Positions 1 to 64,000 of a DNA stretch of 64,000 nt are shown here, in pieces (the stretch's first letter is position 1; the number at the start of each line of letters is the position of its first letter). The stretch is from Primulina eburnea (taxonomy: Eukaryota > Streptophyta > Magnoliopsida > Lamiales > Gesneriaceae), in NCBI RefSeq assembly GCF_022965805.1, contig NW_027331381.1, positions 62,001-126,000 on the forward strand. The letters run 5' to 3'. The notes beneath the pieces were generated by a model that saw only the letters and a program-made list of their open reading frames with translations, ran no database searches and was not told the DNA's origin. Both the position numbers and the translations under genes were made by a program.

Positions 1-1518
1 CAACCCTCTACGTAAACTTTTGTCTCAGGTTTGATTAGGACCCAATAATGTGACGTCGTTCATCTTCACGTGCCAAGCCTTACCCATCGATTTTGAACCT
101 TAATGGACGGTCGCCATGAGTTCCCTCAATAATATGAGCCGAAATCATGGGAGTTCCACGTAGTTCACATCACCATGTCAATGGATGTCACAGCTTTCCG
201 GCACCCAAAGCTCCCCCAATAATATGAGCCGAGCCCCGAGTACGGGTAGCGTTCATCATGCACCCATTGTCGATGGAAGACAAGGAAATTATAAACAAAT
301 TTATAATTCCCCTTTTCGGGCTTGATATTAAATTTTGAATCTTATTCAAAATGAGGGTTTTTAATTTTGAAAGGTCTCATCATTAATTTTATTTTAAAAG
401 CTCGCCATGTTTGATCGTATGTTTGCCGGATTCATGCAACTTTGTTATTATCATAATAATAACGCACATACTCATTATTTATAACATATCATGCATATAT
501 TATAAACAGTAAACAAAACAAGGATGATCAATCGCCCTAATACTAACGGACCGTGTGAGCTAAACACGGGCCTAGGTCCAATCATAGGGAAATGCACGGG
601 ATGCAAATGCAACTATTACATAAGCTTCCAATATTTACATGTCTTCGATTTTTATAATCATCATGGCCACCATCTTCCAATCTTGATCATCCACTATACT
701 AATATTTACAAATAAATATCCATGGCAAATAGGGATACATCTCATGGGGTGGGAACGGGCCATAAACCAAGCCCACTTTATAAATTGATAATTATTACAA
801 TCATTCAACACAAAATATCCTAGCATACACCTAGCAAATTGGGCTTGGGCTTTTGATCATCCTTCATGCATAATATCACATATCATACACCATCAATTAA
901 TTATCACAATAATTAATTGATCCAATATTATATATCTTGATCCAATCACTAACCGCCACGATTATAAACTAAATTAACAAAGTATACAAACACCTTTGTC
1001 TACTTTCCAATTAATTTATTTATAACCGAATTTCTTATAAATCACAATTTACTATAAATAATTAAAGTCCAACTTCAATTATTTATTTTATGAGAAAAAT
1101 TTGCAACTTTTGTAATTTTAAACTTAAGGGCCCAAAAACTTATTTTTCACCAAAAACATTTTTGGCCTATTTAAAATTCACAAACATGTTAGCCATCCAA
1201 TGGCCCAACAACTCAAGGCCCATGACACTTTGATATTCCAAAACACTTTTGGAAACCCTAGTCGTCATCGCCGTCGCCGGATTCCGGCAACAAAAAAATT
1301 TTTTTTTTTAAAAAGAAGGGGCTGTTCGGGCAGCCCCTCTGGCTGCCCTTGCTGCCCGAAACGGGCAGCCCGAGCTGCCCGAAATGGGCAGCATCAAAAA
1401 TACCCCAAAAATCGGCCCTTGATTTGTTGTTTTGGTTGTCTCATGCGGTTAGAAATCGATCTCAACATAATATCTTGTATTTGCTACACAAAATCGTAAC
1501 CATAGCTCGGATACTACT
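1..1518 (-). mobile_element. Copia-I copy 0, untranslated leader (element runs off left edge)
   Basis: This is the reverse complement of the leader between the primer-binding site and gag in Copia-I copies 1 and 2; base 1 corresponds to about 8661 in copy 1. It holds the same G+C-rich GGGCAGC stem-loop block (about 1319-1393) and the same repeated CATATTATT motifs. No open gag lies inside the window because gag would be further left. Short ORFs here have no recognisable domain. The element continues beyond the window. Confidence 0.85.
1505..1516 (-). promoter_or_regulatory. Degenerate primer-binding site of Copia-I copy 0
   Basis: Read on the minus strand, this sits next to the LTR end where copies 1 and 2 have TGGTATCAGAGC, the complement of the initiator tRNA-Met 3' end. 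Here two of the twelve bases are changed. That suggests an older copy unable to prime efficiently. Confidence 0.6.
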
Positions 1519-3666
1519 TGAAAGGGGATCGGTTACGGTGACCGAAAGCGCAACGGAAGTTTAAAAAATTAAAATTTTCATGTAAATTTTCAGCCACCCC
1601 TCATTTCATGTAGCAAATACAAAAACACAACTATGTCATACATAGGGTGTAAGAAAATCGTTACCTATCAACCTCTTGAGGTTGATGATGGCTCCAACCA
1701 AGTTGTAAACAACTTGGCTCTTGAAAGGTAGAAACTATCTTCAAGCTTTCCAAGTTCTTGAATCTTTCCTTCAAATTAAGCCCACCACCAACTAGGTAGA
1801 TCCCCTCATATTTTGTACTAGAAAAATATGAGGATTTTTCAAAGAGAAGTGTATTTCTTCCTCAACACTTGAAGAAGAAAAGAAGAGAAAAATGGAGGAG
1901 AGAAGTGATGGAGAATTCGGCCATGTTGTCTTGGGAGTGAAGTGGGAAGACTTGTCTTGGTTTGTGAAAAAGTTGAAGCATAAAGTTGCATGCCATGCCT
2001 TGAGAACTCAAAAAGTAGTCTCCCAACCTTTCACCTCCCATGCATGCATATTATATGGTTTTTTAACAAATTAAAAACCATGGACTAAATTTAATTATCT
2101 CAAACATATTTGAGACTAATTAAACATTACTTGAATTTACCCAAGTCCCACTAGTTAAATAATTAATTTAAATTGAGCTCTACAAGACTCAATATGATTT
2201 AATTAATTCAACACTTGAATTAATTTAATTATTTGGACTCTACTAGGTCCACTAGTGTTTAAATAATTCAACACTTGAATTAATTTAATTTAGTCCATAA
2301 TAATGTTTATGAAAATCACAATTTTCAAATACATTATTCATTTGGCCAACTTTTAATTTAGAAACACTACCATAAATTAAAATTTACATTTCTCTCATAG
2401 AAGTCATACTTCTATTTTTCCTTTACGCTTATAAACTCATTTATAAGTCGTTCAACACATTGAACTAGTTTCTCCTTTATAGAAGTCATACTTCTAATTT
2501 TCCTTACGCTTATAAACTCTTTTATAAGCCGTTCAACACATTGAACTATTTTAACTTCTCAACGGGATCTAGAAAGCTAGTACTTGTGTGGCCCTCAATG
2601 GTTCATTGATACAACTAGCCGTGGGTTCACATCTCCATGTGATTCGGACTAAGCATGTCCTTATATGAGCATACCCCAATTGATCCATTCTTACTTATCA
2701 ACTCCTTGATAATAAGAACGTCAGAACTCAAGTCTGATAGTACCCAACCAATCATGTTAAACGCCTAGCAGCATCGCTTACATGATTCCCTAGGTATCAA
2801 ATGATAGTGCCTGCAAGAACCATTCAATTTTGGTTAGCGTACAGTACGGTCCCTTCAACTCATATATCCCGACCGATTCGACAACCATTGGTTTATCGAG
2901 AGTTGTCAATGAATCGATACTATGTGTCATGTCGTAGTTGCATCGATGGTGTAATCTATGAAACCCCTTTCATAATTACCACCATACTCTGGCCAGAGAT
3001 TTCAACCTACATACACATGATAACACATAGGATATCCATACCCGAAGGTAAGCGGTGAATCCCCGACTACAATGCATCGACTCCTATGTGTTTCGACAGA
3101 ACACCCAATCTTGCAACCTGATGACCCCATGAGAGTCGGTAAACAAGTCAAAGTGTAATTCTAGCACATAGAGTCTCAATGTTGTCCCGGGTCATAAGGA
3201 CTAATGGCGTACAACCATAAACTAGGACGTTTCCACTCGATAAGTGAGAACCACTTGGAAAGTCCTTTATTGGAGGGTTGTTCAGTGCACTCTACCAGGA
3301 GCACCTATCTGCATGCTCGGACATCAAAATGTCCCCTACCAATGAAACATGGTACTCACATCGCAGATACTAGTCTCTAACTCGAGCGGCCTATATCCTT
3401 CTTAGTGGCGGCTGAATCGACTAGGAACCGTTTAGAATATACAGTATTACAAATATGAGTTTAATGATACTCATCATATGCGCATCTCATATTCTTTCTA
3501 CTATTTGTATATTCAAAGGCTATATCTATGCAACTAGCATGGGTATACATATAAAGATGTGCCAAAATAATAATTTCAAATATTACTAAAATAAAGACTG
3601 CTTATACATAGAGGTTCATTGTGAACACTCGGCCAACACTTGGCTCGATGGGCACCTACTCTAACA
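1519..3666 (-). repeat. Copia-I LTR (5' LTR of copy 0)
   Basis: A 2148-bp LTR that begins TGTTAGAG and ends TTTCA on the minus strand. It aligns end to end with the 2156-bp LTRs at 4967 and 13524. It carries the duplicated palindrome cassette (about 2395-2550 on the plus strand) and the paired TTAATTCAA/TTGAATTAA inverted repeats. It abuts IN364 sequence at 3667, so copy 0 inserted into that array. The other LTR of this element is outside the window, so the TSD cannot be checked. Confidence 0.9.
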
Positions 3667-4564
3667 CCAGAATCAATAGTCCTAGGCATGCCACGCAACC
3701 TAACGACTTCTCTAAAGAACAAATCCGCAATGTTTGAAGCATCATCGGTTTTATGACAAGCTATAAAATGTGCCATCTTAGAGAATCTATCCACAACAAC
3801 GAAAATAGAATCCCTCCCCTTCTTAGTCTTAGGCAACCCCAAAATAAAGTCCATTGAAATGTCAATCCAAGTTCTTTTTAAGAATAGCACGCAAAAATGT
3901 TCCCAAAGTTTTAGTGAAACCTTCAGTTAGTCCATCCGTTTGAGGATGACAAGTAGTAGAAAACAACAACTTTGTGCCAAGTTTAGCCCATAAAGTATTC
4001 CAAAAGTAACTCAAGAATTTAACGGGTGACCAGAATCAATAGTCCAAGGCATGCCACGCAACCTAACGACTTCTCTGAAGAACAAATCTGCAATGTTTGA
4101 AGCATCATCGGTTTTATGACAAGCTATAAAATGTGCCATCTTAGAGAATCTATCCACAACAACGAAAATAGAATCCCTCCCCTTCTTAGTCCTAGGTAAC
4201 CCCAAAATAAAGTCCATAGAAATGTCAATCCAAGTTCTTTTTAAGAATAGCACGCAAAAGTGTTCCCAAAGTTCTATCGACAACTTCAGTTTGTCCATCC
4301 GTTTGAGGATGACAAGTAGTAGAAAACAACAATTTTGTGCCAAGTTTAGCCCATAAAGTATTGCAAAAGTAACTCAAGAATTTAACATCGCGACCAGAAT
4401 CAATAGTCCTAGGCATGCCATGCAACCTAACGACTTCTCTAAAGAACAAATCCGCAATGTTTGAAGCATCATCGGTTTTATGACAAGCTATAAAATGTGC
4501 CATCTTAGAGAATCTATCCACAACAACAAAAATAGAATCCATTCCCATTCTTAGTCCTAGGCAT
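3667..4564 (-). repeat. IN364 integrase-derived repeat, minus-oriented fragment (about 2.5 units)
   Basis: Minus-strand translation gives repeated pieces of a Ty3/gypsy integrase core: [23 protein letters not shown] and DGQTEVV. Three partial units lie in tandem, with frame breaks between them. These are more diverged than the main array at 15680 (for example RTIDSG instead of RTIVSG) and point the opposite way. The fragment is bounded by Copia-I copy 0 on the left and by a Gypsy-A LTR start on the right. Confidence 0.85.
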
Positions 4565-4966
4565 TGTAATAGCCGAGCCCGGTGTACGGTACGGTCTAAG
4601 CTTTTCTTGTTATTTGGGTTATGTGATTAGATGTTTAGAGTTGTGTTTTGGGCCAAAGTATTATTGATTATTATTGTCTTGAGGTATTAGTTGTTGGTTG
4701 TTCGTTTCAGTGTTTCGGATCGATTTTAGTTGGTTGAGTGGTGTTCTTTGCCGTGACCATAGTGCACCCGCGGTCGACTGTTCAAGATTTTATGTTTGTA
4801 AGCCGTGGCAGGACCGCACCTGCGGTAGTGCAAGGACCGCACCCACGGTGATGACCGCACCCGTGGTGATGACCGCACCCACGGTGAGGACCGCACCCAC
4901 GGTGATGACCGCACCTGTGGTAGTGCAAGGACCGCACCCGCGGTGTCTGCAGGACCGCACCCGCGG
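4565..4966 (+). repeat. Gypsy-A LTR, first 402 bp (copy left of the gap)
   Basis: Begins TGTAATAGCC and matches the first part of the Gypsy-A 3' LTR at 62668. It is cut at 4966 by Copia-I copy 1, within an ACCGCACCCGCGG unit. From about 4768 to 4966 it carries a run of degenerate GACCGCACCCGCGGTGATG-like units. The rest of this Gypsy-A LTR is not found on the far side of Copia-I copy 1, unlike the arrangement at 28514-38754. Confidence 0.85.
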
Positions 4967-6088
4967 TGTTAGAGTAGGTGCCCGTCGAGCCAAGTGTTGG
5001 CCGAGTGTTCACAATGAAACTCTATGTATAAGCAGTCTTTATTTTAATAATATTTGAAATTATTATTTTGGCAAATCTTTATCTGTATACCCATGCTAGT
5101 TGCATAGATAAAGCCCTTGAATATACAAATAGTAGAAAGAATATGAGATGCTCATATGATTAGTATCATGAAACTCATATTTGTAATACTGTATATTCTA
5201 AACGGTTCCTAGTCGATTCAGCCGCCACTAAGAAGGATATAGGCCGCTCGAGTTAGAGACTAGTATCTGCGATGTGAGTACCATGTTTCATTGGTAGGGG
5301 ACATTGTGATGTCCGAACATGCAGATAGGTGCTCCTTGTAGAGTGCACTGAACAACCCTCCGTAAAAGGACTTTCCAAGTGGTTCTCACTTATCGAGTGG
5401 AAAAGTCCTGGTTTATGGTTGTACAGAATTAGTCCTTATGACCCGGGACAACATTGAGACTCTATGTGCTAGAATTACACTTTGACTTGTTTACCGACTC
5501 TCATGGGGTCATCAGGTGGCAAGGTTGGGTGTTCTGTCGAAACACATAGGAGTCGATGCATTGTAGTCGGGGATTCACCGCTTACCTTCAGGTATGGATA
5601 TCCTATGTGTTATCATGTGTATGTAGGTTGAAATCTCTGGCCAGAGTATGGTTGTAATTATGAAAGGGGTTTCATAGATTACACCATTGATGCAACTACA
5701 ACATGACACATAGTATCGATTCATTGACAACTCTCGATAAACCAATGGTTGTCGAATCGGTCGGGATATATGAGTTGAAGGGACCGTACTGTACGCTAAC
5801 CATAATTGAATGGTTCTTGCAGGCACTATCATTTGATACCTAGGGAATCATGTAAGCGATGCTGCTAGGCGTTTAACATGATTGGTTGGGTACTATCAGA
5901 CTTGAGTTCTGACGTTCTTATTATCAAGGTGTTGATAAATAAGAATGGAGCAATTGGGGTATGCTCGTATAAGGACATGTTTAGTCCGAATCACATGGTG
6001 ATGTGAACCCACGGCTAGTTGTATCAATGAACCATTGAGGGCCACACAAGTACTAGCTTTCTAGATTCCGTTGAGAAGTAAAAAAATA

Positions 6089-6238
6089 GTTCAATGTGTT
6101 GAACGGCTTATAAAGGAGTTTATAAGCGTAAGGAAAATTAGAAGTATGACTTCTATAATGGAGAAAATAGTTCAAAGTGTTGAACGACTTATAAATGAGT
6201 TTATAAGTGTAAGAAAAAAAATAGAAGTATGACTTCTA
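6089..6238 (+). repeat. Duplicated palindrome cassette in the Copia-I LTR
   Basis: Three short perfect inverted repeats occur in fixed order and then again. First set: GTTCAA-TGTG-TTGAAC (6089-6104), CTTATAAA-GGAG-TTTATAAG (6107-6126), TAGAAGT-ATG-ACTTCTA (6139-6155). Second set: 6170-6185, 6188-6207 and 6222-6238. The arms are identical in both sets; only the 3-4 base loops and spacers change. The same cassette is present in the Copia-I LTRs inspected here. Confidence 0.9.
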
Positions 6239-6349
6239 TGAGAGAAATGTAAATTTTGATTTATGGAAGTGTTCCTAAATTAAAATTTGGCCAAGTGAAT
6301 AATGTAATTGAAAATTGTGATTTTCATAAACATTATTATGGACTAAATA

Positions 6350-6434
6350 AATTAATTCAAGTGTTGAATTAATTAAACACTAGTGGACCTAGTAGAGTCC
6401 AAATAATTAAATTAATTCAAGTGTTGAATTAATT
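6350..6434 (+). repeat. Paired 25-bp inverted repeats in the Copia-I LTR
   Basis: AATTAATTCAA-GTG-TTGAATTAATT occurs at 6350-6374 and again at 6410-6434, 60 bp apart, with 11-bp arms and a 3-base centre. A further perfect inverted repeat, TCTCAAA-TATG-TTTGAGA, follows at 6519-6536. All are preserved in the other Copia-I LTRs. Confidence 0.88.
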
Positions 6435-6582
6435 AAATAATATTGAGTCTTGTAGAGCTCAATTAAAATAATTATTTAACTAGTGGGACTTGGGTAAATT
6501 CAAGTAATGTTTAATTAGTCTCAAATATGTTTGAGATAATTAAATTTAGTCCAAGGTTTTTAATTTGATTAAAAAACCATAT

Positions 6583-6589
6583 TATATAA
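6583..6589 (+). promoter_or_regulatory. Candidate TATA box of the Copia-I LTR
   Basis: TATATAA lies downstream of the palindrome-rich interval, about 540 bp before the LTR end. It is preserved in the other plus-strand copies. Position and sequence fit a U3 promoter, but the transcription start is not visible. Confidence 0.45.
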
Positions 6590-7124
6590 TATGCATGCAT
6601 GGGAGGTCAAGAGTTGGAGACTAATTTTTGGGATATCAAGGCATGGCATGCAAAAAGGTGTTTTTGCTTTTTGCTTTTTGGACATCCAAGACTAGTCTTC
6701 CTTCCCCATTCTAGCAATGCACTTGGCCGAAACTTCTTGCATATTCTCTCCATATTTTTTTTTCCTTTTGTGTTCTTCAATTTGTTGGAGAAAACACACA
6801 CTTCTCTTTGAAAAATCCTCATGTTTTTCTAGTGCAAAATATGAGGGGATCTACCTAGTTAGTGGTGGGCCTAATTTTGAAGGAAAGGAAGGAAAGCTTG
6901 TAGATCTTCTTTCATTCAAGAGCTAAGGTTTTTAAATCTTAGTTGGAGACATACATCAACCTCAAGAGGTTGATAGGTACACTTTCTTACACCCTATGAA
7001 TGTCATTTTGTGTGTTTTTGTATTTGTTGCACAAGGAAATGGGGTGGCCGAAATTTTAAGCTAAAAATTTTAGATTTCAAACTTCCGTTGCGCTTCCGGC
7101 CACCGTAATCGGTCCGCTTTCAAG

Positions 7125-7136
7125 TGGTATCAGAGC
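7125..7136 (+). promoter_or_regulatory. Primer-binding site (initiator tRNA-Met type), Copia-I copy 1
   Basis: TGGTATCAGAGC starts two bases after the CA end of the 5' LTR. This is the standard plant LTR-retrotransposon site complementary to the 3' end of initiator tRNA-Met. Confidence 0.93.
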
Positions 7137-8914
7137 TATGGTTACGTTTTTGTGTAGCAAATACAATATATATTATGTTGAGATCGATTTCTAACCGCAT
7201 GAGTGTGTTTTTGCAACAAATCGAGGGCCGTTTTTGGGGAAAAATTCGGGCAGCAAGTTGCTGCCCGTGTCGGGCAGCTCGGGCTGCCCGTTTCGGGCAG
7301 CTAGGGCAGCCCCCCGAACAGCCCCATCATTTTAAATAAAAAAAATTTTTTTGGTAAGTTGGCCGGAATCCGGCGACGGAGCTCCGGCGACGGCGATGAC
7401 GACTAGGGTTTCCAAAAGTGTTTGGATTATCAAAGTGTCATGGGCCTTGAGTTGTTGGGCCATTGGATGGCTAACATGTTTGTGAATTTTAAATGGGCCG
7501 AAAATGTTTTTGGTGAAAAATGATTTTTGGGCCCTTAAGTTTAAAATTACAAAAGTTGCAAATATTTTCTCATGAAATAAATAATTTAAGTTGGACTTTG
7601 ATTATTTATAGTAAATTGTGATTTACAAGAAATTCGGTTATAAATAAATTAATTTGAAAGTAGACAAAGGTGTTTGTATACTTTGTTAATTTAGTTTATA
7701 ATCGTGACGGTTAGTGATTGGATCAAGATATATAATATTGGATCAATTAATTATTGTGATAATTAATTGATGGTGTATGATATGTGATATTATGCATGAA
7801 GGATGATCAAAAGCCCAAGCCCAATTTGCTAGGTGTATGCTAGGATATTTTGTGTTGAATGATTGTAATAATTATCAATTTATCAAGTGGGCTTGGTTTA
7901 TGGCCCGTTCCCACCCCATGAGATGTATCCCTATTTGCCATGGATATTTATTTGAAAATATTAGTATAGTGGATGATCAAGATTGGAAGATGGTGGCCAT
8001 GATGATTATGAAGATCGAAGACATGTAAATATTGGAAGCTTATGTAAATGTTGCATTTGCATCCCGTGCATTTACCCTAGGATTGGACCTAGGTCCGTGT
8101 TTAGCTCACACGGACCGTTAGTATTGGGGCGATTGATCATCCTTGTTTGTTTACTGTTTATAATATATGCATGATATGTTACAAATAATGAGTATGTGCG
8201 TTATTATTATGATAATAACAAAGTTGCATGAATCCGGCAAACATACGATCAAACATGGCGAGCTTTTAAAATAAAATTAATGATGAGACCTTTCAAAATT
8301 AAAATCCCTCATTTTGAATAAGATTCAAAATTAATATCAAGCCCGAAAAGGGGAATTATAAATTTGTTTATAATTTCCTTGTCTTCCATCGACAATGGGT
8401 GCATGATGAACGCTACCCGTACTCGGGGCTCGGCTCATATTATTGGGGGAGCCCTGGGTGCCGGAAAGCTGTGACATCTATTGACATGGTGATGTGAACT
8501 ACGTGGAACTCCCATGATTTCGGCTCATATTATTCAGGGAACTCATGGCGACCGTCCATTAAGGTTCAACATCGATGGGTTAGGCTTGACACGTAAAGAT
8601 GAACGACGTCATATTATTGGGTCCTAATCAAACGTGAGACAAAAGTTTACGTAGAGGGTTGCATTGTGATGCAATTGGAAACTACCTTTTAGGAATTGTG
8701 ATTGGCTGATATTATTCGGGATCATAATTCGCTAATTGGACCTTACGTACCTACTGAGGAAAGGGGTTTCCCGTTTTCACTAGAGGGTAGTGAAAGATGT
8801 CAAAACAGTGGGAGTAAATATTTATGAAGTAAAAGTCCATACTTTATATCTTACCAAATATATTAAATAGTCATCAACATTTATCTGTTTTACTTTTCAG
8901 TACAAATTTTGACA
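7137..8914 (+). other. Copia-I copy 1 leader, untranslated (1.78 kb)
   Basis: An unusually long stretch between the PBS and gag with no credible coding sequence. It holds the GGGCAGC stem-loop block at 7247-7314. Between 8431 and 8720 it holds four copies of a motif built on CATATTATT or GATATTATT followed by a G-rich run (8431, 8521, about 8610, about 8705). The rest is A+T-rich and featureless to my eye. Confidence 0.8.
7247..7314 (+). repeat. G+C-rich tandem stem-loops in the Copia-I leader
   Basis: CGGGCAGCAA-G-TTGCTGCCCG (7247-7267) and CGGGCAGC-TCGG-GCTGCCCG (7271-7290) are perfect inverted repeats. A third, imperfect GGGCAGC/GGCAGCCC pair follows at 7294-7314. Copies 0 and 2 have the same block. 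Location in the leader, just past the PBS, is where retroelement RNAs often carry dimerisation or packaging structures. That role is inference. Confidence 0.8.
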
Positions 8915-9775
8915 ATGTCTTCGATTCGCAATCCGATATCTGCAATACTCGACAAACACATGTTAACCGGACCTAATTACCTCACTTGGCTAAGAAACCT
9001 AAAAATAGTCTTGAATTCGGAAAGGGTAGCATATACACTGACTGAGTCGCCCCCTGTTGAGGCTCCGACTCACTGCAATCCTGAGGAATTGCAGGCTTAC
9101 AAGGAATGGTGTGACCATGACTTGATAGCCAGGTGTTATATGCTGACTTCTATGAATGATGAGCTGCAGAGGCGTTTTGAGGGTGCAAAGAGTGCTGCTG
9201 ACATTCATTTGCATCTCAAAGAGCTCTTTGGTGAGCAAACACGACCACTAAGGCATGCTACCGTCAAGGAGCTGATCACTTTGCGCATGCGAGATGGGGC
9301 CTCGGTCCATGAGCATGGCCTAAAGGTGATCGGGCTCGTGGACAAGCTCGTTGGCATGGATCTGATCTTGCCTTCGGAGTTGACCACCGACGTGTTGCTG
9401 TTATCGCTGCCTAGCTCATTTGATCCTTTTGTGGTGAACTTCAACATGAACAAAATGGAACCGACCCTTGAGGAGTTGGTGAACATGCTTGTTACGTTTG
9501 AATCCACCATCAAGAAAGAGAAGTTGGTCCTTTATGTGGGTTCTTCATCTGGTACGAAGATTGATCCACATGGGAATGGAAAGAAGCGTTCTTTCCAACA
9601 TCCCAAGAAGAACGTGCCCTCGTTGAGGCAATCTCCGAATCCCGTTGAGGCAGCCAGACCAGTTAAGGCTGACAAGACTGATGATGTATGTCATCACTGC
9701 AAGAAGCCTGGACATTGGAGGCGTAATTGCAAAGAATATCTTGCCCAGAAAAGTTCTGGAAATGGTATGTTCTAA
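8915..9775 (+). CDS. gag: Copia-I copy 1 Gag
   Basis: An uninterrupted 286-codon ORF from the ATG at 8915 (MSSIRNPIS). An in-frame TTG six bases upstream is not needed as a start. The N-terminal part (PNYLTWLRNLKIVLNSE and the following helical region) has the look of plant Copia Gag/UBN2 domains, which form the virus-like particle. A CX2CX4HX4C zinc knuckle (CHHCKKPGHWRRNC) near the C-terminus would bind element RNA. The ORF stops just before the degenerate protease. Copy 2 has a stop codon at the position where this copy reads GAG (about 9233), so only copy 1 has an open gag. Whether it is expressed cannot be told. Confidence 0.88.
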   Translation: MSSIRNPISAILDKHMLTGPNYLTWLRNLKIVLNSERVAYTLTESPPVEAPTHCNPEELQAYKEWCDHDLIARCYMLTSMNDELQRRFEGAKSAADIHLHLKELFGEQTRPLRHATVKELITLRMRDGASVHEHGLKVIGLVDKLVGMDLILPSELTTDVLLLSLPSSFDPFVVNFNMNKMEPTLEELVNMLVTFESTIKKEKLVLYVGSSSGTKIDPHGNGKKRSFQHPKKNVPSLRQSPNPVEAARPVKADKTDDVCHHCKKPGHWRRNCKEYLAQKSSGNGMF

Positions 9776-9778
9776 ATT

Positions 9779-12700
9779 GAAGTAAACATTTCAATTAACT
9801 CTACTTCTTGGGTATTGGATACCAAATGTTGATCACATCTCTGTAATGTGTTACAGGTGATGGGAAGAAGTAGGAAGCTTAGGGAGGTGTGACCTTCTTG
9901 AGGATGGGCAATGGAGCAAGAGTTGCTGCCAAGACCTTAAGAGATGTTTACTTATTGTTGAACAATAGTTTTAAGTTAATTAAGAGATGTTTTGTTTGTA
10001 CCTTTTTGATGAAAAACATTATTTCCATTTCTATTGTGATAAAGATGGATATTCTTGTTTATTTTGCAAAGGTGTTTGCAACATTTACATGAATGAATGT
10101 TTGATTGGTACTTGAGAACTTGAAAACGATCTCTATAACTTAAAATTAAAAGATATTCCGTTAAATGTCCATTCAAAGGCAGACACCATATGAGATATGG
10201 ATGGGTAAGCCTCCCAAATATTCTTATCTTAGAATATGGGGAGCCCTGCATATGTGAAGCAGGTAGTGGGAGATAAATTGGATAGTTGATCCATTTTATG
10301 TTACTTTGTGGGATATCCAAGGAATTAAGTTGGATATTATTTCTATCATCCCCAAGAAACAAAGGTGTTTGTTTCTAGGAATGCAACCTTTTTGGAAAAG
10401 GGTTTTCTATTGGATAGAAAAAGGGAGATGATAGAACTCGAAGAAGTTCGAGAGACACCCACAATTATAGAACCCACACCCGAAGAGCCAAGAGAGGAGA
10501 TACAAGCTCCTAGCAGATACGAGAAAGTCTCGAGACCACCTATGAGGTATGGTCAGCTTCTTGAAGAGGGCCATGATGAGCCTAACCATGGATGTGATCC
10601 ATGGACCTTCAAGGAAGCATTATCTGATGCCGATTCATCCAAGTGGCTTGAAGCAATGGAATCTGAGATGAATTCCATGCATTCGAACCAAGTGTAGGAT
10701 CTTGTGGATCCACCTGAGGGAACTGTTCCCATAGGGACTTGGGGCGGATGGGAAGGTATTGACCTTCAAGGCGCGATTGGTGGCAAAAGGATGTACTCAA
10801 AGACAAGGAGTTGACTTTGAGGAAACCTTTTCCCAGTCGCAATGTTCAAGTCCATAAGGATTTTGCTAGCCATAGCTGCATGGTATGACTGTGAGATATG
10901 GCAGATGGATGTCAAGACAAACTTTCTTAATGGGGATTTTAAGAAAGTTATTTACATGTCTTAACCTGAAGGGTTTACATCTATCGGAAGTGAGCATATG
11001 GTATGCAAACTTCAGAGATCTATTTATGATCTAAAGCAGGCATCTAGGAGTTGGAACCTCAGATTCGACAGTACAATCAAATAGTTGATTTACTAAGATC
11101 CTGAGGAACCCTTTGTGTATAAGAAGGTCAAGTGGGAGTGTCGGTTCGATTTTAGTGTTGCTTGGGATAGTGCTTGGCCGTGACTTGAGTGCACCCGCGC
11201 TCTTAACTGGAGTGCCCCCGCGGTGTACTGTGCTGTTTTGGAGTTGGAATGCCGTGAGCACACCGCACCCGCGGTGATGTAGAGACCGCCCCTGCGGTAG
11301 AGACCGCACCCGCGCTGCTTGCGTCGCCGCACCGCGCTGTTTGTGTTCCAGAATTTTTGAGAATGCCGTAACTTAGGCGCACCCGCGGTCCTTGTGTTGG
11401 CGCACCCGCGGTGAAGGTATGGGCGAGTTTTTAAGCTACTTTTGGAGTGGTTGGCCATACTTTCCCTTTCTTTTCTCCTCCATTCTCGACTTTTCTCTCC
11501 ATTTCAAGGGTTTTCAGTCATTTCTTTCACTCCCTATCTTCGATTCAAGCGTTTGTTTGGAATTTCGACTTGAGTTCGACGTTCTCCTTGGTGCTAGGAA
11601 GCTTGGGTAAGCTTTTGGTGCGATTCTGTTAAGGTTGTAAATTAAGAGTTATTTAGGTTGGTTGTTTATGTGGATTTATGGATTATTTAGCTTGTAATCT
11701 TGGATATTTAGTTGATATTGGTGTTATTTGTGGATTATTTGTTGTAGGTGGTGATCAAGAGCTAAGTTGAGGTGTTTGTTGTGGTTTGTAAGTGGAAATT
11801 CATTCCTTTTGCTCACATGATTATATATGTATGTGTTTCAAAGAGTTTATTGTGTTATTCCCTTTCATTTGATCCATAGTATGTATTGTTATATGTATTG
11901 GAGGCATTGTATGTCTCATTATTGATTAAAGGGAATACAAAGAGATATATAGAGTTCAAAGTGATTGTTAAAACCAGAGAAGATTTTAAATGTTTTCGGA
12001 TTGATAAATACATAGTCAGAGATTGCATGCATATTAGATGATCATCGCCTATAGGCTTATATCCCTCAGAGTTATCGGTATTTATATCGATTTGGGATAC
12101 GAGCACCCCAGAGCAGAGATACTATTGATATCAATCCCCAGAGCAAAAGAGAATACCATCATATTTTTATGCTATTGCTATGTTTATTGATATTCAGAGT
12201 TTACAGTTCAGAGTTGATGGTATTTATGATTTCAAAGATATGTTTTACAGAGTTATTGTTCATTGTTATATAAGAGTTCCACTTGCTGAGATTTATTCTC
12301 ATTCAGTTATTTTTCATGTGATGCAGATCAGAGTGGTGCTCCGGGACGTTGAACTGTAGATCGGGGTCATATGCATACACCGTTGGAGGGATGATTTGGC
12401 ATGATCATAGGAATGATGTTTGTTTTTGTTATGTCATTTAAATGATCATGTATTTATTTTGTAAAGATATTAAAGAAATGTATTTTGAAACTCCTTCCGT
12501 ATATTTGTGACATTCCTTGTGTTGTATGTTGATGACATTCTACTCATTGAAAATGATGTAGGAATGTTGCAATCAACTAATATATGGTTAGCGAGTAAGT
12601 TCTCGATGCACGACTTGGGTGAAGCATCTTTTGTATTGTGAATACAGATCTATTGAGATAGATCGAGAAGATTGCTTGGTCTCACCCAGTCCACATACAT

Positions 12701-13434
12701 TGATACCATCGTGAAGCCGTTCTCGATGGATGAGTCCAAGGGAGGACACCTACCAATGTGTCATGGCGTGTCCCTATCCAAGTCTGTCTCCCAAGACTGA
12801 TGCAGAGATAGTGGCGATGACACGCATTCCGTATGCTTCGGCAATTGGTAGCATCATGTATGGGATGATATCTACACGTCTTGACGTGGCTTTCGCACTA
12901 AGTGTAGTGAGTAGATATCAATCGAACCCTGGTCTTCCACACTGGAAAGCTGTGAAAGACATCCTCAAGTAGTTGAGAAGGACCAATAAAGTGTTCTTGG
13001 TCTATGGGGTGGAGAACTAAAATTGGAAGGCTATACCGACTCTAGCTTCCAAAGCGATATCGATGACTCGAAGTCAACCTCTGGTTTTGTATTCATGCTC
13101 AATGGTGCTGCAGTCTCTTGGAAGAGTTCCAAGCAAGACAATATTACGGATTCCAGCACAGAGGCCGAATACATTGCTGCATCAGATGCAGCAAGGGAGG
13201 CTGTTTGGATAAGGAATTTCGTCCAAGAGTTGGGCGTCATTCCTAATGGAGTTGCTCCTGTCCCGGTGTTGTGTGACAACACGGGAGCTATAGCTCAAGC
13301 AAAGGAGCCTAGGTCTCATCAGAAATCCAAACTAGTATTGAGAAAGTACCACATCCTCGGAGAGATTGTGGAAAGAGGAGATGTGTCTTTTGACACGGTC
13401 GGCTCCGCCGATAATGTTGATTGATCCACTAGCT
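9779..13434 (+). pseudogene. pol: Copia-I copy 1 pol remnant (protease, RT, RNase H; integrase core missing)
   Basis: Fragments in Copia order but in several frames. A protease remnant lies near 9810-9990, where the active-site motif reads VLDTKC followed by a stop instead of DTG. At about 10140-10390 is the segment that normally follows integrase (PYVKQ-like, then VSRNATFLEKGF). RT starts near 10590 (DPWTFKEALSDADSSKWLEA), with a stop at about 10695. The RT active-site codons for YVDD are at 12525-12536, cut off from the RT front by the insertion at 11141-12504. RNase H spans about 12730-13424, including [19 protein letters not shown]. No GAG-pre-integrase or DDE integrase core can be found between the protease and the post-integrase segment, so it was lost before copies 1 and 2 formed. 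Confidence 0.85.
11141..12504 (+). repeat. Truncated Gypsy-A-type LTR fragment inside Copia-I RT
   Basis: Absent from copy 2, where the RT reads straight across (35100/35101). The fragment aligns to the Gypsy-A LTR from about base 153 (CGATTTTAG) to about 60 bases short of its end. It includes the CGCACCCGCGGT units (11180-11410) and the section ending GAAACTCCTTCC. It is clearly diverged from the Gypsy-A LTRs in this window. Neither end is a TG/CA terminus and no target-site duplication is visible, so this is not a normal solo LTR. Confidence 0.82.
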
Positions 13435-13510
13435 AAGCCTTTACCTGGACCATTATTCGACAAGCATCGCGAATCAATGGGTTAGATGCATAAGGGTAGT
13501 TGGCTCTAGT

Positions 13511-13523
13511 GCAAGTGGGAGAT
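13511..13523 (+). promoter_or_regulatory. Polypurine tract, Copia-I copy 1
   Basis: GCAAGTGGGAGAT directly precedes the TG of the 3' LTR. It would prime plus-strand DNA synthesis. The same sequence is found at 36107-36119 in copy 2. Confidence 0.85.
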
Positions 13524-15679
13524 TGTTAGAGTAGGTGCCCGTCGAGCCAAGTGTTGGCCGAGTGTTCACAATGAAACTCTATGTATAAGCAGTCTTTATT
13601 TTAATAATATTTGAAATTATTATTTTGGCAAATCTTTATCTGTATACCCATGCTAGTTGCATAGATAAAGCCCTTGAATATACAAATAGTAGAAAGAATA
13701 TGAGATGCTCATATGATGAGTATCATGAAACTCATATTTGTAATACTGTATATTCTAAACGGTTCCTAGTCGATTCAGCCGCCACTAAGAAGGATATAGG
13801 CCGCTCGAGTTAGAGACTAGTATCTGCGATGTGAGTACCATGTTTCATTGGTAGGGGACATTGTGATGTCCGAACATGCAGATAGGTGCTCCTTGTAGAG
13901 TGCACTGAACAACCCTCCATAAAAGGACTTTCCAAGTGGTTCTCACTTATCGAGTGGAAAAGTCCTGGTTTATGGTTGTACAGAATTAGTCCTTATGACC
14001 CGGGACAACATTGAGACTCTATGTGCTAGAATTACACTTTGACTTGTTTACCGACTCTCATGGGGTCATCAGGTGGCAAGGTTGGGTGTTCTGTCGAAAC
14101 ACATAGGAGTCGATGCATTGTAGTCGGGGATTCACCGCTTACCTTCGGGTATGGATATCCTATGTGTTATCATGTGTATGTAGGTTGAAATCTCTGGCCA
14201 GAGTATGGTTGTAATTATGAAAGGGGTTTCATAGATTACACCATTGATGCAACTACAACATGACACATAGTATCGATTCATTGACAACTCTCGATAAACC
14301 AATGGTTGTCGAATCGGTCGGGATATATGAGTTGAAGGGACCGTACTGTACGCTAACCATAATTGAATGGTTCTTGCAGGCACTATCATTTGATACCTAG
14401 GGAATCATGTAAGCGATGCTGCTAGGCGTTTAACATGATTGGTTGGGTACTATCAGACTTGAGTTCTGACGTTCTTATTATCAAGGTGTTGATAAATAAG
14501 AATGGAGCAATTGGGGTATGCTCGTATAAGGACATGTTTAGTCCGAATCACATGGTGATGTGAACCCACGGCTAGTTGTATCAATGAACCATTGAGGGCC
14601 ACACAAGTACTAGCTTTCTAGATCCCGTTGAGAAGTAAAAAATAGTTCAATGTGTTGAACGGCTTATAAAGGAGTTTATAAGCGTAAGGAAAATTAGAAG
14701 TATGACTTCTATAATGGAGAAAATAGTTCAAAGTGTTGAACGACTTATAAATGAGTTTATAAGTGTAAGGAAAAAAAATAGAAGTATGACTTCTATGAGA
14801 GAAATGTAAATTTTGATTTATGGAAGTGTTCCTAAATTAAAATTTGGCCAAGTGAATAATGTAATTGAAAATTGTGATTTTCATAAACATTATTATGGAC
14901 TAAATAAATTAATTCAAGTGTTGAATTAATTAAACACTAGTGGACCTAGTAGAGTCCAAATAATTAAATTAATTCAAGTGTTGAATTAATTAAATAATAT
15001 TGAGTCTTGTAGAGCTCAATTAAAATAATTATTTAACTAGTGGGACTTGGGTAAATTCAAGTAATGTTTAATTAGTCTCAAATATGTTTGAGATAATTAA
15101 ATTTAGTCCAAGGTTTTTAATTTGATTAAAAAACCATATTATATAATATGCATGCATGGGAGGTCAAGAGTTGGAGACTACTTTTTGGGATATCAAGGCA
15201 TGGCATGCAAAAAGGTGTTTTTGCTTTTTGCTTTTGGACATCCAAGACTAGTCTTCCTTCCCCATTCTAGCAATGCACTTGGCCGAAACTTCTTGCATAT
15301 TCTCTCCATATTTTTTTTTCCTTTTGTGTTCTTCAATTTGTTGGAGAAAACACACACTTCTCTTTGAAAAATCCTCATGTTTTTCTAGTGCAAAATATGA
15401 GGGGATCTTCCTAGTTAGTGGTGGGCCTAATTTTGAAGGAAAGGAAGGAAAGCTTGTAGATCTTCTTTCATTCAAGAGCTAAGGTTTTTAAATCTTAGTT
15501 GGAGCCATACATCAACCTCAAGAGGTTGATAGGTACACTTTCTTACACACTATGAATGTCATTTTGTGTGTTTTTTGTATTTGTTGCACAAGGAAATGGG
15601 GTGGCCGAAATTTTAAGCTAAAAATTTTAGATTTCAAACTTCCGTTGCGCTTCCGGCCACCGTAACCGGTCCGCTTTCA
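13524..15679 (+). repeat. Copia-I copy 1, 3' LTR
   Basis: 2156 bp, TGTTAGAG...TTTCA, with the same palindrome cassette as the 5' LTR. It abuts the IN364 array at 15680. By eye it differs from the copy 2 3' LTR at about ten positions, more than the two 5' LTRs differ from each other once homopolymer length changes are ignored. Confidence 0.93.
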
Positions 15680-18600
15680 CCTAGGACTATTGTTTCTGGT
15701 CGAGATGTTAAATTCTTGAGTTACTTTTGGAAGGCTTTCTGGGCTAAACTTGGCACAAAATTGTTGTTTTCTACTACTTGTCATCCTCAAAACGGATGGA
15801 CAAACTGAAGTTGTCAATAGAACTTTGGGAACACTTTTGCGTGCTATTCTTAAAAGAACTTGGATTGACATTTCTATGGACTTTATTTTGGGCTTGCCTA
15901 GGACTAAGAAGGGGAGGGATTCTATTTTTTTTGTTGTGGATAGATTCTCTAAGATGACACATTTATAGCTTATCATAAAATCGATGATGCTTCAAACATT
16001 GCCGATTTGTTATTTAGAGAAGTCGCTAGGTTGCATGGCATTCCTAGGACTATTGTTTCTGGTCGCGATGTTAAATTCTTGAGTTACTTTTGGAAGACTT
16101 TATGGGCTAAACTTGTCACAAAATTGTTGTTTTCTACTAGCTTGTCATCCTCGAAACGGATGGACAAACTGAAGTTGTCAATAGAACTTTGGGAACACTT
16201 TTGCGTGCTATTCTTAAAAAGAACTTGGATTGACATTTCTATGGACTTTATTTTGGGTTGCCTAGGACTAAGAAGGGAGGGATTCTATTTTCGTTGTTGT
16301 GGATAGATTCTCTAAGATGGAACATTTTATAGCTTGTCATAAAACCGATGATGCTTCAAACATTGCGGATTTGTTCTTTAGAGAAGTCGCTAGGTTGCAT
16401 GGCATGCCTAGGACTATTGTTTCTGGTCGCGCTGTTAAATTATTGAGTTAATTTTGGAAGACTTTATGGGCTAAAATTGGCACAAAATTGTTGTTTTCTA
16501 CGACTTGTCATCTTCAAACGGATGTACAAACTGAAATTGTCAATAGAACTTTGGGAACACTTTTGCGTGCTATTCTTAAAAAGAACTTGGATTGACATTT
16601 CTATGGACTTTATTTTGGGGTTGCATAGGACTAAGAAGGGGAGGGATTCTATTTTTGTTGTTGTGGATAGATTCTCTAAGATGGCACATTTTATAGCTTG
16701 TCATAAAACCGATGATACTTCAAACATTGTGGATTTGTTCTTTAAAAAAGTCGCTAGGTTGCATGGTATGCCTAGGACTATTTTTTCTGGTTCGATGTTA
16801 AATTATTGAGTTACTTTTGGAATACTTTATGGGCTAAACTTGGCACAAAATTGTTGTTTTCTACTACTTGTCATCCTCAAACGGATGGACAAACTGAAGT
16901 TGTCAATAGAACTTTGGGAACACTTTTGCGTGCTATTCTTAAAAAGAACTTGGATTGACATTTCTATGGACTTTATTTTGGGTTGCCTAGGACTAAGAAG
17001 GGGAGGGATTCTATTTTTGTTGTTGTGGATAGATTCTCTAAGATGGCACATTTTATAGCTTGTCATAAAATCGATGATGCTTCAAACATTGCGGATTTGT
17101 TCTTTAGAGAAGTCGTTAGGTTGCATGGCATGCCTAGGACTATTGTTTCTGGTTCGCGATGTTAAATTCTTGAGTTACTTTTGGAAGACTTTATGGGCTA
17201 AACTTGGCACAAAATTGTTGTTTTATACTACTTGTCATCCTCGAACGGATGGACAAACTGAAGTTGTCAATAGAACTTTGGGAACACTTTGCGTGCTATT
17301 CTTAAAAAGAACTTGGATTGACATTTCTATGGACTTTATTTTGGGGTTGCCTAGGACTAAGAAGGGAGGGATTCTATTTTCGTTGTTGTGGATAGATTCT
17401 CTAAGATGGCACATTTTATAGCTTGTCATAAAACCGATGATGCTTCAAACATTGCGGATTTGTTCTTTAGAGAAGTCGTTAGGTTGCATGGCATGCCTAG
17501 GACTATTGTTTCTGGTCGCGATGTTAAATTCTTGAGTTACTTTGGAAGACTTTATGGGCTAAACTTGGCACAAAATTGTTGTTTTCTACTACTTGTCATC
17601 CTCGAACGGATGGACAAACTGAAGTTGTCAATAGAACTTTGGGAACACTTTTGCGTGCTATTCTTAAAAAGAACTTGGATTGACATTTCTATGGACTTTA
17701 TTTTGGGTTGCCTAGGACTAAGAAGGGGAGGGATTCTATTTTTGTTGTTGTGGATAGATTCTCTAAGATGGCACATTTTATAGCTTGTCATAAAACCGAT
17801 GATGCTTCAAACATTGCGGATTTGTTCTTTAGAGAAGTCGCTTAGGTTGCATGGCATGCCTAGGACTATTGTTTCTGGTCGCGATGTTAAATTCTTGAGT
17901 TACTTTTGGAAGACTTTATGGGCTAAACTTGGCACAAAATTGTTGTTTTCTACTACTTGTCATCCTCAAACGGATGGACAAACTGAAGTTGTCAATAGAA
18001 CTTTGGGAACACTTTTGCGTGCTATTCTTAAAAAGAACTTGGATTGACATTTCTATGGACTTTATTTTGGGGTTGCCTAGGACTAAGAAGGGGAGGGATT
18101 CTATTTTTGTTGTTGTGGATAGATTCTCTAAGATGGCACATTTTATAGCTTGTCATAAAACCGATGATGCTTCAAACATTGCGGATTTGTTCTTTAGAGA
18201 AGTCGTTAGGTTGCATGGCATGCCTAGGACTATTGTTTCTGGTCGCGATGTTAAATTCTTGAGTTACTTTTGGAATACTTTATGGGCTAAACTTGGCACA
18301 AAATTGTTGTTTTCTACTACTTGTCATCCTCAAACGGATGGACAAACTGAAGTTGTCAATAGAACTTTGGGAACACTTTTGCGTGCTATTCTTAAAAAGA
18401 ACTTGGATTGACATTTCTATGGACTTTATTTTGGGGTTGCCTAGGACTAAGAAGGGGAGGGATTCTATTTTTGTTGTTGTGGATAGATTCTCTAAGATGG
18501 CACATTTTATAGCTTGTCATAAAACCGATGATGCTTCAAACATTGCGGATTTGTTCTTTAGAGAAGTCGCTAGGTTGCATGGCATGCCTAGGACTATTGT

Positions 18601-21600
18601 TTCTGGTCGCGATGTTAAATTCTTGAGTTACTTTTGGAAGACTTTATGGGCTAAACTTGGCACAAAATTGTTGTTTTCTACTACTTGTCATCCTCAAACG
18701 GATGGACAAACTGAAGTTGTCAATAGAACTTTGGGAACACTTTTGCGTGCTATTCTTAAAAGAACTTGGATTGACATTTCTATGGACTTTATTTTGGGGT
18801 TGCCTAGGACTAAGAAGGGAGGGATTCTATTTTGTTGTTGTGGATAGATTCTCTAAGATGGCACATTTTATAGCTTGTCATAAAACCGATGATGCTTCAA
18901 ACATTGCGGATTTGTTCTTTAGAGAAGTCGTTAGGTTGCATGGCATGCCTAGGACTATTGTTTCTGGTCGCGATGTTAAATTCTTGAGTTACTTTTGGAA
19001 GACTTTATGGGCTAAACTTGGCACAAAATTGTTGTTTTCTACTACTTGTCATCCTCAACGGATGGACAAACTGAAGTTGTCAATAGAACTTTGGGAACAC
19101 TTTTGCGTGCTATTCTTAAAAAGAACTTGGATTGACATTTCTATGGACTTTATTTTGGGGTTGCCTAGGACTAAGAAGGGGAGGGATTCTATTTTTGTTG
19201 TTGTGGATAGATTCTCTAAGATGGCACATTTTATAGCTTGTCATAAAACCGATGATGCTTCAAACATTGCGGATTTGTTCTTTAGAGAAGTCGTTAGGTT
19301 GCATGGCATGCCTAGGACTATTGTTTCTGGTCGCGATGTTAAATTCTTGAGTTACTTTTGGAAGACTTTATGGGCTAAACTTGGCACAAAATTGTTGTTT
19401 TCTACTACTTGTCATCCTCAAACGGATGGACAAACTGAAGTTGTCAATAGAACTTTGGGAACACTTTTGCGTGCTATTCTTAAAAAGAACTTGGATTGAC
19501 ATTTCTATGGACTTTATTTTGGGGTTGCCTAGGACTAAGAAGGGGAGGGATTCTATTTTTGTTGTTGTGGATAGATTCTCTAAGATGGCACATTTTATAG
19601 CTTGTCATAAAACCGATGATGCTTCAAACATTGCGGATTTGTTCTTTAGAGAAGTCGTTAGGTTGCATGGCATGCCTAGGACTATTGTTTCTGGTCGCGA
19701 TGTTAAATTCTTGAGTTACTTTTGGAAGACTTTATGGGCTAAACTTGGCACAAAATTGTTGTTTTCTACTACTTGTCATCCTCAACGGATGGACAAACTG
19801 AAGTTGTCAATAGAACTTTGGGAACACTTTTGCGTGCTATTCTTAAAAAGAACTTGGATTGACATTTCTATGGACTTTATTTTGGGGTTGCCTAGGACTA
19901 AGAAGGGGAGGGATTCTATTTTTGTTGTTGTGGATAGATTCTCTAAGATGGCACATTTTATAGCTTGTCATAAAACCGATGATGCTTCAAACATTGCGGA
20001 TTTGTTCTTTAGAGAAGTCGTTAGGTTGCATGGCATGCCTAGGACTATTGTTTCTGGTCGCGATGTTAAATTCTTGAGTTACTTTTGGAAGACTTTATGG
20101 GCTAAACTTGGCACAAAATTGTTGTTTTCTACTACTTGTCATCCTCAAACGGATGGACAAACTGAAGTTGTCAATAGAACTTTGGGAACACTTTTGCGTG
20201 CTATTCTTAAAAAGAACTTGGATTGACATTTCTATGGACTTTATTTTGGGGTTGCCTAGGACTAAGAAGGGGAGGGATTCTATTTTTGTTGTTGTGGATA
20301 GATTCTCTAAGATGGCACATTTTATAGCTTGTCATAAAACCGATGATGCTTCAAACATTGCGGATTTGTTCTTTAGAGAAGTCGTTAGGTTGCATGCATG
20401 CCTAGGACTATTGTTTCTGGTCGCGATGTTAAATTCTTGAGTTACTTTTGGAAGACTTTATGGGCTAAACTTGGCACAAAATTGTTGTTTTCTACTACTT
20501 GTCATCCTCGAACGGATGGACAAACTGAAGTTGTCAATAGAACTTTGGGAACACTTTTGCGTGCTATTCTTAAAAAGAACTTGGATTGACATTTCTATGG
20601 ACTTTATTTTGGGGTTGCCTAGGACTAAGAAGGGGAGGGATTCTATTTTTGTTGTTGTGGATAGATTCTCTAAGATGGCACATTTTATAGCTTGTCATAA
20701 AACCGATGATGCTTCAAACATTGCGGATTTGTTCTTTAGAGAAGTCGTTAGGTTGCATGGCATGCCTAGGACTATTGTTTCTGTTCGCGATGTTAAATTC
20801 TTGAGTTACTTTTGGAAGACTTTATGGGCTAAACTTGGCACAAAATTGTTGTTTTCTACTACTTGTCATCCTCAACGGATGGACAAACTGAAGTTGTCAA
20901 TAGAACTTTGGGAACACTTTTGCGTGCTATTCTTAAAAAGAACTTGGATTGACATTTCTATGGACTTTATTTTGGGGTTGCCTAGGACTAAGAAGGGGAG
21001 GGATTCTATTTTTGTTGTTGTGGATAGATTCTCTAAGATGGCACATTTTATAGCTTGTCATAAAACCGATGATGCTTCAAACATTGCGGATTTGTTCTTT
21101 AGAGAAGTCGTTAGGTTGCATGGCATGCCTAGGACTATTGTTTCTGGTCGCGATGTTAAATTCTTGAGTTACTTTTGGAAGACTTTATGGGCTAAACTTG
21201 GCACAAAATTGTTGTTTTCTACTACTTGTCATCCTCGAACGGATGGACAAACTGAAGTTGTCAATAGAACTTTGGGAACACTTTTGCGTGCTATTCTTAA
21301 AAAGAACTTGGATTGACATTTCTATGGACTTTATTTTGGGGTTGCCTAGGACTAAGAAGGGGAGGGATTCTATTTTTGTTGTTGTGGATAGATTCTCTAA
21401 GATGGCACATTTTATAGCTTGTCATAAAACCGATGATGCTTCAAACATTGCGGATTTGTTCTTTAGAGAAGTCGTTAGGTTGCATGGCATGCCTAGGACT
21501 ATTGTTTCTGGTCGCGATGTTAAATTCTTGAGTTACTTTTGGAAGACTTTATGGGCTAAACTTGGCACAAAATTGTTGTTTTCTACTACTTGTCATCCTC

Positions 21601-24600
21601 GAACGGATGGACAAACTGAAGTTGTCAATAGAACTTGGGAACACTTTTGCGTGCTATTCTTAAAAAGAACTTGGATTGACATTTCTATGGACTTTATTTT
21701 GGGGTTGCCTAGGACTAAGAAGGGGAGGGATTCTATTTTTGTTGTTGTGGATAGATTCTCTAAGATGGCACATTTTATAGCTTGTCATAAAACCGATGAT
21801 GCTTCAAACATTGCGGATTTGTTCTTTAGAGAAGTCGTTAGGTTGCATGGCATGCCTAGGACTATTGTTTCTGGTCGCGATGTTAAATTCTTGAGTTACT
21901 TTTGGAAGACTTTATGGGCTAAACTTGGCACAAAATTGTTGTTTTCTACTACTTGTCATCCTCGAACGGATGGACAAACTGAAGTTGTCAATAGAACTTT
22001 GGGAACACTTTTGCGTGCTATTCTTAAAAAGAACTTGGATTGACATTTCTATGGACTTTATTTTGGGGTTGCCTAGGACTAAGAAGGGGAGGGATTCTAT
22101 TTTTGTTGTTGTGGATAGATTCTCTAAGATGGCACATTTTATAGCTTGTCATAAAACCGATGATGCTTCAAACATTGCGGATTTGTTCTTTAGAGAAGTC
22201 GTTAGGTTGCATGGCATGCCTAGGACTATTGTTTCTGGTCGCGATGTTAAATTCTTGAGTTACTTTTGGAAGACTTTATGGGCTAAACTTGGCACAAAAT
22301 TGTTGTTTTCTACTACTTGTCATCCTCAAACGGATGGACAAACTGAAGTTGTCAATAGAACTTTGGGAACACTTTTGCGTGCTATTCTTAAAAAGAACTT
22401 GGATTGACATTTCTATGGACTTTATTTTGGGGTTGCCTAGGACTAAGAAGGGGAGGGATTCTATTTTTGTTGTTGTGGATAGATTCTCTAAGATGGCACA
22501 TTTTATAGCTTGTCATAAAACCGATGATGCTTCAAACATTGCGGATTTGTTCTTTAGAGAAGTCGTTAGGTTGCATGGCATGCCTAGGACTATTGTTTCT
22601 GGTCGCGATGTTAAATTCTTGAGTTACTTTTGGAAGACTTTATGGGCTAAACTTGGCACAAAATTGTTGTTTTCTACTACTTGTCATCCTCGAACGGATG
22701 GACAAACTGAAGTTGTCAATAGAACTTTGGGAACACTTTTGCGTGCTATTCTTAAAAAGAACTTGGATTGACATTTCTATGGACTTTATTTTGGGGTTGC
22801 CTAGGACTAAGAAGGGGAGAGATTCTATTTTTGTTGTTGTGGATAGATTCTCTAAGATGGCACATTTTATAGCTTGTCATAAACCGATGATGCTTCAAAC
22901 ATTGCGGATTTGTTCTTTAGAGAAGTCGTTAGGTTGCATGGCATGCCTAGGACTATTGTTTCTGGTCGCGATGTTAAATTCTTGAGTTACTTTTGGAAGA
23001 CTTTATGGGCTAAACTTGGCACAAAATTGTTGTTTTCTACTACTTGTCATCCTCGAACGGATGGACAAACTGAAGTTGTCAATAGAACTTTGGGAACACT
23101 TTTGCGTGCTATTCTTAAAAAGAACTTGATTGACATTTCTATGGACTTTATTTTGGGGTTGCCTAGGACTAAGAAGGGGAGGGATTCTATTTTTGTTGTT
23201 GTGGATAGATTCTCTAAGATGGCACATTTTATAGCTTGTCATAAAACCGATGATGCTTCAAACATTGCGGATTTGTTCTTTAGAGAAGTCGTTAGGTTGC
23301 ATGGCATGCCTAGGACTATTGTTTCTGGTCGCGATGTTAAATTCTTGAGTTACTTTTGGAAGACTTTATGGGCTAAACTTGGCACAAAATTGTTGTTTTC
23401 TACTACTTGTCATCCTCGAAACGGATGGACAAACTGAAGTTGTCAATAGAACTTTGGGAACACTTTTGCGTGCTATTCTTAAAAAGAACTTGGATTGACA
23501 TTTCTATGGACTTTATTTTGGGGTTGCCTAGGACTAAGAAGGGGAGGGATTCTATTTTTGTTGTTGTGGATAGATTCTCTAAGATGGCACATTTTATAGC
23601 TTGTCATAAAACCGATGATGCTTCAAACATTGCGGATTTGTTCTTTAGAGAAGTCGTTAGGTTGCATGGCATGCCTAGGACTATTGTTTCTGGTCGCGAT
23701 GTTAAATTCTTGAGTTACTTTTGGAAGACTTTATGGGCTAAACTTGGCACAAAATTGTTGTTTTCTACTACTTGTCATCCTCGAACGGATGGACAAACTG
23801 AAGTTGTCAATAGAACTTTGGGAACACTTTTGCGTGCTATTCTTAAAAAGAACTTGGATTGACATTTCTATGGACTTTATTTTGGGGTTGCCTAGGACTA
23901 AGAAGGGGAGGGATTCTATTTTTGTTGTTGTGGATAGATTCTCTAAGATGGCACATTTTATAGCTTGTCATAAAACCGATGATGCTTCAAACATTGCGGA
24001 TTTGTTCTTAGAGAAGTCGTTAGGTTGCATGGCATGCCTAGGACTATTGTATTCTGGTCGCGATGTTAAATTCTTGAGTTACTTTTGGAAGACTTTATGG
24101 GCTAAACTTGGCACAAAATTGTTGTTTTCTACTACTTGTCATCCTCAAACGGATGGACAAACTGAAGTTGTCAATAGAACTTTGGGAACACTTTTGCGTG
24201 CTATTCTTAAAAAGAACTTGGATTGACATTTCTATGGACTTTATTTTGGGGTTGCCTAGGACTAAGAAGGGGAGGGATTCTATTTTTGTTGTTGTGGATA
24301 GATTCTCTAAGATGGCACATTTTATAGCTTGTCATAAAACCGATGATGCTTCAAACATTGCGGATTTGTTCTTTAGAGAAGTCGTTAGGTTGCATGGCAT
24401 GCCTAGGACTATTGTTTCTGGTCGCGATGTTAAATTCTTGAGTTACTTTTGGAAGACTTTATGGCTAAACTTGGCACAAAATTGTTGTTTTCTACTACTT
24501 GTCATCCTCGAACGGATGGACAAACTGAAGTTGTCAATAGAACTTTGGGAACACTTTTGCGTGCTATTCTTAAAAAGAACTTGGATTGACATTTCTATGG

Positions 24601-26665
24601 ACTTTATTTTGGGGTTGCCTAGGACTAAGAAGGGGAGGGATTCTATTTTTGTTGTTGTGGATAGATTCTCTAAGATGGCACATTTTATAGCTTGTCATAA
24701 AACCGATGATGCTTCAAACATTGCGGATTTGTTCTTTAGAGAAGTCGTTAGGTTGCATGGCATGCCTAGGACTATTGTTTCTGGTCGCGATGTTAAATTC
24801 TTGAGTTACTTTTGGAAGACTTTATGGGCTAAACTTGGCACAAAATTGTTGTTTTCTACTACTTGTCATCCTCGAACGGATGGACAAACTGAAGTTGTCA
24901 ATAGAACTTTGGGAACACTTTTGCGTGCTATTCTTAAAAAGAACTTGGATTGACATTTCTATGGACTTTATTTTGGGGTTGCCTAGGACTAAGAAGGGGA
25001 GGGATTCTATTTTTGTTGTTGTGGATAGATTCTCTAAGATGGCACATTTTATAGCTTGTCATAAAACCGATGATGCTTCAAACATTGCGGATTTGTTCTT
25101 TAGAGAAGTCGTTAGGTTGCATGGCATGCCTAGGACTATTGTTTCTGGTCGCGATGTTAAATTCTTGAGTTACTTTTGGAAGACTTTATGGGCTAAACTT
25201 GGCACAAAATTGTTTGTTTTCTACTACTTGTCATCCTCAAACGGATGGACAAACTGAAGTTGTCAATAGAACTTTGGGAACACTTTTGCGTGCTATTCTT
25301 AAAAAGAACTTGGATTGACATTTCTATGGACTTTATTTTGGGGTTGCCTAGGACTAAGAAGGGGAGGGATTCTATTTTTGTTGTTGTGGATAGATTCTCT
25401 AAGATGGCACATTTTATAGCTTGTCATAAAACCGATGATGCTTCAAACATTGCGGATTTGTTCTTTAGAGAAGTCGTTAGGTTGCATGGCATGCCTAGGA
25501 CTATTGTTTCTGGTCGCGATGTTAAATTCTTGAGTTACTTTTGGAAGACTTATGGGCTAAACTTGGCACAAAATTGTTGTTTTCTACTACTTGTCATCCT
25601 CGAACGGATGGACAAACTGAAGTTGTCAATAGAACTTGGGAACACTTTTGCGTGCTATTCTTAAAAAGAACTTGGATTGACATTTCTATGGACTTTATTT
25701 TGGGGGTTGCCTAGGACTAAGAAGGGGAGGGATTCTATTTTTGTTGTTGTGGATAGATTCTCTAAGATGGCACATTTTATAGCTTGTCATAAAACGATGA
25801 TGCTTCAAACATTGCGGATTTGTTCTTTAGAGAAGTCGTTAGGTTGCATGGCATGCCTAGGACTATTGTTTCTGGTCGCGATGTTAAATTCTTGAGTTAC
25901 TTTTGGAATACTTTATGGGCTAAACTTGGCACAAAATTGTTGTTTTCTACTACTTGTCATCCTCGAACGGATGGACAAACTGAAGTTGTCAATAGAACTT
26001 TGGGAACACTTTTGCGTGCTATTCTTAAAAGAACTTGGATTGACATTTCTATGGACTTTATTTTGGGGTTGCCTAGGACTAAGAAGGGGAGGGATTCTAT
26101 TTTGTTGTTGTGGATAGATTCTCTAAGATGGCACATTTTATAGCTTGTCATAAAACCGATGATGCTTCAAACATTGCGGATTTGTTCTTTAGAGAAGTCG
26201 TTAGGTTGCATGGCATGCCTAGGACTATTGTTTCTGGTCGCGATGTTAAATTCTTGAGTTACTTTTGGAAGACTTTATGGGCTAAACTTGGCACAAAATT
26301 GTTGTTTTCTACTACTTGTCATCCTCAAACGGATGGACAAACTGAAGTTGTCAATAGAACTTTGGGAACACTTTTGCGTGCTATTCTTAAAAAGAACTTG
26401 GATTGACATTTCTATGACTTTATTTTGGGGTTGCCTAGGACTAAGAAGGGGAGGATTCTATTTTGTTGTTGTGGATAGATTCTCTAAGATGGCACATTTT
26501 ATAGCTTGTCATAAAACCGATGATGCTTCAAACATGCGGATTTGTTCTTTAGATAAGTCGTTAGGTTGCATGGCATGCCCTAGGACTATTGTTTCTGGTC
26601 GCGATGTTAAATTCTTGAGTTACTTTTGGAAGACTTTATGGGCTAAACTTGGCACAAAATTGATT
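15680..26665 (+). repeat. IN364 satellite-like tandem array (about 30 units of 364 bp)
   Basis: Ten kilobases of head-to-tail copies of one unit. Corresponding points recur at 17929, 18293, 18657, then 21925, 22289, 22653, then 23744 and 24108, a 364-bp step. Each unit is a piece of a Ty3/gypsy integrase catalytic core. It runs from [16 protein letters not shown] through [34 protein letters not shown] and [19 protein letters not shown], then joins the next unit at KKNL/DISM. Since 364 is not a multiple of three, the frame shifts at each junction and a stop ends most units. ORFs of about 280 codons occur only where one base is lost. Interior units are nearly identical; those at 15680-16830 and 26400-26665 are more diverged, as expected at array edges. 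The unit is not a functional gene. Confidence 0.93.
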
Positions 26666-27300
26666 GAGGATGTGAAGGTAGTGGATTCCACTTCAATCTT
26701 GAAGCCAAACTTGTGGATGATTTGAATGTTAATATTGTGTCTCATGCGAGTATTGAGTGTTTTAGCTGTGGAGGGTGAGTTGTTAGATGATGTGCAAGTT
26801 GTTTCTTTTGCTCAACTGTCTACGAATGTAATTTGTATTGATGAATCAATTTGTTATAGTTGAGAGAAAAAGAAAATGAGATGGTCGAAAAAAGAGCGAT
26901 ACAAAGAGTGAGATGGCCATCGATGAAACTAAAGAGTTGTGTGAAAAAGTGGTCAAGCAAACAAAAAAAGAAATTTATGTGTATGGCCCAAAAGAGTGAG
27001 GATGAGCGATTTTTATTTTGAATAAACCACTTCATGTATATCTGTGCAGGTTGGTTTTATTTTATTTTAATGAATTAGCCCGGTTCGATCCCGAGCATTG
27101 TTAAACTCTACTTGCAGGATTGTGGGAAAGGCATGAAATGTATTGATCTTCCTAGCTATCAAGAAAGACAAGATTTGAGGACAAATCTTTTTAAAGAAAG
27201 GGAGTATGATGTGAATCTAGCTAGCCACTATGCGTTCCAAGAACCAATCCGAGAGGACGCGCTTGAAGACGTTAAATGTTGCCATTCATCCAACCAATGA
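26666..27300 (+). pseudogene. Ty3/gypsy element 3' tail next to the array
   Basis: Immediately after the last partial integrase unit the sequence becomes unique. It is A+T-rich with a short open stretch at 27112-27300 containing DLRTNLFKEREYDVN. In my judgement this resembles the C-terminal tail just before the polypurine tract in the plant gypsy families whose integrase matches IN364 (typically DLRSNPFxEGE). If so, this is the end of the donor-type element with the middle missing. 26666-27111 has no other recognisable coding sequence. Confidence 0.45.
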
Positions 27301-27538
27301 AAGTTTGGAAACAAGGCTCGAAGGGTTCGGGTTGCATCACAATCAGTAGAAGCTGACCGGGCTACACGGACCTGTACACGGGGTCCGTGTCTCTACATTC
27401 GAGATTGAGATTTACAGAGCCCACAGCTCACCCGGAGGCCTACACGGGTCCATGCCCTTTACGTTTGGACGAGAATATTTTTACCTTCTTTAGAGTTTAT
27501 TTTGTTAGGAAACTGGATTCTAGTAATCTTTTTGATAT
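27301..27538. other. LTR-like debris before the sequence gap
   Basis: No gene. A perfect inverted repeat ACACGGACC/GGTCCGTGT (27364-27372 and 27382-27390) lies in a stretch rich in ACACGG motifs, which looks like part of a gypsy LTR. The far end is lost in the gap. Confidence 0.4.
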
Positions 27539-27563
27539 NNNNNNNNNNNNNNNNNNNNNNNNN
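27539..27563. other. Assembly gap (25 Ns)
   Basis: Twenty-five N characters. A short fixed-length run like this is usually a scaffold join of unknown true size. The sequence to the right restarts within a Copia-I LTR end that is also present at 3604. Confidence 0.97.
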
Positions 27564-27625
27564 TACATAGAGGTTCATTGTTGAACACTCGGCCAACACT
27601 TGGCTCGATGGGCACTACTCTAACA
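27564..27625 (-). repeat. Copia-I LTR, terminal 62 bp (minus)
   Basis: Reverse complement of the first bases of a Copia-I LTR, matching 3604-3666 with small indels. It ends at the same junction with IN364 as copy 0 does at 3666/3667. Confidence 0.85.
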
Positions 27626-28513
27626 CCAGAATCAATAGTCCTAGGCATGCCACGCAACCTAACGACTTCTCTAAAGAACAAATCCGCAATGTTTGAAGCA
27701 TCATCGGTTTTATGACAAGCTATAAAATGTGCCATCTTAGAGAATCTATCCACAACAACGAAAATAGAATCCCTCCCCTTCTTAGTCTTAGGCAACCCCA
27801 AAATAAAGTCCATTGAAATGTCAATCCAAGTTCTTTTTAAGAATAGCACGCAAAATGTTCCCAAAGTTTTAGTGAAACCTTCAGTTAGTCCATCCGTTTG
27901 AGGATGACAAGTAGTAGAAAACAACAACTTTGTGCCAAGTTTAGCCCATAAAGTATTCCAAAAGTACTCAAGAATTTAACGGGTGACCAGAATCAATAGT
28001 CCAAGGCATGCCACGCACCTAACGACTTCTCTGAAGAACAAATCTGCAATGTTTGAAGCATCATCGGTTTTATGACAAGCTATAAAATGTGCCATCTTAG
28101 AGAATCTATCCACAACAACGAAAATAGAATCCCTCCCCTTCTTAGTCCTAGGTAACCCCAAAATAAAGTCCATAGAAATGTCAATCCAAGTTCTTTTAAG
28201 AATAGCACGCAAAAGTGTTCCAAGTTCTATCGACACTTCAGTGTTGTCCATCCGTGTTGAGGAGACAAGTAGTAGAAAACAACAATTTTGTGCCAAGTTT
28301 AGCCCATAAAGTATGCAAAAGTAACTCAAGAATTTAACATCGCGACCAGAATCAATAGTCCTAAGGCATGCCATGCAACGAACGACTTCTCTAAAGAACA
28401 AAATCCGCAATGTTTGAAGCATCATACGGTTTGTATGACAAGCTATAAATGTGCCATCTTAGAGAATCTATCCACAACAACAAAAATAGAACATTCCCAT
28501 TCTAGTCTAGGCA
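27626..28513 (-). repeat. IN364 minus-oriented fragment, second copy
   Basis: A near copy of 3667-4564 with many one-base insertions and deletions, especially 28180-28513. Minus-strand translation shows the same integrase pieces, with extra frame breaks. It directly precedes the TG of the Gypsy-A 5' LTR. Confidence 0.85.
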
Positions 28514-28926
28514 TGTAATAAGCTCGAGCCGAGGGGGCCCGGTGTAGCGGTACGGTCTAAGCTTTCTTGTTATTTGGGTTATGTGATTAGATGTTTAGAG
28601 TTGTGTTTTGGGCCAAAGTATTATTGATTATTAGTGTCTTGAGGTATTAGTTGTTTGGTTGTTCGTTCAGTGTTTCGGATCGATTTTAGTTGGTTGAGTG
28701 GTGTTCTTTGCCGTGACCATAGTGCACCCGCGGTCGACTGTTCAAGATTTTATGTTTGTAAGCCGTGGCAGGACCGCACCTGCGGTAGTGCAAGGACCGC
28801 ACCCACGGTGATGACCGCACCCGTGGTGATGACCGCACCCACGGTGAGGACCCGCCCCACGGTGATGACCGCACCTGTGGTAGTGCAAGGACCGCACCCG
28901 CGGTGTCTGCAGGACCGCACCCGCGG
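28514..28926 (+). repeat. Gypsy-A 5' LTR, segment 1
   Basis: TGTAATA start, then the same sequence as 62668 onward. The first 50 bases carry several extra bases relative to both 4565 and 62668. From about 28730 it holds a run of GACCGCACC(C/T)(G/A)CGGTGATG-type units, more units than in the 3' LTR. It ends in CGCGG, the target-site duplication of Copia-I copy 2. Confidence 0.88.
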
Positions 28927-31082
28927 TGTTAGAGTAGGTGCCCGTCGAGCCAAGTGTTGGCCGAGTGTTCACAATGAAACTCTATGTATAAGCAGTCTTT
29001 ATTTTAATAATATTTGAAATTTATTATTTTGGCAAATCTTTATCTGTATACCCATGCTAGTTGCATAGATAAAGCCCTTGAATATACAAATAGTAGAAAG
29101 AATATGAGATGCTCATATGATGAGTATCATGAAACTCATATTTGTAATACTGTATATTCTAAACGGTTCCTAGTCGATTCAGCCGCCACTAAGAAGGATA
29201 TAGGCCGCTCGAGTTAGAGACTAGTATCTGCGATGTGAGTACCATGTTTCATTGGTAGGGGACATTGTGATGTCCGAACATGCAGATAGGTGCTCCTTGT
29301 AGAGTGCACTGAACAACCCTCCATAAAAGGACTTTCCAAGTGGTTCTCACTTATCGAGTGGAAAAGTCCTGGTTTATGGTTGTACAGAATTAGTCCTTAT
29401 GACCCGGGACAACATTGAGACTCTATGTGCTAGAATTACACTTTGACTTGTTTACCGACTCTCATGGGGTCATCAGGTGGCAAGGTTGGGTGTTCTGTCG
29501 AAACACATAGGAGTCGATGCATTGTAGTCGGGGATTCACCGCTTACCTTCAGGGTATGGATATCCTATGTGTTATCATGTGTATGTAGGTTGAAATCTCT
29601 GGCCAGAGTATGGTTGTAATTATGAAAGGGGTTTCATAGATTACACCATTGATGCAACTACAACATGACACATAGTATCGATTCATTGACAACTCTCGAT
29701 AAACCAATGGTTGTCGAATCGGTCGGGATATATGAGTTGAAGGGACCGTACTGTACGCTAACCATAATTGAATGGTTCTTGCAGGCACTATCATTTGATA
29801 CCTAGGGAATCATGTAAGCGATGCTGCTAGGCGTTTAACATGATTGGTTGGGTACTATCAGACTTGAGTTCTGACGTTCTTATTATCAAGGTGTTGATAA
29901 ATAAGAATGGAGCAATTGGGGTATGCTCGTATAAGGACATGTTTAGTCCGAATCACATGGTGATGTGAACCCACGGCTAGTTGTATCAATGAACCATTGA
30001 GGGCCACACAAGTACTAGCTTTCTAGATTCCGTTGAGAAGTAAAAAATAGTTCAATGTGTTGAACGGCTTATAAAGGAGTTTATAAGCGTAAGGAAAATT
30101 AGAAGTATGACTTCTATAATGGAGAAAATAGTTCAAAGTGTTGAACGACTTATAAATGAGTTTATAAGTGTAAGAAAAAAAATAGAAGTATGACTTCTAT
30201 GAGAGAAATGTAAATTTTGATTTATGGAAGTGTTCCTAAATTAAAATTTGGCCAAGTGAATAATGTAATTGAAAATTGTGATTTTCATAAACATTATTAT
30301 GGACTAAATAAATTAATTCAAGTGTTGAATTAATTAAACACTAGTGGACCTAGTAGAGTCCAAATAATTAAATTAATTCAAGTGTTGAATTAATTAAATA
30401 ATATTGAGTCTTGTAGAGCTCAATTAAAATAATTATTTAACTAGTGGGACTTGGGTAAATTCAAGTAATGTTTAATTAGTCTCAAATATGTTTGAGATAA
30501 TTAAATTTAGTCCAAGGTTTTTAATTTGATTAAAAACCATATTATATAATATGCATGCATGGGAGGTCAAGAGTTGGAGACTAATTTTTGGGATATCAAG
30601 GCATGGCATGCAAAAAGGTGTTTTTGCTTTTTGCTTTTTGGACATCCAAGACTAGTCTTCCTTCCCCATTCTAGCAATGCACTTGGCCGAAACTTCTTGC
30701 ATATTCTCTCCATATTTTTTTTTCCTTTTGTGTTCTTCAATTTGTTGGAGAAAACACACACTTCTCTTTGAAAAATCCTCATGTTTTTCTAGTGCAAAAT
30801 ATGAGGGGATCTACCTAGTTAGTGGTGGGCCTAATTTTGAAGGAAAGGAAGGAAAGCTTGTAGATCTTCTTTCATTCAAGAGCTAAGGTTTTTAAATCTT
30901 AGTTGGAGACATACATCAACCTCAAGAGGTTGATAGGTACACTTTCTTACACCCTATGAATGTCATTTTGTGTGTTTTTGTATTTGTTGCACAAGGAAAT
31001 GGGGTGGCCGAAATTTTAAGCTAAAAATTTTAGATTTCAAACTTCCGTTGCGCTTCCGGCCACCGTAATCGGTCCGCTTTCA
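28927..31082 (+). repeat. Copia-I copy 2, 5' LTR
   Basis: 2156 bp, TGTTAGAG...TTTCA. It is almost the same as the copy 1 5' LTR; differences are mostly lengths of A or T runs. It carries the palindrome cassette and the paired 25-bp inverted repeats. Confidence 0.94.
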
Positions 31083-31084
31083 AG

Positions 31085-31096
31085 TGGTATCAGAGC
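31085..31096 (+). promoter_or_regulatory. Primer-binding site, Copia-I copy 2
   Basis: TGGTATCAGAGC two bases after the LTR end, identical to copy 1. Confidence 0.93.
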
Positions 31097-32873
31097 TATG
31101 GTTACGTTTTTGTGTAGCAAATACAATATATATTATGTTGAGATCGATTTCTAACCGCATGAGTGTGTTTTTGCAACAAATCGAGGGCCGTTTTTGGGGA
31201 AAAATTCGGGCAGCAAGTTGCTGCCCGTGTCGGGCAGCTCGGGCTGCCCGTTTCGGGCAGCTAGGGCAGCCCCCCGAACAGCCCCATCATTTTAAATAAA
31301 AAAAAATTTTTTGGTAAGTTGGCCGGAATCCGGCGACGGAGCTCCGGCGACGGCGATGACGACTAGGGTTTCCAAAAGTGTTTGGATTATCAAAGTGTCA
31401 TGGGCCTTGAGTTGTTGGGCCATTGGATGGCTAACATGTTTGTGAATTTTAAATGGGCCGAAAATGTTTTTGGTGAAAAATGATTTTTGGGCCCTTAAGT
31501 TTAAAATTACAAAAGTTGCAAATATTTTCTCATGAAATAAATAATTTAAGTTGGACTTTGATTATTTATAGTAAATTGTGATTTACAAGAAATTCGGTTA
31601 TAAATAAATTAATTTGAAAGTAGACAAAGGTGTTTGTATACTTTGTTAATTTAGTTTATAATCGTGACGGTTAGTGATTGGATCAAGATATATAATATTG
31701 GATCAATTAATTATTGTGATAATTAATTGATGGTGTATGATATGTGATATTATGCATGAAGGATGATCAAAAGCCCAAGCCCAATTTGCTAGGTGTATGC
31801 TAGGATATTTTGTGTTGAATGATTGTAATAATTATCAATTTATCAAGTGGGCTTGGTTTATGGCCCGTTCCCACCCCATGAGATGTATCCCTATTTGCCA
31901 TGGATATTTATTTGAAAATATTAGTATAGTGGATGATCAAGATTGGAAGATGGTGGCCATGATGATTATGAAGATCGAAGACATGTAAATATTGGAAGCT
32001 TATGTAAATGTTGCATTTGCATCCCGTGCATTTACCCTAGGATTGGACCTAGGTCCGTGTTTAGCTCACACGGACCGTTAGTATTGGGGCGATTGATCAT
32101 CCTTGTTTGTTTACTGTTTATAATATATGCATGATATGTTACAAATAATGAGTATGTGCGTTATTATTATGATAATAACAAAGTTGCATGAATCCGGCAA
32201 ACATACGATCAAACATGGCGAGCTTTTAAAATAAAATTAATGATGAGACCTTTCAAAATTAAAATCCCTCATTTTGAATAAGATTCAAAATTAATATCAA
32301 GCCCGAAAAGGGGAATTATAAATTTGTTTATAATTTCCTTGTCTTCCATCGACAATGGGTGCATGATGAACGCTACCCGTACTCGGGGCTCGGCTCATAT
32401 TATTGGGGGAGCCCTGGGTGCCGGAAAGCTGTGACATCTATTGACATGGTGATGTGAACTACGTGGAACTCCCATGATTTCGGCTCATATTATTCAGGGA
32501 ACTCATGGCGACCGTCCATTAAGGTTCAACATCGATGGGTTAGGCTTGACACGTAAAGATGAACGACGTCATATTATTGGGTCCTAATCAAACGTGAGAC
32601 AAAAGTTTACGTAGAGGGTTGCATTGTGATGCAATTGGAAACTACCTTTTAGGAATTGTGATTGGCTGATATTATTCGGGATCATAATTCGCTAATTGGA
32701 CCTTACGTACCTACTGAGGAAAGGGGTTTCCCGTTTCACTAGAGGGTAGTGAAAGATGTCAAAACAGTGGGAGTAAATATTTATGAAGTAAAAGTCCATA
32801 CTTTATATCTTACCAAATATATTAAATAGTCATCAACATTTATCTGTTTTACTTTTCAGTACAAATTTTGACA
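31097..32873 (+). other. Copia-I copy 2 leader, untranslated
   Basis: Near-identical to 7137-8914. The three G+C-rich stem-loops are at 31207-31227, 31231-31250 and 31254-31274, followed by the four CATATTATT-type motifs before gag. No credible coding sequence is present. Confidence 0.8.
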
Positions 32874-33734
32874 ATGTCTTCGATTCGCAATCCGATATCT
32901 GCAATACTCGACAAACACATGTTAACCGGACCTAATTACCTCACTTGGCTAAGAAACCTAAAAATAGTCTTGAATTCGGAAAGGGTAGCATATACACTGA
33001 CTGAGTCGCCCCCTGTTGAGGCTCCGACTCACTGCAATCCTGAGGAATTGCAGGCTTACAAGGAATGGTGTGACCATGACTTGATAGCCAGGTGTTATAT
33101 GCTGACTTCTATGAATGATGAGCTGCAGAGGCGTTTTGAGGGTGCAAAGAGTGCTGCTGACATTCATTTGCATCTCAAAGAGCTCTTTGGTTAGCAAACA
33201 CGACCACTAAGGCATGCTACCGTCAAGGAGCTGATCACTTTGCGCATGCGAGATGGGGCCTCGGTCCATGAGCATGGCCTAAAGGTGATCGGGCTCGTGG
33301 ACAAGCTCGTTGGCATGGATCTGATCTTGCCTTCGGAGTTGACCACCGACGTGTTGCTGTTATCGCTGCCTAGCTCATTTGATCCTTTTGTGGTGAACTT
33401 CAACATGAACAAAATGGAACCGACCCTTGAGGAGTTGGTGAACATGCTTGTTACGTTTGAATCCACCATCAAGAAAGAGAAGTTGGTCCTTTATGTGGGT
33501 TCTTCATCTGGTACGAAGATTGATCCACATGGGAATGGAAAGAAGCGTTCTTTCCAACATCCCAAGAAGAACGTGCCCTCGTTGAGGCAATCTCCGAATC
33601 CCGTTGAGGCAGCCAGACCAGTTAAGGCTGACAAGACTGATGATGTATGTCATCACTGCAAGAAGCCTGGACATTGGAGGCGTAATTGCAAAGAATATCT
33701 TGCCCAGAAAAGTTCTGGAAATGGTATGTTCTAA
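32874..33734 (+). pseudogene. gag: Copia-I copy 2 gag, interrupted by a stop
   Basis: Same 286-codon Gag as copy 1, but a TAG stop replaces a GAG codon at about 33192, after roughly 106 codons. Downstream the frame is open again to 33734 and still encodes the CX2CX4HX4C zinc knuckle. Translation would give a truncated product without the RNA-binding knuckle. Confidence 0.88.
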
Positions 33735-33737
33735 ATT

Positions 33738-36030
33738 GAAGTAAACATTTCAATTAACTCTACTTCTTGGGTATTGGATACCAAATGTTGATCACATCTC
33801 TGTAATGTGTTACAGGTGATGGGAAGAAGTAGGAAGCTTAGGGAGGTGTGACCTTCTTGAGGATGGGCAATGGAGCAAGAGTTGCTGCCAAGACCTTAAG
33901 AGATGTTTACTTATTGTTGAACAATAGTTTTAAGTTAATTAAGAGATGTTTTGTTTGTACCTTTTTGATGAAAAACATTATTTCCATTTCTATTGTGATA
34001 AAGATGGATATTCTTGTTTATTTTGCAAAGGTGTTTGCAACATTTACATGAATGAATGTTTGATTGGTACTTGAGAACTTGAAAACGATCTCTATAACTT
34101 AAAATTAAAAGATATTCCGTTAAATGTCCATTCAAAGGCAGACACCATATGAGATATGGATGGGTAAGCCTCCCAAATATTCTTATCTTAAAATATGGGG
34201 AGCCCTGCATATGTGAAGCAGGTAGTGGGAGATAAATTGGATAGTTGATCCATTTTATGTTACTTTGTGGGATATCCAAGGAATTAAGTTGGATATTATT
34301 TCTATCATCCCCAAGAAACAAAGGTGTTTGTTTCTAGGAATGCAACCTTTTTGGAAAAGGGTTTTCTATTGGATAGAAAAAGGGAGATGATAGAACTCGA
34401 AGAAGTTCGAGAGACACCCACAATTATAGAACCCACACCCGAAGAGCCAAGAGAGGAGATACAAGCTCCTAGCAGATACGAGAAAGTCTCGAGACCACCT
34501 ATGAGGTATGGTCAGCTTCTTGAAGAGGGCCATGATGAGCCTAACCATGGATGTGATCCATGGACCTTCAAGGAAGCATTATCTGATGCCGATTCATCCA
34601 AGTGGCTTGAAGCAATGGAATCTGAGATGAATTCCATGCATTCGAACCAAGTGTAGGATCTTGTGGATCCACCTGAGGGAACTGTTCCCATAGGGACTTG
34701 GGGCGGATGGGAAGGTATTGACCTTCAAGGCGCGATTGGTGGCAAAAGGATGTACTCAAAGACAAGGAGTTGACTTTGAGGAAACCTTTTCCCAGTCGCA
34801 ATGTTCAAGTCCATAAGGATTTTGCTAGCCATAGCTGCATGGTATGACTGTGAGATATGGCAGATGGATGTCAAGACAAACTTTCTTAATGGGGATTTTA
34901 AGAAAGTTATTTACATGTCTTAACCTGAAGGGTTTACATCTATCGGAAGTGAGCATATGGTATGCAAACTTCAGAGATCTATTTATGATCTAAAGCAGGC
35001 ATCTAGGAGTTGGAACCTCAGATTCGACAGTACAATCAAATAGTTTGATTTACTAAGAATCCTGAGGAACCCTTTGTGTATAAGAAGGTCAGTGGGAGTG
35101 TTGTGACATTCCTTGTGTTGTATGTTGATGACATTCTTCTCATTGAAAATGATGTAGGAATGTTGCAATCAACTAATATATGGTTAGCGAGTAAGTTCTC
35201 GATGCACGACTTGGGTGAAGCATCTTTTGTATTGTGAATGCAGATCTATTGAGATAGATCGAGAAGATTGCTTGGTCTCACCCAGTCCACATACATTGAT
35301 ACCATCGTGAAGCCGTTCTCGATGGATGAGTCCAAGGGAGGACACCTACCAATGTGTCATGGCGTGTCCCTATCCAAGTCTGTCTCCCAAGACTGATGCA
35401 GAGATAGTGGCGATGACACGCATTCCGTATGCTTCGGCAATTGGTAGCATCATGTATGGGATGATATCTACACGTCTTGACGTGGCTTTCGCACTAAGTG
35501 TAGTGAGTAGATATCAATCGAACCCTGGTCTTCCACACTGGAAAGCTGTGAAAGACATCCTCAAGTAGTTGAGAAGGACCAATAAAGTGTTCTTGGTCTA
35601 TGGGGTGGAGAAATAAAATTGGAAGGCTATACCGACTCTAGCTTCCAAAGCGATATCGATGACTCGAAGTCAACCTCTGGTTTTGTATTCATGCTCAATG
35701 GTGCTGCAGTCTCTTGGAAGAGTTCCAAGCAAGACAATATTACGGATTCCAGCACAGAGGCCGAATACATTGCTGCATCAGATGCAGCAAGGGAGGCTGT
35801 TTGGATAAGGAATTTCGTCCAAGAGTTGGGCGTCATTCCTAATGGAGTTGCTCCTGTCCCGGTGTTGTGTGACAACACGGGAGCTATAGCTCAAGCAAAG
35901 GAGCCTAGGTCTCATCAGAAATCCAAACTAGTATTGAGAAAGTACCACATCCTCGGAGAGATTGTGGAAAGAGGAGATGTGTCTTTTGACACGGTCGGCT
36001 CCGCCGATAATGTTGATTGATCCACTAGCT
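33738..36030 (+). pseudogene. pol: Copia-I copy 2 pol remnant
   Basis: Contains the same protease remnant with DTKC-stop, the post-integrase segment (VSRNATFLEKGF at about 34327), RT from about 34550 with stops near 34654 and 34921, the RT YVDD codons at 35121-35132, and RNase H to about 36020. Here RT is continuous across 35100, which shows that the extra 1364 bp in copy 1 is an insertion. The DDE integrase core is absent, so this lineage could move only with integrase from another element. Confidence 0.85.
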
Positions 36031-36106
36031 AAGCCTTTACCTGGACCATTATTCGACAAGCATCGCGAATCAATGGGTTAGATGCATAAGGGTAGTTGGC
36101 TCTAGT

Positions 36107-36119
36107 GCAAGTGGGAGAT
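36107..36119 (+). promoter_or_regulatory. Polypurine tract, Copia-I copy 2
   Basis: GCAAGTGGGAGAT directly before the 3' LTR TG, identical to copy 1. Confidence 0.85.
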
Positions 36120-38275
36120 TGTTAGAGTAGGTGCCCGTCGAGCCAAGTGTTGGCCGAGTGTTCACAATGAAACTCTATGTATAAGCAGTCTTTATTTTAA
36201 TAATATTTGAAATTATTATTTTGGCAAATCTTTATCTGTATACCCATGCTAGTTGCATAGATAAAGCCTTTGAATATACAAATAGTAGAAAGAATATGAG
36301 ATGCTCATATGATGAGTATCATGAAACTCATATTTGTAATACTGTATATTCTAAACGGTTCCTAGTCGATTCAGCCGCCACTAAGAAGGATATAGGCCGC
36401 TCGAGTTAGAGACTAGTATCTGCGATGTGAGTACCATGTTTCATTGGTAGGGGACATTGTGATGTCCGAACATGCAGATAGGTGCTCCTTGTAGAGTGCA
36501 CTGAACAACCCTCCATAAAAGGACTTTCCAAGTGGTTCTCACTTATCGAGTGGAAAAGTCCTGGTTTATGGTTGTACAGAATTAGTCCTTATGACCCGGG
36601 ACAACATTGAGACTCTATGTGCTAGAATTACACTTTGACTTGTTTACCAACTCTCATGGGGTCATCAGGTGGCAAGGTTGGGTGTTCTGTCGAAACACAT
36701 AGGAGTCGATGCATTGTAGTCGGAGATTCACCGCTTACCTTCGGGTATGGATATCCTATGTGTTATCATGTGTATGTAGGTTGAAATCTCTGGCCAGAGT
36801 ATGGTTGTAATTATGAAAGGGGTTTCATAGATTACACCATTGATGCAACTACAACATGACACATAGTATCGATTCATTGACAACTCTCGATAAACCAATG
36901 GTTGTCGAATCGGTCGGGATATATGAGTTGAAGGGACCGTACTGTACGCTAACCATAATTGAATGGTTCTTGCAGGCACTATCATTTGATACCTAGGGAA
37001 TCATGTAAGCGATGCTGCTAGGCGTTTAACATGATTGGTTGGGTACTATCAGACTTGAGTTCTGACGTTCTTATTATCAAGGTGTTGATAAATAAGAATG
37101 GAGCAATTTGGGTATGCTCGTATAAGGACATGTTTAGTCCGAATCACATGGTGATGTGAACCCACGGCTAGTTGTATCAATGAACCATTGAGGGCCACAC
37201 AAGTACTAGCTTTCTAGATCCCGTTGAGAAGTAAAAAAATAGTTCAATGTGTTGAACGGCTTATAAAGGAGTTTATAATCGTAAGGAAAATTAGAAGTAT
37301 GACTTCTATAATGGAGAAAATAGTTCAAAGTGTTGAACGACTTATAAATGAGTTTATAAGTGTAAGAAAAAAAATAGAAGTATGACTTCTATGAGAGAAA
37401 TGTAAATTTTGATTTATGGAAGTGTTCCGAAATTAAAATTTGGCCAAGTGAATAATGTAATTGAAAATTGTGATTTTCATAAACATTATTATGGACTAAA
37501 TAAATTAATTCAAGTGTTGAATTAATTAAACACTAGTGGACCTAGTAGAGTCCAAATAATTAAATTAATTCAAGTGTTGAATTAATTAAATAATATTGAG
37601 TCTTGTAGAGCTCAATTAAAATAATTATTTAACTAGTGGGACTTGGGTAAATTCAAGTAATGTTTAATTAGTCTCAAATATGTTTGAGATAATTAAATTT
37701 AGTCCAAGGTTTTTAATTTGATTAAAAAACCATATTATATAATATGCATGCATGGGAGGTCAAGAGTTGGAGACTAATTTTTGGGATATCAAGGCATGGC
37801 ATGCAAAAAGGTGTTTTTGCTTTTTGCTTTTTGGACATCCAAGACTAGTCTTCCTTCCCCATTCTAGCAATGCACTTGGCCGAAACTTCTTGCATATTCT
37901 CTCCATATTTTTTTTTCCTTTTGTGTTCTTCAATTTGTTGGAGAAAACACACACTTCTCTTTGAAAAATCCTCATGTTTTTCTAGTGCAAAATATGAGGG
38001 GATCTACCTAGTTAGTGGTGGGCCTAATTTTGAAGGAAAGGAAGGAAAGCTTGTAGATCTTCTTTCATTCAAGAGCTAAGGTTTTTAAATCTTAGTTGGA
38101 GACATACATCAACCTCAAGAGGTTGATAGGTACACTTTCTTACACACTATGAATGTCATTTTGTGTGTTTTTGTATTTGTTGCACAAGGAAATGGGGTGG
38201 CCGAAATTTTAAGCTAAAAATTTTAGATTTCAAACTTCCGTTGCGCTTCCGGCCACCGTAACCGGTCCGCTTTCA
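36120..38275 (+). repeat. Copia-I copy 2, 3' LTR
   Basis: 2156 bp, ending TTTCA and followed by the CGCGG duplication. A handful of substitutions separate it from its own 5' LTR, so insertion is recent on a retrotransposon time scale. Confidence 0.94.
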
Positions 38276-38754
38276 CGCGGTTCGTGTATTTCAGAATTTT
38301 GTGTTGTGCCGTGAGTTAGGCGCACCCGCGGTGCTTGTGGCAGCGCACCCGCGGTCTAGGTATGGCCGAGTTTTTAAGTTACTTTTTGGGAGTGGTTGGC
38401 CATACTTTCCCTTTTCTTTCCTTCTTATCTTCGACTTTCTCTCTATTCCAAGGGTTTTCTTCCATTTCTTTCACTTCCTATCTTCGATTCAAGCGTTTAG
38501 TTTGCGTTTCGACTTGAGATCGTGGTTCTCCTTGGTGCTAGGAAGCTAAGGTAAGCTTTTGGTGCGATTCTTTTAAGGTTTTGAGTTAAGAGTTGACTTG
38601 GGTTTGTTGTTCTTGTGGATTTATGGATTATTTAGCTTGGATTCTTGGATATAGAGTTGATGTTGGTGTTATTTATGGATTATTGTTGTAGGTGGTGTTC
38701 AAGAGCTTTGATTGAGGTGTTCTATTGGTTTGTAAGTGGAAATTCATCCCTTTT
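38276..38754 (+). repeat. Gypsy-A 5' LTR, segment 2
   Basis: Resumes exactly where segment 1 stopped (after the CGCGG duplication) and matches 63001-63230 of the 3' LTR, then extends further. It includes two CGCACCCGCGG units at about 38320-38355. It ends with CTTTT (38750-38754), the target-site duplication of Gypsy-B. Confidence 0.92.
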
Positions 38755-40714
38755 TGTGGGGACCCAGACGCTGATCTGTCTTATTAATCATCCTTGGGAT
38801 TTAATTATCAATTTAGATAAAACAGGGTCTAAAATTTTTTCTTTTTAACATGTAACTGCGGAAGGTAATGGAATCTAAACAATATACATCTCTGTATAAA
38901 AACTACAGTTCAGTAGAAAAGTACAATATTGTACAACCTAATTCTAAGGTTCAATTACTAAATTCAAGTAATAAACCAAGTCTGCTACAAGTCCGGAATC
39001 ACCACGCTAACTCGTCTTCTCTCATCGTCATCTCGACCCTGATCCAGCCCCACCTGTTGTCATGCACACATACAAAACAATACAACAGCCGGATAACTTC
39101 GGTGAGAATAAATCCCAGTATAAAACATGGTAAGCATGTATATAAACAAACTAAATCATAAAACATGCTATCATGTATAGAAACAATCTATTTCATAGTC
39201 TATGAAATTAATCAAATAAGCATGCAACTCAATTCAGATAAACATGCATATAAACAATCTTAATCATAAAACATGCTAACCCAACTGAAAGCAGTAATGA
39301 TGGGTCCCATGATCTAGGAGCCACATCCATATAAGCATGCAGTTCTAATCAAATCATGTCTAGACTTGACTCGATCTATAACTCTAGTGATCCCGGTGTG
39401 AATAAGACGTCACTGTCTGTCACCTACCCTACCAATCGAGGTGCTGTACGTCTTATTCCTAGACTTCGGCCTGATCTGTATCTGCATCTACAAAGGGGCG
39501 GTGATCTTCCCCTAAACTGTGATATCGTCGAACATCTAGAAGTCTGGATGATCTCGCAGACTTTCCTATCTTAATGCATGAATACAAAATCTGTAAACCA
39601 ACCATAATAAGATAAAACATAAACAAGAATATAGTATGTGATTTATTGGGCAACTCAAGGATGGTCTCGATTGAGTTGTTTCTTCCCGAATATCACATGA
39701 ATTATACCTTTGTCGTCCCGGTCTGACGAAGACGATGATCTGTATTCAACTCTGTCCATGTCAAATCTGAAATGACAATATCGAATACGCTGTATCAATG
39801 AATAATTCAATACACAATCTGTTCTGATCAATACTCAAATCAGTATACAATCTGATCAATATCTGAACAAAATACAATCTAATTCATGTCATCGACATAA
39901 CAATACAATCTGAATAATTACTGAGTCTGATCAATCTCAATCAATACTGAATCTGATCAATATAACTCGACTGATGTTTCGACGGTATAACAATACAATC
40001 TGAATAACCCCGTCAATCTGAACATCACAAATAAATACTGAAACTCATAATTTGTGTCAATACAATTCCTACTCTGAATACTAACACAATCTCTAATATA
40101 CAATCTCAGTCAATATCTTTCAAAAGTCATAACAATTACAGAAACAGTCTGTTCTTCAGTCTGACTTCAATTATACGATATCTACGGTAGTAAAAACATC
40201 ATAACTGAATCACATGCACTTCTAGCAACATCATATTTTCAAAACATCTCAAAACGTAACAAAACTTACGTCCTTGTATAGCTCTTGGTGAGAGGAGCTC
40301 AAAACTGAGATCGAAATTAAATTCTGATAAACGGTTCACACGGAATCACAAATCAAAGCAACCAAAGTTGAAAAGATTTCTGAAGGAATTCTCGGCTGTC
40401 ATGTTCTGATTCTGAAGAGAAAGGACAATATATATATAGTTCAATTGCATGCAAAACAAGTGGCAACATCTTCCTAGTGGACGTCGCACCGTGGGTGCAG
40501 TATTACATGCACCGCGGGTGCGCTCAAACGGTGATTCCTATCCATTCTCTCAAAGCTGAGACCGCGGGTGCGCTGCCTACACGACCGCGGGTGCGGTGTG
40601 GCTACGGGATTTGCACTTCATTTTCTACACATGCACCGCGGGTGCGGTGATGTCTAGCACCGCGGGTGCGGTGCTGCATTTTCAAGAATTTCTTATTTTT
40701 CCATCCTGGCAACA
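38755..40714 (-). repeat. Gypsy-B 3' LTR (left), major segment
   Basis: Begins TGTGGGGACC on the plus strand, which is the LTR's 3' end. It matches 53566-55525. It contains a TATATATATA stretch at about 40428-40438 and five or six CACCGCGGGTGCG units at 40490-40675. It ends CAACA (40710-40714), the target-site duplication of Copia-S. Confidence 0.93.
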
Positions 40715-41860
40715 TGTTACGCCTTAAACGCATACAAATCTCGGGGATGAGATTAATGTTTTTAATGCTGTAACATATCCCAAAGTTTTTGTTTTGATGA
40801 TACCAAAACTTGGCTTAAAAATGTACTAATGTTTTATATTGAGGCATGCAGGAAACTAAGAACAAAGTTAAGTTCGGAGGATCCGAAGTTGGTTCGGACG
40901 TTCCGAAAAGGTGCCGATCAGAAGCAAAGTGGAAGCTGTTCGGAAGCTGCGAGGAGTCAGTTCGGACGGTCCGAAGACGTGATCGGACGTTCCGAACACA
41001 AGCAATCAAATCACTTGAATGCGGAGACAAATTGATCTGACTGTTGATTGAGTAAGATTTCGGACGCTACGAAGGACATGATCGGACGCTACGAAGTGTT
41101 GAAGATTTCAAATCTCTGGAAACGCGGGAATGTTCGGACGGTACGAACTTGAGTTCGGACCTTCCGAAGCTGGTCATACACTGTCTGAAAGAACCGTTCG
41201 GAAGAAACGAAGCTGGATCGGTCCCTCCGAAGCATATGTTCGGACCCTACGAAGTCAAGAACGGACGATCCGAAGTCATCCCAGAATTACGCAAATTGAT
41301 TTCAATCACATCGGACGTTCCGAATCATAAACAGAAGATCCGAACCTTGGCGTCCAAGACTAGTATAAATAGGCCTTTGAGGATGCATTTTCAATCATCC
41401 CACTCCACTCTCTCTTGTCTCTTACAAAGCTTTCTACTATCTCTTGTGTGCGTTGATTAAAAGAGTTGTAATATCAAAAGAGTTGTAGAAAAAGAGTGAA
41501 AGTAATACTCTCGAGTGGGTTGTAAAGTTCGTGGCTATCCTTGGAGCCCTCAAGGCCAAGTAGACGCATCGAGGCGTGGTTGTAAAAGCTAGCTTGGAGC
41601 TCCTAAAGCCAAGTCGATATAGTGATACCTCGATCCTCATCGAGAAGGGGAGACGTAGACGATTCTTCGTCGAACTTCCATAAACATCTCTATCCCTCTT
41701 TACTTAACGCATTTACTTTACTACGCATTTATTTTACGCACTTACTTTACGCATTCATTTGTGATTGTCCCTCAAGTCTTCAGCTTGCAATTTTTGCAAA
41801 CTCGTTTTAAAAACGCTAAAGGGCCTAAAAGAACCTATTCACCCCCCTTTAGGTTCTTCA
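40715..41860 (+). repeat. Copia-S 5' LTR
   Basis: TGTTACGCC...TTCTTCA. From about 40870 to 41345 it carries a dozen or more copies of a quasi-palindromic TTCGGAC-NN-TCCGAA motif with variants ending TACGAA. These are followed by TATAAATAGG at 41364 and a C+T-rich stretch. The last part is unremarkable. Confidence 0.95.
41364..41372 (+). promoter_or_regulatory. TATA box of Copia-S 5' LTR
   Basis: TATAAATAG lies just after the TCCGAA motif array and before a C+T-rich run (CCACTCCACTCTCTCTTGTC) typical of plant transcription starts. The same box is at 49261-49269 in the 3' LTR. Confidence 0.8.
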
Positions 41861-41862
41861 AG

Positions 41863-41874
41863 TGGTATCAGAGC
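41863..41874 (+). promoter_or_regulatory. Primer-binding site, Copia-S
   Basis: TGGTATCAGAGC, two bases after the LTR end; initiator tRNA-Met type. Confidence 0.93.
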
Positions 41875-41896
41875 CAGGTTTTTCAAAATCTTTTAA

Positions 41897-43447
41897 ATGG
41901 CCAATCTAGCAAGCGAGTATGCCCAAGTACAATCCACAAATCGTCCCCCTCTTTTCAATGGTACTAATTACGGATATTGGAAAAATAGAATATCTCTATA
42001 CATCCAATCCGTCGATTACGACCTTTGGAAAATAACGGTGAAAGGTCCCTATATCCCCATGAAAACGGTGGATAATAAGGAAATTCCTAAGGGAATGGAT
42101 GACTTCACCAAGGACGATATGAAACTTATCTCTCAAAATGCTAAAGCTATGAATATTCTTCATTGTTCCCTAGATATGAATGAATACAACCGAATCTCGG
42201 CTTGTACCTCCGCCAAAGAGATTTGGGACAAATTGGAGATTTGCCACGAGAGAACCAATCAAGTCAAAGAAACGAAGATAGACCTTCTCCAACTCAAGTA
42301 CGAGACCTTTGAGATGGAACCCAAGGAGGATATCGACACCATGTTCCGGCGGCTCACCCAAATCATCAATGAGCTTGCCCAACTTGGTGAGAACTACCCA
42401 ACTAAACAAGTGTGGAGGAGAGCCCTTCGAGCATTACCGGCGGAATGGGATGCAAAGCGCACGGCTATCATTGAATCCAACAAGGGAGATGCGGCATCCT
42501 ACGACCTTGATCAACTTCATGGGACCCTAAAGACCCATGAACTTGAAGTATCTACCCGGAAGGAGACAAAGAAAGATGACGATAAAGTAAAGGCGAAAGG
42601 GATCGCCTTGACCAGTCAACTTGAAGATAGCGACGATGAAGAAATGGCACTCCTCACTAGAAAGTTCAAAAGATTCATGCGGAGTTCCAACTTCAACAAG
42701 AAGGACAAAAAGATTGAGAAGGAAGTGACCTGCTACAACTGTCAACAAAAAGGTCACTATGCAAACGAGTGTCCCTCCAAGAAGAAGGCCGGCAAAGACA
42801 AGAAAAAGGCCCTTCTAGCCACGTGGAGCGACAGCGACAACGAAGAGGAGTCTACCCTATGCTTCATGGCGAAGGAAGATCATCTGACCGACTCGGATGA
42901 CGACGAGGTACCCTCTTACGATGAATTACTCTCCGCTTACACTAGTATGTACAATAAGGCTAAGTCACTTAGAAATGAGAATAAGCAACTTAAAACTGAA
43001 CTAGAAGCTAGGATGCATGACAACACTAAGCTCAAGACAAACCTAAGAGACTTAGAGAAAGCCTTCAACAAGTTCAATGTGAGTAGCGGTAAACTAGAAA
43101 ACCTCTTGAGCATGCAAAGGTGTAACTTCGACAAAGGAGGTCTAGGATATGAAAAGAAATCAGTCAACTTCGCTAGTCTTATCGCAAAGGCAAAACCAAG
43201 AACACCACCAACATGCACTTACTGTTGTAAGATAGGCCACATAAGACCTAAATGCAAGAAATTTAGACACCAACACAACAAGAATAGTTATTGGAAATGG
43301 ATCCCCAAATCCCCAACTACAACTAACCCCAAAGGACCCAAAGAAACGGGTACCAACTATCAAACTGTATCTCAACCTTGTAGGGACAAAGGGGAGACAA
43401 GTCATCGAGCACTTGGTATCTTGACAGTGGATGCTCTCGACACATGA
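41897..43447 (+). CDS. gag: Copia-S Gag (with the start of the protease region)
   Basis: 516 codons from the ATG 22 bases past the PBS. The N-terminus ([19 protein letters not shown]) is the DUF4219/UBN2-type Gag of plant Copia elements, which assembles the particle. A first CCHC knuckle [14 protein letters not shown] lies at residues 279-292. Acidic, serine-rich segments follow, then a predicted coiled coil at about 340-410 ([16 protein letters not shown]). A second knuckle-like motif [14 protein letters not shown] lies at 440-453. The length and the two knuckles fit Sirevirus Gag. The protease DSG motif is encoded near 43425 but in the next frame, so this ORF runs past it and stops at 43445-43447, overlapping the pol ATG by four bases. 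Confidence 0.92.
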
Positions 43448-46434
43448 CGGGAGAAAAGAAGCTGCTACAATCCATTCGACCAAAAGAAAAGGGATCGGTG
43501 ACCTTCGGAGACAACAGCAAAGGGATCATAGAAGGCATCGGCTCAATAGGTATATCTAACTCTACTATTATTGATGATGTACTTCTTGTGAAAGGGCTTA
43601 AACATAACCTCCTAAGCATTAGTCAATTGTGCGATAGGGGTTATGAAGTCAAATTCACACCACACGATTGCACTATATCACTCACAACTGACAAAACCAT
43701 TAGTTTCAAAGGTTATAGAAGTGAAAATGTTTACAAGGTCGATTTAAAGATTTCATCTTTTTCAAAAATAAAAAGCCTTGTAACATTAAATGTTGATGAC
43801 AACATTCTTTGGCATAGACGACTTGGTCATGTTGGGGTGAGCACCATAGAAAAACTTTTAAAACTTGACCTAGTTTCCGGAATGCCAAAGCTGAATTTAA
43901 AATTAGATTCTTTTTGTGATGCTTGTCAACTTGGTAAACACACAAAGGAATCTTTCAAAAATAAAAATTTTGTATCCACTTCTATGCCCCTTGAATTACT
44001 TCACCTAGATTTATGTGGTCCCTCGAGGACAACTAGTCTAGGAGGAAAATCTTATGCTTTTGTCATTGTAGATGATTTTTCACGTTTTACTTGGACATTG
44101 TTTTTAGCCCACAAAAATGATGCCTTTGATCATTTCAAAATTTTTGTCAAAAAGGTTGAAAATGAGAAAAATCTCTTGATCAAACAAATCCGTAGTGACC
44201 ACGGAACGGAATTTCAAAATGAAAATTTTTCAATTTTTTGTCAAAGCAAAGGCATTGGTCACAACTTTTCTTGTCCTAGAACTCCTCAACAAAACGGTGT
44301 CGTTGAGAGGAAGAATAGGACCCTAGTAGAGATTGCAAGGACCATGCTATGTGAGCATTCTCTACCAAAATATTTTTGGGCTGAAGCAATGAGTTCTGCT
44401 TGTTACATCATCAATCGCGTATCAATAAGGCCAATTCTCAAGAAAACTCCATACGAACTATGGAGAGGGAGAAAGCCTAACATTTCTTACTTCCGCGCTT
44501 TTGGATCAAAATGCTTCATCCACAACAATGGTAAGGACAACCTGGGTAAGTTCGATGCTAAATCGGACAAAGGTATCTTTCTTGGTTACTCTACTTCTAG
44601 CAAAGCATATAGAGTCTTTAATAAACGTACTTTACTAGTTGAAGAATCCATTCATGTCATATTTGATGAAACTAACCCTTGCTTGCCTAGAACTGTTGTT
44701 TCTGATGATGATGATATAGATATCCTTGGCGAAAAGTTGGAGTCCACAAGCCTAGATGATGTTCCTAAAGATCAAGAGGACGCACCTCTTCCGAAGGAGT
44801 GGACTACACACAAGGATCATCCCATGGACCTCATCATTGGTAGCCCATCGAAGGGAGTATCTACTCGCTCTTCTAATATGTGCAATTATCTTGCTTTTCT
44901 TTCTCACATAGAGCCTAAGAACATAGAAGAAGCTTTACTTGATGATTCTTGGATTATTGCTATGCAAGATGAACTAAATGAATTTAGAAGGAATAAAGTT
45001 TGGAATCTTGTACCTAGACCCACTGATAGACCTGTCATAGGAACTAAATGGGTATTTAGGAACAAGTTAGATGAGCATGGTACAATCACTAGAAATAAAG
45101 CTAGGCTAGTAGCTAAAGGATATAGTCAAGAAGAGGGAATTGATTATGATGAGACTTATGCCCCTGTCGCTAGACTAGAATCCATTCGCATGCTACTTGC
45201 TTTTGCTTGCTCTAGAGACTTTAAATTGTTTCAAATGGATGTTAAAAGTGCTTTTCTTAATGGTGATTTGAAAGAAGAAGTGTATGTTGAGCAACCTATT
45301 GGTTTTGAAGATGTGCACTTATCTGATTATGTGTATAAACTTGATAAGGCTTTGTATGGTTTGAAACAAGCTCCTAGAGCTTGGTATGAGAAATTATCTA
45401 CCTTTTTGCTGTCTAATGGTTTTTGTAGGGGTAAAGTTGATATTACCTTATTTACCTTGACTAAAAATAATGATTTGCTGATAGTACAAATATATGTAGA
45501 TGATATTATTTTTGGTGCTACTAATGAACACTTGTGTAGAGATTTTTCTAAGCTTATGCAGGATCACTTTGAGATGAGCATGATGGGCGAACTCAACTAC
45601 TTCCTTGGTCTCCAAATCAAGCAATGCAAGGATGGTTTCTTTGTCAACCAAGGGAAGTACATCAAGGATATGCTAAAAAAGTTTGGGATGGAGTCTTCCA
45701 AAGCCTCATCCACACCTATGAGCACGACAGTCAGACTCGACAAAGATGAGGGAGGTAAACCTGTTGACCAAAAGTTATTTCGTAGCATGATTGGCTCCCT
45801 ACTCTATGCGACTGCTAGTAGACCTGACATTATGTTTAGTGTTTGCTTGTGTGCACGATTTCAATCATGTCCAAAGGAATCACACTTATTCGCCTTAAAA
45901 CGCATTTTCAAATATCTTTCAAATACTCCAAATCTCGGATTATGGTATTCTAAGAACTCATTTTTCGATTTAAAAGCTTACTGTGATGCCGACTTTGGAG
46001 GATATAAGGTGGATAGAAAGAGCACTAGTGGAACTTGTTTCTTTTTGGGAAATTGCTTGGTGTCATGGTTTTCTAAAAAGCAAAACTGTGTTGCACTTTC
46101 AACGACCGAGGCCGAATATATGGCTGCCGGTAGTTGTTGTGCACAAATTCTTTGGATGAAGTATCAATTACTCGACTATGGTGTTACTTTTTCAAAAATT
46201 CCAATCTTTTGTGATAATACAAGCACCATATGTCTAATAAAGAATCCAGTTCAACATTCTCGTACTAAACATATTGACATTCGACATCATTTCATTCGTG
46301 ATCACATTGAGCAAAATGATGTTGAACTTCACTATGTTGACACCAAGAATCAAATTGCTGATATTTTTACAAAACCACTAGATGAATCTACTTTTACTCG
46401 TTTGCGTGGTGAACTTGGCATGATTGAGTTGTAA
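43444..46434 (+). CDS. pol: Copia-S Pol (integrase, reverse transcriptase, RNase H)
   Basis: A 996-codon open frame with no internal stop. A GAG-pre-integrase zinc motif (LWHRRLGH...CDACQLGK) lies at about residues 118-165. The integrase core has the catalytic triad D189 (LDLCGP), D252 (RSDHGTEF) and E288 (GVVERKN), with 35 residues between the last two. RT spans about 520-770, with [21 protein letters not shown] and the active site Y684-V-D-D. RNase H has YCDADFGG and STTEAEYMA, and the end reads ADIFTKPL. All key residues are present. The ATG at 43444 is only the first Met of an open frame that extends upstream into the protease DSG motif, so natural expression would be as part of a Gag-Pol polyprotein. 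Confidence 0.94.
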
Positions 46435-46946
46435 ACACTAGTCGAATACTCTCGTACATATTTGTTAAATTGAGGGGGAGTATTATTAATGTGAGCATTA
46501 TAATGTCGGATAATACAAATTAATTGTATTTATCCATAATTATGGCTCAACATTCATTTATGTGCTAAATATTTTAAATTTTAGGTGTTCCGCATCTTGG
46601 CTACTTCGGAATCACCGCTCCTTTTCGGATGCTTCGTTTCACTTCGGATCCACCAAACGTGTTTGGAACGTCCGAACCTGACCATAGGTTCCAGAACCTC
46701 CGATTCCCTCTTCGGACCATCCGAACACACATCGGATCGTCCGAACCTTCTTCTGATGTCATTTAATGTTCGCGCCTTCCCATGCCTGATTGTCAGACTT
46801 CGGACCCTCCGTTTACGCTTCGTAGCCTCCGTTCTATGATCGGATTGTCCGATTACGAATCGGATCGTCCGAACTGACTGCCAGATAACCGTTCCGTTCA
46901 AATTCCGGACCTTCCGAACTCATGTTCGGACCGTCCGAACATGGCC
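46435..46946 (+). promoter_or_regulatory. Copia-S inter-ORF region with LTR-like motif array
   Basis: A GAGGGGGAG purine tract at 46472-46480 follows pol. From about 46605 to 46942 there are at least ten TTCGGA(N)nTCCGAA-type quasi-palindromes (for example TTCGGACCATCCGAA and TTCGGACCGTCCGAA). They are the same class as in the LTR U3, in the same order: array, then TATAAATAGG, then C+T-rich sequence. It probably acts as the upstream promoter part for the third ORF. Confidence 0.7.
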
Positions 46947-46955
46947 TATAAATAG
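46947..46955 (+). promoter_or_regulatory. Internal TATA box upstream of Copia-S ORF3
   Basis: TATAAATAG followed by GC, the same nonamer as in the LTR (41364), preceded by a TCCGAA motif. It lies 83 bases before the ORF3 ATG. The interval is C+T-rich (TCACTCCCTCTTTCTTTCC), as after the LTR TATA box. Confidence 0.72.
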
Positions 46956-47029
46956 GCGTTCGGATCCTCTGATTTATTTGCTCATTCACTCCCTCTTTCT
47001 TTCCCCACACAAAACACTCACTACTCACT

Positions 47030-48301
47030 ATGCCTCCGCGCCGTAACGCAGCTGGCCGAAATGTTCGCCCTCGTCACGGTGCCTTTCATCATGATCTTAC
47101 CCAACCACCCAATCCTCGTCCTACCCCACCTGAATTCGAAACCCGTAACATTCTGCCTGGTCGTACCCTTCACACCGAATACCTCCGTGCAAATTCCTTT
47201 ACGTTGATTACTCTTATTGAGTCTCAACGTTGGGGAAACTTCTTTCTACCTTCCGTACCCGATCTCATCTACCCCTCTCTCATACATCAGTTCTATGCGA
47301 ACTTTTCCCTAGTTCTTGGTGGTGATGACACTCGTGTTGTTACCATTGTTCAGGGTCGGTTCATTTCTTTTTCTACCGCCGACCTCTCCACTTGGTTCGA
47401 TATTCCTCGAGACGGACCGAGTGAGTTCTTTTCTCAGTCTTGGACTGAGAATGACCCTACTTTTGATCGAGTCACTGCCTTGACCACCATCTTCGGTCGT
47501 CCGCCTACTCCTGCCGATGACCGTCCTCATGCGAAGGACCTTCCTCCTCAGCTTCAGCTTGTTCTGAAGCTCATCACTTCTTCTATTGTTCCTCGCAGTG
47601 GAGACCTCTCCACTTGCAAATATCTCGATCTGTACATTCTCTATTATTTAGTCTCCCAGCGTCCTTTTAACCTTCCCCGTTTTCTTATGTACGCCATGGA
47701 GTACGCGGCTTCTTCTACTCGCGTCTCTTTTCCATTTGGCCGGTTCATTAACCGGATTCTAGCCCATCTGGGCATTGACTTTACAGATGAAGAATCCTTA
47801 TCTATTTCTCCCCGCGAGACTATCGACCATGATACTGTTGTTAAGATGGGACTCTCTTGGAATCCCGTCTTATCCTCTTGGGTCATCGACAAGGATCGCA
47901 TCTTTGCGTCCTATCGTCCGACCGAACACTTTCATGTTCCCTTCGGTCTCCTTCCTCCTCACGTTCAGACGAGAGGATTTCCCGCTGGTCCCCCTACTAC
48001 GGGTACCACTCCTACCCCTTCGGTTGATATTCCCTCTACATCCCATCAGCGTGTTCCCGACCCTATTAGCACTCCTTTGATGACCATGGATGACCTTCCT
48101 CATGGCTTCACTCCGCCTGCTCCCTCTGGACCCTACGATCGGATTTTCGAGTATCTCGAGCGATTGGAGACTCGTTTCGACACTCGTTTCTCCCTTTTGG
48201 AGTCTACCTTAGAGCGTCATCATACTGAGACTTCCTCGCGTCTTGATTCCATCGAGGCTGAGATGAGGAGACATAGAGAGTCGCGGGATGCGGATTCTTA
48301 G
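47030..48301 (+). CDS. Copia-S ORF3, putative plant transposon protein (env position)
   Basis: 423 codons, intact, starting MPPRRNAAGR with a basic N-terminus. Residues about 50-270 (ESQRWGNFF, LIHQFYANFSLVLGG, STADLSTWFDIPRDG, CKYLDLYILYYLVSQRPFNL) resemble the plant domain annotated as putative plant transposon protein. That domain is often found between pol and the 3' LTR or free in plant genomes. A proline/threonine-rich linker follows at about 300-360, and a predicted coiled coil at about 365-417 (IFEYLERLETRFDTRF...). I see no signal peptide or clear membrane segment, so an envelope function is not supported by sequence; only its position matches the env-like ORFs of Sireviruses. It has its own TATA box 83 bases upstream. 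Function unknown. Confidence 0.82.
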   Translation: MPPRRNAAGRNVRPRHGAFHHDLTQPPNPRPTPPEFETRNILPGRTLHTEYLRANSFTLITLIESQRWGNFFLPSVPDLIYPSLIHQFYANFSLVLGGDDTRVVTIVQGRFISFSTADLSTWFDIPRDGPSEFFSQSWTENDPTFDRVTALTTIFGRPPTPADDRPHAKDLPPQLQLVLKLITSSIVPRSGDLSTCKYLDLYILYYLVSQRPFNLPRFLMYAMEYAASSTRVSFPFGRFINRILAHLGIDFTDEESLSISPRETIDHDTVVKMGLSWNPVLSSWVIDKDRIFASYRPTEHFHVPFGLLPPHVQTRGFPAGPPTTGTTPTPSVDIPSTSHQRVPDPISTPLMTMDDLPHGFTPPAPSGPYDRIFEYLERLETRFDTRFSLLESTLERHHTETSSRLDSIEAEMRRHRESRDADS

Positions 48302-48611
48302 ATTATGTTTTTGTTATTTTTGTTTATTTTATCTTTATGCATCATTGTATAAAAGACTTTCATTTATTAGTGGATATTTTACCTGTTTATTTGTCTCTCT
48401 TTATGCTTATGTCTTTTTGCTTATCACAAAAAGGGGGAGAATTTATTTGGTTAAAATTGCTATTAAATGGTTATTAAATAAATTCGCCTTAATTCAACCT
48501 CTTAGACTTGTTATTTGATTAAGGGGGAGTTATTTAATAATAATTTAGATTATGTTGATTATTGTTTCTCAATTTTTAACCAAGTTTTGTGATCATCAAA
48601 AAGGGGGAGAT
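48302..48611 (+). promoter_or_regulatory. Copia-S reiterated polypurine tracts before the 3' LTR
   Basis: AAAAAGGGGGAGA at 48428-48440, AAGGGGGAG at 48521-48529 and AAAAAGGGGGAGA at 48598-48610. The last one adjoins the 3' LTR and is the likely working plus-strand primer. With the tract after pol (46472) there are four. Repeated purine tracts of this type are a described Sirevirus feature. Confidence 0.8.
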
Positions 48612-49757
48612 TGTTACGCCTTAAACGCATACAAATCTCGAGGATGAGATTAATGTTTTTAATGCTGTAACATATCCCAAAGTTTTTGTTTTGATGATAC
48701 CAAAACTTGGCTTAAAAATGTACTAATGTTTTATATTGAGGCATTCAGGAAACTAAGAACAAAGTTAAGTTCGGAAGATCCGAAGTTGGTTCGGACGTTC
48801 CGAAAAGGTGCCGATCAGAAGAAAAGTGGAAGCTGTTCGGAAGCTGCGAGGAGTCAGTTCGGACGGTCCGAAGACGTGATCGGACGTTCCGAACACAAGC
48901 AATCAAATCACTTGAATGCGGAGACAAATTGATCTGACTGTTGATTGAGTAAGATTTCGGATGCTACGAAGGACATGATCGGACGCTACGAAGTGTTGAA
49001 GATTTCAAATCTCTGGAAACGCGGGAATGTTCGGACGGTACGAACTTGAGTTCGGACCTTCCGAAGCTGGTCATACACTGTCTGAAAGAACCGTTCGGAA
49101 GAAACGAAGCTGGATCGGTCCCTCCGAAGCATATGTTCGGACCCTACGAAGTCAAGAACGGACGATCCGAAGTCATCCCAGAATTACGCAAATTGATTTC
49201 AATCACATCGGACGTTCCGAATCATAAACAGAAGATCCGAACCTTGGCGTCCAAGACTAGTATAAATAGGCCTTTGAGGATGCATTTTCAATCATCCCAC
49301 TCCACTCTCTCTTGTCTCTTACAAAGCTTTCTACTATCTCTTGTGTGCGTAGATTAAAAGAGTTGTAATATCAAAAGAGTTGTAGAAAAAGAGTGAAAGT
49401 AATACTCTCGAGTGGGTTGTAAAGTTCGTGGCTATCCTTGGAGCCCTCAAGGCCAAGTAGACGCATCGAGGCGTGGTTGTAAAAGCTAGCTTGGAGCTCC
49501 TAAAGCCAAGTCGATATAGTGATACCTCGATCCTCATCGAGAAGGGGAGACGTAGACGATTCTTCGTCGAACTTCCATAAACATCTCTATCCCTCTTTAC
49601 TTAACGCATTTACTTTACTACGCATTTATTTTACGCACTTACTTTACGCATTCATTTGTGATTGTCCCTCAAGTCTTCCGCTTGCAATTTTTGAAAACTC
49701 GTTTTAAAAACGCTAAAGGGCCTAAAAGAACCTATTCACCCCCCTTTAGGTTCTTCA
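48612..49757 (+). repeat. Copia-S 3' LTR
   Basis: 1146 bp, same length as the 5' LTR, with eight substitutions by my count and no indel. TATA box at 49261-49269. Followed by the CAACA duplication and then by the remainder of the Gypsy-B LTR. Confidence 0.95.
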
Positions 49758-49762
49758 CAACA

Positions 49763-49808
49763 CTTTATAATCTTGTCTTATCATTTCTTATAATTTCTGG
49801 GCATTACA
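49763..49808 (-). repeat. Gypsy-B left LTR, remaining 46 bp
   Basis: CTTTATAATC...GGGCATTACA continues the Gypsy-B LTR after Copia-S and its CAACA duplication, matching 55526-55571. Together with 38755-40714 it gives 2006 bp, equal to the right LTR. Confidence 0.93.
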
Positions 49809-49823
49809 TTTCTCCCCCTCTTA
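49809..49823 (-). promoter_or_regulatory. Polypurine tract, Gypsy-B
   Basis: Minus-strand TAAGAGGGGGAGAAA directly precedes the TGTAATGCCC start of the left LTR, as expected for a plus-strand primer. Confidence 0.88.
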
Positions 49824-52332
49824 GATCTGAGTTCGTCCCTGAACTCATAAGAAATCAATTCAGATATACGAGAAGAAATGTATACTAGAGTTTAAATCAA
49901 AACTCAAATCCCTGATCCCCATCTGGAATACGAATTCATGAAGTATAACATCATAATGCCTCTAAACTCAATCTTGTCATATTGGTTATACAACATCTGT
50001 AGCTGTTATCATATTTGCTCATCCCAATCCAGGACATATTCAGTCTTTATCTTCAAATACCAATCGTCATCATCCGACGTTGGTGTCTTAAATCTATTCA
50101 TGCTGAACTATCTGGATAACTAGTGCTAACATCCAGCACTAAAGTCCTACCAATATCTGCCAATATCTGGTTATTACACCCTGACTATCTGTCAATGTCT
50201 CTGACTACCTGCCAATCTGTAATAAATCTGCACAAGAGAGCTTATGATAGAGTCTATCACAAGTACAACTCCATCAAAATCACAATTTGATATCATCTAA
50301 TTCAATATTCTAATCCATCTGATTATTTCTTTGACATCGATCTATGTCATCTAGTTCTGTTTGTACGTAATCTGGTACAAACTGATAGATATAGATTGAG
50401 AAATCTGTCAATCATAATCATATCATATCAAAATCTAAAGAAAATGGCTGTAATGTCATTACGAAAACCATAGAAATGTACTCCCATTCGATTCAGAAAT
50501 ATACATATTCTGTAACAAATCTTCTGATTTCTATCTTTCTGTTTTCTTCTGTTAGCAATTCAGACCTATCAGTACAATTTCTGTTAACATTTCTGTACAA
50601 TTTCTGCCATCACTGATCTAATCTGTTTATATCACAACTATCTGTTATCCGAATGAAAACTGAATCCATCACTGTGCATGTCTGACACCATTTGTGATAT
50701 CTGATTCGAACTATTCGGTATAAACAATCAGTTAATAATATAAACTAAAGAAGAAATACCTACCTGGTATTCGGCTCTGATTATAAATATCAATTCTGTT
50801 ATACAATTCTGAAACATTCGGATATCACAAGATAATCAATCTTATACAAACACAATTCACATATCGGTTGCCCTAATCGAAACTTTGTTCTGATTATCGA
50901 AATACAATTCTGAGCATTCTGATCACATTTCTGAACTGTTGCAAATCTCAACTGTTTACAATATTCTGTATCAAATATACATGCAAACCACAGTAATATC
51001 AATCAGATTCGAGATAAAAACAACCTATACAGATCTAGTGAGTTTAAGAAAACTCATAGAACAACGATTGCTGGCAATACTGATAATTCTGACTACTGAT
51101 CAATCTTCACAGTGCCCAAATCATCTGCCATATCTCACCTGCAAATAGAATATGCTCCCAAACAATATAAGATGTCTCAAATACTGATTTAGAGTAATCA
51201 CAATACGCAAGCAGATATAACATAATAAGGGAATAAGAGAATAAGAAAATCTGTAAAACTCAGCAATTCTGACTTTCTGACATTTCTGCTAGTTCTGATA
51301 TATCTGTTACCTGTGTTGTTTACAGTCACTGATTTCTGTCTCAACTGTGCAAAGGAATCAGTATACAAACTGCAGATAACACATATTCTGAATACCATCT
51401 GTTTCAATTATGATTCTCATCTGAATAATTTCTGTATACAATCATCACAGTTCTCAGAATATTCAATAAAATCTTCAGGTATTCGATTCGATCAATCAAA
51501 TACTGCAATTATATCAAATCTCATAGAGACAATGAGTATAAAATCATCAGAACATCTCTGAAGATACTGACACATACCAAAGAGAAAAACTAAATCAGAT
51601 GTAATTCCTGGTTGGTACTCTTCTACTGATCTTTCACTTCATTCTGTATCATTCTATACATTCAGTATCATTTTGTACTAAATTCTAAAACAACAATCAG
51701 TATCTGATCTGAATTCAATTCTGAAATCTATCTTTCTGATATAAAGCAAATCTAAAATCTTATCTAAGCAAATATCAGCCAACTCATACATCATTGGCAG
51801 ATCTGCCAATGTTAGGCTCGATTTCAGTAGGTCTACTGAATACATAGGGATGCAATCTGCTCCTTTCTGTATTAATCGAGTCCCTATCCAATACCAATAT
51901 CAAAGGAATTCTAAATCTAGAATCTTTATCGTGGTTTCTCCACTGATCAATCATTTCTGGTCTGAATCTTACCCTTTCTGGAAAAATTCTACAATATGTC
52001 TGTCCTTGTTCAGCATATACATATCAATAATGCGTCCAAAGCAGAAAACACAAGTACATCATAATCTATCTCTATCTCATTCTTATCTTACTGTAGTATA
52101 CAATATTCTACAGAAAGTTCTGATATCAACATCTCCTCAACAAGTAAGGACATCAATACTACAGTACATACAAACCCCACAAATATAGCATATCACCATG
52201 TTATTCAATCACAGATACTCATGAAGAATGCATTAGTACACATCAATACGTATGCAATATAATCATAAAAGAGTAGTACCTGCTGTAATTATGGGTCTGT
52301 TCTTCTGTCATTACCACCAATGACTTTGCTCT
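49824..52332 (-). other. Gypsy-B internal non-coding region (2.5 kb)
   Basis: This is where pol should be. I find no RT, RNase H or integrase motif on either strand, only short ORFs without domains. The sequence is A+T-rich with very frequent CTGAT, CTGTA and AATCTG words and looks like degenerate low-complexity DNA. It ends in the polypurine tract. Confidence 0.75.
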
Positions 52333-53163
52333 TTAAGATCTTCGGAAACCTCTCTGGGGACAGACTCTAGCAAAATGTCCCTGTTGTCTGCAGATATGAC
52401 AAGTACCAGTCACTCCCTGGCATTGTTCTGTGGGATGTCTTCCCCCACAAGTTCTGCAATACACCCCAGTATAGCTCGGGCTAGAATCGCTGGAACTAGA
52501 GGAACCACCTCCTAATTTCTTGAACGGTTTCTTTCTAGCTTTAAGCAACTCTTGCTTTCCACTCGTGCTGCCACGTTCAAATCGGAGAGGGGATTGCTGT
52601 GTCTGGGATTGCTTCACACTCAATCTTCCCAATTGTCGAATCAGACTCGCTTCTGCTCTCTTTGCTTTACTCAAGACATCAGCAAAGTGATAAGGTCGCT
52701 GTAAATTCATGAATGCAACTATCTCCGAATTCAATCCTCTGATGAATTGATTCACTACAGCTTCATCATCCCTAGCCATATGAGGAGCAAAACGCAACAG
52801 AGTAGAGAATTTAGCAGCATAATCATCAATATTCAATTGACCTTGACTTAAATTCTCAAATTCTGTTTTCTTGTCCTCTCGGTACGAGGCGGAGAAAAAT
52901 CTTTGATAGACTTCAGTTCTGAATATTTCCCACGAAATCACTGTACCTCGTAGTGCTAATACTCATTTGATTGTAACCCACCAACTTCTGGCAGCCTCTT
53001 GTAATTGGTGAAATACCAATTTAACTCTCTGGTCATCTGTACAATCCAGTAGATCAAACAATATCTCTATGTCATCAACCCAGTCCTGACACTTTTCAGA
53101 TGTCTCTGTACCACTCAGAATTGGCGGCTGAAACAACTGAAATTCTGCCAACTTTACTTTCAT
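52333..53163 (-). pseudogene. gag: Gypsy-B gag, split by one in-frame stop
   Basis: Minus-strand frame from the Met at 53161-53163. The N-terminal piece (FQPPILSGTETSEKCQDWVDDIE... AARSWWVTIK) ends at a TGA at 52963-52965. The same frame then stays open to 52333 with the rest of the retrotransposon Gag domain (FFSASYREDKKTEFENL, YAAKFSTLLRFAPHMA) and two zinc knuckles near the end, CRTCGGRHPTEQC and CHICRQQGHFARVC. The frame is also open upstream of the first Met for at least 20 codons, so the true start may lie further right. Apart from the one stop it looks like a complete Ty3/gypsy Gag that would build particles. No pol follows it. Confidence 0.85.
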
Positions 53164-53548
53164 CTGAGTTTCTGATGCATCTATCTGATCAGACGAAGTA
53201 CTACCTCTCTCTGGAATTCTCCGAGGCGGTATATCTGGATATCAAACAAATCAATACACACTCTCTATTTAATCTGTCTCAGCCTCCCCTGATCATATAC
53301 CTCTGACTCAGACTCGGTACTGATCCAGTCTTAACCATTACATGCTGAAATCAACTCAGATAACAAACAACACGTAATAGGGAAAGCAAGAATCATGCTA
53401 GCACACACCATGCCAATCAACATTAATATAAATCTCATGCTAGCAATCACATGCAAGGTAAGAAAGACTCAATCTACCCCGTTCATTCTCTTCTATCTTA
53501 GTCTAAAAGATCTATCAACTCTGACTATCTCAGTCTAAAGGAACTATC
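53164..53548 (-). other. Gypsy-B leader between PBS and gag
   Basis: About 385 bases without a recognisable gene, apart from the upstream open extension of the gag frame to about 53230. It leads from the PBS into gag on the minus strand. Confidence 0.6.
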
Positions 53549-53560
53549 GCTCTGATACCA
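53549..53560 (-). promoter_or_regulatory. Primer-binding site, Gypsy-B
   Basis: Minus-strand TGGTATCAGAGC, five bases inside the 53566 LTR boundary; initiator tRNA-Met type, unaltered. Confidence 0.92.
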
Positions 53561-53565
53561 CCTGT

Positions 53566-55571
53566 TGTGGGGACCCGGACGCTGATCTGTCTTATTAATC
53601 ATCCTTGGGATTTAATTATCAATTTAGATAAAACAGGGTCTAAAAATTTTTCTTTTTAACATGTAACTGCGGAAGGTAATGGAATCTAAACAATATACAT
53701 CTCTGTATAAAAACTACAGTTCAGTAGAAAAGTACAATATTGTACAACCTAATTCTAAGGTTCAATTACTAAATTCAAGTAATAAACCAAGTCTGCTACA
53801 AGTCCGGAATCACCACGCTAACTCGTCTTCTCTCATCGTCATCTCGACCCTGATCCAGCCCCACCTGTTGTCATGCACACATACAAAACAAGACAACATC
53901 CGGATAACTCCGGTGAGAATAAATCCCAGTATAAAACATGGTAAGCATGTATATAAACAAACTAAATCATAAAACATGCTATCATGTATAGAAACAATCT
54001 ATTTCATAGTCTATGAAATTAATCAAATAAGCATGCAACTCAATTCAGATAAACATGCATATAAACAATCTTAATCATAAAACATGCTAACCCAACTGAA
54101 AGCAGTAATGATGGGTCCCATGATCTAGGAGCCACATCCATATAAGCATGCAGTTCTAATCAAATCATGTCTAGACTTGACTCGATCTATAACTCTAGGG
54201 ATCCCGGTGTGAATAAGACGTCACTGTCTGTCACCTACCCTACCAATCGAGGTGCTGTACGTCTTATTCCTAGACTTCGGCCTGATCTGTATCCGCATCT
54301 ACAAAGGGGCGGTGATCTTCCCCTAAGCTGTGATATCGTCGAACATCTAGAAGTCTGGATGATCTCGCAGACTTTCCTATCTTAATGCATGAATACAAAA
54401 TCTGTAAACCAAGCATAATAAGATAAAACATAAACAAGAATATAGTATATGATTTATTGGGCAACTCAAGGATGGTCTCGATTGAGTTGTTTCTTCCCGA
54501 ATATCACATGAATTATACCTTTGTCGTCCCGGTCTGACGAAGACGATGATCTGTATTCAACTCTGTCCATGTCAAATCTGAAATGACAATATCGAATACG
54601 CTGTATCAGTGAATAATTCAATACACAATCTGTTCTGATCAATACTCAAATCAGTATACAATCTGATCAATATCTGAACAAAATACAATCTAATTCATGT
54701 CATCGACATAGCAATAAAATCTGAATAATTACTGAGTCTGATCAATCTCAATCAATACTGAATCTGATCAATATAACTCGACTGATGTTTCGACGGTATA
54801 ACAATACAATCTGAATAACCCCGTCAATCTGAACATCACAAATAAATACTGAAACTCATAATTTGTGTCAATACAATTCCTACTCTGAATACTTACACAA
54901 TCTCTAATATACAATCTCAGTCAATATCTTTCAAAAGTCATAACAATTACAGAAACAGTCTGTTCTTCAGTCTTACTTCAATTATACGATATCTACGGTA
55001 GTAAAAACATCATAACTGAATCACATGCACTTCTAGCAACATCATATTTTCAAAACATCTCAAAACGTAACAAAACTTACGTCCTTGTATAGCTCTTGGT
55101 GAGAGGAGCTCAAAACCGAGATCGAAATTAAATTCTGATAAACGGTTCACACGGAATCACAAATCAAAGCAACCAAAGTTGAAAAGATTTCTGAAGGAAT
55201 TCTCGGCTGTCATGTTCTGATTCTGAAGGGAAAGGAAAATATATATATAGTTCAATTGCATGCAAAACAAGTGGCAACATCTTCCTAGTGCACGTCGCAC
55301 CGCGGGTGCGGTAATACATGCACCGCGGGTGCGCTCAAACGGTGATTCCTATCCATTCTCTCAAAGCTGAGACCGCGGGTGCGCTGCCTACACGACCGCG
55401 GGTGCGGTGTGGCTACGGGATTTGCACTCCATTTTCTGCACATGCACCGCGGGTGCGGTGATGTCTATCACCGCGGGTGCGGTGCTGCATTTTCAAGAAT
55501 TTCTTATTTTTCCATCCTGGCAACACTTTATAATCTTGTCTTATCATTTCTTATAATTTCTGGGCATTACA
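53566..55571 (-). repeat. Gypsy-B 5' LTR (right)
   Basis: 2006 bp. On the minus strand it starts TGTAATGCCC and ends CCCCACA. Six GCACCCGCGGT units lie about 80-280 bases from its start (55295-55490 on the plus strand). A TATATATATA stretch at about 55240-55249 is a candidate TATA box. The remainder is A+T-rich with no gene. Followed by the CTTTT duplication. Confidence 0.94.
55240..55249 (-). promoter_or_regulatory. Candidate TATA box of the Gypsy-B LTR
   Basis: An alternating TATATATATA tract about 45 bases downstream (minus strand) of the last GCACCCGCGGT unit. It is conserved at 40428-40438 in the other LTR. Confidence 0.5.
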
Positions 55572-56338
55572 CTTTTGCTCACATGATGTTATATGTATTG
55601 TGTTTTAAAGGTTTTAATATGATATTCCCTTCAATTGATTCATTGTTATGTATTGATTCCATTGCTATGTTTATTGGAGACAATTGATGTCTCAACTATT
55701 GTTCAAAGGGAATATAAGAGAAAAGATAGAGTTTCAAAGTGTTTTTAATGCCAAGAGAGAGTTTAAATGTTTTCGGATTGATAAATACATAGTCAGAGAT
55801 TGCATGCAATTAGTTGATCAACGACCATAGGCTTATATCCCTCAGAATTATCGGTTTATATCGATAGGGATACGAGCATCCCAGAGCAGAGATACTATTG
55901 ATATCAATCCCCAGAGTAAAGAGAAATACCATCTCATTTTTATGCTATAGCTATGATATTCATGTTCAGAGTTTATGATTCAGAGTTGATGGTATTTATG
56001 ATTTCAAAGCTATGTTTTACAGAGTATATGTTCATTGTTATGTAAGAGTTCCACTTGCTGAGATTTATTCTCATTTCAGTTATTTCATGTGATGCAGATC
56101 AGAGTGGTGGCTCGGGACGTTGACTGTGGATAGGGGTCATATGCATACACCGTTGGAAGGAAGATTTTGGCATGATCATAGGAATGATGTTTTGTATTTT
56201 GTTATGTCATTTAAATGATCATGTATTTATTATTTTGTAAAGATGTTTAAAGAAATGTATTTTGAAACTCCTTCCATATTTTAAAGAAAATTTTAATTTC
56301 CGCTGTGTATTTTATTTAAAAAGGTCAGAGGTGTCACA
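55572..56338 (+). repeat. Gypsy-A 5' LTR, segment 3
   Basis: Continues the Gypsy-A LTR after Gypsy-B, starting with the CTTTT duplication and ending GGTGTCACA. The truncated LTR piece in Copia-I copy 1 (about 11810-12500) is a diverged copy of the same interval, which confirms continuity. Confidence 0.92.
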
Positions 56339-56343
56339 TTTAG

Positions 56344-56355
56344 TGGTATCAGAGC
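56344..56355 (+). promoter_or_regulatory. Primer-binding site, Gypsy-A
   Basis: TGGTATCAGAGC five bases after the LTR end; initiator tRNA-Met type. About 120 bases of leader follow before the gag ATG. Confidence 0.92.
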
Positions 56356-56475
56356 GGTGTTCTTCGGACCAATGCATATGACTTCGTCTACTTTCAAATG
56401 TCTGGGTATGTTTTCTTGCATCTATCCATTGTTATATATTGATATGTCTTTTGTGAGCACATTGTAGAGTAGAGG

Positions 56476-58270
56476 ATGCCACCTAAGAGGAAAGCATTAG
56501 AGGGTGAGGATAGTTCTTCCTCAAGAGTTGTCGACGAGTTCGGCAAGTTGCTTAAGGAGCAGGCTAAGGTCCATAGCGAGCAGATCCAGCAGTTGCTCCA
56601 ATTGCAAGGAGCAGGTCAGGGCAGAGGTCAAGCGAGAGGGCAAGTTGCTCAGGCTGTTGGCACTGATGCCATATTTTTTGCTTTCAAGAGGATGGATCCA
56701 CCAGAGTTTTCAGGGAGCACCGATCCTTTAGTTGCAGTCGAGTGGATCAAGGCTTTAGAGGCGATCTTCGATCATCTCCACTACGAGGACAGAGACCGTA
56801 TCAGTTGTGCTGTTTTCATGTTGGTTAAAGCTGCTCGCATTTGGTGGAATGCGACCAAAGTTGGAGTTGATGTCTCGACACTGAAGTGGTCAGAGTTTAC
56901 AGAGTTGTTCTATGACAAGTATCTTCCCGACGCACTTCGAGCGAGGAAGGTTACGGAGTTCTTGGAGCTTCGACAGGGGAGCATGGATGTTGGTGAGTAT
57001 ATCCTTAAGTTTGAGGAGGGTTGCTTGTTTACCCCGTACATTGCTTCCAACGACAGAGATAAAGGCGCTCATTTCATTCGAGGCCTTAGAGCAGAGATTC
57101 GTAGAGATATCAACATGTCCAAGGCTGTTACTTTCAAGGAGATCGTGTCCAAAGCTTTGTTGGCCGAGCAGGACGAGAAGGACATTGCCCGGGAGAGGCA
57201 AGCGAGACACCAGGACATTGCTCAGAGGGGCCAGAGTTCGAGTCAGCGAGGTAGAGATCGATTCAAGGGGAAAGGCAAGATGGACTCGAGCCCTAGACCA
57301 CCGGCAGTTCCAGTTGTTTCACCTGATCCCGAGAAGCCTTTGTGTCCCAAGTGTGGGAGACATCATAGGGGAGAGTGCAGATTTGGCACTCATTCTTGCT
57401 ATCGTTGTGGCACGGCAGGCCACATTGCCAGAGATTGTCCAAGAGGAGCTAGCCAAGAGAAGGTGCAGGGTCGCATCTTTACGATGACGAAAGAAGATGA
57501 TAGCTTTAAGGGAGGAGTTCTCGCCAGTGCAGGTACTTCGCTGGTCCTTCCTTTTATTTCATGTCTTGAGGCTGAGAGATTGCTATGTAGAGGTTGTGAT
57601 GGGTTTCTTGCTTCTATTGTGGATGTGGATGGTATGGTTAAGTTGAATATTGATGATATTGATGTTGTGAGGGAGTTTGCCGATGTGTTTGAGGATGATG
57701 TTCCGGGTTTGCCGCCGGACAGAGATGTTGAGTTCGTTATTGATTTAGCTCCAGGTACGGTTGCTATTTCTAAGGCTCCGTATAGGATGGCTCCTACCGA
57801 GATGAAGGAGTTGAAGACGCAGTTGCAGGATCTTTTAGACAAGGGTTTTATTCGACCGAGTTCTTCGCCTTGGGGAGCTCCGGTTCTGTTTGTCAATAAG
57901 AAGGATGGGTCTTTGCGGCTGTGTATCGACTACAGAGAGCTCAACAAAGTGACTGTCAAGAATAAGTATCCGTTGCCACGGATTGATGATTTGTTTGACC
58001 AGCTTCATGGTGCTACTGTCTTTTCGAAGATTGATCTTCGGTCTGGCTACTATAAGTTGAAGGTTAGGGAGTCTGATATTCCTAAGACGGCGTTCAGGAC
58101 CAGGTATGGTCATTATGAGTTTCTCGTGATGTCTTTTGGTCTGACCAATGCCCCTTCAGTTTTCATGGACTTGATGAACCGAGTGTTCAAGCCTTATTTG
58201 GATAGGTTCGTCATTTTTTTCATCGACGACATCCTGATCTATTCCAAGACTAGAGAGCTTCATTCAGAGC
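56476..58270 (+). pseudogene. gag-pol: Gypsy-A gag-pol, front part (Gag and RT, protease missing)
   Basis: An open frame of about 598 codons from the ATG ([10 protein letters not shown]) to the solo LTR inserted at 58271. The retrotransposon Gag domain lies at about residues 70-240 ([22 protein letters not shown]). The zinc knuckle [14 protein letters not shown] is at 308-321. RT starts at about 420 (FVIDLAPGT), with [11 protein letters not shown] at 483-493 and the active-site aspartates D584-D585 ([10 protein letters not shown]). Between the knuckle and RT the aspartic protease (DTGA-type motif) is missing: [11 protein letters not shown] is followed after a short stretch by the segment that normally follows the protease, and the frame stays open. 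Truncated by the insertion, so not functional as it stands. Confidence 0.9.
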
Positions 58271-60340
58271 TGAAAGCGGACCGGTTACGGAGGCCGGAAA
58301 CGCAACGGAAGCAAAAAATTAAAATTTTTATCAAGAATTTTCGGCCCCCTCAAATGTTTTGTGTAATATTTACAAAAACTAAAACCATGCATAGGATGAT
58401 TAAAGGATTTACCTATCAACTCCTTAGAGTTGATGAAATGGCTCCAACTAAAGTATGAATACTTTAGCTCTTCTTGTCAAGATAAATCTACAAGCTTCCC
58501 TTCTTGCTCCTAAATCAAGCCCACCACTAGCAAGGCAAATCCCCTCAAGTTTTGCACTAGAAAAACTTAAGGATTTTTCAAAGAGAAGATTTTTATTCTC
58601 CAAAAATGAAGAACAAAAGATGAGAAAAAATTGAGAGAAAAACCTCCTAATTTTCGGCCAAGTGATGTGTTAGGGAGAGTGGGAGAATAGCCTAGGTATT
58701 GTGAAAAGTTGTCTCTCAAAAGTTGCATGCCTTTTGAATATTTTAATAAAAAGTAATCAAGGCTCTTCACCTCCCAAGCATGCAATCCCTACATGTCTCA
58801 CTTATATATTATATGGTTTTTAACACATTAAAAACCATAGACTAAATTTTATTATCTCAAACACATTTGAGATTAATTAAATATTACTTGATTTTACTCA
58901 AGTCCCACTAGTTAAATAATTATTTAAATTGAGCTCTACAAGACTCAATATTATTTAATTAATTCAACACTTGAATTAATTTAATTATTTAGACTCTACT
59001 AGGTCTACTAGTGTTTAATTAATTCAACACTTGAATTAATTTAATTTAGTCCACAATAATGTTTATGAAAATCACAATTTTCAACTACATTATTTACTTG
59101 GCCAAATTTTAATCTTAGGAACACTTCCATAAATTAAAATTTATATTTCTCTCTTAGAAGTCATACTTCTATTTTTCTTAACGCTTATAAACACATTTAT
59201 AAGCCGTTCAACACATTGAACTATTTTACTTCTCATTGGGATTTACAAAGCTAATACTTGTGTGGCCCTCAATGGTTCATTGATACAACTAGCAGTGGGT
59301 TCACATCTCCATGTGATTCGGACTAAACATGTCCTTATACGAGCATACCCCAATTGCTCCATTCTTACTTATCAACTCCTTGATAGTAAGAACGTCAGAA
59401 CTCAAGTCTGATAGCACCCAACCAATCACGTTAAACGCCTAGCAGCATCGCTTACGTGATTCCCTAGGTATCACATGATAGTGCCTGCAAGAACCATTCA
59501 ATTATGGTGAGCGTACAGTACGGTCCCTTCAACTCATATATCCCGACCGACTCGACAACTATTGGTCTATCGAGAGTTGTCAATGAATCGATACTATGTG
59601 TCATGTTGTGGTTGCATCGATGGTGTAATCTATGAAACCCCTTTCATAATTACCACCATACTCTGATCAGAGATTTCAACCCACACATACATGAAAAACA
59701 CATAGGATATCCATACCCGTAGGTAAGCGGTGAATCCCCGGCTACAATGCATCGACTCCTATATGTTTCGCCGTAACACCCAACCTTGCCACCTGATGAC
59801 CCCATAAGAGTCGGTAAACAAGTCAAAGTGAAACGCTAGCATATAGAGTCTCAATGTTGTCCCGGGTCATAAGGACTAATGGTGTACAACCATAAACTAG
59901 GACTTTTCCACTCGATAAGTGAGAACCACTTGGAAAGTCCTTTATAGAGGGTTGTTCAGTGCACTCTACCAGGAGCACCTATCTGCATGCTCGGACATCA
60001 CAATGTCCCCTACCAATGAAACATGGTACTCACATCGCAGATACTAGTCTCTAACTCGAGCGGCCTTTATCCTTCTTAGTGGCGGCTGAATCGACTAGGA
60101 ACGGTTTAGAATATACAGTATTCCAAATATGAGTTTCATGATACTCATCATATGAGCATCTCATATTCTTTCTACTATTTGTATATTCAAGGACTTTATC
60201 TATGCAACAAGCATGGGTATAAAGATAAAGATGCGCCAAATTAATAAATTGAAATATTATTAAAATAAAGATCGTTTATACAAAGAGTTTCATTGTGAAC
60301 AGTCGGCCAACACTTGGCTCGACGTGCACCTACTCTAACA
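58271..60340 (-). repeat. Solo Copia-I LTR inserted in Gypsy-A pol
   Basis: 2070 bp, minus orientation (TGTTAGAG start at 60340, TTTCA end at 58271), flanked by a perfect AGAGC duplication (58266-58270 and 60341-60345). There is no internal sequence, so the rest was removed by recombination between LTRs. It is a diverged family member (for example GTGCACG instead of GTGCCCG near its start) but keeps the palindrome block (about 59150-59230, one cassette fewer). Confidence 0.93.
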
Positions 60341-60345
60341 AGAGC

Positions 60346-62627
60346 ATCTTAGAGTTGTTCTTCAGTTGTTGAGAGAGAGGAGGTTGTATGCCAAGTTGAA
60401 GAAGTGTGAGTTTTGGTTGGATCAGATTTCTTTTCTAGGCCATGTCGTTTCGAAGGATGGTATTGCAGTTGATCCAGTGAAGATTGAGGCGATTCAGAAG
60501 TGGCCTATTCCTACCACTGTTTCTGAGGTACGCAGTTTCCTTGGTTTGGCGGGTTATTATCGTTGTTTCATTTCAGATTTTTCCAAGATTTCCTTGCCAT
60601 TGTCCAATCTGACGAGGAAGACTGTGAAGTTCGAGTGGTCCATTGATTTCCAGAGTGCATTTCAAGAGTTGAAGGATAGATTGACGACAACTCCTATTCT
60701 TTCTTTGCCCAGTGGTTCAGAGGATTTTGTTGTCTATACCGATGCGTCGAAGAAAGGCCTTGGTGCAGTGTTGATGCAGCGAGGTAAGGTCATTGCTTAT
60801 GCTTCTCGCCAGTTGAAGGATTACGAGAGGAATTATCCGACGCATGATTTAGAGCTGGCAGCTATGGTTTTCGCCCTGAAAATCTGGAGACATTACTTGT
60901 ATGGCGAAAAGTGTGAGATTTTCACGGACCACAAGAGTTTGAAGTATCTGTTTTCCCAGAAAGAGCTCAACATGCGGCAGAGGAGGTGGTTAGAGCTTGT
61001 CAAAGACTATGATGTGACGATCAGTTATCACCCAAGGAAGGCGAACGTTGTGGCTGATGCGTTGAGTCGTAAGTCGAGTTCTTCCTTGAGTTCTTTGATT
61101 CAGAGGCCTTTGTTGATGGATTTGCAGAGAGAGGAGATTGCTTTGGTAGTTCCGGGGACTATTGCTCGCTTTTCAGCGTTGGTCATTCGGGCTACATTGA
61201 CGGACAGGATCTGTAGAGAGCAGACTGTCGATGTTCAGTTGACAGAGTTGAGAGCTAGAGCAGAGGAGAGAGGTAACTCAGAGTTTGCGATGAATGGTGA
61301 TGGTTTGGTGACTTTCAGAGGCCGTATTTGTGTTCCTATTGGCGATGATATTCGAATAGACATTCTGACAGAGGCTCATACCGCGCCATATTCGATTCAT
61401 CCAGGCAGTACGAAGATGTATCAGGATCTTCGTCGACTTTATTGGTGGCCAGGTATGAAGAAAGATTTTGCCATGTTCATTTCTCAGTGCCTTACTTGTC
61501 AGCAGGTGAAGATCGAGCATCAGAGACCTGCTGGGACATTGTTATCATTGCCGATTCCTCAGTGGAAGTGGGAGCATATTACGATGGATTTCGTGACTGG
61601 TCTTCCCAGAGTACAGAGAGGTTTCAATTCTATTTGTGATATCGTTGATCGATTGACCAAGTCAGGGCATTTTCTCCCAGTCAAGACGACGTACTCCATG
61701 AACCAGTATGCCGAAGATTACATAGCAGAGATTGTTAGACTTCATGGTGTGCCTGTGTCGATTGTGTCTGATCGTGACCCCAGGTTTACTTCAGAGTTTT
61801 CGAAGAGTTTGCACAGAGCTATGGGTTCGCGGTTAGCATTTAGTACAGCATATCACCCTCAGAGCGACGGTCAATCAGAGAGAGTCATTCAGATTCTAGA
61901 GGTTATGCTCAGAGCTTGTACTATCGATTACCCAGGTAGCTGGGATTCTAAGTTGTCTTTGGTTGAGTTCACGTATAATAACAGTTACCAAGCGACGATT
62001 GGCATGGCACCGTATGAGGAACTTTATGGCAGGAAGTGCAGATCGCCCTTGTATTGGGATGAGGTTGGTGAGAGGAATATGTTAGGACCAGAGTTGGTCC
62101 AGCAGACTGCTGATGTTGTTGCGGTGATCCGAGAGAGGATGAAGACAGCGCAGTCGAGACAGAAGAGCAATGCAGATGTTCGTCGTAGGCCGTTGCAGTT
62201 TGAGGTTGGCGATCATGTGTTTCTGAAGATAGCACCTCTCAAGGGTGTGATGAGGTTTGGCAAGAAGGGTAAGCTGAGTCCGAGGTTTATTGGTCCCTTT
62301 GAGATCTTAGACAGAGTTGGTGATCGAGCCTACAGATTAGCCCTACCGCCAAATCTTGACAGAGTTCACAATGTGTTTCACGTATCGATGCTCAGGAAGT
62401 ATATTGCGAATCCTTCCCATGTTCTTCACCACGAGCCATTGGACTTGACGCCGAATTTGACGTACCAAGAGATTCTGATTCAGATTCTGGATCGCAGAGT
62501 TAGAGTTTTGAGAAACAAAGAGATCGGCATTGTTAAAGTCCTTTGGAGGAACCATTTGATCGAAGAGGCTACGTGGGAACTAGAGGATGAGATGAGAGAG
62601 AAGTATCCGGAGTTGTTCGTGCAGTGA
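60346..62627 (+). pseudogene. pol: Gypsy-A pol, rear part (RNase H, integrase, chromodomain)
   Basis: Continues the RT frame after the solo LTR without any frame change and runs open to a stop at 62625-62627. It has the end of RT ([11 protein letters not shown]), then RNase H ([15 protein letters not shown] from about 60733, [10 protein letters not shown]). The integrase zinc finger follows ([12 protein letters not shown]...CLTCQQVK). The integrase core has its catalytic triad at 61587 ([10 protein letters not shown]), 61770 (VSDRDPRF) and 61878 (SDGQSERV). After the GPF/Y-type segment ([12 protein letters not shown]) there is a C-terminal chromodomain ([18 protein letters not shown]...[10 protein letters not shown]). 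That marks a Tekay-like chromovirus, where this domain guides insertion to certain chromatin. All visible catalytic residues are intact. Confidence 0.92.
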
Positions 62628-62654
62628 CGTCAATTTCGCGGACGAAATTTCTCT

Positions 62655-62667
62655 AAGGAGAGGAGAT
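62655..62667 (+). promoter_or_regulatory. Polypurine tract, Gypsy-A
   Basis: AAGGAGAGGAGAT directly precedes the TGTAATAGCC start of the 3' LTR. Confidence 0.9.
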
Positions 62668-63230
62668 TGTAATAGCCGAGCCCGGTGTACGGTACGGTCT
62701 AAGCTTTTCTTGTTATTTGGGTTTTGTGATTAGATGTTTAGAGTTGTGTTTTGGGCCATAGTATTATTGGTTATTATTGTCTTGAGGTATTAGTTGTTGT
62801 TGGTTGTTCGTTTCAGTGTTTCGGATCGATTTTAGTTGGTTGAGTGGTGTTCTTTGCCGTGACCATAGTGCACCCGCGGTAGTGCAAGGAGTGCACCCGC
62901 GGTCGACTGTTCAAGATTTTATGTTTGTAAGCCGTGGCAGGACCGCACCTGTGGTAGTGCAAGGACCGCACCCGCGGTGTCTGCAGGACCGCACCCGCGG
63001 TTCGTGTATTTCAGAATTTTGTGTTGTGCCGTGAGTTAGGCGCACCCGCGGTGCTTGTGGCAGCGCACCCGCGGTCTAGGTATGGCCGAGTTTTTAAGTT
63101 ACTTTTTGGGAGTGGTTGGCCATACTTTCCCTTTTCTTTCCTTCTTATCTTCGACTTTCTCTCTATTCCAAGGGTTTTCTTCCATTTCTTTCACTTCCTA
63201 TCTTCGATTCAAGCGTTTAGTTTGCGTTTC
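62668..63230 (+). repeat. Gypsy-A 3' LTR, first 563 bp
   Basis: Matches 5' LTR segment 1 and segment 2. It preserves the uninterrupted target of Copia-I copy 2 at about 63000. The number and type of ACCGCACCCGCGGT units differ from the 5' LTR: a GTGCACCCGCGGT unit is duplicated at 62868-62910, and the ACCCACGGTGATG units of the 5' LTR are missing. It is cut at 63230 by another LTR and its end lies outside the window. Confidence 0.92.
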
Positions 63231-64000
63231 TGTGGGGACCCGGACGCTAATCATCTTCTTACTCATTATTGGGATTTAATTATCAATGCTGATAAACAGG
63301 GTCTAAAAATTTTTCTTTTTAAAATGTAAATGCGGAAGGTAATGGAATCTAAATAATATACATATCTGTATAACAACTACAATTCAGTAGAAAAGTACAA
63401 TACTATACAATCTACGTCTAAGGTTTAGTTACTAAGTTCAAGTAATAAACCAAATCTATCCAAGTCCGGAATCACCACGCTAAACTCGTCTTCTCTCGTC
63501 GTCATCTCGACCCTGATCCTGTCCCACCTGTTGTCATGCACACATACAAAACAAGACAACAGCCGGATAACTCCGGTGAGAATAAATCCCAGTATAAAAC
63601 ATGGTAAGCATGTATATAAACAATCTAAATCATAAAACATGCTATCATGAATATATTCAAAGCAATAGATTTCATAATCTATGAAATCTACTCAAAATAA
63701 GCATGCAACTCAGTTCAGATAAACATGCAATCTATATCAAATCATATAAACACAGGCTATCATGTCTGAAAGCAATAAACATGGGTTTCATACTCTATGA
63801 AACCACATTTCTAAACACATGCAGTTCTAGTCAAATCATGTCTAGACTCGACTCAACTATAACTCTAGGGATCCCGTGATGAATAAGAGTCAATGGCTGT
63901 TACCTACTCAACCGATCGTGGTAACTGTACGTCTTATTCCTAGACTTCGGCCATGGCTGTATCGTGGTGCTACAATCGGAGGGTGTCTGCTCCTATGTAC
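63231..64000 (-). repeat. Gypsy-B-type LTR inserted in the Gypsy-A 3' LTR (runs off right edge)
   Basis: TGTGGGGACCCGG start, then the same sequence as 53566 onward with many substitutions and small indels. It is therefore a separate, more diverged copy in the same (minus) orientation. The host LTR is cut after GTTTC (63226-63230), which should reappear on the far side if this is a simple insertion. Whether internal sequence follows cannot be seen. Confidence 0.88.

Follow-up and report, generated by a model that had tools for sequence, protein, structure and literature searches.

How does a piece of retrotransposon coding sequence come to stand in a long head-to-tail array, and is such an array a genuine satellite? 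The question is raised by the window, i.e., the whole 64,000-nucleotide stretch of Primulina eburnea DNA analysed here. The original prediction of a 364-bp unit repeated head to tail about 30 times is borne out by tandem-repeat analysis, since Tandem Repeats Finder gives a period of 364, 30.2 copies, 98% matches and a score of 21267 for positions 15680–26662 (plus strand). Cutting this array at the unit anchor, followed by alignment, yields 30 unit starts and 29 whole units of 361–365 bp, namely 364 bp (11 units), 363 bp (10), 362 bp (4), 365 bp (3) and 361 bp (1). The typical unit m10 (19130–19493, plus strand) does not differ from the consensus; its integrase reading frame, from W to NL, occupies 19128–19493, and it meets the following unit head to tail at 19493/19494. 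The array had also been described as homogeneous inside and diverged at its edges, which is clear for the interior, where each of the 17 units m10–m26 carries 0–2 substitutions relative to the consensus, and for the left edge, where m01, m02 and m03 carry 10, 11 and 11 and the partial unit m00 carries 7, 4 of which are a misaligned junction. At the right edge, however, divergence is weak, because 4 of the 6 substitutions in m28 are the same junction misalignment, m29 has none, and the partial unit m30 has 6 together with 5 gaps.

The 364-bp unit matches the Pfam rve profile at positions 9–102 of 102 (E = 6.8e-15), and its protein matches residues 1169–1289 of the Ty3 Gag-Pol chain 7q5b (E = 3.6e-32), which places it in the integrase catalytic core and not in an LTR or 3′ UTR. 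The identification as a Ty3/gypsy integrase core therefore stands, but the limits are slightly wider than the span from DISMDF to LLRAIL first proposed and run from W to KKNL. Because the unit length exceeds 121 codons by one base, the integrase frame is broken at every junction.

A parental gene can be recognized by the motif A-I-L-K-K-N-L-K-x-W, in which the integrase continues past the 3′ end of the unit; this motif has 407 matches, and its control has 0. On C1–C3 (to 42.9 Mb), 47 of 66 such 3′ sites have P-W-x-D-I-S-M-D-F 300–420 bp upstream on the same strand, while 19 lack an upstream partner when zero mismatches are allowed. The paired motifs are spaced at exactly 348 bp in 35 cases and at 347 bp in 9, and since 348 bp is the prediction for an uninterrupted in-frame gene, the parent survives. 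Among database relatives, K follows NL in 93 of the 110 rows having a residue there, and P precedes W in most of the rows listed; 11 of the 20 parental matches listed are identical to the unit over the last 18 bases before the break. The upstream degenerate motif has 494 matches, and only motif pairing was used as evidence for the parent because some of these single matches lie inside satellite clusters (e.g., C1 31.56 Mb). Similarly, a match with CCTTGG at C5:24061855 was first read as a parental gene and then rejected, as the sequence around it (L054) is a gap-rich satellite stretch; for this reason, the 30 exact matches of the CCTTGG type are not a count of parents. Judged by the motif pairs, the unit is derived from an identifiable, repeated Ty3/gypsy family in the same genome.

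The head-to-tail junction itself has 77,578 matches in the 812-Mb assembly (36,782 + 40,796, with up to 2 mismatches), and a reversed-pattern control has 0. This count corresponds to about 28 Mb, or 3.5% of the assembly, and these copy numbers are assembly figures because near-duplicate stretches occur in it. When one unit was compared as DNA with the same genome, nothing matched; the search method skips very common words, and in view of the junction count, the empty result does not mean rarity. Outside C851, the starts of 10 contigs were sampled, and 4 of them (C100, C600, C800 and C852) carry array; the whole of C600 (6.1 kb) is array end to end, as are the 10 kb read of C800, with 28 unit starts. 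Contig C851, read whole, holds six satellite pieces amounting to about 20.9 kb of 267.5 kb, of which three probably represent one event, as they have one common junction. The consensus of 125 units from seven arrays, one L025 interval outside 340–390 bp being left out, is the window's 364-bp consensus. Mean within-array distance is 0.8–1.2% in four of these arrays (A0, L028, L029 and L031) and reaches 5.2% in L025, 5.5% in L008 (3 units) and 6.8% in L010; the low distances in the first four and the array-specific variants point to local homogenization. Compared in this way, the arrays are of different ages with one common family consensus. The proposal of a satellite made from a Ty3/gypsy integrase core is thus supported by the junction count, the all-array contig stretches and the array-specific variants.

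Very probably, then, this is a major satellite family in which an integrase-core stretch was closed head to tail once, amplified and homogenized array by array, with a putative structural role. The source would be a coding stretch of 363 bp, or 121 codons, from the W of WIDISMDF to the N of ILKKN, plus one base. A single head-to-tail closure, presumably via about 1–3 bp of common sequence (T or CTT), would displace the reading frame by one base with each unit. The observed basis of this closure is the unit length, the one common junction and the parent copies with the expected spacing. The repeat would then have been amplified to the present number of recognizable junctions, small DNA circles perhaps having provided the seed, and unequal exchange or conversion would have homogenized the arrays; along the contig read whole, the arrays are cut by LTR elements. 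The likely role of the product is in pericentromeric or centromeric satellite chromatin, with about two nucleosome lengths to the unit.

The placement of the copies bears on this role. Of the contigs whose length was viewed, the 18 largest measure 29.6–65.8 Mb. Among the matches listed, which cover C1 and part of C2, nearly all copies on C1 (65.8 Mb) lie within 31.56–35.02 Mb and nearly all on C2 (48.0 Mb) within 15.90–25.23 Mb; at C1 31.594–31.621 Mb, the matches are mostly spaced at about 362 bp or multiples of it, with one variant throughout. These mid-chromosome clusters agree with the earlier suggestion of a perhaps pericentromeric satellite, whereas isolated matches at 14.04 and 59.86 Mb on C1 and at 24.06 Mb on C5, the last confirmed as satellite by reading the sequence, do not; two further matches on C5 (9.60 and 33.81 Mb) may be satellite or parent. 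A variant pattern has 5,218 exact matches in the assembly and just 86 on C1, so much of the satellite sits at places other than those viewed. The mid-chromosome position on C1 and C2 is one that would be expected for a pericentromeric or centromeric satellite. A stronger version of the structural role, which is conceivable but rather doubtful, is that the unit is a functional centromere repeat, i.e., that the integrase core, probably of a centromere-targeting chromovirus, was captured once, became a two-nucleosome repeat and is now, on most chromosomes, the dominant DNA that bears CENH3. The CRM kinship of the parent is in this case our assumption, made on the appearance of the integrase and the flank. 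If this version were true, the centromere DNA would be the fossil of an enzyme that aims elements at centromeres.

The surroundings of the arrays bear on another possibility, namely that the integrase core was duplicated within one transposing family, which dispersed short arrays as an internal tandem repeat. The right flank of the main array (26663–27538, plus strand) belongs to a dispersed element, of which it forms the 3′ part, with 2382 candidate places, 40 of them scored; it recurs with 97% identity at C2:15929380, near an array (C2 15.90–15.94 Mb), and with 98% at C1129:21670, and short in-element arrays that later expand are described for Lathyrus satellites in the relevant part of PMC7004042. 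This flank was expected to lead to the parental integrase, an expectation that was rejected: in the one upstream stretch read (L053), which has no array, a zinc-knuckle-like motif is joined straight to the 3′ part, so the element looks non-autonomous, and this copy, lacking the integrase region, is not the parent. In C851, 12 array edges were examined (duplicates counted), and the rest of an integrase gene follows at none of them; 9 adjoin copia-type or gypsy-type LTRs at the terminal bases of the latter, the pattern that insertions breaking up arrays would leave. Sixteen edges are distributed over 13 different positions in the unit. For instance, the 3′ LTR of the copia-type element E1 (4967–15679, plus strand; LTRs 4967–7122 and 13524–15679) ends where the main array begins. 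In addition, two short satellite pieces of 2.5 units each, absent from the original prediction, are present on the minus strand: one at 3666–4563, with a copia-type LTR starting at 3666 and a gypsy-type LTR at 4563, and its duplicate at 27625–28513, which shares both of these edges. Taken with the edges, dispersal as an internal repeat is improbable.

An assembly artefact, in which inflation of a small number of tandem copies, or repeated joining of noisy long reads, produced an 11-kb array, draws on the local assembly, which is suspect and leaves the length of the main array uncertain. A run of 25 N at 27539–27563 joins the right flank of the array to a second copy of the E1 region, which begins right after the gap: 3605–15679 and 27564–38275 are near-identical, and over 4019 internal bases they differ by 3 substitutions and 4 gaps, whereas the first 1.36 kb of the second copy shows 38 substitutions and 18 gaps. 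The copia-type element E2 in this second copy (28927–38275, plus strand) is near-identical to E1 and has a matching 5-bp target duplication, CGCGG, while the flanks of E1 (5′ CGCGG and 3′ CCTAG) do not match and show no target duplication. Many differences in unit length are also single-base gaps, of which the C5 array is full. Against this stand the genome-wide junction count, the contig stretches that are array throughout (C600 and 10 kb of C800) and other arrays with variants of their own, such as L010, whose divergence consists mostly of substitutions. The main array may be inflated at its one locus, but the satellite itself is not an assembly product, because independent arrays carry different variants; as an explanation of the family, the artefact is very improbable.

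A selected protein function, in which the arrays are kept for the integrase fragment that they encode, e.g., as a dominant-negative, is a negligible prospect, for although the integrase frame of a unit runs through 122 codons without a stop and the main array has open frames of up to 291 aa that cross unit borders in shifted frames, the unit length of 364 is not divisible by 3, the integrase frame meets a stop directly past the junction, the position of the second catalytic aspartate is Gly in 110 of 125 units, and the changes in L010 are spread over the three codon positions (58/79/79). By this spread, the oldest array, L010, gives no sign of coding constraint.

Satellites derived from retrotransposons are known, and their usual source is the 3′ UTR or an LTR. 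The original prediction that non-coding parts are the usual source of plant satellites is a fair one but has exceptions, since PMC3648361 cites a 250-bp centromeric repeat of wheat and rye related to gag of Cereba with 53% amino-acid similarity; it resembles the present satellite as a tandem repeat related to a coding part, there of a CR-family element, but derives from gag and not from integrase, the parent family of which is still present here. The same source describes CRM1TR and CRM4TR of maize as homogenized tandem repeats entirely from a centromeric Ty3/gypsy element and as a proposed path to new centromeric satellites (PMC3648361). They are similar to the 364-bp satellite in being tandem, homogenized and Ty3/gypsy-derived but differ in source (LTR and untranslated region, compared with the integrase coding core), in unit length (about 1370 nt for CRM4TR) and in extent (two loci for CRM1TR and one for CRM4TR, compared with about 3.5% of the assembly), as far as this account goes (PMC3648361). 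Similarly, the potato centromeric satellites and Sobo are described there as retrotransposon-related and as forming large arrays at the centromere or pericentromere, but their units are long, between 979 bp and 5.4 kb, with 4.7 kb for Sobo, which is similar to LTRs (PMC3648361). The satellites of Lathyrus sativus also expanded from retrotransposon sequence, but from pre-existing short tandem repeats in the Ogre 3′ UTR according to the corresponding part of PMC7004042, whereas the source here is coding. In the portion of the open PMC literature that was searched, outside which subscription journals mostly lie, no satellite presented as integrase-core-derived was found.

The origin of new satellites is a long-standing question, as the ancestor is often gone or is itself a repeat. 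The ancestor of the 364-bp satellite is still present in hundreds of copies and is a well-aligned protein-coding domain. With a surviving coding ancestor and one clean junction, the birth of the satellite can be read base by base, its arrays can be ranked by age and the gene shows in which direction a change went. It also suggests that a dominant satellite can be built from coding sequence as well as from non-coding sequence, the one being no less usable than the other.

The main satellite array of the window (15680–26662) comprises 30.2 copies of a 364-bp unit; among its 29 whole units, 11 measure 364 bp and 10 measure 363 bp, the others being 361, 362 or 365 bp long, and substitutions relative to the consensus amount to 0–2 per unit in m10–m26 and 10–11 in the left-hand units m01–m03. 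The translation of the unit is an integrase core starting with W(I)DISMDF, which matches the Pfam rve profile over positions 9–102 of 102, and residues 1–121 of its 122 align with the Ty3 Gag-Pol chain 7q5b. Since 364 equals 3 × 121 + 1, the reading frame is moved at every head-to-tail junction; a stop lies directly past the junction in the integrase frame, and open frames called mechanically, the longest of 291 aa, cross unit borders in shifted frames.

The parent integrase family is still represented in the genome. A search with a degenerate pattern that extends the integrase past the 3′ end of the unit gave 197 + 210 sites, with 0 sites for its control, and the 5′-side pattern gave 247 + 247 sites, some of them within satellite clusters. 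Of the 66 3′ sites on C1, C2 and the first 42.9 Mb of C3, 47 had a 5′ site 300–420 bp upstream on the same strand, spaced at 348 bp in 35 cases, 347 bp in 9 and 346, 379 and 330 bp in one each, and 19 had no 5′ partner at that distance. The spacing calculated for an uninterrupted integrase gene is 348 bp, and this pairing indicates that the unit corresponds to one unbroken, in-frame segment of an integrase gene that is itself repeated. At the position of the unit's AACTTG, the 20 printed 3′ matches read AACTTA in 18, AACTTG in one and AATTTA in one, and in 11 of these 20 the 18 bases preceding this point are the same as in the unit; among database relatives, K follows NL in 93 of 110, and the residue before W is mostly P in the rows printed. 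On this reading, the integrase stretch closed on itself using about 1–3 shared bases, the exact number depending on the parent base before TGG.

Seven arrays together yield 125 whole units (one 1089-bp interval of L025 omitted), and their consensus is identical to that of the window. Mean pairwise substitution distance is 1.0% within the main array, 1.0% in L028, 0.8% in L029 and 1.2% in L031, and reaches 5.2% in L025, 5.5% in L008 (three units) and 6.8% in L010; on this comparison, the arrays form one family of several ages. Substitutions in L010 number 58, 79 and 79 by codon position, a spread in which no protein-level constraint shows once the unit had been amplified. One unit residue aligns with a Ty3 aspartate that we take to be the second catalytic aspartate; of the 125 copies, 110 have Gly there and 13 have Asp, and D occupies the position in 109 of 120 aligned database relatives. 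Because six of the 13 Asp copies lie in the old array L010 (15 units) and none among the 29 units of the main array, the Asp-to-Gly change most probably spread among the units once the satellite had arisen.

Across the assembly of 812,487,562 bases, a 37-bp junction pattern (≤2 mismatches) had 36,782 forward and 40,796 reverse matches, while its reversed control had 0 in the same assembly-wide count. Multiplying junctions by 364 bp gives about 28.2 Mb, or 3.5% of the assembly, as an assembly figure. The whole contig C851, of which the window is 62001–126000, holds six pieces of about 20.9 kb together, leaving out a 57-bp L003 match at 79%: the main array, two minus-strand pieces in the window (3666–4563 and 27625–28513) and three outside it (L006 7045–7870, L008 4914–6239 and L010 998–6969). 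Arrays were also found at 4 of 10 other contig starts sampled (C100, C600, C800 and C852), and none at the starts of C1, C2, C200, C400, C850 and C1200. C850 is exactly 100,000 bp long, with 26% G+C in its first 10 kb, far under the other stretches read. The starts of the chromosomes C1 and C2 and of the unplaced contig C400 (L023, L024 and L027) carry related frames, of 1328 aa in C2 and 1365 aa in C400, which look like LINE polyproteins and suggest LINE build-up at contig ends.

The assembly has 18 large contigs, C1–C18, of 29.6–65.8 Mb. Position listings were ordered and held the first 100 places, so that they are samples (C1, and C2 up to 25.23 Mb) and not censuses. Exact junction matches listed on C1 lie at 31.559–31.609 and 35.004–35.017 Mb, with a single one at 59.86 Mb; a variant pattern, with 86 of its 5,218 genome-wide matches on C1, also occurs there at 31.57–31.62, 32.01–32.70 and 35.005–35.013 Mb. 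Those listed on C2 are at 15.90–15.94, 21.47–21.49, 23.18, 24.34 and 25.22–25.23 Mb. The parental 3′ sites have their medians in comparable regions (C1 34.7, C2 25.2 and C3 31.5 Mb). A further satellite-pattern match at 14.04 Mb on C1 together with that at 59.86 Mb, and on C5 an array at 24.06 Mb with two more pattern matches at 9.60 and 33.81 Mb that may be satellite or parent, argue against a single site per chromosome. Within C1:35004299-35017388, satellite matches lie repeatedly 2465 bp apart, several consecutively, which suggests a larger tandem unit.

The window reads as a nest of LTR elements: the copia-type element E (LTR 2156 bp; target duplication CGCGG at its copy E2), a gypsy-type element G (LTR start TGTAATAGCC), an element whose gag frame is on the minus strand, and a second copia element carrying both a gag and a pol frame. 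Between the pol frame and the 3′ LTR (48612–49757) of a copia element, a 442-aa open frame (46973–48301; Pfam Transposase_32, PF20167) is possibly a captured or extra element gene. GC-rich minisatellites of 18–23 bp, GACCGCACCCGCGGTG-like, occur in G-type LTR sequence at 4835–4968, 28795–28928 and 62937–63001, and the insertion site of E2 is inside one of them.

Of the 12 array edges in C851, duplicates included, 9 adjoin the outermost bases of an E-type or G-type LTR; the other three meet a dispersed element (26662), an E-type LTR interior (L010 6969) and an unidentified flank (L006 7870). Sixteen array edges in 8 pieces examined fall at 13 unit positions, the L025 and L031 edges in this count being limits of similarity. 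In L008 (4149–7006), a 3.6-unit piece lies between two copies of one gypsy-type LTR in opposite orientations, 3′ ends inward. Immediately to the right of the main array lies the 3′ part of the dispersed element, which presumably resembles non-autonomous CRM elements; 40 of its 2382 candidate places were scored. In one upstream stretch (L053, on C11), a CX2CX4HX4C motif is fused straight to this 3′ part, so that this copy has no polymerase and integrase there. Non-autonomous CRM elements are described in hop (PMC12371157).

Intervals 3605–15679 and 27564–38275 are near-identical except for 1364 bp extra in the first, and the second starts directly after a 25-N gap (27539–27563); the first 1.36 kb of the second copy shows 38 substitutions and 18 gaps, and 4 kb of its interior 3 substitutions and 4 gaps. 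The pair appears to be either a false duplication or overlapping contigs left unmerged. The extra 1364 bp (11141–12504), in E1 and not in its twin E2, resembles gypsy-type LTR sequence at 62818–63224, 38285–38754 and 55572–56282. A short way upstream of the window, C851 53394–57870 (L006 3394–7870) repeats window 1–4491 at 99%, with the same LTR–satellite junction. The flanks of E1 are mismatched and those of E2 form a perfect duplication; given this mismatch and the near-identical copies, the join at 15679/15680 may reflect either a misjoin within an LTR or genuine recombination. These doubts do not bear on whether the satellite exists, but main-array length and total copy number are assembly figures.

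Satellites derived from retrotransposons are an accepted kind (PMC3648361, PMC7004042), and an integrase-derived one was not found in the open-access literature searched. Compared with known retrotransposon-derived satellites, the present one differs in its origin from the integrase catalytic core, in the survival of its parent family and in its abundance.
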